Below, piece by piece: positions 1 through 64,000 of a stretch of 64,000 bases of DNA (its first letter is position 1; each line of letters begins with the position of its first letter). The translations under genes and the position numbers were made by a program. The stretch lies in the NCBI RefSeq assembly GCF_020149765.1, contig NZ_CP083809.1, forward strand, positions 744,001 to 808,000, read 5' to 3'. The notes below the pieces were generated by a model. It saw nothing but the letters and a program-made list of their open reading frames with translations, searched no databases and was not told the origin of the DNA. This DNA comes from Pantoea agglomerans. Its GTDB lineage: Bacteria > Pseudomonadota > Gammaproteobacteria > Enterobacterales > Enterobacteriaceae.

Positions 1-14
1 CTGGGACACAGGAA

Positions 15-63
15 CCCCGTTGATATAGTCGCTGATTAAGCAACTATATCATTCACAACGGGG
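15..63. repeat. Imperfect long inverted repeat beyond the 6S RNA 3' end
   Basis: Bases 15-22 pair with 56-63 (8 bp) and 23-29 pair with 43-49 (7 bp), with a 6-nt bulge at 50-55 and a 13-nt loop. It lies just past the 3' end of 6S RNA, where the 6S-fau spacer is expected in enterobacteria. No T-run follows on either strand, so it does not look like a simple intrinsic terminator. It may be a processing or leader hairpin; the function is unknown. Confidence 0.5.
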
Positions 64-86
64 AAAGACAGATGCAGAACAGAAGG

Positions 87-270
87 AGATCTCCGAGATG
101 CCGCCGCAGGCTGTAACCCTTGAACCCTTGGTTCAAGGTGAATGTGCCGTCGCAACCATCAGGCTTCTCGGACGAACCGAGCATGCTCACAGGTTACAGA
201 GCGCCACACTCTGTTGGTATGAAATATCGGCTCAGGGGACTGGCCCGCTTGCAAACATCTCAGAGAAAAT
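87..270 (-). ncRNA. ssrS: 6S RNA (SsrS)
   Basis: 6S RNA binds sigma70 RNA polymerase holoenzyme by mimicking an open promoter and represses many promoters in stationary phase. The minus strand closely follows the E. coli 6S sequence: the 5' and 3' ends pair (the ATTTTCTCTGAGATG side with the CATCTCGGAGAT side), and the conserved TTGAACCAAGGGTTCAAGG and GAGCATGCTCGGTTCGTCCG segments are present. The predicted length is about 184 nt, the family's usual size. It lies 38 nt downstream of zapA on the same strand, which is the enterobacterial order zapA-ssrS-fau. fau itself would lie to the left of base 1 and is not visible. The ends are approximate, by alignment from memory. Confidence 0.95.
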
Positions 271-308
271 GGACTTCACCGTTGCCGCTGCGCAGCAACC
301 ATAAAGTA

Positions 309-638
309 TTATTCGAACTTCGCACCCTGGCGGTCGGTTATGCGACCTTGCTCAACAAGAGCCTGTTCAATTGTCTGCTGCAGGATACGGATACGTTGTT
401 CCATATTAGCAGCATAATCGCGCGTTTTCATTTTCTCTTGCGCCAGTTCGTGGCAAATGTTTAACGCGGCAATGAACACCAGTTGCTCGGTATTTGTGAC
501 TCTAGTGCGAACTTTTAAATCTTGCAACCGTTGATTGAGGTCATCGGCAGCCGCATTCAGCGCATCTTGCTGTTCAGGCGGACAATTCACTCTCAATGAA
601 CGACCAAAAATTTGTATATCTACTGGTTGTGCAGACAT
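309..638 (-). CDS. zapA: Cell division protein ZapA
   Basis: ZapA binds FtsZ and cross-links protofilaments, which stabilises the Z ring at midcell. The 109-residue product is nearly identical to E. coli ZapA (109 aa): an N-terminal FtsZ-binding globular part ([15 protein letters not shown]...) followed by a C-terminal coiled coil that forms the tetramer. The start at 638 is chosen because it matches the family N-terminus and follows a strong AGGAAGGTGG ribosome binding site. A start 48 nt upstream (686) is also in frame but would add 16 non-conserved residues. It is divergent from ygfB and is followed by 6S RNA. Confidence 0.97.
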
Positions 639-808
639 GCCACCTTCCTGACTGATTACTTCGCCCGCAGCTCCCTTCAGACTCAATGCTTTGGGAGGCG
701 GGCAACTATATAGACCCGCGAAATAACTTACAACCCCTTTTCTGGAAACCTTGAGGCAGCTAGTGGTAGCATAACACGAACTTATTCTGCCAACGACGAC
801 GAATACTT
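639..808. promoter_or_regulatory. Divergent zapA/ygfB intergenic region
   Basis: This 170-bp spacer separates the divergent starts of zapA and ygfB and must hold promoters for both. AT-rich stretches lie around 706-735 and 770-785. I cannot assign a -10/-35 pair with confidence. No gene is seen in it. Confidence 0.4.
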
Positions 809-1387
809 ATGTCTTTACAGAACGCAACCCCCGATTACAACGCGCTGGCTTCGGCGCTCTCTCAACAGGGCGTGGGGATGACGCCAGCAGAAATGCATGG
901 CCTGCTTAGCGGCATTCTGTGCGGCGGCAATCAGGACGCCAGCTGGAAAACGCTGGTGCACGATCTGACCAATGAAGGCATGGCGTTCTCTCAGGGGCTG
1001 GCGCTGCCGCTTCAGGCGCTGCGCGACAGCACCGCCGATACGCTGGAAGAGGAAGGCTACCTGTTTCAGCTGATGCTGCCGGACGACGACGATATCAGCG
1101 TCTTCGACCGCGCCGACGCGCTGGCGGGCTGGGTTAACCACTTTCTGCTCGGCCTGGGCGTCACGCAGCCGAAGCTGGAGAAAGTCACCGGTGAAACCGG
1201 CGAAGCGATTGACGATCTGCGCACCATCGCCCAGCTCGGCTATGATGAAGATGAAGACCAGGAAGAGCTGGAGCAGTCGCTGGAAGAGGTGATTGAATAT
1301 GTGCGCGTGGCGGCGCTGCTATGCCACGATACCTTCACGCGCCCGAAGCCTACCGCCCCCGAAGTGAAAAAACCGACGCTACACTAA
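809..1387 (+). CDS. ygfB: UPF0149 family protein YgfB
   Basis: The 192-aa product is the same length as E. coli YgfB and has the same conserved block ([20 protein letters not shown]) and acidic [10 protein letters not shown] stretch near residues 150-160. It is a small, all-helical, acidic protein of the UPF0149/YecA-like family. Its core function is not settled. In Pseudomonas the homologue is reported to affect expression of a beta-lactam resistance pathway, but that cannot be carried over here. It lies 50 bp upstream of pepP and is probably the first gene of the ygfB-pepP-ubiH-ubiI operon. Confidence 0.93.
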
Positions 1388-1437
1388 GCCAGATATCTCA
1401 GGGCGCGAGCGCGCCCGTTTCTACAGGGAGTGCAAAC

Positions 1438-2760
1438 ATGATTTCTCTGGACAGGTTCCAGCAGCGTCGCCAGGCGCTACTGGCGAAAATGGCTCCCGGC
1501 AGCGCCGCCTTGATCTTTGCCGCGCCGGAGGTGACCCGCAGCAACGACAGCGAATATCCCTTCCGGCAGAACAGCGACTTCTGGTATTTCACCGGCTTCA
1601 ACGAGCCGCAGGCGCTGCTGGTGCTGATAAAAAGCGACGAGACCCACAATCATAGCGTGCTGTTCAACCGCGTGCGGGACCTCACGGCGGAGATCTGGTT
1701 CGGCCGTCGGCTGGGTCAGGATGCCGCCCCTGAAAAGCTGGGGGTCGATCGCGCGCTGCCCTGGGAAGATATCGCCCAGCAGCTGCATCTGCTGTTGAAC
1801 GGGCTGGACGTGGTCTATCACGCGCAGGGTGAATATGCGGAAGCGGATGCGCTGGTATTCGCGGCGCTGGATAAACTGCGCCGCGGCTTTCGCCAGAATT
1901 TCAGCGCGCCGGCGACCCTCACCGACTGGCGTCCCTGGGTGCATGAAATGCGTCTGTTCAAGGATGAAGAGGAGATAGCGCTCCTGCGCCGCGCCGGGCA
2001 AATCAGCGCGCTGGCGCATACCCGCGCCATGGAGGCGTGCCGTCCTGGCCTGTTCGAGTATCATCTGGAAGGCGAAATCCACTACGTCTTCAACCGCCAC
2101 GGCGCGCGCTTTCCCTCCTATAACACCATCGTCGGCTCAGGCGAAAACGGCTGTATCCTCCACTACACCGAAAATGAGAGCGAGCTGCGCGACGGCGATC
2201 TGGTGCTGATTGACGCGGGCTGCGAATTCCACGGCTACGCCGGCGATATTACCCGCACCTTCCCGGTCAACGGCAAATTCAGCGCGCCCCAGCGCGCCAT
2301 TTACGACATTGTGCTCGCCTCGCTTGAAAAAGCGCTGGCGCTCTTCCGTCCCGGCGTCAGCATTCGTGACGTTAATGAGGAGGTGGTGCGCATTATGGTC
2401 AGCGGCCTGGTGGAGCTGGGCATTCTGCAGGGCGACGTCGAAACGCTGATCGCCGAAGAGGCGCATCGCCAGTTCTTTATGCACGGCCTGAGCCACTGGC
2501 TGGGTCTCGACGTGCATGACGTCGGCCACTACGGCACCCCGTCGCGCGACCGCATTCTGGAGCCGGGGATGGTGCTGACCGTGGAGCCGGGGCTCTATAT
2601 CGCACCGGATGCCGATGTGCCTGCGGCCTATCGCGGCATCGGCATTCGCATCGAAGATGACATCCTGATCACCGCAGCGGGCAATGAGAATCTCACCGAC
2701 AGCGTGGTCAAGGACGCGGATGCAATCGAGGCGCTGATGGCAGCGGCGCGTCAGCCATGA
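1438..2760 (+). CDS. pepP: Xaa-Pro aminopeptidase PepP
   Basis: PepP is a cytoplasmic dimanganese aminopeptidase that removes the N-terminal residue before proline. The 440-aa product matches E. coli PepP (441 aa) throughout. The N-terminal creatinase-like domain spans about 1-170 and the pita-bread catalytic domain about 175-435. Metal ligands are visible: two Asp in DAGCEFHGYAGDITRTF, His in FMHGLSHWLGLDVHD, and Glu in TVEPG and RIEDD. The ATG at 1438 is chosen over the longer frame from 1321, which runs back into ygfB; the GGGAG before it is a plausible ribosome site. The stop overlaps the ubiH start (ATGA), which indicates translational coupling. Confidence 0.97.
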   Translation: MISLDRFQQRRQALLAKMAPGSAALIFAAPEVTRSNDSEYPFRQNSDFWYFTGFNEPQALLVLIKSDETHNHSVLFNRVRDLTAEIWFGRRLGQDAAPEKLGVDRALPWEDIAQQLHLLLNGLDVVYHAQGEYAEADALVFAALDKLRRGFRQNFSAPATLTDWRPWVHEMRLFKDEEEIALLRRAGQISALAHTRAMEACRPGLFEYHLEGEIHYVFNRHGARFPSYNTIVGSGENGCILHYTENESELRDGDLVLIDAGCEFHGYAGDITRTFPVNGKFSAPQRAIYDIVLASLEKALALFRPGVSIRDVNEEVVRIMVSGLVELGILQGDVETLIAEEAHRQFFMHGLSHWLGLDVHDVGHYGTPSRDRILEPGMVLTVEPGLYIAPDADVPAAYRGIGIRIEDDILITAAGNENLTDSVVKDADAIEALMAAARQP

Positions 2761-3935
2761 GGGTTATTATCGCCGGAGGTGGCATGACCGGCGCGACGCT
2801 GGCGCTGGCCATTTCCCACCTTACGCAAGGGCAGCTGCCGGTCACGCTGATTGAGAACAGCGCGCCCGACAGCCGCGCCCATCCAGGGTATGACAGCCGC
2901 GCCATCGCGCTGGCCGCCGGCACCCGTCAGCAGCTGATCGATATCGATCTCTGGCGCAGCATTGAAAAGTACGCCACGCCGATTACCGATATCCACGTCT
3001 CCGATCGCGGCCATGCTGGCTTCGTCACGCTGGAGGCCGGAACCTATCAGATCCCGGCGCTCGGCTACGTCGTCGAGCTTTTTGCCGTAGGCCGGCAGCT
3101 GTTCGAGCGGCTGAAAAGCGCGCCGGGCGTAACGCTACGCTGTCCGGCGCGCGTTATCGACGCGCAGCGCAGCCAGGATAGCGTCCAGGTAACGCTGGAG
3201 GGGGGCGAACAGCTGGAGGGCGCGCTGCTGGTGGCCGCAGACGGCTCTCGCTCGCCGCTTGCTGCCTCGTTCGGCATTCAGTGGCAGCGCGAGGATTATC
3301 AGCAGCTGGCGACCATCGCCAACGTCTCTACGCAGCTGCCGCATCAGGGACGCGCCTTTGAGCGCTTCACCGAACATGGCCCGCTGGCGCTGCTGCCGAT
3401 GTCGGACAATCGCCTGTCGCTGGTATGGTGTCATCCGCTCTCGGCGCGCGCAGAAGTAGAGCGCTGGAGCGACAGCGAATTTCTGGCGCAGCTGCAGCGC
3501 GCGTTTGGCTGGCGACTGGGGCGCTTTACCCAATGCGGCCAGCGCGAGAGCTATCCGCTGGCGCTGCAAAGCGCCGGGCAGCAGGTGTCGCATCGTCTGG
3601 CGCTGGTGGGCAACGCGGCGCAAACGCTGCACCCGATCGCCGGACAGGGCTTTAACCTCGGGCTGCGCGACGTTATGTCGCTGGCGGAAACCCTGGCGGC
3701 CGCGCATCGCCAGCAGCAGGATCCAGGCAGTTATGGGGTTCTGCATCGCTATCAGCAGCGCCGTCAGCCCGATCGCGCGGCGACGATCGGCATTACCGAC
3801 GGGCTGGTGCGGCTGTTCGCTAACCGCTACGCGCCGCTGGTGGCGGGACGAAATCTGGGGCTGATGACGATGGATCATCTGCCGTGGCTGCGTAATCAAC
3901 TGGCCGAGCGCACGCTTGGCTGGGTTAAGCGTTAA
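2757..3935 (+). CDS. ubiH: 2-octaprenyl-6-methoxyphenol hydroxylase UbiH
   Basis: UbiH is an FAD monooxygenase that hydroxylates C1 of the ubiquinone ring precursor. The 392-aa product has the E. coli length. It shows the N-terminal dinucleotide-binding motif IAGGGMTGATLALA, the mid-protein VAADGSRS (DG) motif, and the C-terminal FAD motif VGNAAQTLHPIAGQGFNLG. The Asn in place of Asp in the usual GD motif is also found in E. coli UbiH. It starts inside the pepP stop codon and is followed 13 bp later by its paralogue ubiI, so the pair is co-transcribed. Confidence 0.96.
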   Translation: MRVIIAGGGMTGATLALAISHLTQGQLPVTLIENSAPDSRAHPGYDSRAIALAAGTRQQLIDIDLWRSIEKYATPITDIHVSDRGHAGFVTLEAGTYQIPALGYVVELFAVGRQLFERLKSAPGVTLRCPARVIDAQRSQDSVQVTLEGGEQLEGALLVAADGSRSPLAASFGIQWQREDYQQLATIANVSTQLPHQGRAFERFTEHGPLALLPMSDNRLSLVWCHPLSARAEVERWSDSEFLAQLQRAFGWRLGRFTQCGQRESYPLALQSAGQQVSHRLALVGNAAQTLHPIAGQGFNLGLRDVMSLAETLAAAHRQQQDPGSYGVLHRYQQRRQPDRAATIGITDGLVRLFANRYAPLVAGRNLGLMTMDHLPWLRNQLAERTLGWVKR

Positions 3936-3948
3936 CTAAGGGGCACCG

Positions 3949-5151
3949 ATGCAAAGTTTTGATGTGGTTATCGCCGGCGGCGGCATGGTAGGACTGGCGG
4001 TCGCCTGCGGTTTGCAGGGCAGCGGGCTGCGCGTCGCCGTGCTGGAAAAAACGGCGGAGCCGCAGTTTGACGTCAGCGCGCCGCCGTCGGTGCGCGTGTC
4101 GGCGATCAACGCCGCCAGCGAGCGGCTGCTGCAGAAGCTGGACGTCTGGTCCGATATTCTGGCGCGGCGCGCCAGCGCCTATCACGGCATGGAGGTGTGG
4201 GATCGCGACAGTTTCGGCGCTATCAGCTTCAACGACGATCGGCAGGGGCTGACCCATCTGGGACATATTGTGGAAAACCCGGCGATCCACAGCGCGCTCT
4301 GGCAGCGCGCCAGCCGCTGCAGTGACGTGACGCTTATGGCACCCTCGCAGCTGCAGCAGGTGGCGTTCGGCGAAAACGAAGCCTTCGTCACCCTGGAGAA
4401 TGGCGAGATGCTCACCGCGCGCCTGCTGATTGCCGCCGACGGCGCCAACTCCTGGCTGCGCAATAAAGCGGATATCCCCTTAACCTTCTGGGATTACGAT
4501 CATCATGCGCTGGTGGCGAATATTCGCACCGAGCTGCCCCATGACGCGGTGGCGCGCCAGGTTTTCCACGGCGACGGCATTCTGGCATTTTTGCCGATGC
4601 AGGATCCGCACCTGAGCTCTATCGTCTGGTCGCTGTCGCCGCAGGAGGCGAGCCGTCTGGCGAGCATGCCGCAGGCGCTGTTTAATCAGCAGCTGGCAGT
4701 GGCGTTTGATATGCGCCTCGGCCTCTGCCATCTGGAGAGCGAGCGTAAATCCTTCCCGCTGATGGCGCGCTATGCTCGCAATTTCGCGGCGCACCGGCTG
4801 GCGCTGGTAGGCGACGCCGCGCATACCATCCACCCGCTGGCGGGGCAGGGCGTCAATCTCGGCTTTATGGACGCGGCGGAGCTGATTGGCGAAATCCGCC
4901 GCCTGCACCAGCAGGGCAAGGATATCGGCCAGCATCTCTATCTGCGTCGCTACGAGCGCAGCCGCAAACAGAGCGCGGCGCTGATGCTGGCGGGCATGCA
5001 GGGCTTTCGCGAGCTGTTTGCCGGTACCCATCCGGCGAAGAAGCTGCTGCGCGATCTGGGGCTGAAGCTGGCGGATACGCTGCCGGGCGTCAAACCCGCG
5101 ATGCTGCGTCAGGCGATGGGGCTGCACGATATGCCCGCCTGGCTGCGCTAA
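3949..5151 (+). CDS. ubiI: 2-octaprenylphenol hydroxylase UbiI (VisC)
   Basis: UbiI is the flavoprotein monooxygenase for C5 hydroxylation in aerobic ubiquinone synthesis. The 400-aa product begins MQSFDVVIAGGGMVGLAVAC (FAD Rossmann motif), carries IAADGANSWLR, and has LVGDAAHTIHPLAGQGVNLG with the standard GD motif. It matches E. coli UbiI/VisC over its whole length. It follows ubiH after 13 bp with an AAGGGGCACC ribosome site and is the last gene before an intrinsic terminator, so it ends the operon. Confidence 0.96.
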   Translation: MQSFDVVIAGGGMVGLAVACGLQGSGLRVAVLEKTAEPQFDVSAPPSVRVSAINAASERLLQKLDVWSDILARRASAYHGMEVWDRDSFGAISFNDDRQGLTHLGHIVENPAIHSALWQRASRCSDVTLMAPSQLQQVAFGENEAFVTLENGEMLTARLLIAADGANSWLRNKADIPLTFWDYDHHALVANIRTELPHDAVARQVFHGDGILAFLPMQDPHLSSIVWSLSPQEASRLASMPQALFNQQLAVAFDMRLGLCHLESERKSFPLMARYARNFAAHRLALVGDAAHTIHPLAGQGVNLGFMDAAELIGEIRRLHQQGKDIGQHLYLRRYERSRKQSAALMLAGMQGFRELFAGTHPAKKLLRDLGLKLADTLPGVKPAMLRQAMGLHDMPAWLR

Positions 5152-5171
5152 GCCGCGCGCTGCGTTACCTG

Positions 5172-5195
5172 AGCCAGCCTTGCGCTGGCTTTTTT
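5172..5195 (+). terminator. Intrinsic terminator of the pepP-ubiH-ubiI operon
   Basis: A 7-bp stem (AGCCAGC/GCTGGCT) with a 5-nt loop is followed by six T residues, 20 bp after the ubiI stop. Confidence 0.85.
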
Positions 5196-5593
5196 ACGCC
5201 TTTTGGATCCCTTTGCACCAAAAAGGAGCGGGGCTGCACCCTGAGCGAGCCTCGTTTGATTTATTCTAATTTCACCCCCTTCATCGCATTAGTTTTAGTT
5301 ATCCGATGTGCTGACCCGCCGGGCAGGTTGTTAACATTTTGCGCGCCATTGCTGATTATCTTGCTGCGCATAACGGTGATGCGCCTCTTTCCTGCGTGGC
5401 AAATCACAAAAACACAGTTAATTATGCTGTTGCCTTTGCGCACCCCTTAAAAGACATGCTTCAATTCGACCCTGTACAGCTTATGGTTAAATCGTCTTTT
5501 CAATGATAACGTCAGGGAAAAGAGAACGTTTGCGTCGGGCGCTCAGCAGGCTAACGCCCGCCCGAAACTTACCCGCTTCGCGACAGGATGGTT
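5196..5593 (+). promoter_or_regulatory. Long upstream region of gcvTHP
   Basis: About 400 bp without a credible gene precede gcvT. The short open frames on both strands have no ribosome site or family features. In E. coli this promoter is controlled by GcvA/GcvR, Lrp and PurR from a similarly long region. GcvA sites contain CTAAT; here CTAAT occurs at 5266-5270 and its reverse complement ATTAG at 5288-5292, a possible inverted pair. The region is AT-rich compared with its neighbours, fitting Lrp-type control. The promoter itself is not assigned. I do not see a glycine riboswitch. Confidence 0.5.
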
Positions 5594-6688
5594 ATGACTC
5601 AGCACACTCCGTTGTTTGAACAGCATCAGGCCTGCGGCGCCCGCATGGTGGACTTCCACGGCTGGATGATGCCGCTGCACTACGGCTCGCAAATAGACGA
5701 ACACCACGCCGTGCGTCAGGACGCCGGCATGTTCGACGTTTCGCATATGACTATCGTCGATTTGCACGGCGCCCAGACGCGCGACTTTCTGCGGCATCTG
5801 CTGGCGAACGACGTTGCCCGCCTGACGCAGCCCGGCAAAGCGCTCTACACCGGCATGCTGAACGCCTCTGGTGGCGTCATCGACGATTTGATTGTTTACT
5901 TTATGACCGAAGACTTCTTTCGTCTTGTCGTCAACTCGGCAACGCGCGAGAAAGATCTGGCATGGATTGGCGAGCACGCTCAGGCCTATGGCGTGGCGCT
6001 GACCGAGCGCGACGATCTGGCGCTTATCGCCGTGCAGGGACCGCAGGCGCAGCAGAAGGCGCAGACGCTGTTTAGCGCGGCGCAGCGCGACGCGGTGGCC
6101 GGGATGAAGCCCTTTTTCGGCGTACAGGCCGGCGACCTGTTTATCGCCACCACCGGCTACACCGGCGAAGCGGGCTATGAAATTGCGCTGCCTGCCGCTG
6201 CGGCCGCCGATTTCTGGCAGGGGCTGCTGGCAGCGGGCGTAAAGCCAGCGGGACTGGGCGCGCGCGACACGCTGCGTCTGGAAGCGGGCATGAACCTTTA
6301 CGGGCAAGAGATGGACGAAGGCGTCTCGCCGCTGGCGGCCAATATGGGCTGGACCATCTGCTGGGAGCCGGCCGATCGCGATTTTATCGGGCGCGAAGCG
6401 CTGGAGATGCAGCGTGAGAGAGGCACAGAAAAACTGGTTGGCCTGATCATGACGGAGAAAGGCGTGCTGCGCGGCGGCCAGCCGGTGCGCTTTACCGATG
6501 AGCAGGGCCAGCTGCAGCAGGGCGTTATCACCAGCGGCTCTTTTTCGCCGACGCTCGGCTACAGCATCGCGCTGGCGCGCGTGCCGGCCGGAATTGGCGA
6601 AAACGCTATCGTCGAGATCCGCCAGCGTGAACTGCCGGTAAAAGTAACCAAACCTGTTTTTGTACGCGGCGGCAAGCCGGTTCAGTAA
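5594..6688 (+). CDS. gcvT: Glycine cleavage system T protein (aminomethyltransferase)
   Basis: GcvT transfers the aminomethyl carbon from lipoylated GcvH to tetrahydrofolate, releasing ammonia and giving 5,10-methylene-THF. The 364-aa product equals E. coli GcvT in length, with the conserved opening [20 protein letters not shown] and the folate-domain block [11 protein letters not shown]. Two in-frame ATGs (5588, 5594) are available. 5594 is preferred because it gives the family length and a usable distance from the AGGATGG ribosome site. gcvH follows after 22 bp, so this is the first gene of gcvTHP. Confidence 0.97.
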
Positions 6689-6710
6689 TCTATTTTCAGG
6701 AGAAAGGGCG

Positions 6711-7097
6711 ATGAGCAATGTGCCAAACGAATTGAAATACCGTGACAGCCATGAGTGGGTGCGTAAGGAAGCGGACGGCACCTTTACCGTCGGCATCACC
6801 GAGCACGCTCAGGAGCTGCTGGGCGACATGGTCTTTGTCGATCTGCCGGAGGTCGGCAACAGCTACGCCGCTGGCGAAGAGTGTGCCGTCGCGGAATCGG
6901 TCAAAGCCGCGTCCGATATTTATGCCCCCGTCAGCGGCGAGATCGTCGCCGTTAATGACGCGCTGGGCGACGCGCCAGAGCTGGTCAACAGCGAGCCCTA
7001 CGCCGCTGGCTGGCTGTTCAAAATCAAACCCAGCGACGAATCCGAACTCGATTCGCTGCTGGATGCGGACGCCTACAAAGCCTCCATCGACGAATAA
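6711..7097 (+). CDS. gcvH: Glycine cleavage system H protein
   Basis: GcvH carries the lipoyl arm that shuttles the methylamine group from GcvP to GcvT and is reoxidised by dihydrolipoamide dehydrogenase. The product is 128 aa (E. coli 129). The lipoylation site is Lys65 in [15 protein letters not shown]. The start at 6711 follows an AGGAGAAAGGG ribosome site; the longer frame from 6660 would overlap gcvT and lacks support. The second gene of the operon, it is separated from gcvP by a hairpin with a short T-run. Confidence 0.97.
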
Positions 7098-7105
7098 GCA
7101 ACAGG

Positions 7106-7131
7106 GCGGCCAGGCCTCGCTGGCCGCTTTT
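7106..7131 (+). terminator. Terminator-like hairpin between gcvH and gcvP
   Basis: A perfect 8-bp GC-rich stem (GCGGCCAG/CTGGCCGC) with a 6-nt loop is followed by TTTT. The short T-run suggests partial termination or an mRNA-stabilising hairpin that would lower gcvP relative to gcvTH. This is inference. Confidence 0.6.
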
Positions 7132-7179
7132 CATCCCTTGCTTTCTCTGTACTCCAGCCCGATTCAGGATTGACTGCAA

Positions 7180-10053
7180 ATGACCCAGACTTTGAGCCAG
7201 CTCGAACACAACGGCGCCTTTATTGAACGCCATATCGGCCCTTCGCCGGAACAACAGGCTTTGATGCTGGAGGCGATCGGCGCCAGCTCGCTGGACGCGC
7301 TGATCGGCGCCATTGTGCCTGCCGACATCCAGCTGCCTGGCCCGCCCGCAGTCGGCGACGCGGCGACCGAGCAGCAGGCGCTGGCCGAGCTTAAAGCGAT
7401 CGCCAGTCAGAATCAGCGTTTTAAATCCTGGATCGGCATGGGCTACAGTGCGGTGGTCACGCCGCCGGTGATCCTGCGCAATATGCTGGAAAACCCGGGC
7501 TGGTACACCGCCTATACCCCCTATCAGCCGGAAGTGTCGCAGGGCCGCCTGGAGGCGCTGCTTAACTTTCAGCAGGTGACGCTCGATTTAACCGGTCTGG
7601 ACGTCGCCTCCGCCTCGCTGCTGGATGAAGCCACGGCGGCAGCGGAAGCGATGGCGATGGCGAAGCGCGTCAGCAAGCTTAAAAACGCCGGTAAATTCTT
7701 TATCGCGGACGATATCCATCCGCAAACGCTGGACGTGGTGCGCACCCGCGCCGAGACCTTTGGCTTCGAGCTGATTATCGACCGCGCCGACAAAGCGCTG
7801 GAGCACGAAGAGCTGTTCGGCGTGCTGCTGCAGCAGGTTGGCACCACCGGTGAAGCGCACGACTACGGCGCGCTGATCGCCGAGCTGAAAAACCGCAAAG
7901 TCGTGGTCAGCGTCGCGGCGGACTTTATGGCGCTGGTGATGCTGGAAGCGCCCGGCAAGCAGGGCGCAGATATCGTGTTTGGATCGGCGCAGCGCTTCGG
8001 CGTGCCGATGGGCTACGGCGGGCCGCACGCCGCCTTTTTCGCCAGCCGCGACGAGCACAAGCGCTCAATGCCGGGCCGCATTATCGGCGTGTCGCGCGAC
8101 GCCGCGGGCAATACCGCGCTGCGCATGGCGATGCAGACGCGCGAGCAGCATATCCGCCGTGAAAAGGCGAACTCGAACATCTGTACCTCACAGGTGCTGC
8201 TTGCCAATATCGCTGGCCTCTACGCGGTTTACCACGGTCCGAAAGGGCTGAAGCGCATCGCCTCCCGCATCCATCGTCTCACCACCATTCTGGCAACCGG
8301 GCTGCAAAACGGCGGGCTGAAGCTGCGCCACAACAGCTGGTTCGACACCCTGACGGTCGAGGTTGAGGACAAAGGCGCGGTGCTCAGCCGCGCGCAGAGC
8401 TTCGGCGTTAACCTGCGCAGCGATATTCATCACGCGGTCGGCATCACGCTGGACGAAACCACGCGCCGTGAAGATGTGCAGGCGCTGTTCGCCATTTTGC
8501 TGGGCGATGAGCACGGCCAGGATATCGATAAGCTGGACGCCGCCGTCGCGGCCGACAGCCAGGCGATCCCCGCCGCGCTGCAGCGCCAGAGCGCCATCCT
8601 GACCCATCCGGTCTTCAACCGTTATCACAGTGAAACGGAGATGATGCGCTACATGCACAGCCTGGAGAAAAAGGATCTGGCGCTGAACCAGGCGATGATC
8701 CCGCTCGGCTCCTGCACCATGAAGCTGAACGCCGCCGCTGAGATGATCCCCATCACCTGGCCGGAGTTCGCCGAACTGCATCCGTTCTGCCCGGCGGAGC
8801 AGGCCACGGGCTATCTGCAGATGATCGGCCAGCTGTCGCAGTGGCTGGTGCAGCTCACCGGCTATGACGCGCTCTGCATGCAGCCAAACTCCGGCGCGCA
8901 GGGCGAATACGCTGGCCTGCTGGCGATCCGTCGCTATCACGAAAGCCGCAACGAAGGGACGCGCAACCTCTGCCTGATCCCCAGCTCCGCGCACGGCACT
9001 AACCCCGCTTCAGCACAGATGGCGGGTATGGAAGTGGTGGTGGTGGCCTGCGACAAGCAGGGTAATATCGACCTCGGTGACCTGCGCGAAAAAGCGGCGC
9101 AGGCTGGCGAGCAGCTCTCCTGCATTATGGTGACCTATCCCTCAACGCACGGCGTCTATGAAGAGACCATCCGTGAAGTGTGCCAGATCGTGCATCAGTA
9201 TGGCGGTCAGGTTTATCTCGACGGCGCCAATATGAACGCCCAGGTAGGCATTACCACGCCGGGCTATATCGGCGCGGACGTGTCGCACCTCAACCTGCAT
9301 AAAACCTTCTGCATCCCGCACGGCGGCGGCGGCCCGGGCATGGGGCCGATCGGCGTGAAGGCGCACCTGGCGCCCTTTGTGCCGGGCCACAGCGTGGTGC
9401 AGATCGAGGAGATGCTGACGCAGCAGGGGGCGGTATCGGCGGCGCCGTTTGGCAGCGCCTCTATCCTGCCGATTAGCTGGATGTATATTCGCATGATGGG
9501 GGCCGAAGGTCTGAAGCGTGCCAGTCAGGTCGCGATTCTTAACGCCAACTATATCGCCAGCCGTTTGCAGTCAGCCTATCCTGTTCTCTATGCCGGCCGC
9601 GACGGCCGCGTGGCGCATGAGTGCATTCTCGACATTCGCCCGCTGAAAGAGCAGACCGGCATCAGCGAGCTGGATATCGCCAAGCGTCTTATCGATTACG
9701 GTTTTCATGCGCCGACCATGTCGTTCCCGGTCGCCGGCACCCTGATGGTGGAGCCGACCGAATCTGAGAGCAAAATCGAGCTGGATCGCTTTATCGACGC
9801 GATGCTCTCTATCCGCATGGAGATTGACCGGGTAGCCGACGGCGAATGGCCGGCGGACGATAACCCGCTGGTGAACGCGCCGCATACCCAGACCGAAATC
9901 GTCAGCGAGTGGAATCACCCCTACAGCCGCGAGCTGGCGGTTTTCCCGGCAGGCAGCGACAATAAATACTGGCCGACGGTGAAGCGCCTCGACGACGTGT
10001 TCGGCGATCGCAACCTGTTCTGCTCCTGCGTGCCGATGAGCGATTATCAGTAA
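7180..10053 (+). CDS. gcvP: Glycine dehydrogenase (decarboxylating) P protein
   Basis: GcvP is the PLP-dependent P protein. It decarboxylates glycine and loads the methylamine group on the GcvH lipoyl arm. The single 957-aa chain has the E. coli length and joins the two halves that are separate subunits in some bacteria. The PLP lysine is Lys708 in the motif [20 protein letters not shown]. The Gly-rich loop and the C-terminal EPTESE motif are present. The third gene of the glycine cleavage operon, it is followed by a clear terminator. Confidence 0.97.
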
Positions 10054-10074
10054 ACGCCACGCAACACTGCTATC

Positions 10075-10100
10075 AAGGGCCGCTTATCCGGCCCTTTTTT
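10075..10100 (+). terminator. Intrinsic terminator of gcvTHP
   Basis: An 8-bp stem (AAGGGCCG/CGGCCCTT) with a 6-nt loop is followed by an unbroken T-run. It lies 21 bp after the gcvP stop and only about 12 bp before the ygfF start, so ygfF is transcribed by readthrough or from a promoter inside gcvP. Confidence 0.85.
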
Positions 10101-10111
10101 ATGGAGAAAAT

Positions 10112-10864
10112 ATGAGACTGGCTCTGGTGACCGGCGGAAGCCGGGGAATTGGCCGCGCGACGGCGCTAAAGCTGGCGCAGCAGGGCTACCGCGTGGCGGT
10201 CAACTATCTGAAGCGCGCGGAAGAGGCGCAGCAGGTGGTAGCGCAGATCCGCGAGCAGGGCGGCGACGCCTTTGCCGTACAGGCGGATATCGCAGAGGAG
10301 GCGCAGGTAATGGCGCTGTTTCAGCGGCTGGACGCGGAGGCGATACCGCTCGGCGTGCTGGTCAACAACGCGGGCATCCTCTTTACGCAGTGTCGGGTTG
10401 AGGATCTCAGCGCCGAACGGCTGCAGCGCGTCTTTGCCACCAACGTGACCGGCGCCTTTCTCTGCTGTCGCGAAGCGGTAAAGCGCATGGGCACGCAGCA
10501 CGGCGGCCTGGGCGGATCGATTATTAACGTCTCCTCCGCCGCGTCGCGTCTTGGCGCGCCGGGAGAATATGTCGACTATGCGGCGTCGAAAGGGGCGATG
10601 GATTCGCTGACAAAAGGGTTATCGCTGGAGGTGGCGGCGCAGGGCATCCGCGTCAACAGCGTCAGGCCCGGCTTTATCTATACCGAGATGCACGCCGACG
10701 GCGGCGAGCCGGGACGCGTCGATCGCGTGGCGGCCACGGCAGGCATTATCCCGATGGGGCGCGGCGGAGAGGCGGAAGAGGTTGCCGAAGCGATTGTCTG
10801 GCTGGCGAGCGAGGCGGCTTCCTATATTACCGGCACCTTTATCGACGTCGCCGGCGGCCGCTGA
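10112..10864 (+). CDS. ygfF: SDR family oxidoreductase YgfF
   Basis: This is a 250-aa classical short-chain dehydrogenase/reductase. The N-terminal TGGSRGIGRATA is the TGxxxGxG cofactor motif, NNAG (around 88-91) is the structural motif, and YAASKGA supplies the catalytic Tyr and Lys of the YxxxK pair. The Asn/Ser partners lie in NVSSAAS. An Arg near the cofactor pocket hints at NADP use, but this is not certain. E. coli places ygfF in the same spot between gcvP and bglA, which supports the symbol. The substrate is unknown. An ATGGAGAAAAT ribosome site precedes the ATG. Confidence 0.88.
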   Translation: MRLALVTGGSRGIGRATALKLAQQGYRVAVNYLKRAEEAQQVVAQIREQGGDAFAVQADIAEEAQVMALFQRLDAEAIPLGVLVNNAGILFTQCRVEDLSAERLQRVFATNVTGAFLCCREAVKRMGTQHGGLGGSIINVSSAASRLGAPGEYVDYAASKGAMDSLTKGLSLEVAAQGIRVNSVRPGFIYTEMHADGGEPGRVDRVAATAGIIPMGRGGEAEEVAEAIVWLASEAASYITGTFIDVAGGR

Positions 10865-10865
10865 C

Positions 10866-10898
10866 CGCCAGGCCGCGCCCGTCCGGCGCAGCCTGGCG
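10866..10898. other. Hairpin between convergent ygfF and bglA
   Basis: An 8-bp perfect inverted repeat (CGCCAGGC/GCCTGGCG) with a 17-nt loop occupies the short gap between the two convergent stop codons. There is no T-run on either side, so it is only a possible transcription end signal. Confidence 0.4.
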
Positions 10899-10902
10899 AG
10901 AA

Positions 10903-12351
<1,449 letters not shown>

Positions 12352-12374
12352 TCAGCGAAATAAATCTTGCCGCG

Positions 12375-12402
12375 AGTGTAGCAAAGCAAAAAAGGAAGTC
12401 AC
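12375..12402 (-). promoter_or_regulatory. Candidate bglA promoter
   Basis: On the minus strand a GTGACT (-35-like) and TACACT (-10-like) are separated by 16 bp, 33 bp upstream of the bglA start. Further upstream, 12425-12436 holds GTAA-N4-TTAC, a short dyad that could bind the neighbouring regulator. Both are predictions by eye. Confidence 0.4.
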
Positions 12403-12455
12403 GCTATAACACCGGCGCGCTGAGGTAATATGTTACGCCGGTAAAACAGCCTGTT

Positions 12456-13175
12456 TTATTTATTCAGCAGGCGGCCAATAGCTTCGAGAATATACATGAC
12501 CGGCACCTGCGTGGTGATATCGCAGTTGTCGCTCAGGCGAATTACCGGCACATGGTAAGCCAGGGTGAAATCGCTCATTTTCGCCAGCGAGCTGCTCTCG
12601 GAGTGGGTGATTGCCAGGGTCTGACAGTGCCGCAGGCTGAACTGGCTGGCAAGGCGCAATATTTCCGGCGTCTCGCCGGAGACGGAAAGCAGTATCGCCA
12701 GCGTATTTTCATCCAGATTTCCGCTTACCGGATAATAGGGATCGTCGATATAGTGGCTAAATTTTCCGACGTTAGAGAAAAAGCGCGCGCCATATTTCGC
12801 CAGGCTGCCCGACGTGCCTGCGCCAATAAAGAAAATCTGTTCGGCGCGATTAATCATCTCCGCCGCACGGGAAATAAGCTCGCTGAATTCGTCGTTATTA
12901 ATGCTTTTGAAAAAGCTCAGCATTTCGCTGACGCCGACGTTGGCCTGCGCGGGCTGCGCCTGCTGCTGCGCCAGCCGGAAACGAATGCGAAATTCCGACC
13001 AGCCGTCGCACTGCATCTTGCGGCAGAAACGCAGCACGGTGGTGGTGGAAACGCCCGCCCGTTCCGCCAGCTCGCGGATGGTCATATAGCTGACGCTTTC
13101 CGGGTGCTTGATAATGTAGTGATAAACCTGCATCTCAAGGTCATTCAGGCTGGCAAGGTCGTGATGAGAGAACAT
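12456..13175 (-). CDS. MurR/RpiR family transcriptional regulator
   Basis: This 239-aa protein has the RpiR layout: an N-terminal winged helix-turn-helix (about 1-77, with [20 protein letters not shown] as the recognition region) and a C-terminal SIS sugar-isomerase-like domain (about 105-235, with [20 protein letters not shown] as the phosphosugar loop). RpiR-type proteins respond to sugar phosphates. Its position 113 bp upstream of bglA on the same strand suggests that it senses a phosphorylated beta-glucoside or its product and controls bglA; that link is inferred. E. coli K-12 has no equivalent gene at this locus as far as I recall. Confidence 0.88.
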
Positions 13176-13345
13176 CTGCGGGCGCGCTCATAGAAAATGG
13201 ATCTGCGCGCAGTGTATCAGATTTGCGCTGCGCGGACGGTAACACCCACTCACAGATTAATTTTAGCGTACAAGTGTACTCTCAAAATTTTCCGAGTATG
13301 CTGGTGGTCAGAAAATCCACACATCACGTTCAGGAACGCGCCATA

Positions 13346-13996
13346 ATGAATAATCGCTTAGCCGTCCAGGGCTACTCGCTTGCTGAAGAGATCGCCAACA
13401 GCATTAGCCACGGTCTCGGCTGCCTGTTCGGTATAGTCGGTCTGGTGCTGCTGCTGGTACAGGCGACTGAAGCCGGTGCCAACGCCATTGCCATCACCAG
13501 CTACAGCCTCTATGGCGGCAGCATGATCCTGCTGTTTCTCGCCTCGACGCTCTATCACGCCATTCCTCAGCAGCGCGCCAAACGCTGGCTGAAAAAGCTC
13601 GATCACTGCGCCATCTATCTGCTGATCGCCGGCACCTACACCCCTTTTCTGCTGGTGGGGCTAAAGTCGCCGCTGGCGCATGGGCTGATGGTGGTCATCT
13701 GGGGGATGGCGCTGGCGGGCATTATCTTTAAGCTCACCATCGCGCACCGCTTCAAGGCGCTGTCGCTGGTGACCTATCTTTGTATGGGCTGGCTGTCGCT
13801 GGTGGTGATCTACCAGCTGGCGCTGACGCTCTTGCCGGGCGGCATCTGGCTGCTGGCGCTGGGCGGTATTATCTATTCGCTCGGTGTTATTTTCTATGTG
13901 GCGCGGCGCATACCTTATAACCACGCTATCTGGCACGCCTTTGTGCTGGGCGGCAGCGCCTGCCACTTCTGTGCTATCTACTTTTACGTGATGTAA
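13346..13996 (+). CDS. trhA: Hemolysin III family membrane protein TrhA (YqfA)
   Basis: This 216-aa seven-helix membrane protein of the hemolysin III/PAQR-like family matches E. coli YqfA/TrhA (219 aa). In E. coli TrhA has been tied to membrane lipid homeostasis. Conserved family positions are visible: SISHG near residue 20, the ASTLYHAIP loop, the [16 protein letters not shown] segment, and the C-terminal [17 protein letters not shown]; His and Asp in these form the presumed metal site. The ATG at 13346 follows CAGGAACGCG and gives the family N-terminus. The longer frame from 13223 would add 41 unrelated residues. Confidence 0.92.
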
Positions 13997-13999
13997 CTC

Positions 14000-14023
14000 G
14001 CCGCGGCGGAAGAGGGCCGCGGC
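14000..14023. other. Hairpin between convergent trhA and ygfZ
   Basis: GCCGCGG and CCGCGGC form a 7-bp stem with a 10-nt loop in the 33-bp gap between the convergent genes. No T-run follows. It may mark transcript ends on both strands. Confidence 0.4.
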
Positions 14024-14029
14024 CAGACG

Positions 14030-15013
14030 CTACTCCTCCAGCGAATAGGGCAGCGGCTGAATCAGCAGCCGTCCGCCTTCGTCGCCCTCTACGCGCAGCA
14101 CGCTCTCTGGTTCCAGATCGTTATTCATTACCACCTGTACCCACACCTCGCCATCGTCAAGCTGAACGGCGGCCAGTACCGTACCGGTTCGACGCCAGCG
14201 CTCGCCCATCTGCAGCTCCAGCGAATCGTTCGCCGCAGGCACCCGGCTCGCCTGCCCGGCCAGCCAGTACAGCGCACGCTTGTTGGCGCCGCGGAATTTA
14301 GCGCGCGCCACCATCTCCTGGCCGGTATAGCAGCCTTTTTTAAAGCTGATGGCGTCGAGCGCCTGCAGGTTAGCGGCCTGCGGGATCAGCTGCGCCGCGG
14401 TCGCCGGCTCGATCACCGGGATGCCCGCTTCAATATCGAGCGCCAGCCACTGCGCGCTGTCGTTGAGCTGCGCGTCGCCGGCCAGCTTCTGCTGCAGCGC
14501 CTGAGCCTGCTCGCGCGTGGTCACGATCAGAAAGCGCTCCGCGGGCGTAGGGAACCACAGCAGCGTGCTCTCCGCCTGCTGCACCACCGGATGGTCGCTG
14601 TCCGGCAGGGCGTCAAACAGGCTGGTAAGCGCTGCGCGCGCCTGAAAGCCGGCGACGCCAAGCAGCACCGCGTCATCATCCGGCGCCAGCGTTACTTTCG
14701 AAAACACCGCATATTTTTTCAGTTCCGCCAGCTGCGTGTCGCGCAGTTCGCGGCGCACCAGATAGGCGTAACCTTCGCCGCGATGGAACAGGCGCAGATT
14801 GCTCCACATTTTGCCCTTAGCGTCGCAGTGCGCCGCCGGGCGATGCTGATCCGCGCCCAGCGCGGCGACGTCCAGGGTAAGCTGGCCTTGCAGATAAGAG
14901 GTGCTGTCGGCGCCCTGCACCGATACCAGCGCCCAGCCGTCCAGCGACATCAGGGTTAACGGCAGGCGAGAGGCGGCCACGGGCTGGCGCGGCGGTAAGC
15001 TGAAAATAGGCAT
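14030..15013 (-). CDS. ygfZ: tRNA-modifying/Fe-S assembly protein YgfZ
   Basis: YgfZ is a folate-binding relative of GcvT needed for the activity of certain iron-sulfur enzymes, including MiaB-dependent tRNA modification. The 327-aa product carries the family signature [12 protein letters not shown] with the functional Cys at position 228, the same number as in E. coli. Length and ends match the family. It is divergent from sdhE-cptA, which is also the E. coli arrangement. Confidence 0.96.
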
Positions 15014-15229
15014 TGGCTGTCCTGATTAAAAGGTGAGTCCTGAACACAATGTTAAAAGAGCGCACTGGCTTTGCAACCGGTTTACCGAATCAGGCGCACA
15101 AATCGCGAGTCGGTTTGCTCACGACGGGCGGTGGCGTGCGGCGTATCGCACAGCACCGCAACGCGCCTCGGCAGGCGTGATAAAACCAGGTTACACTAGC
15201 CGCACTCTCTGAACCGCGGAAAAACACAT
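15014..15229. promoter_or_regulatory. Divergent ygfZ/sdhE intergenic region
   Basis: This 216-bp spacer must supply promoters for ygfZ (minus) and sdhE-cptA (plus). A GGTTACACTAGCCGC stretch at about 15189-15203 includes TACACT, a plausible -10 for sdhE. No gene is seen. Confidence 0.35.
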
Positions 15230-15496
15230 ATGGATATTCATGACAAATCGCGCATTCACTGGGCCTGCCGTCGCGGCATGCTGGAGCTGGATGTCGCCAT
15301 CATGCCCTTCTTTAAATATGAATATGACAGCCTCAACGACACCGACAAACAGGCGTTTGTCGCGCTGCTCAAGGCGGACGACCCCGATCTCTTTAACTGG
15401 ATGATGAATCACGGTGAACCGGCCGATCCGGAGCTGAAGCGCATTGTGCAGCTGATCCAGCAGCGCAACCGTGAACGCGGCCCCGTGGCAATGTAA
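15230..15496 (+). CDS. sdhE: FAD assembly factor SdhE
   Basis: SdhE is a small cytoplasmic chaperone that promotes covalent attachment of FAD to succinate dehydrogenase SdhA and fumarate reductase FrdA. The 88-aa product has the E. coli size and the RGMLELD segment (RGxxE motif) near residues 15-21 that contacts the flavoprotein. Its 3' end overlaps the following cptA gene by 26 nt in a different frame, so the two are translationally coupled. Confidence 0.95.
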
Positions 15497-15884
15497 GCTG
15501 CGGCCGTCGCGGCTGGCGCGCCTGCTGCACGGCGTGCTGGCGTCAGGTGCGCTGCTGATTGTGGCAGCTGCGCCGCTGCCCGCCTTTTTCTGGCTGATAA
15601 AACTCCCGCTTTTGCTGCTGATGCTGCGCGAGTGTCGGCAGCAGCAGTGCCGTCTGGCGCAGCGGCGCGGAATGCTACAGCATAAAAGTGATGACAGCTG
15701 GCGCTGGCAGGGCGGGCGCTGGCGCATCGCCGGGCCGATTCGCTGGCTACCGGGCGCGGCGCTGCTGGTGTTGCGTAGTGAGAAGGGGCGGACGCTCAGA
15801 CTGTGGCTGCTGCAGGATATGATGCCGGACGCCCGGTGGCGAGCGCTCCGCGCCCGCTTACTCGGCCGCGCGGCTAACGGGTAA
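15471..15884 (+). CDS. cptA: CptA/YgfX family membrane protein
   Basis: This 137-aa protein has two hydrophobic segments near the N-terminus (about 18-50) and a basic cytoplasmic C-terminal part rich in Trp and Arg, as in YgfX. E. coli CptA/YgfX was described as a toxin affecting MreB and FtsZ, with SdhE as partner; in Serratia the pair affects flavinylation and pigment. No ATG is available upstream, so a GTG inside sdhE is taken as the start, aligning the WQ-x-x-LR segment with the family N-terminus. The stop codon lies inside the first unit of a 35-bp tandem repeat array. Confidence 0.85.
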
Positions 15885-16012
15885 GCTGGCCGCTACGGCA
15901 GTGCGGCTAAAACCGGTAAGCTGGCCGCTATGGCAGCGCGGCTAAAACCGGTAAGCTGGCCGCTACATCAGCGCGGCTAAAACTCGTAAGCCGGTGGCTA
16001 CAGCAGCGCGGC
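15868..16012. repeat. 35-bp tandem repeat array spanning the 3' ends of cptA and fldB
   Basis: Three complete 35-bp units start with GTAAGCTGGCCGCTA at 15881, 15916 and 15951; a diverged fourth begins at 15986 and a partial unit precedes at 15868-15880. Units 1 to 3 differ at only a few positions. The first unit contains the cptA stop, and the fourth contains the fldB stop and last codons on the other strand. Each unit holds a GCCGC...GCGGC dyad. The 35-bp period is not a multiple of three, so units inside coding sequence would shift the frame. Confidence 0.9.
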
Positions 16013-16516
16013 GGTCTCGGTCAGGATCTGCTCGCACCACTGTTCGATGCGCTCATCGGTGACGTCAAACTGATTCACATCGTCCAGCGCCAGGCCGACG
16101 AACTGCGTGCCGTCGGCGCTAAGCGGCCTCGGGCTGGTAAATTCATAACCGTCTACCGGCCAGTAACCGACGAATTTTACCCCCATCGGCTGCAGCAGCT
16201 CATGCAGCATGCCGAGCGCGTCGAGAAACCATTCGCCATAGCCAAGCTGATCGCCCATGCCGTAGAGCGCGACGATTTTACCGCGCAGATTAAGCGTCGG
16301 CAGCTGCGGCCAGATCGCTTCCCAGTCCTCCTGCAGCTCGCCGAAATCCCAGGTCGGAATGCCTAAAATCAGCAGGTCGTACTGCTCCATCAGCAGCGGA
16401 TCGTCATCTTTCACGTTGTGCAGCGCGACCAGTTCAGCACCAATAAAGTCGCGGATTTTCTCTGCGGCCATTTCGGTATAGCAGGTACTTGAGCCGTAAA
16501 AAAGACCAATTTTCAT
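15998..16516 (-). CDS. fldB: Flavodoxin 2 (FldB)
   Basis: This 172-aa long-chain flavodoxin is an FMN electron carrier of the SoxRS-inducible type in E. coli (173 aa). The phosphate-binding loop is near the N-terminus ([16 protein letters not shown]), the first FMN aromatic loop is around [17 protein letters not shown], and the second is [15 protein letters not shown]. It is distinguished from FldA by the STCYTE loop. It is divergent from xerD, as in E. coli. The C-terminus ends in TAALL, with a TAG stop that lies in the diverged last unit of the repeat array; the E. coli tail differs here. Confidence 0.95.
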
Positions 16517-16617
16517 GCAGATAATGCCCGGATTAAGACTGACTTTGGCGCAATTGTATCAGAAGCAGGGCGGAATCAGGCATAATGAGCACGATTTCAC
16601 CTCAAGGCGGGGATACC

Positions 16618-17511
16618 GTGCAAGACAGTGACCTGACAGAACAGTTTCTGGATGCGCTCTGGATTGAACGCAATCTGGCGCAAAATACCTTGTCCTCATA
16701 CCGTCAGGACTTAAAAACGCTGACCGACTGGCTGAGCCATCACGGGCTGACGCTGCTGACGCTGCAAACGGCAGATTTGCAGCAGTTTCTCGCCGAACGG
16801 CTGGAAGGCGGCTATAAAGCCAGCAGTTCGGCGCGGCTGCTCAGCGCCATGCGCCGCATCTTTCAGTATCTCTACCGCGAAAAGCTGCGCAGCGACGATC
16901 CCAGCACGCTGCTTTCCGCGCCGAAGCTGCCCCAGCGGCTGCCGAAAGACCTCAGTGAGGCGCAGGTGGAACGGCTGCTGCAGGCGCCCAGCACCGAGAT
17001 TCCGCTGGAGCTGCGCGACAAGGCGATGCTGGAGCTGCTCTACGCCACCGGGCTGCGCGTCTCTGAACTGGTCGGGCTGACCATGAGCGACGTCAGCCTG
17101 CGTCAGGGGGTGGTGCGCGTTATCGGTAAAGGCAACAAAGAGCGGCTGGTACCGCTGGGCGAAGAGGCCGTTTACTGGCTGGAGCACTACCTTGAACATG
17201 GCCGCCCCTGGCTGCTTAACGGCCAGACGCTGGACGTGCTGTTTCCCAGCAGCCGGGCGCAGCAGATGACGCGCCAGACTTTCTGGCACCGCATCAAGCA
17301 CTACGCCGTGCTGGCGGGCATTGACAGCGAAAAGCTGTCGCCGCACGTGCTGCGGCACGCCTTCGCCACCCATTTGTTGAACCACGGCGCTGACCTGCGT
17401 GTCGTACAGATGTTGCTGGGACACAGCGATCTCTCGACCACGCAAATTTATACGCACGTCGCTACCGAGCGGCTGCGTCAGTTGCATCAACAGCATCATC
17501 CGCGCGCCTGA
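16618..17511 (+). CDS. xerD: Site-specific tyrosine recombinase XerD
   Basis: XerD acts with XerC at dif to resolve chromosome dimers under FtsK control. The 297-aa product has an N-terminal SAM-like core-binding domain (about 1-100) and a C-terminal catalytic domain. Visible residues include Arg in ATGLRVSELVGL, Lys in IGKGNKERLVPL, the HVLRHAFATH box, the LLGHSDLSTTQIY block and the nucleophile Tyr278. A GTG at 16618 behind AAGGCGGGG is chosen because it yields the family length (E. coli 298); an ATG at 16585 is the alternative. dsbC follows after 21 bp. Confidence 0.95.
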   Translation: MQDSDLTEQFLDALWIERNLAQNTLSSYRQDLKTLTDWLSHHGLTLLTLQTADLQQFLAERLEGGYKASSSARLLSAMRRIFQYLYREKLRSDDPSTLLSAPKLPQRLPKDLSEAQVERLLQAPSTEIPLELRDKAMLELLYATGLRVSELVGLTMSDVSLRQGVVRVIGKGNKERLVPLGEEAVYWLEHYLEHGRPWLLNGQTLDVLFPSSRAQQMTRQTFWHRIKHYAVLAGIDSEKLSPHVLRHAFATHLLNHGADLRVVQMLLGHSDLSTTQIYTHVATERLRQLHQQHHPRA

Positions 17512-17532
17512 CGCGGACATTAAGGAAAGAAG

Positions 17533-18243
17533 ATGAAGAAATTTCTCCTGCTGGCCCTGTTGGCTGGCGCCTTCAGCAGCGTGGCACAGGCCGATGACGG
17601 CGCGATCCTGCAGTCGCTGAAAAAGCTGGGTCTGAAGCAAACGGAAATCGTACCGTCACCGCTGCCGGGATTTAAAACCGTGCTGACGGAAAGCGGCGTA
17701 ATTTACGTCACCGAAGATGGCAAGCATATGATCCAGGGGCCGCTCTACGACGTTAGCGGCGCGCAGCCGGTGAACGTCACCAATCAGCTGCTCGACAAAA
17801 AGGTCGAGGCGCTGGCGCCGCAGATGATTGTCTATAAGGCGGCAAAAGAGCAGCACGTTATTACCGTTTTCACCGACATCACCTGCGGCTACTGCCGCAA
17901 GCTGCATGAGCAGATGGCTGACTACAATGCGCTGGGCATTACGGTGCGCTATCTCGCCTTCCCGCGTGAAGGGCTGCACGGCCAGGTGGAAAACAGCATG
18001 AAGGCGATCTGGTGCGCCGCCGATCGCAACAAAGCGTTCGACGAAGCGATGAAGGGCAACGCGCCGCAGATGGGCGCGCCGGACAGCTGCAAGATCGACC
18101 TCGACCAGCACTACAAGCTGGGCATTCTCTACGGCATTCAGGGCACCCCGGCGATCCTGACCGACTCCGGCATGATGATTCCGGGCTATCAGGGGCCGCA
18201 GGAGCTGAAGCAGGTGTTGGATCAGCAGAAGCGCGGTGGCTAA
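17533..18243 (+). CDS. dsbC: Thiol:disulfide isomerase DsbC
   Basis: DsbC is the periplasmic homodimeric disulfide isomerase that is kept reduced by DsbD. The 236-aa precursor has a 20-residue signal peptide ending in AQA, an N-terminal dimerisation domain, and a thioredoxin-fold domain with the active site CGYC at 118-121 (98-101 after cleavage, as in E. coli). The second structural Cys pair (WCAADR, DSCKID) is present. It lies in the xerD-dsbC-recJ cluster with an AAGGAAAGAAG ribosome site. Confidence 0.97.
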   Translation: MKKFLLLALLAGAFSSVAQADDGAILQSLKKLGLKQTEIVPSPLPGFKTVLTESGVIYVTEDGKHMIQGPLYDVSGAQPVNVTNQLLDKKVEALAPQMIVYKAAKEQHVITVFTDITCGYCRKLHEQMADYNALGITVRYLAFPREGLHGQVENSMKAIWCAADRNKAFDEAMKGNAPQMGAPDSCKIDLDQHYKLGILYGIQGTPAILTDSGMMIPGYQGPQELKQVLDQQKRGG

Positions 18244-18249
18244 TTGGCG

Positions 18250-19983
18250 GTGATTAAATCAGTAGAACTGCGGCGGCGCGAGATCGGCGTCGAGGACCAG
18301 CTTCCGGCAGATCTGCCGCCGCTGCTTAAACGACTCTATCTGCAGCGCGGCGTGCGTAGCGCGGCTGAGCTGGAGCGCGGCGCGAAGCATCTGCTGCCTT
18401 TCACCTCGCTGAGCGGGCTGGATGCGGCGGTGGAGCTGCTGCATCAGGCGCTGCTCGACGGACGCCGCATTATGGTGGTTGGCGATTTCGACGCCGACGG
18501 CGCCACCAGCACCGCGCTGACGGTGCTGGCGCTGCGCAGCATGGGCGGCCACAACGTACAGTATCTGGTGCCTAACCGCTTTGACGACGGCTACGGCCTG
18601 AGTCCGGAAGTGGTCGAGCAGGCGCGCGCGCGCGGCGCGCAGCTGATCCTGACGGTGGATAACGGTATCTCATCCCACAGCGGCGTCGCCTGCGCCCATC
18701 AGCACGGCATTCCGGTGCTGGTCACCGATCACCATCTGCCCGGCGAAACCCTGCCTGAGGCGGAGGCGATAGTGAACCCCAACCTGCGCGACTGCGCGTT
18801 TCCGTCGCGTGCGCTGGCGGGGGTCGGCGTCGCCTTTTACCTGATGATGGCGCTGCGCGCGCACCTGCGTAAGCTGGGCTGGTTTGGCGCCACGCGCGCG
18901 GAGCCAAATCTGGCGGAGCTGCTCGATCTGGTGGCGCTCGGCACCGTCGCCGACGTAGTGCCGCTCGACGTCAACAACCGCATTCTGGTGTGGCAGGGGC
19001 TGAGCCGCATTCGCGCCGGGAAATGCCGTCCCGGTATTCGCGCGCTGCTGGAGATCGCCAACCGCGACGCGCGCCAGCTGGTGGCGAGCGATCTTGGCTT
19101 CGCCCTCGGCCCGCGCCTGAATGCGGCGGGACGGCTCGACGATATGTCAGTGGGCGTGGCGCTGCTGCTTACCGACGATATTACCCAGGCGCGCATGCTG
19201 GCTAATGAGCTTGATGCGCTCAATCAGACGCGCAAAGAGATTGAGCAGGGCATGCAGAGCGAGGCGCTGGCGCTCTGCCAGACGCTGGAGCGTCAGCAGA
19301 CCGAGCTGCCGCTGGGGCTGGCGTTTTACCATCCCGAGTGGCATCAGGGCGTGGTCGGTATTCTCGCCTCGCGGCTGAAAGAGCGCTTTTACCGCCCGGT
19401 TATCGCTTTTGCGCCGGCGGGCGACGGCACCCTAAAAGGCTCCGGACGATCGATTCCCGGCCTGCACCTGCGCGACGCGCTGGAGCGGCTCGATACGCTC
19501 TATCCCGGCATGATGCTGAAGTTCGGCGGCCACGCCATGGCGGCGGGCCTGTCGCTGGAGGAGGCGCAGTTTGAGGCGTTCCGCCAGCGCTTCGCCGACC
19601 TGCTGGGCGAGTGGCTGAGCGAAGAGTCGCTGCAGAGCGTGATCTGGTCAGACGGCGCGCTGCAGCCGGGCGAGTTCAGCTTGCAGACCGCCGAGCTGCT
19701 GCGTGAGGCGGGCCCCTGGGGACAGGCGTTTCCCGAGCCCGCCTTCGACGGCAAATTCAAGCTGCTGCAGCAGCGTCTGGTCGGCGAACGGCATCTGAAG
19801 ATGATGCTGGAGCCGCTCGGCGGCGGGCCGCTGATTGACGGCATCGCCTTTAACGTCGACACCACCCTCTGGCCCGACAACAGCGTGCGTCAGGTAGAGC
19901 TGGCCTTTAAGCTCGATATCAACGAATACCGCGGCAATCGCTCGGTGCAGCTGATTATCGATCACCTCTGGCCGCTGAGTTAA
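18250..19983 (+). CDS. recJ: Single-stranded-DNA-specific exonuclease RecJ
   Basis: RecJ is the 5'-3' single-strand exonuclease of RecF-pathway recombination and mismatch repair. The product has the DHH catalytic motifs [13 protein letters not shown] and VTDHHLPGE and the DHHA1 motif [10 protein letters not shown], followed by an OB-like C-terminal domain. No ATG fits. GTG at 18250 is preferred: it lies about 10 nt after GGTGG and gives 577 aa, the E. coli length. TTG at 18244 is the alternative. It starts 7 bp after dsbC, so it depends on the same transcript. Confidence 0.96.
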
Positions 19984-19994
19984 CGCGCCTTTAT

Positions 19995-20017
19995 GGCGGA
20001 TCGGCTGCCGATCCGCC
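19995..20017. other. Perfect hairpin after recJ
   Basis: A 10-bp perfect stem (GGCGGATCGG/CCGATCCGCC) with a 3-nt loop lies 12 bp after the recJ stop. No T-run follows, so it may protect the recJ mRNA 3' end or act with Rho rather than as an intrinsic terminator. Confidence 0.5.
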
Positions 20018-20112
20018 GCCGCTGGCGCGCGACTGAAACCCTACAATCTCACCGCTATTTCAGTTAGACTGCGGGGTTTCCATCCCGACATTCAGCGAAA
20101 AGACCCGAAGCC

Positions 20113-21211
20113 ATGTTTGAAATTAATCCGGTTAAAAACCGCATCCAGGACCTCACCGAGCGCAGCGCCGTTCTTAGGGGGTATCTTTGACTACGATGCT
20201 AAGAAAGAACGCCTCGAAGAAGTAAACGCCGAACTGGAGCAGCCAGACGTCTGGAACGAGCCTGAACGCGCTCAGGCGCTGGGCAAAGAGCGCTCGTCGC
20301 TGGAAGCGATAGTGAGCACGCTCGATCAGATGCAGCAGGGCCTGGAAGATGTGGAAGGGCTGCTGGAGCTGGCGGTGGAAGCGGACGACGAAGAGACCTT
20401 TAACGAAGCCGTTGCCGAACTCGACACGCTGGAGAGCAAGCTGGGTGAGCTGGAGTTCCGCCGTATGTTCTCCGGCGAATATGACAGCGCCGACTGCTAT
20501 ATCGATCTGCAGGCCGGTTCCGGCGGCACCGAAGCGCAGGACTGGGCCAGCATGCTGCTGCGCATGTATCTGCGCTGGGCCGAATCCAAAGGCTTTAAAA
20601 CCGAAATCATCGAAGAATCAGAAGGCGAAGTGGCCGGTCTGAAATCCGCCACCGTGCGCATTTCCGGCGACTACGCTTTTGGCTGGCTGCGCACCGAAAC
20701 CGGCGTGCATCGCCTGGTGCGCAAGAGTCCGTTCGACTCCGGCGGCCGCCGCCACACCTCATTCAGCTCTGCGTTTGTCTATCCGGAAGTGGATGACGAT
20801 ATCGATATCGACATCAACCCGGCGGATTTGCGCATTGACGTCTACCGCGCGTCGGGCGCGGGCGGTCAGCACGTTAACCGTACGGAATCCGCGGTGCGTA
20901 TCACCCATATTCCGACCGGCACGGTGACCCAGTGTCAGAACGACCGCTCTCAGCATAAAAACAAAGATCAGGCGATGAAGCAGATGAAGGCGAAGCTGTA
21001 CGAGCTTGAGATGCAAAAGAAAAATGCTGAGAAGCAGGCGCTGGAAGATAACAAGTCCGACATCGGCTGGGGCAGCCAGATCCGCTCCTATGTGCTGGAC
21101 GACTCTCGCATTAAAGATCTGCGCACCGGCGTTGAAACCCGCAACACGCAGGCGGTGCTGGATGGCGATCTTGACCGTTTTATTGAAGCAAGCTTAAAAG
21201 CAGGGCTATAA
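20113..21211 (+). CDS. prfB: Peptide chain release factor 2 (programmed frameshift)
   Basis: RF2 releases the peptide at UGA and UAA codons. Reading starts at ATG 20113 ([18 protein letters not shown]) and meets an in-frame TGA at 20188-20190 after 25 codons. A +1 shift then continues as [11 protein letters not shown] to the stop at 21209-21211, giving 365 aa, exactly the E. coli RF2 length. The UGA-recognising SPF tripeptide (RKSPFDSGG) and the GGQ peptidyl-hydrolysis motif ([10 protein letters not shown]) are present. An automatic start at 20117 in the downstream frame is wrong. lysS follows after 9 bp, forming the prfB-lysS operon. Confidence 0.97.
20173..20191 (+). promoter_or_regulatory. 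prfB: prfB autoregulatory +1 frameshift site
   Basis: The sequence CTTAGGGGGTATCTTTGAC carries the internal Shine-Dalgarno-like AGGGGG, three bases before the slippery CTT and the in-frame TGA followed by C. This is the classic arrangement in which low RF2 slows termination at the UGA and allows the ribosome to slip +1, so RF2 controls its own synthesis. Confidence 0.97.
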
Positions 21212-21220
21212 GGAACCGAC

Positions 21221-22741
21221 ATGTCTGAACAACAACCGCAGAGCGCTGATGCCGCCCTTGAGTTAAATAACGAACTGAAAGCGCGTCGCGAAAAACTCAG
21301 CGCGCTGCGTGAAAACGGCGTGGCGTTTCCTAACGATTTTCGCCGTGACGCCACCTCGGACGTGCTGCACGCGCAGTATGACGAGAAGAGCAACGAAGAG
21401 CTGGAAGATCTCGGCATCGAGGTCAGCGTCGCCGGTCGTATGATGACCCGCCGCATTATGGGCAAGGCGTCGTTTGTTACCCTGCAGGACGTGGGCGGCC
21501 GCATTCAGCTCTACGTGGCGCGCGACGATCTGGCGGAAGGCCTCTATAACGAGCAGTTCAAGAAGTGGGATCTCGGCGATATCCTCGGCGCGCGCGGCAA
21601 GCTGTTCAAAACCAAAACCGGCGAGCTGTCGATTCACTGCCACGAGCTGCGTCTGCTGACCAAAGCGCTGCGTCCGCTGCCGGACAAGTTCCACGGCCTG
21701 GCCGATCAGGAAACCCGCTACCGTCAGCGCTATCTGGACCTTATCGCCAACGACGAGTCGCGCAACACCTTTAAAATTCGTTCGCAGATCATGGCCGGCA
21801 TTCGCCAGTTCATGGTCGGCCGCGACTTTATGGAAGTTGAAACCCCGATGATGCAGGTGATCCCAGGCGGCGCCTCCGCGCGTCCCTTTATCACCCATCA
21901 CAACGCGCTCGATATCGATATGTACCTGCGTATCGCGCCGGAACTTTACCTGAAGCGTCTGGTGGTGGGCGGTTTCGATCGCGTCTTCGAAATCAACCGT
22001 AACTTCCGCAACGAAGGCATCTCGCCGCGCCATAACCCTGAGTTCACCATGATGGAACTCTATATGGCCTATGCGGATTACAAAGATCTGATCGAACTGA
22101 CCGAAAGCCTGTTCCGCACGCTGGCGCAAGATGTTCTCGGCACCACCAGGGTGCCTTACGGCGACCAGGAGTTCGATTTCGGCAAGCCGTTTGAGAAGCT
22201 GACCATGCGCGAAGCGATCAAAAAGTACCGCCCGGAAACCGATCTGGCGGATCTGGATGATTTCGATAAAGCGGTGGCGATCGCCAGTGCTATCGGCATC
22301 AAGGTCGAGAAGAGCTGGGGCCTGGGCCGCGTAGTCACGGAGATTTTCGAAGAGACGGCGGAAGCGCACCTGATTCAGCCGACCTTCATTACCGAGTACC
22401 CGGCAGAGGTGTCGCCGCTGGCGCGCCGCAACGACGAGAACCCGGAAATTACCGATCGCTTTGAGTTCTTTATCGGCGGCCGCGAAATCGGCAACGGCTT
22501 CTCCGAGCTGAACGATGCGGAAGATCAGGCGGAGCGTTTCCAGCAGCAGGTTAACGCAAAAGATGCAGGCGACGACGAAGCGATGTTCTACGACGAAGAT
22601 TACGTGACGGCGCTGGAGCACGGTCTGCCGCCGACGGCGGGTCTGGGCATCGGCATCGACCGTATGGTTATGCTGTTCACCAACAGCCATACCATTCGCG
22701 ACGTGATCCTCTTCCCGGCGCTGCGCCCGACCGCGAAGTAA
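21221..22741 (+). CDS. lysS: Lysyl-tRNA synthetase (class II)
   Basis: LysS charges tRNA-Lys. The 506-aa product matches E. coli LysS (505 aa). It has an N-terminal OB-fold anticodon-binding domain (about 60-145) and a class II catalytic core with motif 2 ([18 protein letters not shown]) and motif 3 ([11 protein letters not shown]). It is downstream of prfB with a 9-bp gap and a TAAGGAACC ribosome site. LysU-type paralogues also exist in enterobacteria; synteny with prfB identifies this one as LysS. Confidence 0.97.
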
Positions 22742-22787
22742 AAGCACGCCAACCTTCTGGCCCTTTTAGCAGCGCATAAGCTTAAAA

Positions 22788-22810
22788 CGCGGCTGGCCCT
22801 GCCAGCCGCG
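22788..22810. other. GC-rich hairpin after lysS
   Basis: A 9-bp stem (CGCGGCTGG/CCAGCCGCG) with a 5-nt loop, without a T-run, lies upstream of the real terminator. It may stabilise the prfB-lysS transcript. Confidence 0.45.
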
Positions 22811-22835
22811 TGAGCCTCAGACCAGCAGCCATCAG

Positions 22836-22857
22836 GGCCGGATTTTCCGGCCTTTTT
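22836..22857 (+). terminator. Intrinsic terminator of prfB-lysS
   Basis: A 7-bp stem (GGCCGGA/TCCGGCC) with a 3-nt loop is followed by TTTTT. It ends 3 bp before the stop codon of the convergent lipoprotein gene and may act on both strands. Confidence 0.8.
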
Positions 22858-22859
22858 CT

Positions 22860-23486
22860 TTAAGACTTCACCACGCCGTTCAGCCAGGCCTCGAAACGCG
22901 CATAGGGCACGTAGAGCGCAACATCGCGGTAGAGGGTTTTCCCGCTCAGGTTATCATCAATACGGCTGCTGTAGCCGACGATCACCCCCGCCAGGGTATC
23001 GTCTGAGGCGTTATAGACCGCACCGCCCGACATCCCTTTCACCACGCCCGCACTGGCCGCCACCACCACGCACTCCGCCTTGTTCCAGCTGTTCGCCAGC
23101 GAGGTATTGATCAGGTTCTGCCCGCTGGAGCTGACCGGCATCGCGCTGATAAAGCTATAGCCGTAAAGATTGACCCTGTCGCCGATGTGGCTGTTACGAA
23201 AGCGCGGCGGCAAATGGGTCCCGGCATTCTTGTGGTAGACCACAGCGAGATCGCACTCTGGATGCCAGGCCTTAACGCGATAAAGCGAAAATTTGGCGAC
23301 GTGCGCGGCGGTCAGGCTGTACTCCGCCGTCAGCGGGATGGTGGTGCCCAGCGTCCCCAGGCCAAGCGCGGTGGGAATGCCGGTATAGGTCATATCGACG
23401 CGCTTTTGCGCTTCGCTGCTGTACTCATAGTGGCCGACGGAGCAGCCGCTGAGACAGAGCGCCGTCAGGGCGATTAGCCGTTGCAT
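22860..23486 (-). CDS. Trypsin-like serine peptidase lipoprotein
   Basis: The 208-aa predicted lipoprotein has a short signal ending in the lipobox LSGC, so the mature N-terminus would be lipidated. A chymotrypsin-like catalytic triad can be read in order: His in SLTAAHVAK, Asp in PECDLAVVYH and Ser in KGMSGGAVYN. Substrate and biological role are unknown, and I know no E. coli K-12 gene at this place. The start at 23486 follows GGGGAGAGAAT; a start 15 nt upstream is less likely. It is a single gene convergent with lysS and divergent from the MFS transporter. Trypsin-like folds can also be inactive, so peptidase activity is inferred. Confidence 0.75.
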   Translation of the reverse strand: MQRLIALTALCLSGCSVGHYEYSSEAQKRVDMTYTGIPTALGLGTLGTTIPLTAEYSLTAAHVAKFSLYRVKAWHPECDLAVVYHKNAGTHLPPRFRNSHIGDRVNLYGYSFISAMPVSSSGQNLINTSLANSWNKAECVVVAASAGVVKGMSGGAVYNASDDTLAGVIVGYSSRIDDNLSGKTLYRDVALYVPYARFEAWLNGVVKS

Positions 23487-23841
23487 ATTCTCTCCCCGCA
23501 TAAGAATGGCTTTACATTACCGGATAACGCATCTGGTGTATCGGCAACTTGCGCCATTCCTTTACCTGATTGAATCCAGAAGAAAAACGCGCCTTTGCGC
23601 CGCGCGCCTCGCCTCTGTTATTCAGCGTAGCGCGAAAAAAGGCGAGGTATTGTTAAGATTCCGTCACGCGTCCGGCGCCTTATTGTTGCGCCAGCGGCAA
23701 AAGATCCTTGCCGCACGCAGGGTATATGCAGGCTGACGGCTATGATTTAATACTCAGTGTGACGAAGTTCAAATATTTATAATCGTCCGCGCCCGGCGTC
23801 CGCTGCGGCGTTCACCTGCATATCGATTGGGAGAGTGTGTT
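23487..23841. promoter_or_regulatory. 355-bp divergent region with candidate MFS-gene promoter
   Basis: No credible gene is present in this spacer. A TATAAT at 23778-23783 with CAGTGT 17 bp upstream (23755-23760) is a plausible sigma70 promoter for the MFS gene, with a strong -10 and weak -35, which suggests an activator. The overall composition is more AT-rich than the flanking genes. Confidence 0.5.
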
Positions 23842-25005
23842 ATGCCTGTTGCTTTACTGGCGCTGGCGCTGAGTGCGTTTGCGATTGGAACCACCGAGTT
23901 CGTCATTATGGGCCTGCTGCCCGAGGTGGCGGGCGATCTGCGGGTCTCGATCCCGTCGGCTGGCTGGCTGATCAGCGGCTATGCGCTGGGCGTCGCCATC
24001 GGCGCGCCGATTATGGCGCTGTTGACCGCCAGGCTGCCGCGTAAAAAGACGCTTATCCTGCTGATGAGCATCTTTATTATCGGCAACGCCCTCTGCGCGC
24101 TCGCCTACACCTACAACCTGCTGATGATGGCTCGCGTGATTACCGCACTCTGTCACGGCGCCTTCTTCGGCATCGGCGCGGTGGTGGCGTCGAGCCTGGT
24201 GGCCCCGAGCCGTCAGGCGTCGGCGGTGGCGCTGATGTTCACCGGCCTGACGCTGGCGAACGTGCTGGGCGTGCCGCTCGGCACCTGGTTTGGTCAGCTG
24301 TTCGGCTGGCGCGCCACCTTCTGGGGCGTCGCTATTATCGGCGTGCTCGCCTTTATCGCGCTGATTGTCAGCCTGCCCACCAATAAAGAAGAGAAGCCGG
24401 TGCATCTGGCAAGCGAAATCAGCGCGCTGGCCAACGGTAAACTGTGGCTTTCGCTGCTGATGACGGTCTTCTTTGCCGCGGCGATGTTTGCGCTGTTCAG
24501 CTATATTGCGCCGCTGCTGCTGCAGGTAACCGGCATCAGCGCGCGCGGCGTCAGCTGGACGCTGTTCCTGATCGGCGCCGGTCTGACCGTGGGCAATATT
24601 CTCGGCGGCAAGCTGGCGGACTGGAAAGTCTCCTTTAGCCTGATTTTAAGCTTCTCGCTGATCGCCATCTTCTCGCTGCTGTTTAGCTGGACCAGCCATG
24701 CGCTGTGGCTGGCGGAGGTGACGCTGTTCCTGTGGGCAATGGCGACCTTCGCCACCGTACCTGGCCTGCAGATCAACGTGGTGCGCCACGGCAAAGAGGC
24801 GCCGAATCTGGTGTCGACCCTGAATATCTCCGCTTTTAACGTCGGCAACGCGCTGGGCGCGTGGGTCGGCGGCGCGGTGATCGGTCACGGCTACGGCCTG
24901 ACCGCCGTGCCGGTGGCCGCCGCCGCGCTGGCGGCGGTTGGTCTGGTCATCTGCCTGATCACCTTCCGCAAAGCGGGCGGCAACGCCGCCGCGGTGCGCG
25001 CTTAA
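23842..25005 (+). CDS. MFS transporter (DHA1 family, YdhP/AraJ-like)
   Basis: This 387-aa inner-membrane protein has twelve predicted helices and the MFS DHA1 N-terminal motif GTTEFVIMGLLPEVA shared with YdhP, AraJ and NepI-type exporters. Motif A is degenerate in ARLPRKK after helix 2, and helix 5 carries LANVLGVPLGTW. The substrate is not known; sugar, nucleoside and drug efflux all occur in this group. The ATG at 23842 behind GGGAGAG is preferred to one 15 nt upstream. Its stop overlaps the lysR stop by 3 bp in convergent orientation. Confidence 0.85.
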   Translation: MPVALLALALSAFAIGTTEFVIMGLLPEVAGDLRVSIPSAGWLISGYALGVAIGAPIMALLTARLPRKKTLILLMSIFIIGNALCALAYTYNLLMMARVITALCHGAFFGIGAVVASSLVAPSRQASAVALMFTGLTLANVLGVPLGTWFGQLFGWRATFWGVAIIGVLAFIALIVSLPTNKEEKPVHLASEISALANGKLWLSLLMTVFFAAAMFALFSYIAPLLLQVTGISARGVSWTLFLIGAGLTVGNILGGKLADWKVSFSLILSFSLIAIFSLLFSWTSHALWLAEVTLFLWAMATFATVPGLQINVVRHGKEAPNLVSTLNISAFNVGNALGAWVGGAVIGHGYGLTAVPVAAAALAAVGLVICLITFRKAGGNAAAVRA

Positions 25006-25922
25006 GCGAGCCGTTCGGCGATGCGTTGAGGAAAGTCGGCCACCTGCGCCTGCAGGTGGCCGACAAAGGCCGCCACCAGCGCCGACGCGGGGCGGTGCAG
25101 CGGCCGCACCAGGCTGACGGTAAAGGGCACCGCGACGCTGAACCTGCGCATCACCACGCCGCTGTCGGCATAGTCGAGCGCCGTCAGCGGATTCACCACC
25201 GAAATTCCCACCCCCGCGCGCACCATGGCGCAGACCGACGCCGCGCTGTGCGTCTCCAGCGCCAGCCGGCGCTCCACGCCATTCTCATGAAACAGCGTAT
25301 CCAGCAGCTGGCGATAGCTGTCGGCGCGCGACAGGCTGACATAGTTCTCACCGGCGAAATCCTGCGGCGTCAGTACCGCGCGCGCGCAGAGCGGATGCCC
25401 CTGCGGCAGCACGCACACCTCGTCGCAGGTCAGCAGCGGCAGCCGCTCCGTGCCGGCGGGCGCATGCTGGGTTTCCGTCAGGCCGAGATCGTAGCGCTGA
25501 GCCGACAGCCACTCCTCCAGCAGCGGCGACTCCTGCGGGATAATATTCAGGCTGACGTCGGGATAGCGCTGCATAAAGGGCTGCACCAGCGGCGGCAGCA
25601 GCGACTGCGAAAAGACCGGCAGGCAGGCGATAGACAGTTCGCCCTGACGAAACTGACGCAGCCCGTCAGCCGCTTCCATAATGCGATCCAGCCCGTACCA
25701 GGAGCGCTGCACCTCTTCGAACAGGCGCAGTCCCTGCACCGTGGGCTGTAGCCGACCGCGCACGCGGCTAAACAGCGTTAATCCCAGCTGCTTCTCCAGC
25801 CGCGCCAGCTCGCGGCTGACGGTGGGCTGGGAGGTGTTCAGCAGCGCGGCGGCCTGCGTCAGATTGCCGCTGGTCATTACCGCCTGGAAAATCTCTATAT
25901 GTCGCCAGTTTATTTTCGCCAT
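25002..25922 (-). CDS. lysR: LysR, transcriptional activator of lysA
   Basis: LysR is the founding LysR-type regulator. It activates lysA when diaminopimelate is present and lysine is low, and represses itself. The 306-aa product (E. coli 311) has the N-terminal winged helix (HIEIFQAVM through TSQPTVSRELARLE) and a periplasmic-binding-protein-like effector domain (about 90-300, with LSIACLPVFSQSLLPP). The start at 25922 gives MAKINWRHIEIF, matching the family; 18 extra upstream residues in frame are unsupported. It is divergent from lysA with a 98-bp spacer. Confidence 0.94.
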   Translation of the reverse strand: MAKINWRHIEIFQAVMTSGNLTQAAALLNTSQPTVSRELARLEKQLGLTLFSRVRGRLQPTVQGLRLFEEVQRSWYGLDRIMEAADGLRQFRQGELSIACLPVFSQSLLPPLVQPFMQRYPDVSLNIIPQESPLLEEWLSAQRYDLGLTETQHAPAGTERLPLLTCDEVCVLPQGHPLCARAVLTPQDFAGENYVSLSRADSYRQLLDTLFHENGVERRLALETHSAASVCAMVRAGVGISVVNPLTALDYADSGVVMRRFSVAVPFTVSLVRPLHRPASALVAAFVGHLQAQVADFPQRIAERLA

Positions 25923-26020
25923 GGTCAGCCATATCCATTTTGCATAGAGGCTATTAAAACAGATATTTTTCAGCATGGCACGCGTCTGGCTTAATAGGGA
26001 TAACTCACAGGAGAATCCTT
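25923..26020. promoter_or_regulatory. Divergent lysR/lysA control region
   Basis: This 98-bp spacer lies between the divergent lysR and lysA starts and should contain the LysR binding sites and both promoters, as in E. coli. An AT-rich stretch at about 25948-25972 is the likely site. No individual operator is assigned. A CAGGAGAA ribosome site precedes lysA. Confidence 0.5.
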
Positions 26021-27277
26021 ATGCCACGCGCCTTAACCGACCACACCACCGCGCTTAACGCCGCGCAGCTGCTGCCGCTGGCGCAGCAGTACAACGGCCC
26101 GTTCTGGGCCTATGACGCCCAGATTATTGAGCAGCGCATCGAACAGCTGCGCGCCTTTGACGTGGTGCGCTTCGCGCAAAAAGCCTGCTCCAATATTCAT
26201 ATTCTGCGCCTGATGCGCGCGGCGGGCGTTAAAGTCGACTCTGTGTCCCTCGGCGAAATCGAGCGCGCACTGGCGGCGGGCTTTCAGCCAGGCGGCGACG
26301 ATATCGTCTTCACCGCCGACGTTTTTGACCGGCCGACGCTGGCGCGCATTGCCGAACTCAAGGTGCCGGTCAACGCCGGCTCGGTGGATATGCTGCATCA
26401 GCTGGGCCAGGTGTCGCCAGGGCACGCGGTGTGGCTGCGTATCAACCCCGGCTTCGGCCACGGCCACAGCCAGAAAACCAATACCGGCGGTGAAAACAGC
26501 AAGCACGGTATCTGGCACAGCGAGCTGCCGCAGGCGCTGGCGGCGATCAACGCTTACGGGCTGCGCCTGATCGGACTGCATATGCATATCGGCTCCGGCG
26601 TCGATTACGGCCACCTGCAGCAGGTGTGCGACGCGATGGTGGAGCAGGTGATCGCGCTGGATCACGATCTGGAGGCGATTTCCGCCGGCGGCGGCCTCTC
26701 CATTCCTTACCGTTTCGGCGAAGAGGCGATCGACACCGCCCACTATTTTGGCCTGTGGGACGCGGCGCGCCAGCGTATCGCCGCTCACCTCGGCCACGCC
26801 GTTAAGCTGGAGATTGAGCCAGGCCGTTTTCTGGTTGCCGAGTCAGGCGTGCTGGTGTCGCAGGTGCGCGCGGTAAAAGAGATGGGCAGCCGCCACTTCG
26901 TGCTGGTGGATGCGGGCTTCAGCGATCTGATGCGTCCGTCGATGTACGGCAGCTATCACCATATCTCGCTGCTGGCGGGCGACGGTCGCGCTATCGACGA
27001 GCAAACACAACGCGAAAGCGTGGTTGCCGGGCCGCTGTGCGAGTCGGGCGACGTCTTTACCCAGCAGGAGGGCGGCAAGGTAGAGACGCGCACGCTGCCG
27101 GCGGCGCAGCCAGGGGACTATCTGGTGTTTCACGATACCGGCGCCTACGGCGCGTCAATGTCCTCTAACTACAACAGCCGCCCGCTGATCCCGGAAGTGC
27201 TGTTTGAGCAGGGCAAACCGCGCGAAATCCGCCGCGCGCAGACCATTCAGGAACTGCTGGCGCTAGAGCTGAACTGA
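26021..27277 (+). CDS. lysA: Diaminopimelate decarboxylase LysA
   Basis: LysA is the PLP enzyme that makes L-lysine from meso-diaminopimelate, the last step of lysine synthesis. The 418-aa product (E. coli 420) has an alanine-racemase-fold barrel with the PLP lysine at Lys54 in RFAQKACSN, the phosphate-binding Gly-rich SAGGGLSIPY, and the C-terminal substrate motif GPLCESGDVFT. It is divergent from its activator lysR. The GNAT gene follows after 8 bp and may be co-transcribed. Confidence 0.96.
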   Translation: MPRALTDHTTALNAAQLLPLAQQYNGPFWAYDAQIIEQRIEQLRAFDVVRFAQKACSNIHILRLMRAAGVKVDSVSLGEIERALAAGFQPGGDDIVFTADVFDRPTLARIAELKVPVNAGSVDMLHQLGQVSPGHAVWLRINPGFGHGHSQKTNTGGENSKHGIWHSELPQALAAINAYGLRLIGLHMHIGSGVDYGHLQQVCDAMVEQVIALDHDLEAISAGGGLSIPYRFGEEAIDTAHYFGLWDAARQRIAAHLGHAVKLEIEPGRFLVAESGVLVSQVRAVKEMGSRHFVLVDAGFSDLMRPSMYGSYHHISLLAGDGRAIDEQTQRESVVAGPLCESGDVFTQQEGGKVETRTLPAAQPGDYLVFHDTGAYGASMSSNYNSRPLIPEVLFEQGKPREIRRAQTIQELLALELN

Positions 27278-27285
27278 GGCGCCGG

Positions 27286-27738
27286 GTGAAAATTCTCTCT
27301 TTGCGCGACGCGCCGCAGCTGGCTGGTCAGGTAACCGACTGGCTGTGGCGCGCCTTTGACGCGGATAACAGCCGCGATTTTATGGCCAGCGTGGTGGAGA
27401 GTTCGCTGGGCGAGGCGGAGTTTCCCGTCACCTTCGTTGCCGTCGACGACGCGGGCAGGGCGCTGGGTACGGTGGGCTTCTGGCGCTGCGATCTGATCGC
27501 CCGTCAGGATCTCTTTCCCTGGCTGGCTGCGCTCTACGTTGATGAGCGCGCGCGCGGCAGCGGCCTGAGCGTGGCGCTGCAGCAGCATGTGATCGACTAT
27601 GCGCGCCAGCGCGGCCACCGCAGCCTGTGGCTCTGGTCAACTTTCGCGGGCTATTACGAACGCTGCGGCTGGACGCCGGCGGGCGAGGCGCTCGACTATC
27701 CCGCTAAAAAGGTCAGGCTCTACCGGCGCGAGCTTTAG
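27286..27738 (+). CDS. GNAT family N-acetyltransferase
   Basis: This 150-aa protein has the GNAT fold. The acetyl-CoA motif A lies around residues 83-105 (ALYVDERARGSGLSVALQ, with the R-x-x-G-x-S-type loop), and a C-terminal YYERCGW is typical of the family. The substrate is unknown. The start is a GTG at 27286, 8 bp after the lysA stop. The gene is not part of the E. coli lysA-galR interval as I recall it, so it is a lineage addition. Its stop overlaps the galR stop by 4 bp on the opposite strand. Confidence 0.85.
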   Translation: MKILSLRDAPQLAGQVTDWLWRAFDADNSRDFMASVVESSLGEAEFPVTFVAVDDAGRALGTVGFWRCDLIARQDLFPWLAALYVDERARGSGLSVALQQHVIDYARQRGHRSLWLWSTFAGYYERCGWTPAGEALDYPAKKVRLYRREL

Positions 27739-28736
27739 CCCGGCCCGCTTACCGAATGGCGCCGCACCAGCGTCGGGCTGAACATATTGGTCACCTCCGG
27801 CAGCGGCTGCGCGTGGGCCAGCGCCAGCGCCAGCTCCGCCGCCTGCTGCGCCATGGTGACGATGGGATAGCGCACCGTGGTCAGGCGCGGACGCACGTAG
27901 CGCGACACCAGCACGTCGTCGAAGCCGATCAGCGACATCTCTTCCGGCACGCGCACGCCGTTGTCGCTCAGCACCGCCAGCGCGCCGGCGGCCATCGAAT
28001 CGTTATAGCAGGCCACGGCGGTAAAGCTGCGGCCGCGTCCCAGCAGCTCGGTCATCGCCTGCTCGCCGCCCACTTCATCCGGTTCGCCAAAGGTCACCAG
28101 CCGATCGTTGCTGGGCAGGCCGTGCTCTTTCAGCGCGTCGTAGTAGCCCTGCAGACGATCTTCGGAGTCGGAAATCGGGTGGGTCGAGCAGATAAAGGCG
28201 ATATTCTGATGGCCCTGCTGGATAAGGTGGCGCGTCGCCAGCCAGGCGCCGTAGCGGTCGTCAAGGGCGATACAGCGCTGTTCAAACCCCTTCAGCAGCC
28301 GGTTCAGCAGCACCATGCCGGGCATCTGCTTCATCAGCAGCTCCAGCTCGGCGTCGGGAATCTTCTTCGCATGCACCACCAGCGCGGCGCAGCGATGGCG
28401 CATCAGCTGTTCAATCGCCTGACGCTCTTTTTGCTCATTGTGGTAACCGTTACCAATCAGCAAAAAGTTGCCGGTCTGCCCGGCGATCTCATCAACCGCC
28501 TTAACCATTGCGCCGAAAAAAGGGTCAGATACGTCGCCGACCACCAGGCCCAGGGTTTCCGTTGACTGCTGCGCCAGCGCGCGCGCGTTGGCGTTGGGAT
28601 GATACTGCAGCTCCTCCATCGCCTGGCTGACGGCCTGGCGCGAACTCTCGCTGGCCTTAGGCGAATTATTAATTACACGGGACACCGTCGCGACGGAAAC
28701 ACCCGCCAGTCTGGCAACATCCTTAATCGTAGCCAT
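27735..28736 (-). CDS. galR: Galactose operon repressor GalR
   Basis: GalR is a LacI-family dimer that represses gal genes and is released by D-galactose. The 333-aa product is highly similar to E. coli GalR (343 aa). The helix-turn-helix is MATIKDVARLAGVSVATVSR, with the hinge helix near 45-57, and the sugar-binding domain (about 60-330) includes VVGDVSDPFFGAMV and GFDDVLVSRY. The C-terminal tail is about ten residues shorter than in E. coli. The start at 28736 is set by the conserved N-terminus; the frame runs on upstream to 29039 without similarity. A GalR operator lies 17 bp upstream of the start. Confidence 0.96.
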   Translation of the reverse strand: MATIKDVARLAGVSVATVSRVINNSPKASESSRQAVSQAMEELQYHPNANARALAQQSTETLGLVVGDVSDPFFGAMVKAVDEIAGQTGNFLLIGNGYHNEQKERQAIEQLMRHRCAALVVHAKKIPDAELELLMKQMPGMVLLNRLLKGFEQRCIALDDRYGAWLATRHLIQQGHQNIAFICSTHPISDSEDRLQGYYDALKEHGLPSNDRLVTFGEPDEVGGEQAMTELLGRGRSFTAVACYNDSMAAGALAVLSDNGVRVPEEMSLIGFDDVLVSRYVRPRLTTVRYPIVTMAQQAAELALALAHAQPLPEVTNMFSPTLVRRHSVSGPG

Positions 28737-28752
28737 GCCTCGACCTGCTTTA

Positions 28753-28768
28753 GGGAAAACGTTTACAC
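28753..28768. promoter_or_regulatory. GalR/GalS-type operator upstream of galR
   Basis: GGGAAAACGTTTACAC matches the gal operator consensus GTGnAAnCGnTTnCAC at all specified positions except one. It sits between galR and the divergent reductase gene, so it probably mediates galR autoregulation and could also affect the divergent gene. Confidence 0.75.
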
Positions 28769-28914
28769 ATGGCAGCAGTGTTACGGAAAAGGCGGTCTGT
28801 ATCAAGCTGACAGAATGTCTGCGCCGTCGCAAAAAGGGGCAAAACTCCAGGCTTAACCCGGCGAGGGGTCGCATGCTATCCTGCATTTTTCCCTTACCTG
28901 CCGTAAATAAAACC

Positions 28915-31187
28915 ATGAAAAAGCGAGTGCCACATCTGGCGCACTGGGGCGCATTCACCGCCGTTACTGAAAACGATCGCCTGACTGGCTGCGAGCCGTT
29001 CTTCGCCGACGCCGATCCGTCGCCGATGCTGAACACCATTCCCGAGCTGGTCTACTCCGACAAGCGTATTCGGCAGCCGATGGTGCGCCGCTCCTGGCTG
29101 AAGTCGCGCGAAAAAAGCGACCGTACGCTGCGCGGCCGCGAAGATTTTGTTGCCGTCGACTGGGAGACCGCGCTGGATCTGGTGGCGGAGGAAAACCGCC
29201 GCATCCGCGAACGCTACGGCGCCTCCGGCATTTTCAACGGTTCTTACGGCTGGTCGTCGGCGGGCCGCGTCAACCACGCGCGCACCCTGGTGCGTCGCTT
29301 CTATTTTCAGGGCGGCGGCGGCGTCGACCAGCAGGGCAACTACAGCTGGGGCGCGGCGCAGTTCTTCCTGCCCTATGTGATCGGCACCTATATGCCGCTG
29401 ACCGGCCGCGTCACCGACTGGCCGCAGGTGGTAGAGCACGCGGAGATCTTCGTCGCCTTCGGCGGGCTGGCGCTGAAAAATGCCCAGGTGGCGTCAGGCG
29501 GCGCAGGCCAGCACAGCCTGAAGCCGGCGCTGGAGCAGCTGGCGGCCAAAGGCACGCCGGTGATCAATATCAGCCCGATGCGCGACGACTGCCCTGAGTT
29601 TGTTAACGCCGACTGGATCCCGATTCGTCCCAACACCGACGTGGCGCTGATGCTGGCGCTCGGCTACGAAATCGCCCAGCGCAACGCGGTGGACGAGGCG
29701 TTTCTCGCCAGCCACTGCACCGGCTGGCCGCAGCTGCGCGCCTATCTGCTGGGGGAAAGCGACGGCGTCGCCAAAACCGCCGGCTGGGCGAGCCGCATCA
29801 CCGGCATTGCGCCGGAGCGCATTGTTCAGCTGGCAGAGCAGCTGATCGGCAAGCGCAGCTTTATTACCTGCTCCTATTCGGTACAGCGCGCCCATCGCGG
29901 CGAGCAGCCTTACTGGATGATGATTGCGCTCTCGTCGATGCTTGGCCAGCCGGGTCTGCCGGGAGCGGGCTTCTCGTTCGGCCACGGTTCAATGAACAGC
30001 GTCGGCAATCCGCGTCAGGACGGCCCGGCGCCGCTGATGGCCACCGGCCCCAATCCCTCTGGCCTGTCGATTCCGGTGGCGCGCATCAGCGATATGCTGC
30101 TTAATCCGGGCCAGCCTTACAGCTTCCAGGGCGAGACCCTGACCTATCCCGATATCCATCTGGTGCACTGGGCGGGCGGCAATCCCTTCCACCACCATCA
30201 GCAGCTTAACCGGCTGGTAGAGGGCTGGCAGAAACCGGACACCGTGGTGGTGCAGGATATTGTCTGGACACCGGCGGCGCAGATGGCGGATATCGTACTG
30301 CCCGCCACCACCACGCTGGAGCGCAACGATATCGGCGGCTCCTCGCGCGACCGCTTTGTGCTGGCGATGCATCAGGCGATCAGGCCGCAGCACCAGGCGC
30401 GTAACGACTTCGATATTTTCGCCGATCTCGCCGAGCGCCTCGGCTATCGCGAGCAGTTTACCGAGGGGCGCGACGAGCGGCAGTGGATCGAATACCTCTA
30501 CCAGCAGTGTGCGACGGCCCATGCGCGCAAGGGGATAGATTTCCCGGCGTTCGCCGAGTTCTGGTCGCGCGGCTTCGTCGAGATCCCGGAGGGAGGCAAG
30601 CCCTACGTCTTTATGGAGGATTTCCGCGCCGATCCCGCGCGCAACCCGATCAAAACTGCCAGCGGCAAGATCGAGCTTTTCAGCCAGACCATTGCCGATT
30701 ACCAGCTGGCGGATTTCGCCGGTCATCCCGAATGGCGCGAGCCTCAGGAGTGGCTGGGCGCCTCGCTGAGCGAGCAGTTCCCGCTGCATATGATCTCTGT
30801 GCAGCCGTCGGATCGGCTGCACAGCCAGCTTGACGCTACGCCGACGGTGCAGGGCAACAAAACCGCCGGCCATGAAACCCTCTATATGCATCCGCAGGAT
30901 GCAGCGGCGCGCGCTATCGCCGACGGTGAGGTGATTGAGGTGCGTAACGCGCGCGGCGCGATGCTGGCGGGCGTGCGCCTTACCGACGGGCTGACGCCGG
31001 GCGTGGTGATCGTCGCCACCGGCGCCTGGTTCGACCCGGCTTCGGCGCAGAGTGGCAGCCGTTCGACCGCGCGGGCAACCCCAACGTGCTGACGCTGGAT
31101 ATCGGCACCTCGTCGCTGACGCAGGGGCCAAACGCCATGAGCTGCCTGGTCGAGATCAAAAAGCATGTGGATTGCAAAATCGCGTAA
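28915..31187 (+). pseudogene. Molybdopterin S/N-oxide reductase (BisC/TorZ-like), frameshifted near the 3' end
   Basis: The protein belongs to the DMSO-reductase family of Mo-bis-MGD enzymes, closest to BisC/TorZ (biotin or methionine sulfoxide, or TMAO). No twin-arginine signal is seen, so it would be cytoplasmic, like BisC. The Mo-ligand serine region GSYGWSSAG, the FERN-like LERND block and TASGKIELFSQ are intact. The frame from 28915 stops at 31092 after an unrelated tail (725 aa). From 31038 another frame gives GFGAEWQPFDRAGNPNVLT to a stop at 31187, the expected family C-terminus. A single C missing from the CCC run at 31035-31037 explains this; the intact product would be about 757 aa. 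This may be true decay or a sequencing error. Confidence 0.8.
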
Positions 31188-31194
31188 CAAACAC

Positions 31195-31272
31195 ATGGCT
31201 GGTTACATTTTGCCGGACACTGTTGCGTTTAGGTGATGGCAGCCCGTCTCGCGGCCTTGTTACAGTCAGGGT
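31195..31272 (+). promoter_or_regulatory. Upstream control region of Omr-type sRNA 1
   Basis: The stretch before the sRNA start includes GGTTACATTTTGC, which resembles an OmpR half-site (GGTTACAT), and a GTTGCGTTT element also present before the second copy at about 33251. This shared upstream sequence suggests common control. OmpR binding is inferred from the known regulation of omrA and omrB. Confidence 0.5.
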
Positions 31273-31348
31273 CCCAGAGGTATTGATGGGTGAACATCAA
31301 TAGATTTTCTTGATTACACCAACCTGCGCAGATGCGCAGGTTTTTTTT
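31273..31348 (+). ncRNA. OmrA/OmrB-type small RNA, copy 1
   Basis: OmrA and OmrB are Hfq-dependent sRNAs induced by EnvZ-OmpR that repress outer-membrane protein, ompR and curli-regulator mRNAs through their conserved 5' end. Here the 5' end CCCAGAGGTATTGAT, then GGTG, is that of E. coli OmrA/B. A short central hairpin follows (ATCAA...TTGAT). The 3' end ACACCAACCTGCGCAGATGC with its GCGCAGG stem and nine T residues is the conserved terminator. The length is about 76 nt. Which E. coli copy it corresponds to is not clear; the 3' GCGCAGATGCGC loop is OmrB-like. Confidence 0.92.
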
Positions 31349-31410
31349 TGCCTGACGCGCCGATTACGAACTGATACACAGTTTTCCTGTTAACGGCGTA
31401 GCGCTTTCTT

Positions 31411-31416
31411 TATAAC
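31411..31416 (+). promoter_or_regulatory. Candidate -10 box for the FtsI-like gene
   Basis: TATAAC lies 45 bp before the start codon, with TGTTAA 17 bp further upstream (31388-31393) as a weak -35. The sRNA terminator just before it means this gene needs its own promoter. Confidence 0.35.
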
Positions 31417-31460
31417 TGCTCGCGTGGATATTTTTTTACTTTTCTTTGCAGCGGATTGCC

Positions 31461-33188
31461 ATGCCCCGGATAAAAAAACTACTGGGAAAAGACCAGATCA
31501 AAGCCCCGTTTAACCCGTTTCGTTTTCGCCTGATCTGCCTTGGCGTGCTGACCTGCATGGTGGTGCTGATGGCGCGCATCGCCGATCTGCAGTTTCTGAA
31601 CCAGCCGATGCTGGAGCATGAGGCGGATCAGCGCTCGCTGCGCACCGTTACGCTGCCGACCAACCGCGGCACCCTGCTGGATCGCAACGGCGAAGCGCTG
31701 GCGCTCTCGGTGCCGTCGCGCGACGTTATCGCCGATCCGATGCGCGTGCTGGAGGCGAATCCCGACTTCCTTAGCGCCAAATGGGCCTATCTGGCCTCGG
31801 CGCTCAATATGCGTCCCGAGCAGATCGCCGCGCAGATCACCGCCAATCCGAAACGCCGCTTTCTCTATCTGGGCCGCAAGGTCGAGCTTGGCATCGCCAA
31901 AGATATTGCCGAGCTGCACCTGAAGGGCATAAGCGAAGTCTATGACGACAGCCGTTTCTATCCCATGAGCGAGGCGGCCGCGCCGCTGATCGGCATCGTC
32001 GGCGCGGACAATATCGGCCTGAACGGGCTGGAGAAGGGCTACGACAAGATTTTGCAGGGCGTGCCGGGCAAAGAGGTGTACCGCCAGGATGCCGCAGGCC
32101 ACATTATTTCCATGCTGAGCTATACGCCGCCGACCCAGCCGCCGACGGTGCAGCTCAGCATCGACAAGTTCGATCAGTACACTCTTTACAGCAAGCTGCG
32201 CGACGGCGTGCTGCTCAACAAAGCGGACTCCGGCGCGGCGGTGCTGGTGAAGATCGACACCGGCGAAATTCTCGGTATGGCCTCATATCCGTCGTTTAAC
32301 CCCAACAACTACGACGGCGCCACGCCGGCGCAGATGCGCAACGCGGCGATCAACGACAGCTACGAGCCGGGTTCAACGGTGAAACCGCTGGTGGTGATGG
32401 AGGGGCTGGAGCGCCATCTGGTGCGCCCCGATTCGGTGATCGACACCACCCCCTACCGGGTCAACGGCCACCTGATCCGCGACGTTGGCCACTGGCCGCG
32501 CCTGACCATGACCGGCATTCTGCAAAAATCGAGCGACATTGGCGTCTCCCATATTGCGCTGGCGATGCCTGCCGAGGCGCTGGTCAATACCTATCAGGCC
32601 TTTGGCCTCGGCAAACCCACCGGCCTGGGGCTGACCGGCGAGAGCGTTGGCTACTTTCCGGCGCACCGTCAGCGCTGGGCCGATATCGAGCGCGCGACCT
32701 TCTCCTTCGGCTATGGGCTGCGCGTGACGCCGCTGCAGATTGCGCGTGAATACGCCACGCTCGGCTCGTTCGGCGTTTACCGCCCGCTGTCGATTACCCG
32801 CGTGACGCCGCCGGTGCTCGGCAAGCAGGTGGCGAACCCGGAAACGGTAAAAGAGGTGGTGCATATGCTGGAGAGCGACGTGCTGCCGGGCGGCACCGGT
32901 ATTAAAGCTGCGGTGCCGGGCTACCGGCTGGCGACCAAAACCGGTACGGCGGAGAAGATGGGCGACAGCGGCAAATATGACGGCGGCTATATCAACTATA
33001 CCGCTGGCGTTGCGCCTGCCAGCCATCCAGAGGTGGCGCTGGTGGTGATGATCAACCATCCCACCGCCGGCGATCACTTCGGCGGCTCGGTTGCCGCGCC
33101 GATCTTCGGTAATATCATGGGGCCGGTGCTGAAGCATATGAATATCGCGCCGGACGCTATCTACAGCAAGCCTTCAGATAAATCTTAG
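31461..33188 (+). CDS. FtsI-like class B penicillin-binding protein (PBP3 paralogue)
   Basis: This 575-aa monofunctional transpeptidase is highly similar to E. coli FtsI (588 aa). An N-terminal membrane anchor (about 27-45) is followed by the pedestal domain with NRGTLLDRNG and a transpeptidase domain. The active-site Ser305 lies in GSTVKPL and Lys493 in TKTGTAEK. The second motif reads Ser357-Ser-Asp359, where FtsI has SSN. The gene is outside the dcw cluster, so it is a paralogue such as the alternative PBP3 described in Salmonella, not the main division enzyme; the equivalence is inferred. The ATG at 31461 gives MPRIKKLLGKDQIK. It sits between two Omr-type sRNAs on the same strand. Confidence 0.9.
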   Translation: MPRIKKLLGKDQIKAPFNPFRFRLICLGVLTCMVVLMARIADLQFLNQPMLEHEADQRSLRTVTLPTNRGTLLDRNGEALALSVPSRDVIADPMRVLEANPDFLSAKWAYLASALNMRPEQIAAQITANPKRRFLYLGRKVELGIAKDIAELHLKGISEVYDDSRFYPMSEAAAPLIGIVGADNIGLNGLEKGYDKILQGVPGKEVYRQDAAGHIISMLSYTPPTQPPTVQLSIDKFDQYTLYSKLRDGVLLNKADSGAAVLVKIDTGEILGMASYPSFNPNNYDGATPAQMRNAAINDSYEPGSTVKPLVVMEGLERHLVRPDSVIDTTPYRVNGHLIRDVGHWPRLTMTGILQKSSDIGVSHIALAMPAEALVNTYQAFGLGKPTGLGLTGESVGYFPAHRQRWADIERATFSFGYGLRVTPLQIAREYATLGSFGVYRPLSITRVTPPVLGKQVANPETVKEVVHMLESDVLPGGTGIKAAVPGYRLATKTGTAEKMGDSGKYDGGYINYTAGVAPASHPEVALVVMINHPTAGDHFGGSVAAPIFGNIMGPVLKHMNIAPDAIYSKPSDKS

Positions 33189-33300
33189 AAAAATCAGCAT
33201 GTAACCAGGTAGCGAACTTATTCATACCTGGTTTCATTTCCCCGAATTCCGTTGCGTTTTCGCGCTGTTTTGTCCCGCCGCAGAGTGCGAGGATAACAGT

Positions 33301-33409
33301 CCCAGAGGTATTGATAGGTGCGAAAACGCGCTGCACCATGCAGCGGCATCCGCAAGGATAATCCACCCTGTTTATTGCACCAACCCACGCGGATGCGTGG
33401 GTTTTTTTT
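33301..33409 (+). ncRNA. OmrA/OmrB-type small RNA, copy 2
   Basis: The 5' end CCCAGAGGTATTGATAGGTG is that of OmrB. The 3' end GCACCAACCCACGCGGATGC with the GCGTGGG stem and nine T residues is an OmrA/B terminator in which the stem bases have changed in a compensating way. The middle is longer than usual, with two possible hairpins: GCTGCACCATGCAGC and ATCCGCAAGGAT (GNRA-type loop). The predicted length is about 109 nt against 80-90 nt in E. coli. GATAACAGT directly upstream parallels GTTACAGTCAGGGT before copy 1. Confidence 0.92.
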
Positions 33410-33422
33410 TGCCTGCTGTAAC

Positions 33423-33472
33423 CGCTTTGCCACCTTCTCACATCTCTTAACCTGCTCTTAACGCTTTGCCAC
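33423..33472. repeat. Cluster of 8- and 11-bp direct repeats
   Basis: CGCTTTGCCAC occurs at 33423-33433 and 33462-33472. Between them CTCTTAAC is repeated at 33444-33451 and 33455-33462, an 11-bp period typical of tandem half-sites for OmpR/PhoB-type regulators. It lies about 130 bp upstream of the small ribbon-helix-helix gene. The function is not known. Confidence 0.55.
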
Positions 33473-33544
33473 GAACAAAAAAATCGCCGCTGTGGCAGGC
33501 TACTTGCAACGAAACGTTGTGCCGCATTCCATAACGGATCGCCA

Positions 33545-33582
33545 GCCTTTTGCGGCGTGGGTAGCGTCGCAAAAGGCGTTTT
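33545..33582 (+). terminator. Strong hairpin with T-run upstream of the ribbon-helix-helix gene
   Basis: A 13-bp stem (GCCTTTTGCGGCG with CGTCGCAAAAGGC, one G-T pair) and a 7-nt loop are followed by GTTTT. It lies 20 bp before the small gene's start, so it could act as a leader attenuator or end a short upstream transcript. Confidence 0.5.
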
Positions 33583-33601
33583 ATCGCTGATGGAAGAACC
33601 T

Positions 33602-33790
33602 ATGCCGAAAACTAAAGATCGAACGCCGCGCGGTGAGGGGAAATCCGCTGCGTTTCAACTGCGCATTCCGCTTCAGCTGCACCAGCAGCTGCGCGAACTC
33701 ACCGAGGCGGAAAACGTCACGCTCGGCTGCTGGCTGAAAGAGCTGGCGCGGCGCGAGCTGCGTCGTCGCGGCATCATCCCTCAGGGATAA
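33602..33790 (+). CDS. Small ribbon-helix-helix (Arc/HicB-like) protein
   Basis: This 62-aa basic protein has a charged N-terminal tail (about 1-16) and then AAFQLRIPLQLHQQLRELTE and a second helix CWLKELARRELRRRGI, the strand-helix-helix pattern of Arc/MetJ-type DNA-binding proteins and HicB-type antitoxin tails. No toxin gene adjoins it. The start at 33602 follows GGAAGAACCT; a frame from 33557 would add 15 residues through the hairpin. The target is unknown. It could regulate itself or the RND operon 180 bp downstream; this is inference. Confidence 0.7.
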   Translation: MPKTKDRTPRGEGKSAAFQLRIPLQLHQQLRELTEAENVTLGCWLKELARRELRRRGIIPQG

Positions 33791-33874
33791 GCTGGCTCGA
33801 TCCTGAACAAAACGTGCGGGATCGCCGCACGAAAGGTTTAGGGTTATCGTTTGGAAAATATATTTTACGCAACC

Positions 33875-33935
33875 TTGACAGCTTCCTGAACCGCCTCTCC
33901 CTACAATAGTTCTCCTTCTGAGAGTAATCACTCTC
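33875..33935 (+). promoter_or_regulatory. Leader of the first RND pump operon, with dyad
   Basis: A consensus TTGACA (33875-33880) and TACAAT (33902-33907) are separated by 21 bp, longer than the usual 17, so basal activity should be low unless a protein distorts the DNA. GAGAGT-AATC-ACTCTC (33920-33935) is a perfect 6-bp dyad between the -10 and the ribosome site and could be a repressor operator. Confidence 0.5.
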
Positions 33936-33967
33936 ATTACTTTCACCTGCTTATGATGAGAAGAACT

Positions 33968-35104
33968 ATGCGCCTGAAACTCCTTTCTGCCAGCGTAGTG
34001 TTTTTACTGGCGGCCTGCGATCAGGGAGGCGGCCAGCCTGCGGCCTCCAGCGTGCCGCAAGTGGGCGTCACCACGGTAAACAGCCAGCCCGTAACGCTGC
34101 TGACGCAGCTCCCCGGCCGCACTAACGCGGTGAAAACGGCTGAGGTGCGCCCGCAGGTCAGCGGCGTGGTGCAGAAGCTGCTGTTTACCGAAGGCGGCGA
34201 AGTGAAGGCGGGGCAGCCGCTCTACCAGATCGATCCGGCCACCTATAAAGCGGCCTATGACAAAGCGCTGGCGACCTGGCAGAACGACGCCATGGTCGTT
34301 AAGCGCTATCAGCCGCTGGCAGCGGCGCACGCCATCAGCCAGCAGACCTACGACGACGCCGTCGCCGCCGAGCGCACCGCCAAAGCTGACGTCGAGACCG
34401 CCAAAGTCAACCTCGACTACACGCTGGTGAAAGCGCCAATAGCCGGGCATATCAGCCGCTCGCTGGTCACCGCCGGCGCGCTGGTCACCAACGGCCAGAC
34501 CGACTATCTCGCCACCATTCAGCAACTCGATCCGATCTACGTCGACGTCAGCGAATCGGTCGCCGATCTGCTGCGCCTGCGTCGCGCCATGGCGCAGGGC
34601 AAGCTGGCAAAGGTGGACGACAACACCGCCGCCGTGAAGCTGCAGCTGGAAGATGGCAGCGCCTATCCGCTGGAGGGCAAGCTCGCCTTCTCTGAGGTGA
34701 ACGTCAGCGAAACCACCGGCACTGTAGTGCTGCGCGCCGTTTTCCCCAATCCGCATAACGAGCTGCTGCCCGGCATGTACGTGCATGCCATTCTGCCGCA
34801 GGGGGTGCAGCAGCAGGGCATTCTGCTGCCGCAGGAGGCGATCATGCATGACACCAAAGGGCAGCCCTACGTTTACGTCGTCAAAGGGGACAGCAGCGTC
34901 GAACAGCGCAGCATTACCACCGGCGAGATGGTGAAAGGAGACTGGCTGGTCAACAGCGGCCTGAAGAGCGGCGAGCAGGTGATCGTGAATGGTCTGCAAA
35001 ACGTGCGCAGCGGCAGCAAGGTCAAGGCCGTGGCCGCCACCACTCAGGATACGCCTGACGCAGGCAGCGTCAGCCTGTCGATGACCGATCCGTCGGCCCA
35101 GTAA
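33968..35104 (+). CDS. RND efflux periplasmic adaptor (AcrA/MexE-like lipoprotein)
   Basis: This 378-aa membrane fusion protein is a predicted lipoprotein (signal ending LLAACDQ). It shows the lipoyl half-motifs RPQVSGVVQKLLF and VKAPIAGHISRS flanking a short helical hairpin, then beta-barrel and membrane-proximal domains (LLPGMYVHAIL). It links the inner-membrane pump to the outer-membrane channel. The start at 33968 sits 4-5 nt after GAGAAGAA; another ATG 15 nt upstream is less likely. It is the first gene of a complete adaptor-pump-channel operon; the pump starts 9 bp later. Confidence 0.93.
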   Translation: MRLKLLSASVVFLLAACDQGGGQPAASSVPQVGVTTVNSQPVTLLTQLPGRTNAVKTAEVRPQVSGVVQKLLFTEGGEVKAGQPLYQIDPATYKAAYDKALATWQNDAMVVKRYQPLAAAHAISQQTYDDAVAAERTAKADVETAKVNLDYTLVKAPIAGHISRSLVTAGALVTNGQTDYLATIQQLDPIYVDVSESVADLLRLRRAMAQGKLAKVDDNTAAVKLQLEDGSAYPLEGKLAFSEVNVSETTGTVVLRAVFPNPHNELLPGMYVHAILPQGVQQQGILLPQEAIMHDTKGQPYVYVVKGDSSVEQRSITTGEMVKGDWLVNSGLKSGEQVIVNGLQNVRSGSKVKAVAATTQDTPDAGSVSLSMTDPSAQ

Positions 35105-35113
35105 GGAGAGGTC

Positions 35114-38100
35114 ATGTCTACATTCTTTATCAAGCGTCCGATTTTCGCCTGGGTTGTGGCGATCATCGTGATGCTGGTCGGCGCCATCGCCGCGCTGAAC
35201 CTGCCGGTTAATCAGTATCCCGATATTTCGCCGCCGGCGGTGTCGATCTCGGTAACCTATCCAGGCGCCAGCGCGGAAACCACACAGAACACCGTGGTGC
35301 AGGTGATCGAACAGCAGCTTAACGGGCTGGACGGCCTGCGCTATCTCGAGTCGAGCAGCGCCAGCGACGGCAGCGCGCAGATCATCGCCACCTTTAACCA
35401 GGGCATCAACCCCGATATCGCTCAGGTGCAGGTGCAGGACCGCGTCTCGCTGGCCGAGTCTCAGCTTCCTTCCGACGTCACCCAGCAGGGCATCCGCATC
35501 CGCAAGTACCAGAAGAACTTTATGATGGTGATCGGCCTGATCTCGAAAGACGGCAAGCTGAGCAACAGCGATCTGGCGGATATGCTGGTGTCGAAGCTGG
35601 AGGATCCCATCTCGCGCACCAAAGGCGTAGGCGACTTTATGGTGCTGGGCTCGGAGTATGCGATGCGCATCTGGCTCGATCCGGCGAAACTCTACAAATA
35701 TAACCTGATGCCGAGCGACGTCAGCACCGCCATCAGCAACCAGAACGTGCAGGTGTCGTCCGGCTCGCTCGGCGGCCTGCCGACCATTCCCGACGCCAAA
35801 ACCAGCGCCACTATTCTCGGTAAGTCGCGCTTCACCACGGTGAAGCAGTTTGAAAACGTGCTGCTCAAGGTCAACAGCGACGGCGCGCAGATCCGCCTGA
35901 AGGATGTCGCCAGCGTGGCGCTGGGGCCGCAGAGCTACACCATCGACTCGATCATGAACGGCAAGCCCTCCGCCGGCATTGCGCTGCGCCTGGCGACCGG
36001 CGCCAACGAGCTAGATACCGCCAACGCGGTGCGCGCCACTATCGCCTCGCTGAAGGATGCGCTGCCGGACAACGTCGAGGTCACCTACCCCTACGACACC
36101 TCGCCGGTGGTGAGCGCCTCGATCGAAGAAGTGGTGAAAACCCTGATCGAAGCGATCGTGCTGGTTTTCTTCGTGATGCTGATCTTCCTGCAGAATCTGC
36201 GTGCCACGCTGATCACCACCATGGTGGTTCCGGTGGTGCTGCTCGGCACCTTCGGCATTCTTGCCGCCTTCGGCTACAGCGTAAACACCCTGACGATGTT
36301 CGGCATGGTGCTGGCGATAGGGCTGCTGGTGGATGACGCCATCGTGGTGGTAGAGAACGTCGAACGCGTGATGCATGAAGAGCGGCTCGATCCAGAAGCC
36401 GCCACCATTAAGTCGATGCAGCAGATCCAGGGCGCGCTGTTCGGCATCGCGCTGGTGCTCTCGGCGGTGCTGCTGCCGATGGCCTTTTTCTCCGGCTCGA
36501 CCGGCGTGATTTATCGCCAGTTCTCTATCACCATCGTGTCGGCGATGGCGCTCTCGGTGCTGATGGCGCTGATTTTCACCCCGGCGCTCTGCGCCACGCT
36601 GCTGAAGCGCGCCTCGGCGGAGCATAAAACCACCGGCCTGGCAGGCTGGTTCAACCGCCATTTCGACAGTGGCACGCTGCACTACCAGCGCGGCGTCAGC
36701 AAAGTGATTTCGCGGCGCGGCCTGTTTATCGTGATCTATCTGGCGATCGTCGGCGTCACCGGCTTCCTCTTCACCCGCGTGCCGACCACCTTTCTGCCCG
36801 ATGAAGATCAGGGGCTGATGATGGTGCAGGTGACGCTGCCGGTGAACGCCTCGTCGCAGCGCACGCAGCAGGTGCTGAACGACCTCAACGCCTACCTGCA
36901 AAAGAACGAAGCCTCGGTGGTCGCCACCATGTTCGGCGTCAACGGCTTTAACTTTGCCGGACGCGGGCAGAACAGCGGCATGGCCTTTGTGCGCACCAAA
37001 GACTGGAGCGAGCGGACGCAGAGCGGCCAGAGCGTCAAGGCGCTGGCGGCGCGCATCAGCGCCCATTTCGCCAGCTACCCGAACGCCAGGATCTTTGCCA
37101 TGGTGCCGCCTGCGGTGATGGAGCTGGGCAACGCCACCGGCTTCGACTTCTATCTGCAGGATACCGCCGGGCACAGCCATCAGCAGATGATGGACGCGAC
37201 TCATCAGTTCGTGCAGCTGGCGAACCAGGATCCGCGTCTGGCGCAGGTGCGCATGAACGGCATGGAAGATGAGCCGATGTTCCAGCTGGAGATCAACGAC
37301 GAACGCGCCAGCGCGCTCGGCCTCAGCATGACTGACATCAATAACACGCTATCGGTGGCCTGGGGATCCAGCTATATCGACCAGTTTATGTACAACGGCC
37401 GCGTCAAGCAGGTCTACCTGATGGGCAAGGCGGCGTCGCGCGTCACGCCGGAAGATCTCAACAAGTGGTATTTCCGCAACAGCAGCGGAACCATGGTGCC
37501 GTTCTCCGCCTTCGCCAGCGGCAAATGGGTCAGCGGCTCGCCACACTTTGAACGCTTCAACGGCATGACCGCAGAGGAGATACAGGGCTCGCCGGCGGCG
37601 GGCTACAGCAGCGGTGAGGCGATGAAGGCGGTTGAAGCGATCGCGGCGAAGCTGCCGAAGGGCTTCCGCGTGCAGTGGTACGGCATCTCCTATGAGGAGC
37701 AGGCGTCTGGCTCGCAGACCACGCAGCTCTATGCCATCTCGATCCTCGTGGTGTTTCTCTGCCTGGCGGCGCTCTATGAGAGCTGGTCGATCCCGCTGTC
37801 GGTGATCCTGGTAGTGCCGCTCGGCATTCTCGGCACCATCAGCGCGGTGCTGCTGCGCGGCCTGCAGAACGACGTCTTCTTTCAGGTCGGGCTGCTGACC
37901 ACCGTCGGACTGGCGGCGAAAAACGCCATCCTGATCGTCGAGTTCGCCAAAGAGCTACACGAGCGCGAAGGCAGAACCCTGGTCGAGGCGGCGGTCGAGG
38001 CGGCGCGGCTGCGTATCCGACCCATCATCATGACCTCGATGGCCTTTATTCTCGGCGTGCTGCCGCTGACGATATCCAACGGCGCGGGCGCGGGCAGTCA

Positions 38101-38251
38101 GCACTCTATCGGCACGGCGGTGGCGGGCGGGATGATTACCGCCACCTTCCTCGCCATCTTTTTTGTTCCCATGTTCTATGTGGTGGTGGCGCAACTCTTC
38201 TCACGTAAGAAGAGCAACGCGGCCGCTGAGGAAATAAATCATGATCGTTAA
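35114..38251 (+). CDS. RND multidrug efflux permease (HAE1, AcrB/AcrD-like)
   Basis: This 1045-aa inner-membrane proton/drug antiporter has twelve helices with two large periplasmic loops. The proton-relay aspartates are Asp407 and Asp408 in [17 protein letters not shown], and the transmembrane 10 lysine lies in LAAKNAILIVEFAKE. The opening MSTFFIKRPIFAWVVAIIVM is typical of AcrB homologues. Closeness to AcrB, AcrD or other HAE1 pumps cannot be settled by eye, and substrates are unknown. Its 3' end overlaps the outer-membrane factor gene by 11 nt. Confidence 0.94.
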   Translation: MSTFFIKRPIFAWVVAIIVMLVGAIAALNLPVNQYPDISPPAVSISVTYPGASAETTQNTVVQVIEQQLNGLDGLRYLESSSASDGSAQIIATFNQGINPDIAQVQVQDRVSLAESQLPSDVTQQGIRIRKYQKNFMMVIGLISKDGKLSNSDLADMLVSKLEDPISRTKGVGDFMVLGSEYAMRIWLDPAKLYKYNLMPSDVSTAISNQNVQVSSGSLGGLPTIPDAKTSATILGKSRFTTVKQFENVLLKVNSDGAQIRLKDVASVALGPQSYTIDSIMNGKPSAGIALRLATGANELDTANAVRATIASLKDALPDNVEVTYPYDTSPVVSASIEEVVKTLIEAIVLVFFVMLIFLQNLRATLITTMVVPVVLLGTFGILAAFGYSVNTLTMFGMVLAIGLLVDDAIVVVENVERVMHEERLDPEAATIKSMQQIQGALFGIALVLSAVLLPMAFFSGSTGVIYRQFSITIVSAMALSVLMALIFTPALCATLLKRASAEHKTTGLAGWFNRHFDSGTLHYQRGVSKVISRRGLFIVIYLAIVGVTGFLFTRVPTTFLPDEDQGLMMVQVTLPVNASSQRTQQVLNDLNAYLQKNEASVVATMFGVNGFNFAGRGQNSGMAFVRTKDWSERTQSGQSVKALAARISAHFASYPNARIFAMVPPAVMELGNATGFDFYLQDTAGHSHQQMMDATHQFVQLANQDPRLAQVRMNGMEDEPMFQLEINDERASALGLSMTDINNTLSVAWGSSYIDQFMYNGRVKQVYLMGKAASRVTPEDLNKWYFRNSSGTMVPFSAFASGKWVSGSPHFERFNGMTAEEIQGSPAAGYSSGEAMKAVEAIAAKLPKGFRVQWYGISYEEQASGSQTTQLYAISILVVFLCLAALYESWSIPLSVILVVPLGILGTISAVLLRGLQNDVFFQVGLLTTVGLAAKNAILIVEFAKELHEREGRTLVEAAVEAARLRIRPIIMTSMAFILGVLPLTISNGAGAGSQHSIGTAVAGGMITATFLAIFFVPMFYVVVAQLFSRKKSNAAAEEINHDR

Positions 38252-39638
38252 TATTCGCTGGACGCTGCCGCCGCTGGCTCTGCTGCTTACGGCCTGTAGC
38301 TTACAGCCTGAATACCATCGTCCGGCGATGCCGGTAGAGACGAGCTACGACCAGCCGACGCCGGTCGGCAACGTGGCGGATCTGCCGTGGCAGAGCTTCT
38401 TTACCGACGCCGGCATGCGCCAGCTGATCGCGCTGTCGCTGCAAAACAACCGCGATCTGCGCGTCGCGGCGCTCAACGTCGAGCAGGCGCGCGCCACGGT
38501 GCAGGTCAACCGCGCCGCGCTGCTGCCGTCGATCAGCGCCACCGCCAGCCAGACCTCGGCGCACGAGCCGGCCAATCTCTACAACACCAAAACCACCGGC
38601 GCGGTGACCTATCACGAGCTAAACGCCGGGCTGGGCGTCACCTCGTGGGAGCTCGACTTCTTCGGCCGTCTGCGCAGCCTGAGCAACGAGGCGCAGGAGC
38701 AGTATCTCTCCACCGAGGCGACCGAGCGCGCCACGCGTATTTCGCTGATCGCCCAGGTGGCGTCGGCCTGGCTGACGCTCTGTTCCGATAACGATCTGCT
38801 GCATCTGGCGCAGCAGACCGCGCAAAGCCAGCAGAAATCGTACCAGCTGACGCAGCTCAGCTATCGCGGCGGGGTGAGTAGCGATCTGGACGTGGCGCAG
38901 GCGGAGAGCACGGTGCGCAGCGCCGAGGCGGACGTGGCGAGCTACACGCGGCAGGTGCGCCAGGATGTGGACGCGCTGCGCTTGCTGGCGGGCGCCGATC
39001 TACCGGTCGATCTGCTGAAAAACGCCACGCTGAACAGCCGCTGGGACTTCCCGGCGACGCCGGCTGGGCTGCCGTCCGATCTGCTGACGCGCCGCCCGGA
39101 CATTATCGCCGCCGAGCATACGCTGAAGGCGGCCAACGCCAATATCGGCGCAGCGCGCGCCGCCTTTTTCCCCAGCATCTCGCTGACCACGTCGGGCGGC
39201 TCGACCAGCAGTTCGCTGGGGCATCTGCTGGAGGGCGGCACCGCTTCCTGGTCTTTTGTGCCCTCCATCAACCTGCCGATCTTCGACGGCGGCGTTAACC
39301 AGGCCAACCTGGATATCGCCCATATCGAGAAGCGCATCGAGGTTGCTAACTATGAGAAGGCGATCCAGACCGCATTTAAAGAGGTGAACGACGCGCTGGC
39401 CGGACAGGACACCTGGCAGGATCAACTGGCGGCCCTGGAAAAAGAGGTAGCGGCGAACCAGCGCGATTACGACTATTCTGAATTGCGCTACAAGCAAGGC
39501 GTTGACAACTATCTGAATGTGTTGGTGGCGCAGCGTTCGCTCTATAGTGCGCGCCAGGCGTGGATCGCCGCGCGTCTGGGCCAGCTAAACCAGAAAATTA
39601 CGCTGTATGAAGCGCTGGGCGGCGGCTGGAAAGCCTGA
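38241..39638 (+). CDS. Outer-membrane efflux lipoprotein (NodT/OprM family)
   Basis: This 465-aa outer-membrane factor carries the lipobox LLTACSLQPEY and repeated TolC-like helical segments, including EQARATVQVNRAALLPSISA and the second-repeat LLTRRPDIIAAEHTLKAANA. It forms the trimeric exit duct for the adjacent RND pump, which in E. coli AcrAB is provided by unlinked TolC. The ATG at 38241 overlaps the pump gene, implying coupled translation. It is followed by a terminator 91 bp downstream. Confidence 0.93.
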   Translation: MIVNIRWTLPPLALLLTACSLQPEYHRPAMPVETSYDQPTPVGNVADLPWQSFFTDAGMRQLIALSLQNNRDLRVAALNVEQARATVQVNRAALLPSISATASQTSAHEPANLYNTKTTGAVTYHELNAGLGVTSWELDFFGRLRSLSNEAQEQYLSTEATERATRISLIAQVASAWLTLCSDNDLLHLAQQTAQSQQKSYQLTQLSYRGGVSSDLDVAQAESTVRSAEADVASYTRQVRQDVDALRLLAGADLPVDLLKNATLNSRWDFPATPAGLPSDLLTRRPDIIAAEHTLKAANANIGAARAAFFPSISLTTSGGSTSSSLGHLLEGGTASWSFVPSINLPIFDGGVNQANLDIAHIEKRIEVANYEKAIQTAFKEVNDALAGQDTWQDQLAALEKEVAANQRDYDYSELRYKQGVDNYLNVLVAQRSLYSARQAWIAARLGQLNQKITLYEALGGGWKA

Positions 39639-39728
39639 TTTTTCTTAACGAAACCCTTACGGTTTGCCGATGGAAAAATAGCCGCGCTTTCGCGGATAAT
39701 ACGCGAAGTGATAATTCAAAGACTCAAT

Positions 39729-39755
39729 AATCCCCTGAAAAAAAGGGGATTTTTT
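39729..39755 (+). terminator. Intrinsic terminator between the two efflux operons
   Basis: An 8-bp stem (AATCCCCT/AGGGGATT) with a loop of A residues is followed by TTTTT. It ends 20 bp before the mdtA start, so it separates the two pump operons or attenuates readthrough into mdtABC. Confidence 0.88.
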
Positions 39756-39774
39756 CCTTTTTACTCCAGGCAAG

Positions 39775-41013
39775 ATGTTAACCATGACTAATGCGTCCCG
39801 CTCTTCCCGTTCCCGCTGGCTTAAATGGCTGCTGCTGTTAATCCTGATGGTGATTATTGCCGGCGTCGTCTGGCGCGTGCTGCCGTTCGGCAAAGGGCAG
39901 GGGGCGATGCCGCCCGGCGGACGCCACGCGGGACGCGGCGGGCCGCCGGACATGGCGATGATGGGCGGCGGCGCCACCCTGGTGCACAGCGGCGTGGCGA
40001 CCACCGCCGACGTGCCGGTCTACCTGAACGCGCTCGGCACGGTGATTCCCAACGCCAGCGTCACCGTCACCAGCCGCGTCGACGGCCAGCTGGAGAAGGT
40101 CTATTTCACCGAAGGGCAGAAAGTGGAGGCGGGGCAGCTGCTGGCGCAGATTGACCCGCGCAGCTTCCAGGCGACGCTGAATCAGTATCAGGCTGAGCTG
40201 AGCGAAAATCAGGCGCTGCTGAAAAGCGCCGAGCTGACGCTGGCGCGCTACCGCAAGCTCTACGCGCAGGACTCGCTGGCGCGTCAGGACCTCGACACCC
40301 AGACTGCCACCGTCGGCCAGTATCGCGGCGCGGTGGCCGCTGACCAGGCGCAGATCGCCAGCGCGAAGCTGAGCATCGAGTATGCGCGCATCACCGCGCC
40401 GGTCAGCGGCCGCGTCGGGCTGCGGCTGGTGGACCCGGGCAATATGGTGCAGAGCTCCAGCACCACCGGCCTGGTGACCATTACCCAGATGCAGCCCGCC
40501 GCTGCAACCTTTAGCGTGCCGCAGAGCCATATCCCCGAGCTGATCAAGGCGCTGCACAGCGGCCAGGCGCTGCCGGTCACCGCGTTCGACCAGGACAACA
40601 GCCGCGCGCTGGCGCAGGGCGAAGTGAAGTTCATCAGCAACCAGATCGACACCAGCACCGGCACCGTGGCGCTGAAGGCGACCTTCGCCAACGAGGATGA
40701 GGCGCTCTACGCCAACCAGTTCGTTAATCTGCGTTTGCAGACCCGCACCCTGAAAGGGGCGACGGTGATCCCGTCGCAGGCGCTGCAGCTGAGCAGCGAC
40801 GGCAGCTTTGTCTTCCTTATCAATAAAGACAACAGCGTGACGCGCAAAGCGGTCTCCGCCGGCCCGGCGTTCGGTGACGACAAGCAGGCGATCCTCAAGG
40901 GCGTTGAACCCGGCGATCGCCTGGTGACCGAAGGCATCGATCGCCTGACCAACGGCAGCAAAGTCGCGCTGGCGGATGAGACGCAACCGACCGCAACCGC
41001 CGAGGCAAAATGA
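39775..41013 (+). CDS. mdtA: MdtA-like RND adaptor subunit
   Basis: This 412-aa membrane fusion protein has an N-terminal transmembrane anchor (about 15-35) rather than a lipobox, then a Gly/Pro/Met-rich linker ([20 protein letters not shown]). Lipoyl halves are [14 protein letters not shown] and [14 protein letters not shown]. It matches E. coli MdtA, the adaptor of the two-permease MdtBC pump. The ATG at 39775 is kept with AGG 4 nt upstream; ATG 39784 is the alternative. The stop overlaps the mdtB start (ATGA). The E. coli partner genes mdtD and baeSR are not present. Confidence 0.92.
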
Positions 41014-44000
41014 ACCCGTCACGCCTGTTTATCCTGCGCCCGGTCGCCACCATCCTGCTGATGGTGGGCGTGCTGGTCGCCGGCATTTTCGCCTATAAAT
41101 TTCTCTCTACCTCGGCGCTGCCGCAGGTGGACTACCCGACGATTCAGGTTACCACGCTCTATCCCGGCGCCAGCCCCGACGTGATGGCTTCGTCGGTCAC
41201 CTCGCCGCTGGAGCGTCAGCTGGGGCAGATGGCGGGGCTGAGCCAGATGAGCTCCACCAGCTCCAGCGGCTCCTCCATCATTACCCTGAAGTTCGGCCTC
41301 GATCTCTCGCTCGACGTGGCGGAGCAGGAAGTGCAGGCGGCGATTAACGCTGCGAATAATCTACTGCCGAGCGATCTGCCCAATCCGCCGACCTATAAAA
41401 AGGTCAACCCGGCGGACAGCGCGGTGATCACCCTGGCGGCCAGTTCAGATAACCTGCCGCTGACCCAGGTGCAGGATCTGGTCAATACCCGCGTGGCGCT
41501 GAAGCTGTCGCAGATCTCCGGCGTCGGCATGGTGACGCTGGCGGGCGGCCATCAGCCAGCGATCCGCGTGCAGATGAACCCGACGGCGCTCGCCGCCCAT
41601 CATCTGACGCTGGAAGACGTTAATACGCTGATTAGCAACAGCAACGTCAACGGCTCGAAGGGCGGCTTTGACGGCAAATATCACTCGGTGACCATCGACG
41701 CCAACGACCAGCTGCGCACCGCCGACGAGTACGGCAACCTGATCCTCACTTACCAGAACGGCGCGGCGCTGCGCCTGAAGGATATCGCCCATATCGAGCA
41801 GGGGCCGGAGAACAGCTTCCAGTCCGCCTGGGCCAACAACAGCCCGGCAATTGTTATCAGCGTACAGCGCCAGCCGGGCGCCAACGTGATCCAGGTAGTG
41901 GACAACATCAAGGCGGCGCTGCCGACCCTGCAGGCCGCGCTGCCGGACGGCGTGAAGATGACCATTCTCTCTGACCGCACCCAGACCATCCGCGCCTCCA
42001 TCAGCGACGTGCAGTTCGAGCTGATGCTCTCCATCGCGCTGGTGGTGATGGTGACCTTCCTGTTTCTGCGCAACGTGGCGGCGACGCTGATCCCCAGCGT
42101 GGCGGTGCCGCTGTCGCTGGTGGGCACGTTCGGCGTAATGTATCTGGCGGGCTTCAGCCTCAATAACCTGTCGCTGATGGCGCTGACCATCGCCACCGGC
42201 TTTGTTATCGATGACGCTATCGTGGTGGTAGAAAATATTTCGCGGCGGCTGGAGGAGGGCGAAACCCCGATGCAGGCGGCGCTGAAAGGGTCGCAGCAGA
42301 TCGGCTTCACTATTATCTCGCTGACCTTCTCGCTGATTGCGGTGCTGATCCCGCTGCTGTTTATGGGCGACGTGGTGGGGCGGCTGTTCCGCGAGTTTGC
42401 CATCACGCTGGCGGTGTCGATTCTGGTCTCAATGCTGGTGTCGCTGACCCTGACGCCGATGCTGTGCGCCTACCTGCTGCGCCATATCCCGCCGGAGCGG
42501 CAGTCGCGCTTTGCGCGCAAGGGCGGCGAGCTGTTCGACAAGCTGATCCGCGGCTACGATCGGCTGCTGACGGTGGTGCTCAACCACCAGAAGCTGACGC
42601 TGCTGGTGGCGCTGGCGACCTTTGCGCTGACCGCGCTGCTCTATATGGCGGTGCCGAAAGGCTTCTTCCCGACCCAGGACACCGGGCTGATCCAGGGCAT
42701 TACGCTGGCGTCGCAGGATGTCTCCTTTAGCGAGATGGCGAAGCGTCAGCAGGCGCTGGCGAAGGTGGTGCTGGCGAATCCGGCGGTAGAGAGCGTCTCT
42801 TCCACTATCGGCATTGACGGCAACAATACCAGCCTCAACAGCGGGCGGCTGCAAATCAACCTGAAGTCGTTTGACCAGCGCGACGACAAGGCCGACGCGG
42901 TGATCAAACAGCTGCAGCAGGCGGCGAAGCAGGTGGTGGGCATCCAGCTCTTTATGCAGCCGGCGCAGGATCTGACGGTTAACGACCAGGTGACGCCGAG
43001 CCAGTATCAGTTCACCCTCGACGACGCCGACAGCGAAAACCTGGTGACCTGGTCGCCGCAGCTGGTGGCGGCGCTGCAGAAGCGGCCGGAATTTAACGGT
43101 GTGGTAAGCAATTTGCAGGATCAGGGGCGCGTGGCCTATGTCGAACTGAACCGCGATAAAGCGGCGCGCTACGGCATTACCGCGTCGGACGTCGATACTG
43201 CGCTTTATAACGCCTTTGGCCAGCGTCTGGTGTCGACTATCTTTACCCAGTCGAACCAGTATCGCGTGGTGCTGGAGGTGGCGCCCGCTTATCAGCAGTC
43301 GCCCGCCTCTTTTGAGGATGTCTATCTGCAGCCCGCCACCAGCGACAGTTCGACGACAGGCTCAACCTCCTCTTCGACCTCGACCTCGACCTCGACGTCA
43401 ACCTCCGCCAGCGACAGCACCAGCAGCGGTATGGTAAAGCTGACCGCTGTCGCCACTATCCACCAGCGCGCCGGTTCGCTGATGCATATGCGCCTGAATC
43501 AGTTCCCGGCGGTGATGATCTCCTTTAACCTCAACAGCGGCTACTCGCTGGAGGATGGGCAGAAGGCGATCGCCCAGGTGCGGCAGCAGCTGCAGATGCC
43601 GTCGAGCATTACGCTGCGCTACCAGGGCGAAACCTCCGCCTTCCAGAGCGCCACCGGCAACACCCTGTGGCTGATCCTCGCGGCGCTGCTCACCATGTAC
43701 GTGGTGCTGGGCATTCTCTACGAGAGCTTTATTCACCCGGTGACCATCCTCTCCACGCTGCCGTCGGCGGCGGTCGGCGCGCTGCTGACGCTGCTGCTGG
43801 CGGGCAGCGAATTTAGCCTGATTGCGCTAATTGGCGTGATCCTGCTCATCGGTATCGTGAAGAAGAACGCCATTATGATGATCGACTTTGCGCTGGAGGC
43901 GGAGAACAAGCAGCACCTCAGCCCGCGCGAGGCGATCCATCAAGCCTGCCTGCTGCGCTTTCGTCCGATTCTGATGACCACCATGGCAGCGCTGCTCGGC

Positions 44001-44201
44001 GCGCTGCCGCTGATGCTGGCGTCGGGATCGGGCGCGGAGCTGCGCCAGCCGCTGGGGCTGGTGATCGTCGGCGGCTTGATCGTCAGCCAGGTGCTGACGC
44101 TCTTCTCCACGCCGGTGATCTATCTCTGGTTTGACGCGCTTGCGCAGCGCGGCAACGCCTGGGTGAAACGCCGCCAGCAGCAGTCGCGAGGCGCGTCATG
44201 A
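41010..44201 (+). CDS. mdtB: MdtB-like RND permease with a Ser/Thr-rich insertion
   Basis: MdtB is one of the two RND permeases that form the heteromeric MdtBC pump (bile salts and novobiocin in E. coli). The 1063-aa product (E. coli 1040) has [19 protein letters not shown] with the paired Asp and the C-terminal [19 protein letters not shown]. Residues about 778-807 are an almost pure Ser/Thr stretch encoded partly by a hexanucleotide repeat. It lies in the second periplasmic loop and accounts for most of the extra length. The gene overlaps mdtA and mdtC by 4 bp each. Confidence 0.92.
43374..43403 (+). repeat. TCGACC hexanucleotide microsatellite in mdtB
   Basis: Three perfect TCGACC units are followed by TCGACG and TCAACC, encoding alternating Ser-Thr. 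Copy number changes would alter the length of the protein without changing the frame. Confidence 0.9.
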
Positions 44202-47200
44202 ACCTGACGCGGCTGTTTATTTTCCGTCCGGTCGCCACGCTGCTGCTGACGCTGGCGATTCTGCTGCTCGGCGCCCTCGGCTATCGGCTGCTGCCGGTCG
44301 CGCCGCTGCCGCAGGTCGATTTCCCTACTATTATGGTGAGCGCCAGCCTGGCGGGTGCCAGCCCGGAAACCATGGCGGCGACGGTGGCGACGCCGCTGGA
44401 GCGCGCGCTGGGGCAGATCGCCGGCATCACCGAAATGACCTCCAGCAGCTCGCAGGGATCCGCCAATATTATTTTGCAGTTTGAGCTGAACCGCGATATC
44501 AACGGCGCGGCGCGCGACGTGCAGGCGGCGATCAACGCCTCGCGCAGCCTGCTGCCGAGCAGCATGGAGTCGCTGCCGACCTACCACAAAGCTAACCCTT
44601 CCGATGCGCCCATCGTGATGCTGGCGCTCACCTCTGAAACCCGCTCGGCGGGCGAGCTTTACGATCTGGCGGAAAGCAAGATTGAGCAGGCGATGGGGCA
44701 GGTAAAGGGCGTGGGCGAGGTGTCGCTGATGGGCAGCGCGCTGCCGGCGGTGCGGATCGATCTGCAGCCACAGAAGCTGACCCACTACGGTATTTCGCTG
44801 GATCGGGTGCGCAGCGCCATCGCCAGCAGCACCACCAACCTGCCGAAGGGGATGCTGCAGGGCAGCAGCCAGTCGTGGGTGGTGGACAGCAACGGCCAGC
44901 TCGACAAGGCGGCGCAGTATCGCGATCTCATCGTCAGCTATCAGGATGGCAAGGCGGTGCGGCTGCATGACGTCGCTACCGTCTACGACTCGGTGGAGGA
45001 TCAGTATCAGGCCGGTTTCCTTAACGCCGCGCCGTCGGTGATGATCGGCATTAAGCGCCAGGCGGGCGCCAATATGCTCGACACCATCGACGCCATTAAG
45101 GCGCAGCTGCCGGCGCTGGAGAGAGATCTGCCCGCCGATACCCAGCTTAAAGTGGTGATCGACCGCTCGCCTGGGGTGCGCGCCTCGCTCTACGACACTG
45201 AAGAGACGTTGCTGATCGCCGTGCTGCTGGTGATCGCCGTGGTGTTTGTCTTCCTGCGCAACCTGCAGGCGGTGGTGATCCCGGCGCTGGCGCTGCCGGT
45301 GTCGCTGATCGGCACCTGCGCGGTGATGTATCTGCTGGGCTACAGCCTCGACAACCTGTCGCTAATGGCGCTGATTATCTCCACCGGCTTTGTGGTGGAT
45401 GACGCCATCGTAGTGCTGGAGAATATCACGCGCCATATTGAAGAGGGCTCAGGGCCGGTGCGCGCGGCGGTGCGCGGTGCGCGCGAGGTGAGCTTTACCG
45501 TGCTGTCGATGACGGTATCGCTGATCGCGGTGTTTATTCCCATCCTGCTGATGGGCAGCATCGTTGGCCGTCTGTTCCGCGAGTTCGCCATTACGCTCAC
45601 CGTGTCGCTGCTGATCTCGATGTTTGTTTCCCTCAGCCTGACGCCGATGCTCTGCTCGCGGCTGCTGAAGCGCAAGCCGCGCGTCAGCAAACGGCCGCAT
45701 CCGCTCTATCAGTTTATCGAGAACCGGCTCAATGCGCTGCTGGCGGCCTATGCGCGCGGGCTCGACTGGGTGATGCGCCACCAGAAGCTGACGATGCTCA
45801 GCCTGCTGCTCACCGTGCTGCTCAATCTGTTTCTCTATACCGTGGTGCAGAAGGGCTTCTTTCCCAATCAGGATACCGGCGTGCTGATGGGCGCGCTGCG
45901 CGCCGACCAGAACATCTCCTTTCAGGCGATGAAGCCGAAGATGCTGATGTTTACCAAAATTATTCAGGCCGATCCGGCGGTAGAGAGCGTGATGTCCTCA
46001 ATGGGCAGCGGCATGTTCGGCTCGCGCAACAGCGCTAACTTCTTTGTGCGGCTGAAGGATCTCGACCAGCGCGACGCCACCGCCACCGAAGTGGCCAACC
46101 GGCTGAGCATGAAAACCAGCCATATCGCAGGGGCGCAGATGTTCCTGATGGCGGCGCAGGATCTGCATATCGGCGGCCGCAGCGCGAACGCCAGCTATCA
46201 GTACAGCCTGCAGGCGGACGATCTCGATCTGCTGCGCACCTGGACGCCGAAAGTGCAGGCGGCGCTGGCGGCGATCCCGCAGCTCAACAGCGTCGATTCC
46301 GACTCGCAAACCGGCGGTCAGGAGGTGGTGATCGCTATCGATCGCGACCGCGCCACGCGCCTCGGCGTCAACGTGCAGATGCTCGACACCCTGCTGAACA
46401 ACGCCTTCAGCCAGCGCCAGGTCGCTACGCTCTATCACACGCTGAATCAGTATCACGTGGTGATGTCGCTTAACGACAGCTACACGCGCGATCCGGCGAT
46501 TTTGCAGCAGCTCTACGTGATTAACGACAGCGGCGACCGGGTGCCGCTCTCCGCCTTCGCGACCCTGACCAGCGGCAACGCGCCGCTGTCGGTGGCGCAT
46601 CAGGGGCAGTCGGCCACCAGCACCCTCGCTTTTAATCTTAACGACGGCGTCTCGCTGGAGCAGGCGCAGGCGCTGATTAAGCAGGCGATGGCGAAGCTCG
46701 GTTTGCCTTCCAGCATCCAGGCCGGTTTCGCCGGCACCGCCGCCGCCTTTGGCCAGCTGACGGCCACCATGCCCTGGCTGATTCTGGCGGCGCTGGCGGC
46801 GGTCTATATCGTGCTGGGCGTGCTCTACGAGAGCTATGTGCATCCGCTGACCATTCTCTCAACGCTGCCGTCGGCGGGCGTCGGCGCGCTGCTGCTGCTG
46901 CTGCTCACCGACACGCAGCTCACGCTGATTGCGCTAATCGGCATCATCCTGCTGATCGGCATCGTCAAAAAGAACGCCATTATGATGATCGACTTCGCGC
47001 TCGACGCCGAGCGCCGTCTCGGCCTGTCGCCGCAGCAGGCGATCGTGCAGGCGTGCCTGATGCGCTTTCGCCCCATTATGATGACCACGCTGGCGGCCTT
47101 TTTCGGCGCGCTGCCGCTGGCGCTCGGCAGCGGCGGCGACGCCGATCTGCGCAGCCCGCTCGGTATGGCAATCGCGGGCGGGCTGGCGCTGAGCCAGCTG

Positions 47201-47299
47201 CTGACCCTGTTTACCACGCCGGTCGTCTACCTCTGGCTCGACCGCCTGAGTCGCGCCACCCAACGTCAGTGGCGCCGCTTGCGCCATGCGGAATCCTGA
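44198..47299 (+). CDS. mdtC: MdtC-like RND permease
   Basis: This is the second permease of the MdtBC heteromer, 1033 aa (E. coli 1025). It shows [19 protein letters not shown] (proton-relay Asp pair) and [20 protein letters not shown]. Its similarity to mdtB marks an old duplication. It overlaps mdtB by ATGA and is followed 3 bp later by the outer-membrane factor gene, so all four genes are one transcription unit. Confidence 0.93.
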
Positions 47300-47302
47300 T
47301 CA

Positions 47303-48691
47303 ATGAAAAAGTTTTCTCTCGCTTTACTGCTGCTGCTCGGCGGCTGCGCCGTCGGCCCCGACTATCAGCGCCCCAGCGCCAGCGTGCCGCTGCACTATAA
47401 AGAGGCCAAAGGCTGGCAGCGCGCCGCGCCGCAGGATGACCAGAACAAAGGTGAATGGTGGCGGGTCTATCACGACGACACCCTGAGCGGCCTGCTGCAG
47501 CAGGTGAGCATCTCTAACCAGAATGTCGCCAGCTACGCCGCCCAGTACCGCGAAGCGCAGGCGCTGGCCGCCCAGTCGCGCGCCGCGCTCTTCCCGACCA
47601 TCGGCTATGACGCCAGCGGGACGCGCAGCGGCACCCGTTCAACCAACAGCGGCGCGCGCAGCGTCACCAACAGCAACTCGGCGCAGCTGAGCGCCAGCTG
47701 GGAGGTGGATCTGTGGGGCAAACTGCGGCGCACCCGGGAAGAGAACGCCGCCAGCGCCCAGGCGAGCGCCGCCGAGCTGGCGAACGTGACGCTCAGCGCC
47801 CAGTCGGAGCTGGCGCAGGACTATTTTCAGCTGCGTATTATGGATGAGAAGATCGCCCGCTATCAGCAGAGCGTGGCGGCCTACGAGCGCTACCTGAAGA
47901 TCATCGGCAATAAATATCAGGCGGGTAGCGAATCGCGCGCCACCCTGGCCCAGGCGCAGATGCAGCTGGAGAGCGCCCGCGCCTCGGCGCTCGACCAGCA
48001 GTGGCAGCGTGCCCAGCTGGAGCACGCCATCGCGCTGCTGATCGGCAAAGCGCCCGCCGACTTCAGCCTGCCGGCGGCGAAGCTGACCGCAACGCTGCCG
48101 CCGCTGCCGCAGGCGCTGCCGTCGCAGCTGCTGCAGCGCCGACCCGATATCGCTTATGCCGAGCGCAACGTCGCCGCCGCCAACGCCGTGGTCGGCGTGG
48201 CGATAGCTGGCTACTATCCCGATTTGACGCTGAGCGCCAGCGGCGGCACCAGCGCCTCGGCGCTGCGTAATCTCTTCTCGCTGCCTTACCGCGTCTGGTC
48301 GCTCGGCCCCGATCTGAGCGGCACGCTGCTCGACTTCGGCGCCACCTCGGCGAAGGTGGATCAGGCGCGCGCCGCCTACGACGCCAGCGTCGCCAGCTAT
48401 CGGCTGGCGGTGCTGACGGCGATGCAGGAAGTCGAGGACGATCTGGTGGAGCTGAACACCCTCACCGAGGAGCTGGGGGCCCAGCAGCGCGCCACCGACG
48501 CCGCGCGCGAGTCGGCGCGCGTAACGCGCAACCAGTATGAAGCGGGCATGATCGACTATCTCGACGTCGCCACCACTGAAACCAGCAGCCTGAGCGCGCA
48601 GCAGAGCCTGCTGTCGCTGCAAAGCACGCAGTGGGTCACCAGCGTAGCGCTGATCGCCGCGCTCGGCGGCGGCTGGCAGCCGACGCCCTAA
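47303..48691 (+). CDS. Outer-membrane efflux lipoprotein of the MdtABC operon
   Basis: This 462-aa NodT/OprM-type outer-membrane factor has the lipobox LLGGCAVGPDYQRP, the first-repeat YREAQALAAQSRAALFPTIG and the second-repeat LLQRRPDIAYAERNVAAANA. It is a distinct paralogue of the protein encoded at 38241. E. coli mdtABC lacks a linked channel, whereas Pseudomonas MuxABC-OpmB has the same adaptor, two-permease and channel layout, so the operon is complete on its own. It starts 3 bp after mdtC. Confidence 0.92.
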   Translation: MKKFSLALLLLLGGCAVGPDYQRPSASVPLHYKEAKGWQRAAPQDDQNKGEWWRVYHDDTLSGLLQQVSISNQNVASYAAQYREAQALAAQSRAALFPTIGYDASGTRSGTRSTNSGARSVTNSNSAQLSASWEVDLWGKLRRTREENAASAQASAAELANVTLSAQSELAQDYFQLRIMDEKIARYQQSVAAYERYLKIIGNKYQAGSESRATLAQAQMQLESARASALDQQWQRAQLEHAIALLIGKAPADFSLPAAKLTATLPPLPQALPSQLLQRRPDIAYAERNVAAANAVVGVAIAGYYPDLTLSASGGTSASALRNLFSLPYRVWSLGPDLSGTLLDFGATSAKVDQARAAYDASVASYRLAVLTAMQEVEDDLVELNTLTEELGAQQRATDAARESARVTRNQYEAGMIDYLDVATTETSSLSAQQSLLSLQSTQWVTSVALIAALGGGWQPTP

Positions 48692-48728
48692 ATCGCGCCT
48701 TGACGCTTGTCGAACGACGCCAGATCCT

Positions 48729-48756
48729 GCATCGTTAGTAACCTTTTTAACGATGC
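48729..48756 (+). other. Stem-loop in the aas leader next to the ribosome site
   Basis: A 9-bp perfect stem (GCATCGTTA/TAACGATGC) with a 10-nt loop ends just before the AAGGAG ribosome site of aas. It could affect translation start or be the end of an upstream transcript; there is no T-run after it. A TTGACG at 48700-48705 is a possible -35. Confidence 0.5.
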
Positions 48757-48768
48757 TAAGGAGCTGGC

Positions 48769-50919
48769 ATGTTGTTTAGATTTTTTCGTCTACTCTGCCG
48801 TCTGTTGTGGCGGGTGGAACTGCGCGGCGACGCCGCCGCGCTGCATCAGGACAAAGTGCTGATCGCGCCGAACCATATGTCTTTTCTTGACGGCGTGCTG
48901 CTGGCGCTGTTCCTGCCGGTCAGGCCGGTTTTCGCCGTTTACTCCGCCGTGAGCGAGCGGTGGTATATGCGGCTGGTGAAGTCGCTGATCGATTTCGTTC
49001 CACTCGATCCAACCCGGCCGATGTCGATCAAGCAGCTGGTGCGGCTGATCGACAGCGGCCGCCCGGTGGTGATCTTCCCGGAAGGGCGCATTACCGTCAC
49101 CGGCTCGCTGATGAAGATCTACAGCGGCGCGGGTTTCGTCGCCGCCAAATCCCAGGCCAACGTGGTGCCGATGCGCATCGAGGGGGCCGAGTACACCCCT
49201 TTCGGCCGCCTGGCGGGGGTCTTTAAGCGCCGTCTTTTTCCCCGTATCACCCTGACCATCCTGCCGGCGACGCGCATTCCGATGCCGGAGGCGAAGCGGG
49301 CGCGCGACCGGCGCCAGCTCGCGGGCGAGCACCTGCACCATATTATGATGGAGGCGCGCATGGCGGTGCGCCCGCGCGAAACGCTCTATGACGCCTTCCT
49401 TAACGCCCGCACCCGCTACGGCGCGTTTAAGCCCTGCATCGAAGATGTCAATATGCAGCCCGACAGCTATACCGGGCTGCTGAAAAAGGCGCTCGGCGTC
49501 GGGCGCATTCTTGAGCGCTACAGCCAGCCGGGTGAGATTGTCGGCCTGCTGCTGCCCAACGCGACGGTGACCGCGGCGGCAATTCTCGGCGCGTCGATGC
49601 GCGGGCGCGTGCCGGCGATGCTTAACTACACCGCCGGGGTCAAGGGCATGGGCGCGGCGCTGACCGCGTCGCAGGTGAAAACCGTCTTTACCTCGCGCCA
49701 GTTTCTGGAGAAGGGCAACCTCTGGCATCTGCCGCAGGGGCTGACCGGGGTTGAGTGGATCTATCTGGAGGATCTGCGCGACACCGTGACCACCCAGGAC
49801 AAGCTCTGGATCCTGGCACACCTGCTGCTGCCGCGCCGCGCGCAGGTGGCGCGCCAGCCGGAAGAGGCGGCGATGGTGCTGTTCACTTCCGGCTCGGAAG
49901 GCAACCCCAAAGGCGTGGTGCATTCCCATAAAAGCCTGCTGGCGAACGTGGAGCAGATCCGCACCGTGGCGGACTTTACCCCGCGCGATAAGTTTATGTC
50001 GGCGCTGCCGCTGTTCCACGCCTTCGGTCTGACGGTGGGGCTGTTTACGCCGCTGATGACCGGCGCGCAGGTATTTCTCTACCCCAGCCCGCTGCACTAT
50101 CGCATCGTGCCGGAGCTGGTCTACGACCGCAACTGCACCGTGCTGTTCGGCACCTCGACCTTTCTCGGCAACTATGCGCGCTTTGCCGCGCCTTACGATT
50201 TCGCCCGCGTGCGCTATGTGGTGGCGGGCGCGGAGAAGCTGCAGGAAGCGACGCGCCAGATCTATATGGAGAAGTACGGCATCCGCATTCTTGAGGGCTA
50301 CGGCGTGACCGAGTGCGCGCCGGTGGTGGCAATCAACGTGCCGATGGCGGCGAAACCGCACACCGTGGGCCGTATTCTGCCGGGCATGGATTCGCGTCTG
50401 ATGTCGGTAGAGGGCATCGAGCAGGGCGGTCGGCTGCAGCTGCGCGGGCCGAACATCATGAAGGGCTACCTGCGGGTTGAGAACCCCGGCGTGCTGGAAG
50501 CGCCCGCCGCCGACAACGGCGAAGGGCAGCTGGAGGCGGGCTGGTACGATACCGGCGATATCGTCAGCTTTGACGAAGGCGGCTTCTGTCAGATTCAGGG
50601 GCGCGCCAAACGCTTCGCCAAGATTGCCGGTGAGATGGTGTCGCTGGAGAGCGTCGAGCAGATCGCCCTGAAAGCGTCGCCGGAGAAGCAGCACGCGGCG
50701 TCGCTGCGCGCCGACGGCAACCGCGGCGAAGCGCTGGTGCTGTTTACCACCGACGCCGAACTCAAGCGCGACGCGCTGCAGAAAGCGGCGCGCGAGCTGG
50801 GCGCGCCGGAGCTGGCCGTGCCGCGCGATATCCGCGTGATGAAACAGCTGCCGATGCTGGGCAGCGGCAAGCCGGACTATGTCAGCCTGAAACAGCTGGC
50901 AGAAGAGGAGCAGGCATGA
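48769..50919 (+). CDS. aas: Bifunctional acyl-ACP synthetase/2-acyl-GPE acyltransferase Aas
   Basis: Aas recycles lysophosphatidylethanolamine on the inner membrane: it activates fatty acid on bound ACP and transfers it to the 1-position. The 716-aa product (E. coli 719) has the N-terminal PlsC-type acyltransferase with His36 and Asp41 in NHMSFLD and the [10 protein letters not shown] motif. A C-terminal AMP-binding synthetase domain carries [16 protein letters not shown] and [14 protein letters not shown]. It overlaps lplT by ATGA; the transporter brings in the lysolipid substrate. Confidence 0.96.
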
Positions 50920-52118
50920 AGAGTCCAGAGGCGCAGGCGCTATCCCTGCGATCGCGCGGCATGCTGGCGGTAATGTGCGCGCAGTTTTTTTCCGCCTTTG
51001 GCGACAACGCGCTGCTTTTTGCCACCCTGGCGCTGCTGAAAAGCGAGCTCTATCCCGACTGGAGCCAGCCGGTGATGCAGATGCTGTTCGTCGCCGCCTA
51101 TATTCTGCTGGCGCCCTTTGTCGGCCAGATGGCGGACAGCTTCGCCAAAGGCCGGGTAATGATGTTCGCCAACAGCCTCAAGCTGCTGGGCGCACTGCTG
51201 ATCTGCTCTGGCTTCAATCCTTTTGTGGGCTATACGCTGGTAGGCATCGGCGCGGCGGCCTACTCGCCCGCCAAGTACGGCATTCTCACCGAGCTGACTT
51301 CCGGCGAGAAGCTGGTAAAAGCCAACGGCATGATGGAAAGCTCTACCATCGCCGCAATCCTGCTTGGGTCGGTATCGGGCGGCGCGCTTGCCGACTGGAG
51401 CCTGTCGGCGGCGCTGGCGCTCTGCGCAGCCACCTACGCGGTGGCGGTGGCGGCGAACCTGATGATTCCGAAGCTTAGCGCGGCGCGACCGGGGCAGAGC
51501 TGGCACCTCGGCGCCATGCTGCGCCGCTTTTTCCAGGCCTGCTCGACGCTGTGGCATAACGGCGAGACGCGCTTTTCCATTCTTGGCACCAGCCTGTTCT
51601 GGGGCGCAGGCGTAACGCTGCGCTTTCTGCTGGTGCTGTGGGTGCCGGTGGCGCTCGGCATCAGCGACAACGCCACGCCGACCACGCTTAACGCGATGGT
51701 GGCGATCGGCATCGTAGCCGGGGCCGGCGCGGCGGCGAAGCTGGTTACGCTGGAGACGGTGCGCCGCTGCATGCCTGCCGGCGTGCTGATCGGCGTGATG
51801 GTGGCGATCTTCTCGCTGCAGCATTCACTGCTGAGCGCCTACCTGCTGCTGATGGTCATTGGCGCGCTGGGCGGCTTTTTTGTGGTGCCGCTCAATGCGG
51901 TACTGCAGGCGCGTGGTAAGGCGAGCGTTGGCGCAGGCAATGCGATTGCGGTGCAGAACTTCGGCGAGAATATCGCCATGCTGGTGATGCTGGGGCTCTA
52001 TACGCTGGCGGTAAAAGCGGGCGCGCCCGCAGTGGCGACCGGCGTTGGCTTCGGCGCGCTGTTTGCGCTGGCGATCGCGGTGCTGTGGCTATGGCGACCA
52101 AAAGCCGCCGCGCGTTAA
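50916..52118 (+). CDS. lplT: Lysophospholipid transporter LplT
   Basis: LplT is an MFS-type inner-membrane flippase that moves lysophospholipids from the periplasmic to the cytoplasmic leaflet for Aas. The 400-aa product (E. coli 397) has the conserved opening [20 protein letters not shown] and [20 protein letters not shown] after helix 4. It is coupled to aas by a 4-bp overlap and is convergent with barA. Confidence 0.95.
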
Positions 52119-52271
52119 AACAGGCGGTTCTGGTGCGATAGTCAACCGCGCACTGGTGTGATGCGGTTGAGTCCGGCCAGCGCCGCCGCGTTAGCCTGCC
52201 GCCACGGCTGTTGTGACGTGGCGGCAGAAAGCGCGCTGAGCTGCCTGTTGCCGCGCTCTTTTTTCTTCTCT
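52119..52271. other. Hairpin-rich spacer between lplT and barA
   Basis: Two perfect stems occur: TCAACCGC/GCGGTTGA (52142-52149 with 52163-52170) and an 11-bp CTGCCGCCACG/CGTGGCGGCAG (52196-52206 with 52217-52227). A further weak stem (AGCGCG...CGCGCT) runs into CTTTTTTCTTCT at about 52257-52268 and may terminate lplT. No gene is seen. Confidence 0.5.
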
Positions 52272-52351
52272 TTAGCTTTCACCTGGTAGCCTGCGCACCT
52301 CGTGCGCCACGTTAGCTTTCACCCAGCAGCCTGCGCGCCTCGCGCGCCACG
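52272..52351. repeat. 40-bp tandem duplication of the barA 3' end
   Basis: Bases 52272-52311 and 52312-52351 are direct repeats of 40 bp with 5 mismatches. The second copy encodes the last codons and stop of barA on the minus strand. The first copy is outside the gene and still spells a similar peptide (VAHEVRRLPGES and stop, against [12 protein letters not shown] in BarA). Confidence 0.9.
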
Positions 52352-54963
52352 TTTTCCATCTCATCCTGCAGCTCCAGCAGCTCCGGCTCCAGATCGTCGA
52401 TATCGCCGCTCTGGCGCAGGTTTTTCTCCAGCTGGCGGCAGAGCTGCTTCATGCGCGGCACCCCGCTGTAGCTGGCGCTGCCGTGCAGCTTATGGATGAT
52501 TTCGCGCAGGCCCTGCGCATCTTTCGCCGCCATAAAGGCGTCGAGCTTCTGCTGTACCTCGGGCAGAAAGTCGAGCAGCATCTTCAGCATATCGCGCGCC
52601 AGGTCGGGTTTATTCGCCGCCTGGCGCAGCGCCAGCTCCCAGTCGAGCGAAGGCGAAACCGTCGGCACCGGCGCGGCTACCGCAGGCAGCGCCGGGCTGT
52701 AACGCGCCAGCAGCTGGCTGAGTCGGGTTTCGTCGATCGGCTTCGCCAGATAGTCGTTCATGCCGGCTTTGATCAGATGTTCGCGCTCGCCGTCGATGGC
52801 GTGCGCGGTAACCGCCACAATCGGCGTACTGGCGTGCAGCGGCAGGCTGCGAATAATTTCGCTGGCGCGGATGCCGTCGATCTCCGGCATCTGAATATCC
52901 ATCAGGATAATATCCAGCGGCTGGGTGCGCGCCGCGGCGATCGCCTGCTCGGCGTTGTTGCACAGCAGGATATGCTGCACCTTCTCCTCCAGCAGCGCGC
53001 CGATCAGCTTGAGGTTGGCGGGGTTGTCATCCACCGCCATAACCCGCAGCGGCAGGCGCGCGCCGTTGGGCAGTTCGCTGCGCTGGCGCGTATGCAGATC
53101 GGCCAGCAGCATCATGGCGCTCGGCAGCGCCAGCAGCACGCAGTCGGCGCGATTGAGCAGGGCGTCGATAAAGGCATCGTCCAGCAACGCCTGCTGCGTG
53201 ATATCAATCGGCAGCCCGACCAGCAGCAGCGGATAGTGCGGCTCGCGCAGCCCCGACAGCGTTTCGCTGTGCTCGATCTGCAGCGGCGTCACGCGCAGCA
53301 TCTTCAGCGTCGCGTCGGCCGAGGCGGCGTGCGCCTCGACGTAGGCCATGCGCGAGCGCGACAGGGCGTCGAGCGCGCGCGGCAGCGTCGGCGCGTTGGG
53401 ATTGAGATCGAGCGGTATCCGCACCCAGAAGGTCGAGCCTTCATCGACGCGGCTGTGGAAGGCGATCTCGCCGCCCATTTCGCTGACCAGCTTCTGGGTG
53501 ATCGCCAGACCCAGCCCGGTGCCGCCGTGGCGGCGGGAGATGCTGGCGTCAGCCTGGCGAAACGCCTGAAACAGCTGGGTTTGCTGCTGCTCGGAAATGC
53601 CGATGCCCGAGTCGTGTACCTGAATCTCCAGCTCGACGCGCGTGGCGCTGACGTTGCGCTGTTCGACGCGCAGATCGATAGTGCCGCGCTCGGTAAACTT
53701 AATGGCGTTGCCCAGCAGGTTGATCAGAATCTGCTGCAGGCGCAGCGGATCACCAATCACGTTATCCGGCACGCTGCAGTCGCACAGCACCGTCAGCTCC
53801 AGCCCTTTTTCGTGCGCCGACGGCGCCAGCAGCACAATGGTTTCATCCAGGGTGGCGCGCAGCGGGAAGGGAATCGACTCCAGCACCAGCTTGCCCGCTT
53901 CCAGCTTAGAGAAGTCGAGCACGTCGTTGATAATGCTCAGCAGATTATTCGCCGAGCGCTCAATGGTCTGCATATAGTCGCGCTGGGTGGCACCGAGCGC
54001 GGTTTTCAGCATCTGGCGGGTAAAGCCGACCACGCCGTTGAGCGGGGTGCGCAGCTCGTGAGACATATTGGCGAGGAACTCCGACTTGATGCGCGCCGCT
54101 TCCTGGGCGCGCTTTTTCGCCAGGTCCAGCTCGACGTTCTGAATTTCAAGCTGCTCCAGCGTTTCCCGCAGATCCCAGGTCGCCTGATCGATATTGTGCT
54201 GCATCTCTTCGTGGTAGGCGGTGAGCGACATCGCCATGGCGTTGATGCCGTTTTTCAGAATGCTCAGCTCTCCCAGCATATAGCCCTCGACGCGGCTGTC
54301 GAGCTGGCCGCGGCGAATGCGGTCGACGGTGGTAACCATATTGCGAATCGGGCCGGTAACGTCACGCATCAGGCGGTAGGCAAACAGCATGGCGATGCAG
54401 AGACAGAACAGCAGCATCAGGGTGGCGACAAAGACCTCTTTATACTGCTGCAAACGCACCGACTGAAGATCGAGCTCAATCGCCACGTAGCCGAGCGGAT
54501 TGCCCGCCGGTTTCGCCACTTCGCTGGGCTGTTCATCTGTCGCATAGTGTTCAGCGGTAATTGGCGTGCGCAGGATCAGCAGCGTGCCGTGGCGCTCCAT
54601 CGAGACGTCGTCCGGCAGCGCGTGGATATCCTCTTTCTGCATCAGGCCGAGGTTTTGGTTGCTGTTCGAGGTGACGTAGAGGCGGTTATTGTTGTCGAAC
54701 ACGGAAATGGCGCGGACAATATCGGAATGACGACGGTGCAGCAGGCTGACCAGCGCGCGCAGCGCTTCGCGGTCGTGCCAGGTCATACTGTATTCGCTGG
54801 AGACCGCCAGCGGCTCAATGATGCTGGCGCCCGCGTCCACCACCTGCCGCTGCAGTTCGTTGTAGCGATGCACCACGAAAAACGAGCTAAGCAGCAGCCC
54901 AATCAGTAACGTCGGCGCCAGAATTAAAATCATCATTCGCGCCCGCAGGCTGTATTTCGTCAT
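52312..54963 (-). CDS. barA: Hybrid sensor histidine kinase BarA
   Basis: BarA is the inner-membrane tripartite kinase that responds to short-chain carboxylates and phosphorylates UvrY, leading to CsrB/CsrC synthesis. The 883-aa product (E. coli 918) has two N-terminal membrane segments flanking a periplasmic part (about 10-195), HAMP, HisKA with His302 in [14 protein letters not shown], an HATPase domain ([14 protein letters not shown]), a receiver domain with Asp689 in [12 protein letters not shown], and a C-terminal HPt with His827 in [11 protein letters not shown]. His302 has the E. coli number; the shortening lies between the kinase and receiver domains. It is divergent from rlmD, as in E. 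coli. Confidence 0.96.
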
Positions 54964-55040
54964 AATAGTCGCTGGCTTAACCCGTTATCCTGTGCGCAAC
55001 AACGCGCGCACGCTGAATTTTATTGAGAATGTAGAACACT

Positions 55041-56354
55041 ATGGCGCAATTTTACTCCGCAAAACAGCGCGTGACGACTAAGCAACGCATTACCGTTACC
55101 GTGGACGAACTCGACCCCTTTGGCCAGGGCGTGGCGCGGCATCAGGGTAAAACCCTGTTTATCAGCGGCGCGCTGCCCGGCGAACAGGCGGAAGTGACGC
55201 TGGTGGAGGAGAAGCGCCAGTACGCGCGCGGCAAGGCGACGCGGCTGCTCAGCCTTAGCCCGGAGCGCGTGACGCCGCGCTGCCCGCACTTTACCCGCTG
55301 CGGCGGCTGTCAGCAGCAGCATGCCGCCGAGCCGCTGCAGCAGCGCAGCAAAGCGGCGGCGCTGTCGCGCATGCTGAGCCAGGCGGCGCAGCGCACCGTC
55401 GCGGTGGACGCCATCCTCGCCGGGCCCGCCTGGGGCTACCGCCGTCGCGCGCGCCTCGGCCTGCAGTGGCAGCCTAAAACGCGCGAGCTGCGGATGGGAT
55501 TTCGTCAGGAGGCGAGCAACGATTTGGTGGCGATTCGCACCTGCCCCATTCTGGCGCCCGAACTTGAAGCGCTGCTGCTGCCGTTGCGCGACTGCCTTAG
55601 CGCGCTCAGGGCGGCCAGCCGGCTGGGGCATCTTGAGCTGGTGCTGGCGGATAACGGGCCGCTGGTGGTGTTGCGCCATCTCGACGCGCTGCACGCCGAC
55701 GACCGCGAAAAACTGGAACGTTTTTCGCATGAGCAGAGGCTGATGCTGTTTCTCGACGATGGCGAGCGGCTGGAGCAGGTGCGCGGCGGCGAGCCCTTTT
55801 ACCACTCGGGCGACGTGCGGTTGACCTTTAGCCCGCAGGACTTTATTCAGGTCAACGACGCGGTTAACCAGCAGATGGTGGCGCAGGCGATCGCCTGGCT
55901 CGATCTGCAGCCGGAAGATCGCGTGCTCGATCTCTTTTGCGGCATGGGAAACTTTACGATCCCTGTAGGAAAAATCGTACAAAATGCTGTGGGTGTGGAG
56001 GGTGTTGCAGCATTAGTGCGACAGGCAGCGTATAATGCGCAACTGAATAATCTTAAAAATGTCCGCTTTTTCCAGCATAACCTGGAGGAAGATGTCACGC
56101 GCCAGCCATGGGCGGCGCAGGGATTTAACAAGGTATTGCTCGATCCGGCGCGCGCCGGGGCTGCGGGCGTGATGGCGCATCTGGTTAAACTTGCGCCGGA
56201 GCGCGTGGTCTATGTTTCGTGTAATCCCACAACGCTTGCTCGCGACAGCCAGACATTGCTGTCGGCGGGCTACCATCTGGAAAGGGTCGCGATGCTGGAT
56301 ATGTTCCCTCATACCCGTCATCTCGAATCCATGGTGCTGTTCAGCAAAACATAA
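55041..56354 (+). CDS. rlmD: 23S rRNA (uracil-1939-C5)-methyltransferase RlmD
   Basis: RlmD methylates U1939 of 23S rRNA using S-adenosylmethionine. The 437-aa product (E. coli 433) has an N-terminal TRAM domain (about 10-68) and a 4Fe-4S motif with cysteines in [10 protein letters not shown] plus a fourth Cys in IRTCPIL. The Rossmann methyltransferase domain carries [15 protein letters not shown], with the catalytic Cys in [13 protein letters not shown]. It lies in the conserved barA-rlmD-relA order and is followed by relA after 33 bp. Confidence 0.96.
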
Positions 56355-56387
56355 GCGGCAATTGATGCTGCTGTGGCAGGAGAGGAT

Positions 56388-58619
56388 ATGGTTGCGGTCA
56401 GAAGTGCGCATTTAAATACGGCAGGGGAGTTCGCTCTCGATCAGTGGATCGCCAGTCTTGGCATTGCCAACCCGCAATCATGTGAACGTATCGCTGAGAC
56501 CTGGCGCTATTGCGAAGCCCAGACGCAGGATCACCCCGATCAGTCGCTGCTGCTGTGGCGCGGCATCGAGATGGTGGAGATCCTCTCGATGCTTAGCATG
56601 GATATCGAAAGCTCCTGCGCCGCGCTGATCTTCCCGCTGGCGAATGCGGAGGTGGTGAGCGAAGAGGAGCTGAGCGAAACCTTCGGCAGCGGCATCGTTA
56701 CGCTGGTACACGGCGTGCGCGATATGGACGCCATTCGCCAGCTGAAAGCGATCCACAACGACTCCATGGCTTCCGAGCAGGTGGACAACGTGCGCCGCAT
56801 GCTGCTGGCGATGGTGGAAGATTTCCGCTGCGTGGTGATCAAGCTGGCGGAACGCATTATGAACCTGCGCGAGATGAAAGACGCGCCGGAAGATGAACGC
56901 GTGCTGGCGGCCAAAGAGAGCACCAATATCTATGCGCCCCTCGCCAACCGGCTCGGCATCGGCCAGCTGAAATGGGAGCTGGAGGATTACTGCTTCCGCT
57001 ACCTGCATCCTGACGAATACAAACGCATCGCCAAACTGCTGCACGAGCGCCGTATCGACCGCGAACAGTACATCGAGAACTTTGTCGATACGCTGCGCAA
57101 AGAGATGGTGAAAGAGGGGGTGCGCGCCGAGGTTTACGGCCGTCCGAAACATATCTATAGCATCTGGCGCAAGATGCAGAAGAAGTCGCTGGCGTTCGAT
57201 GAGCTTTTCGACGTGCGCGCGGTGCGCATCGTTGCCGAACGTCTGCAGGACTGCTACGGCGCGCTCGGCATTGTGCATACCCTCTACCGCCATCTGCCGG
57301 CGGAGTTTGACGACTATGTCGCCAACCCGAAGCCGAACGGCTATCAGTCGATTCATACCGTGGTGCTCGGGCCGAAAGGCAAAACCGTGGAAATTCAGAT
57401 CCGCACCCGGCAGATGCACGAGGATGCCGAGCTGGGGGTCGCCGCGCACTGGAAATACAAAGAGGGGCCGAGCACCGGCAGCGCGCGCGGCGCTTCGGGA
57501 CACGAAGGGCGCATCGCCTGGCTGCGTAAGCTGATCGCCTGGCAGGAAGAGATGGCCGACTCCGGTGAGATGCTGGAAGAGGTGCGCAGCCAGGTGTTCG
57601 ACGATCGCGTATACGTCTTTACCCCAAAAGGCGACGTAGTGGATCTGCCCGCTGGATCGACGCCGCTCGACTTTGCCTACCATATTCACAGCGATATCGG
57701 CCACCGCTGCATCGGCGCCAAGATCGGCGGCCGCATCGTGCCCTTTACCTATCAGCTGCAGATGGGCGATCAGGTGGAAGTGATCACCCAGAAACAGCCC
57801 AATCCGAGCCGCGACTGGCTTAACCCCAACCTCGGTTATATCACCACCAGCCGCGGACGAGCCAAGATCCATAACTGGTTCCGCAAGCAGGATCGCGACA
57901 AAAACATCGCGGCGGGCCGTCAGATACTCGACAGCGAGCTGAACCAGCTCGATATCAGCCTGCGCGAAGCGGAGAAGCTGCTGCTGCCGCGCTATAACGT
58001 CACCTCGCTCGACGAGCTGCTGGCGGCGATCGGCGGCGGCGATATTCGCCTCAACCAGATGGTCAACTTCCTGCAGGCGAAGCTCAACAAGCCGAGCGCG
58101 GAAGAGGAAGATCGCGAGGCGCTGCGCCAGCTGACGCAGAAAAGTTACACGCCGCCGGCGCGCAAAGAGAGCGGCCGCGTGGTGGTCGAAGGGGTCGGCA
58201 ACCTGATGCACCATATTGCGCGATGCTGCCAGCCGATTCCCGGTGACGATATCGTCGGCTTTATCACCCAGGGGCGCGGCATCTCTATTCACCGCGCCGA
58301 CTGCGACCAGCTTGCCGAGCTGAGCGCCCACGCGCCGGAACGCATCGTTGACGCGGTGTGGGGCGAAAGCTACTCCAGCGGCAACTCGCTGGTGGTGCGC
58401 GTTACCGCCAACGATCGCAGCGGGCTGCTGCGCGATATCACCACCATTCTTGCCAATGAGAAGGTCAACGTGCTGGGCGTCTCCAGCCGCAGCGACACCA
58501 AAAAGCAGCTGGCGACCATCGATATGGATATTGAAATCTACAATCAGCAGGTGCTGGGCCGCGTGCTGTCGCGGCTGAACCAGGTGCCTGATATCATCGA
58601 CGCCCGACGTCTTCACTGA
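56388..58619 (+). CDS. relA: (p)ppGpp synthetase RelA
   Basis: RelA is the ribosome-associated GTP pyrophosphokinase of the stringent response. The 743-aa product (E. coli 744) has an N-terminal pseudo-hydrolase domain without the catalytic HD pair, a synthetase domain (about 240-400, with KPNGYQSIHTVVLG and EDAELGVAAHWKYKEG), a TGS domain (VYVFTPKGDVVDLP), a zinc-finger region with the Cys pair in HIARCCQPIPGDD, and a C-terminal ACT domain (NDRSGLLRDITTILANEKVN). The ATG at 56388 follows AGGAGAGG and gives the family start MVAVRSAH; 56373 is a spurious extension. Confidence 0.97.
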   Translation: MVAVRSAHLNTAGEFALDQWIASLGIANPQSCERIAETWRYCEAQTQDHPDQSLLLWRGIEMVEILSMLSMDIESSCAALIFPLANAEVVSEEELSETFGSGIVTLVHGVRDMDAIRQLKAIHNDSMASEQVDNVRRMLLAMVEDFRCVVIKLAERIMNLREMKDAPEDERVLAAKESTNIYAPLANRLGIGQLKWELEDYCFRYLHPDEYKRIAKLLHERRIDREQYIENFVDTLRKEMVKEGVRAEVYGRPKHIYSIWRKMQKKSLAFDELFDVRAVRIVAERLQDCYGALGIVHTLYRHLPAEFDDYVANPKPNGYQSIHTVVLGPKGKTVEIQIRTRQMHEDAELGVAAHWKYKEGPSTGSARGASGHEGRIAWLRKLIAWQEEMADSGEMLEEVRSQVFDDRVYVFTPKGDVVDLPAGSTPLDFAYHIHSDIGHRCIGAKIGGRIVPFTYQLQMGDQVEVITQKQPNPSRDWLNPNLGYITTSRGRAKIHNWFRKQDRDKNIAAGRQILDSELNQLDISLREAEKLLLPRYNVTSLDELLAAIGGGDIRLNQMVNFLQAKLNKPSAEEEDREALRQLTQKSYTPPARKESGRVVVEGVGNLMHHIARCCQPIPGDDIVGFITQGRGISIHRADCDQLAELSAHAPERIVDAVWGESYSSGNSLVVRVTANDRSGLLRDITTILANEKVNVLGVSSRSDTKKQLATIDMDIEIYNQQVLGRVLSRLNQVPDIIDARRLH

Positions 58620-58623
58620 TGTT

Positions 58624-58649
58624 GCGGGATGGGCGCGTGCCCATCCCGC
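58624..58649. other. Perfect 11-bp hairpin after relA
   Basis: GCGGGATGGGC pairs with GCCCATCCCGC around a GCGT loop, 4 bp after the relA stop, and is followed by CTCTTATC, so it is not a classic terminator. It occupies the place where E. coli has mazEF. Confidence 0.6.
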
Positions 58650-58679
58650 CTCTTATCTCCGGTTTAACAAGGACTGACT

Positions 58680-59468
58680 ATGAGCGCACTCGATCGCCTG
58701 CTGGGCATTATGCGAACCCTGCGCGATCCGCAACGCGGCTGCCCGTGGGATCGCGAACAAACCTTCGCCTCAATTGCACCCTATACGCTGGAAGAGACCT
58801 ATGAAGTGCTGGACGCCATCCAGCGTGAAGACTTCGAGGATCTCCGCGGCGAACTGGGCGATCTGCTGTTTCAGGTGGTGTTCTACGCGCAGATGGCCAG
58901 CGAGCAGCAGCGCTTTGACTTTGACGACATCTGCAATGCCATCAGCGACAAGCTGGAGCGCCGGCATCCCCATATCTTCGGCGACGCCAGCGTCGCGGAC
59001 AGCGCGGAAGTGCTGAAAAACTGGGAGGCGATCAAGGGCGCAGAGCGGGCGGAAAAAGCGCAGCATTCGGCGCTCGACGACATCCCCAAAGCGCTGCCGG
59101 CGCTGATGCGCGCGCATAAAATCCAGAAGCGCTGCCATAACGTCGGCTTTGACTGGACCTCCATCGGCCCGGTGCTGGATAAAGTGCATGAAGAGATTGA
59201 TGAAGTGATGCACGAGGCGCAGCAGGCGACTATCGATCCGCACAAGCTGGAGGAGGAGATCGGCGATCTGCTGTTCGCCACGGTCAATCTGTCGCGCCAT
59301 CTGGGCAGCAAAGCGGAAACCGCGCTGCAAAAGGCGAATGACAAGTTCGAGCGCCGTTTCCGCGCCGTGGAGGCGATTATTGCCGCCCAGGGGCTCGCTA
59401 TGCCGGACGCCACGCTGGAGCAGATGGAAGCGGCCTGGCAGCAGGTTAAGCAAGGCGAAAAAAGCTGA
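58680..59468 (+). CDS. mazG: Nucleoside triphosphate pyrophosphohydrolase MazG
   Basis: MazG hydrolyses NTPs and dNTPs to the monophosphates and in E. coli moderates the stringent response by lowering ppGpp. The 262-aa product (E. coli 263) has two MazG repeats, each with the all-alpha NTP-PPase EExxE...ExxD metal motif: EETYEVLDAI with GELGDLLFQVVF, and EEIDEVMHEA with EEIGDLLFATVN. It follows relA after 60 bp; no mazE or mazF lies between them. Confidence 0.95.
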   Translation: MSALDRLLGIMRTLRDPQRGCPWDREQTFASIAPYTLEETYEVLDAIQREDFEDLRGELGDLLFQVVFYAQMASEQQRFDFDDICNAISDKLERRHPHIFGDASVADSAEVLKNWEAIKGAERAEKAQHSALDDIPKALPALMRAHKIQKRCHNVGFDWTSIGPVLDKVHEEIDEVMHEAQQATIDPHKLEEEIGDLLFATVNLSRHLGSKAETALQKANDKFERRFRAVEAIIAAQGLAMPDATLEQMEAAWQQVKQGEKS

Positions 59469-59614
59469 TTATTCCAGCAGCGCATACAATTTAGCCGGTC
59501 GCGCTTACTCGATTCAGCGTGAGAAAAAAGTTGTGACCTGCGTCAACATTTCCCTGGCCGCTATCCGCTATGTTACCCGCTGCAATGCGTTGGAGGATGG
59601 CGGTGATTCATCAA

Positions 59615-59643
59615 TTGTGGCTAACAGGGGTTTCAGGTATACT
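59615..59643 (+). promoter_or_regulatory. Likely pyrG promoter
   Basis: TTGTGG (-35) and TATACT (-10) are separated by exactly 17 bp, with GG just before the -10, 55 bp upstream of the pyrG start. This is the best sigma70 match in the 229-bp mazG-pyrG spacer. Confidence 0.7.
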
Positions 59644-59682
59644 GTTTTCCCGTCCTGGTTATTCCACCGTCTTTAAACCTAA

Positions 59683-61335
<1,653 letters not shown>

Positions 61336-61345
61336 GTTTCACGAG

Positions 61346-61370
61346 CAACGCGCGAACTTTTCGCGCGTTG
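61346..61370 (+). other. Hairpin between pyrG and eno
   Basis: An 11-bp perfect stem (CAACGCGCGAA/TTCGCGCGTTG) with a 3-nt loop is followed by TTTG. It may act as a weak terminator or attenuator so that eno is also served by its own promoters. Confidence 0.55.
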
Positions 61371-61390
61371 TTTGTCTTAGGATTGACTAA

Positions 61391-62710
<1,320 letters not shown>

Positions 62711-62752
62711 TCGCCTGCTGATGCCGTCGGCTGACGGCATTTGCCTGAGAGA

Positions 62753-62778
62753 AAGCCCCGCCTTGTGCGGGGCTTTTT
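62753..62778 (+). terminator. Intrinsic terminator of eno
   Basis: A 9-bp stem (AAGCCCCGC/GCGGGGCTT) with a 5-nt loop is followed by TTTTT. A second 8-bp stem (ATGCCGTC/GACGGCAT, 62721-62740) precedes it and may add to termination. Confidence 0.9.
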
Positions 62779-62883
62779 GTTTTACAGCAGTGGCGCAGAC
62801 GCAGAGAAAAGGCACATCGCGTGGTTGAGCTGCGCGGCAAATCTGCCATAATCAGCGCCCTGTTTTTTACTAGCGAGTCCGTA

Positions 62884-63555
62884 ATGCAATACCCGATTAA
62901 CGAAATGTTCCAGACGCTGCAGGGAGAGGGATTTTATACCGGCGTTCCGGCCATCTTTATTCGCTTACAGGGATGTCCGGTGGGTTGTAGCTGGTGTGAT
63001 ACCAAACATACCTGGGAGAAACTGGCCGATCGGGAAACGGCGCTGGGCGATATTCTGGTCAAAACGGTGGAGACCGATGCCTGGGGCAACGCCGATGAGG
63101 CGCTGCTGATTGAGACTATTCAGCGTCAGGGCTGGACGGCGCGCCATGTGGTGATCACCGGCGGCGAGCCGTCGATTTACGACCTGCGTCCGCTGACCAC
63201 AGCCTTAGAAGCGCACGGCTTTCAGTGCCAGATTGAAACCAGCGGCACGCATGAAGTGCACTGCTCCGAGAAAACCTGGGTCACGGTATCGCCAAAGGTA
63301 AATATGCGCGGCGGCTATGATGTGCTGGCGCAGGCGCTGCAGCGCGCGGATGAGATCAAACATCCGGTGGCGCGCGAGCGCGACGTCGAGGCGCTGGATG
63401 CACTGCTGGCAACGCTGAGCGACAGCAAAGCCCGCGTGATTGCGCTACAGCCGATCAGCCGTAAAGATGAGGCGACGAAGCTTTGCATCGAAACCTGCAT
63501 CGCGCGCAACTGGCGTTTATCGATGCAGACCCACAAATATCTCAATATCGCCTGA
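62884..63555 (+). CDS. queE: 7-carboxy-7-deazaguanine synthase QueE
   Basis: QueE is the radical SAM enzyme that contracts the ring of 6-carboxy-tetrahydropterin to 7-carboxy-7-deazaguanine in queuosine synthesis. The 223-aa product has the E. coli QueE length. The cluster cysteines are Cys31, Cys35 and Cys38 in GCPVGCSWCDT, and the SAM Gly-rich motif is VITGGEPSIYDL. The start at 62884 gives MQYPINEMFQTLQGEGFYTG; a GTG frame from 62821 is unsupported. Confidence 0.96.
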   Translation: MQYPINEMFQTLQGEGFYTGVPAIFIRLQGCPVGCSWCDTKHTWEKLADRETALGDILVKTVETDAWGNADEALLIETIQRQGWTARHVVITGGEPSIYDLRPLTTALEAHGFQCQIETSGTHEVHCSEKTWVTVSPKVNMRGGYDVLAQALQRADEIKHPVARERDVEALDALLATLSDSKARVIALQPISRKDEATKLCIETCIARNWRLSMQTHKYLNIA

Positions 63556-63567
63556 CGGAAGAGAGCA

Positions 63568-63584
63568 GGGCGGCCGCGCCGCCC
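63568..63584. other. Hairpin between convergent queE and the pyrophosphatase gene
   Basis: GGGCGGC and GCCGCCC form a 7-bp stem with a 3-nt loop in the 36-bp gap between the two convergent stop codons. There is no T-run. Confidence 0.45.
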
Positions 63585-63591
63585 GCTACCC

Positions 63592-64000
63592 TCACTGCTT
63601 CGCTTTATAGGCGTCAAACGCCTTCTTGATCTCGCTCTTCGCCACCTCGGCGCTTTCAAATCCGTTTAGCTCCACCTTCTTGCGCCCTTCCGGCAGCTGT
63701 TTATAAACGCGAAAAAAGGCCTCAAGGCGCGCCTGCTCCATCTTCGGCAGATCGCTCATGCTCTTGATATCGTCATAGGTTGGATCGATTTTGCTGGTCG
63801 GCACCGCGACGATCTTATCGTCCACTTCGCCGCCGTCGATCATCTTCAGCACGCCGATGGGGCGCAGTTTGATCAGCGTCCCAGGCTGCAGCGGCGCGCG
63901 GCTATAGAAGATCACGTCGAGGGGATCGTTATCGCCGCCCAGCGACTGCGTCAGGGATCCGTAGTTTGCCGGATAAGCGACCGGCATCGACTGAAAGCGA
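63592..64000 (-). CDS. Inorganic pyrophosphatase, family I (5' end outside the window)
   Basis: This is the C-terminal 136 residues of a type I soluble inorganic diphosphatase, which hydrolyses pyrophosphate with Mg. The family signature D-x-D-P-x-D is present as GGDNDPLDVIFY, followed by RPIGVLKMIDGGEVDDKIVAV. The frame is open past the window edge: the residues just before the internal ATG read RFQS, so the ATG at 63987 is not the true start. It differs clearly from E. coli Ppa (for example NDPLD against GDPVD), so it may be a second or exported pyrophosphatase; the missing N-terminus would show this. Confidence 0.88.
   Translation of the reverse strand, partial: RFQSMPVAYPANYGSLTQSLGGDNDPLDVIFYSRAPLQPGTLIKLRPIGVLKMIDGGEVDDKIVAVPTSKIDPTYDDIKSMSDLPKMEQARLEAFFRVYKQLPEGRKKVELNGFESAEVAKSEIKKAFDAYKAKQ

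Follow-up and report, generated by a model that had tools for sequence, protein, structure and literature searches.

A divergent second PBP3 gene between the omrB- and omrA-type sRNA genes of Pantoea and its relatives

By their sequences, Pantoea, Erwinia, Mixta and relatives carry a divergent second PBP3 gene (here ftsI2) in the short spacer between the sRNA genes omrB and omrA, downstream of galR/bisC and upstream of aas, the outcome being three units, omrB, ftsI2 and omrA, on one strand. We analysed a window of 64,000 nucleotides from Pantoea agglomerans, its genome and related loci, and we give a probability of roughly 0.58 to the explanation that ftsI2 arrived a single time between omrB and omrA and that all three units are under EnvZ/OmpR. 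The gene would have entered once, in the common ancestor; omrA would later have been lost in some lineages, and genes gained between omrA and aas in others. EnvZ/OmpR would control the sRNAs as it does their family, and ftsI2 would answer to it via its own conserved activator-type promoter together with read-through of the omrB terminator, so that under low pH or osmotic stress an alternative septal transpeptidase might be made while the sRNAs reduce outer-membrane proteins. The private promoter is missing in Mixta, where the only visible route is transcription that comes in from omrB or, further upstream, from bisC. The layout, one of known parts, is real and apparently undescribed: a search of an incomplete library of open-access literature found no account of omr genes flanking a PBP gene, in agreement with a sequence-only reading of the window, by which the arrangement is not known to have been described.

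The locus and its spread

The features of the window discussed below are as follows (strand in brackets).

27735..28745 (-): galR, the left landmark (NF008002 GalR 693 bits, cut-off 557; 85% identical to E. coli GalR)
28735..31092 (+): bisC-like frame for a molybdopterin S/N-oxide reductase (TIGR00509 at 886.5 bits, short of the cut-off of 1017.55)
31188..31272 (+): omrB-type promoter region with a conserved GGTTACATTTTGC...CTGTTGCG block (promoter profile omrB-type 25.3 versus omrA-type 10.4 bits)
31273..31348 (+): OmrB-type sRNA with intrinsic terminator (RF00079 75.7 bits; terminator-like site)
31368..31394 (+): activator-like box GAACTGATACACAGTTTTCCTGTTAAC, candidate ftsI2 promoter element (pattern in 56 of 62 loci with Omr upstream, best 80 of 85 stretches)
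31411..31416 (+): predicted -10 TATAAC of ftsI2 (conserved columns in an alignment of 32 leaders)
31461..33188 (+): ftsI2, FtsI-like class B PBP paralogue (ATG at 31461; motifs STVK, SSD and KTG; PDB FtsI chains, E 6e-178)
33203..33233 (+): inverted repeat AACCAGGTA...TACCTGGTT after ftsI2 (right arm overlaps the omrA promoter block)
33216..33300 (+): omrA-type promoter region (promoter profile omrA-type 33.5 versus omrB-type -1.5 bits)
33301..33409 (+): OmrA-type sRNA with intrinsic terminator (RF00079 67.6 bits; terminator-like site)
48769..50913 (+): aas, the right landmark (tblastn with E. coli Aas, 73%)

The sequence-only reading had recognised two Omr-type sRNAs on one strand, flanking an FtsI-like gene, and this was borne out: an Rfam covariance-model search (RF00079, gathering score 40) matched 31273-31348 (E 8e-13) and 33301-33409 (E 8e-11), both on the plus strand around ftsI2, and no other site across the 4.84 Mb genome. 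The two copies have identical 15-nt 5' ends, and each closes with a 9-pair stem and a T run; a terminator scan of the region counted 3 terminator-like sites where shuffles gave 2.3, and it is therefore the Rfam match that carries the evidence for the sRNAs. They lie 2,028 nt apart, start to start, and not at the tandem spacing of about 200 nt (two copies lay less than 400 nt apart in 16 of 21 comparison loci), which is a matter of layout, not of family membership. The window also holds a 6S RNA gene (86-269, minus strand, 129 bits).

The E. coli locus has the order galR, omrB, omrA, aas, and both sRNAs are transcribed in the direction away from galR, in keeping with the tandem position between galR and aas given in the sequence-only reading; the pair of the window lies in the same interval and orientation, with lysA and galR to the left of the bisC-like gene. 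An RND-pump (efflux) cluster (33953-44201) separates omrA from aas in the window. Among the 77 loci described below (best 80 of 85 stretches), the aas match starts at most 2.2 kb from the ftsI2 start in 12, eight with omrA between and four without (one degraded locus, L079, is not counted), so the old interval has been kept and has taken up insertions. In the Pantoea-labelled loci L014, L015, L017-L020, L061 and L066, eight in all, omrA is closely followed by aas. By-eye comparison showed the bisC-like frame to be interrupted near its 3' end (31030-31190): it stops at 31092, and relatives continue to the equivalent of about 31186 in another frame, indicating either an interrupted gene or a sequencing error.

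The locus set, restricted to close relatives and to the best 80 of 85 matching stretches, comprised 77 loci. None of its 11 Kosakonia and Kluyvera loci had an Omr gene in the expected places; among the other 66, Omr lies just upstream of ftsI2 in 62 and also just downstream in 37 (best 80 of 85), so the arrangement in the galR-aas interval is conserved in related genomes, and it is kept in at least six named genera. No upstream Omr was seen by pattern in four (best 80 of 85 stretches), of which L054 stems from a metagenome assembly that also yielded L075, and L074, L078 and L079 look partial or degraded; L074 retains the downstream copy, and, by the covariance model, the L078 genome has two Omr genes and the L079 genome none. 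One locus with the upstream copy only (L025) belongs to a genome (G010) whose second Omr lies about 11 kb away. Within the window's own genus, 60 genomes searched with filters that can lose weak matches gave two Omr genes in 54, one in four and none in two, the latter being 2.4 and 1.4 Mb in size; the spacing was 1.9-2.25 kb in 52 of the 54 two-copy genomes, 1.8 kb in one and 11.2 kb in one. Across a wider sample of the family, Omr was present in 66 of 119 genomes, 22 of which possess a member of the PBP clade (at least 62% identity), beside Omr in 6 and away from it in 16.

The PBP and its putative promoter

The product of ftsI2 is a full-length FtsI-like transpeptidase (NF011685, 682.8 bits, under that model's cut-off of 737); it is 53% identical to the canonical FtsI encoded elsewhere in the genome and, among the matches listed, 98-99% identical to proteins of Pantoea latae, P. 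septica and P. piersonii. A quick tree of 73 rows with a midpoint root, containing no Salmonella or Klebsiella protein by name, separated the PBP of the window and 52 further rows by a long branch (1.69 to one side of the root; SH-aLRT 100) from canonical FtsI (7 rows) and the paralogues from the cspC islet (13 rows). The gene cspC was found in all 13 fetched loci of the latter paralogues. SSD replaces SSN in 13/13 cspC-islet rows and in 44 of the 53 rows of the window's clade (the pattern matched neither in nine), and SSN is found in all seven canonical rows. The PBP3SAL islet of Salmonella is located between rlmA and cspC (according to the accessible part of PMC5826704), so the PBP of the window is probably not its orthologue; orthology with PBP3SAL, first expected, was dropped because this quick tree places ftsI2 outside the cspC-islet clade. 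OmpR dependence is reported for PBP3 paralogues of Salmonella and is suggested by genetic data for Klebsiella (PMC11834469, PMC13251458, as far as these texts were available); with the PBP of the window outside the cspC-islet, PBP3SAL-type clade, this dependence cannot be carried over by orthology. The Kosakonia and Kluyvera proteins nest inside those of the Erwiniaceae, which suggests that ftsI2 was transferred outward to these two genera.

The ftsI2 gene is preceded by a block, TGAWACACAGTTT..CTGTTA, whose distance to a TATAA-like -10 is 18 nt in 52 of the 54 measured loci (best 80 of 85 stretches); this box looks like an activator site placed directly against a weak -35. Reading it as a palindrome was abandoned because its left arm varies in Erwinia. 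Neither at the predicted ftsI2 site nor at the two Omr genes did a sigma-70 consensus scan report a promoter. Scoring with an ompF/ompC matrix did not raise the ftsI2 box above shuffles and missed the window's omr promoters as well as its positive controls, E. coli omrB (p 0.29) and omrA (p 0.93); the best-site p values of the ftsI2 leader (0.71), of omrB (0.65) and omrA (0.58) in the window, and of 21 other leaders (0.035 to 0.96, one below 0.05 and away from the box) are to be read with these failed controls. Such a failure fits the statement, in the part of PMC3945435 available, that OmpR targets share no strong consensus. With the porin promoters of the same genome as a yardstick, no clear match to the box was seen by eye.

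The box also occurs upstream of ftsI2 in all three Kosakonia loci (L051, L056, L062), where Omr is absent. The notion that it was lost only where Omr lies upstream was discarded, as the six loci without the box had been drawn from those with Omr, and all eight Kluyvera loci have neither box nor Omr in the fetched flanks; another promoter must therefore serve ftsI2 there. Besides Mixta, three loci with Omr upstream (L020, L028, L036) lack the block. In L063 (about 5784-6000), some 120 extra bases lie between box and start codon. The more distant members L080-L094 show other common stretches upstream of their ftsI2-like genes, e.g., ACTTTCTTACAAACTGCAAT, which look like OmpR sites and may be regarded as candidates. 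The inverted repeat behind ftsI2 (33203-33233) folds and shows paired changes among some Pantoea loci (by eye, with no statistics), and it is absent or weak in several relatives; it is possibly a 3' hairpin marking the end of the ftsI2 mRNA.

Shared OmpR control of ftsI2 and the sRNAs is a fair hypothesis. Against the whole proposal stand the clade placement of the PBP, the OmpR matrix and sigma-70 scans that did not pick out the ftsI2 site, the mixed body-only assignment of the sRNAs (below), the loss of the box that is not tied to Omr, and the 16 of 22 clade members away from Omr. A neutral neighbourhood, in which the PBP gene landed in a permissive spacer with its own regulator, unrelated to OmpR, and the linkage has no functional meaning, is a possibility that we take seriously and yet doubt. 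It gains from those dispersed clade relatives, from Kosakonia, which retains the box without Omr, and Kluyvera, which has neither, from the OmpR matrix, which did not decide, and from base pairing between Omr and ftsI2, which in 27 loci did not go beyond shuffles (median p 0.44; the three loci at 0.05 or below share no site), and there is no sign that Omr regulates ftsI2 directly by pairing. The genome G130 also speaks for a neutral neighbourhood, its two Omr genes being separated by a large ORF of an unrelated kind (in L111, 2071-7442, the insert contains an ORF of 1104 aa). However, the arrangement has been retained in at least six named genera, and in Mixta, where the private promoter is gone and the gene is under selection, transcription through or within omrB is what remains.

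Transcription in Mixta and the assignment of the two sRNA copies

All eight Mixta genomes have one Omr, and the ATG of ftsI2, preceded by an AAGG stretch resembling a ribosome site, follows the T run of the omrB terminator by 15-22 nt; the ftsI2 block and -10 are absent. Most of the eight loci end inside the ftsI2 gene; for the full genes of L021, L022 and L027, pairwise dN/dS was 0.019, 0.040 and 0.031, i.e., these three are under strong purifying selection. Since the gap after the terminator leaves no room for a promoter, we infer that the ftsI2 transcripts of Mixta must either cross the omrB terminator or start inside omrB. Read-through of the sRNA terminator would be the simplest explanation, and the gene appears to depend on transcription running through the first sRNA. 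A cryptic promoter inside omrB, serving ftsI2 in place of read-through, we consider unlikely: any promoter has to lie upstream of the short gap, and the middle of the omrB body is A+T-rich, but no sigma-70-like match was found in L021 5780-6010 (0, against 0.3 in shuffles), a weak negative because the scan misses the window's Omr promoters, too. More speculatively, the omrB terminator might work as a gate, an OmpR-driven transcript either ending as the sRNA or reading on into the ftsI2 mRNA, this being the only supply in Mixta and one backed up by the private promoter in Pantoea and Erwinia; the sRNA gene of Mixta would then have become the leader of a cell-division gene. We rate this idea as tentative.

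The galR-proximal copy of E. coli is here presumed to be omrB. Profiles were trained on 14 tandem loci, separately for the copy nearer galR and the copy nearer aas, the promoter being taken as -85 to -1; L108 and L110 were excluded because the copies in each seem to stem from a recent duplication within the lineage. By promoter, all 63 upstream copies were omrB-type and all 40 downstream copies omrA-type, the window included, and promoter and body combined gave the same split (63/63 and 40/40; best 80 of 85 stretches in both cases). Body-only profiles sorted as expected in 45 of 63 upstream and 32 of 40 downstream copies (best 80 of 85 stretches); a leave-one-out control on the training loci (28/28) applies to these body-only profiles. 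Of the excluded loci, L108 sorts as expected by promoter, and the second copy of L110 scores omrB-like; the single-copy loci L114 and L115 were ambiguous. The naming of the E. coli copies agrees with the 82 and 88 nt that PMC10342277 gives as Omr lengths. The complete sorting by promoter makes it most likely that the PBP gene came to lie between two already existing sRNAs, within the omrB-omrA pair of the galR-aas interval. The sequence-only reading had proposed instead a duplication of the whole promoter-sRNA unit around the gene, and the likeness of the upstream regions on which it drew is real but is the ordinary similarity of omrB and omrA promoters, found in E. coli as well; despite the identical 5' ends and the mixed body-only result (18/63 upstream and 8/40 downstream copies not as expected, best 80 of 85 stretches), such a duplication is very unlikely and was rejected, because the promoter profiles split the copies fully along the E. 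coli omrB/omrA line and both copies are present in E. coli already, in the same order.

Comparison with known systems

The arrangement joins two OmpR themes that have been studied separately, the sRNAs that tune the outer membrane and the spare PBP3 enzymes used for cell division in acid. Transcription of Omr in Yersinia is OmpR-dependent and increased by acid and sucrose (PMC10342277), and both OmpR-dependent transcription and Hfq binding of OmrA/OmrB are reported for relatives (PMC10342277, PMC6749038; both as far as available). A published sample, by its own list, lacks Pantoea and counts its one 'Erwinia' (carotovora) with the Pectobacteriaceae; the genomes described here, in at least six named genera, are an exception to it. 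Mixta is a natural case in which to see whether the terminator of an sRNA can act as a gate for an mRNA.

Compared with the E. coli locus (aas-omrA-omrB-galR), the RNA family, order, orientation, promoter types and outer landmarks are the same, whereas the pair of the window is split by a PBP gene of 1.7 kb, and omrA and aas are also apart, with the stretch of the RND-pump cluster between them. The OmrAB of Erwinia amylovora (PMC4070566) and Pantoea ananatis (PMC6749038) belong to the same family and were found there by sequencing as Hfq-dependent RNAs; in the parts available, these papers treat OmrAB as one sRNA, unlike the split pair of the window, and a word count gave no occurrence of 'penicillin' in their main text. 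PBP3SAL of Salmonella and PBP3PARA (ftsI2) of Klebsiella are likewise second FtsI-like PBPs beside a canonical one, the latter likened here by description. The cspC-islet group, to which PBP3SAL belongs by location, shares SSD in place of SSN with the PBP of the window, which nevertheless falls into another clade and occupies another place in the genome.
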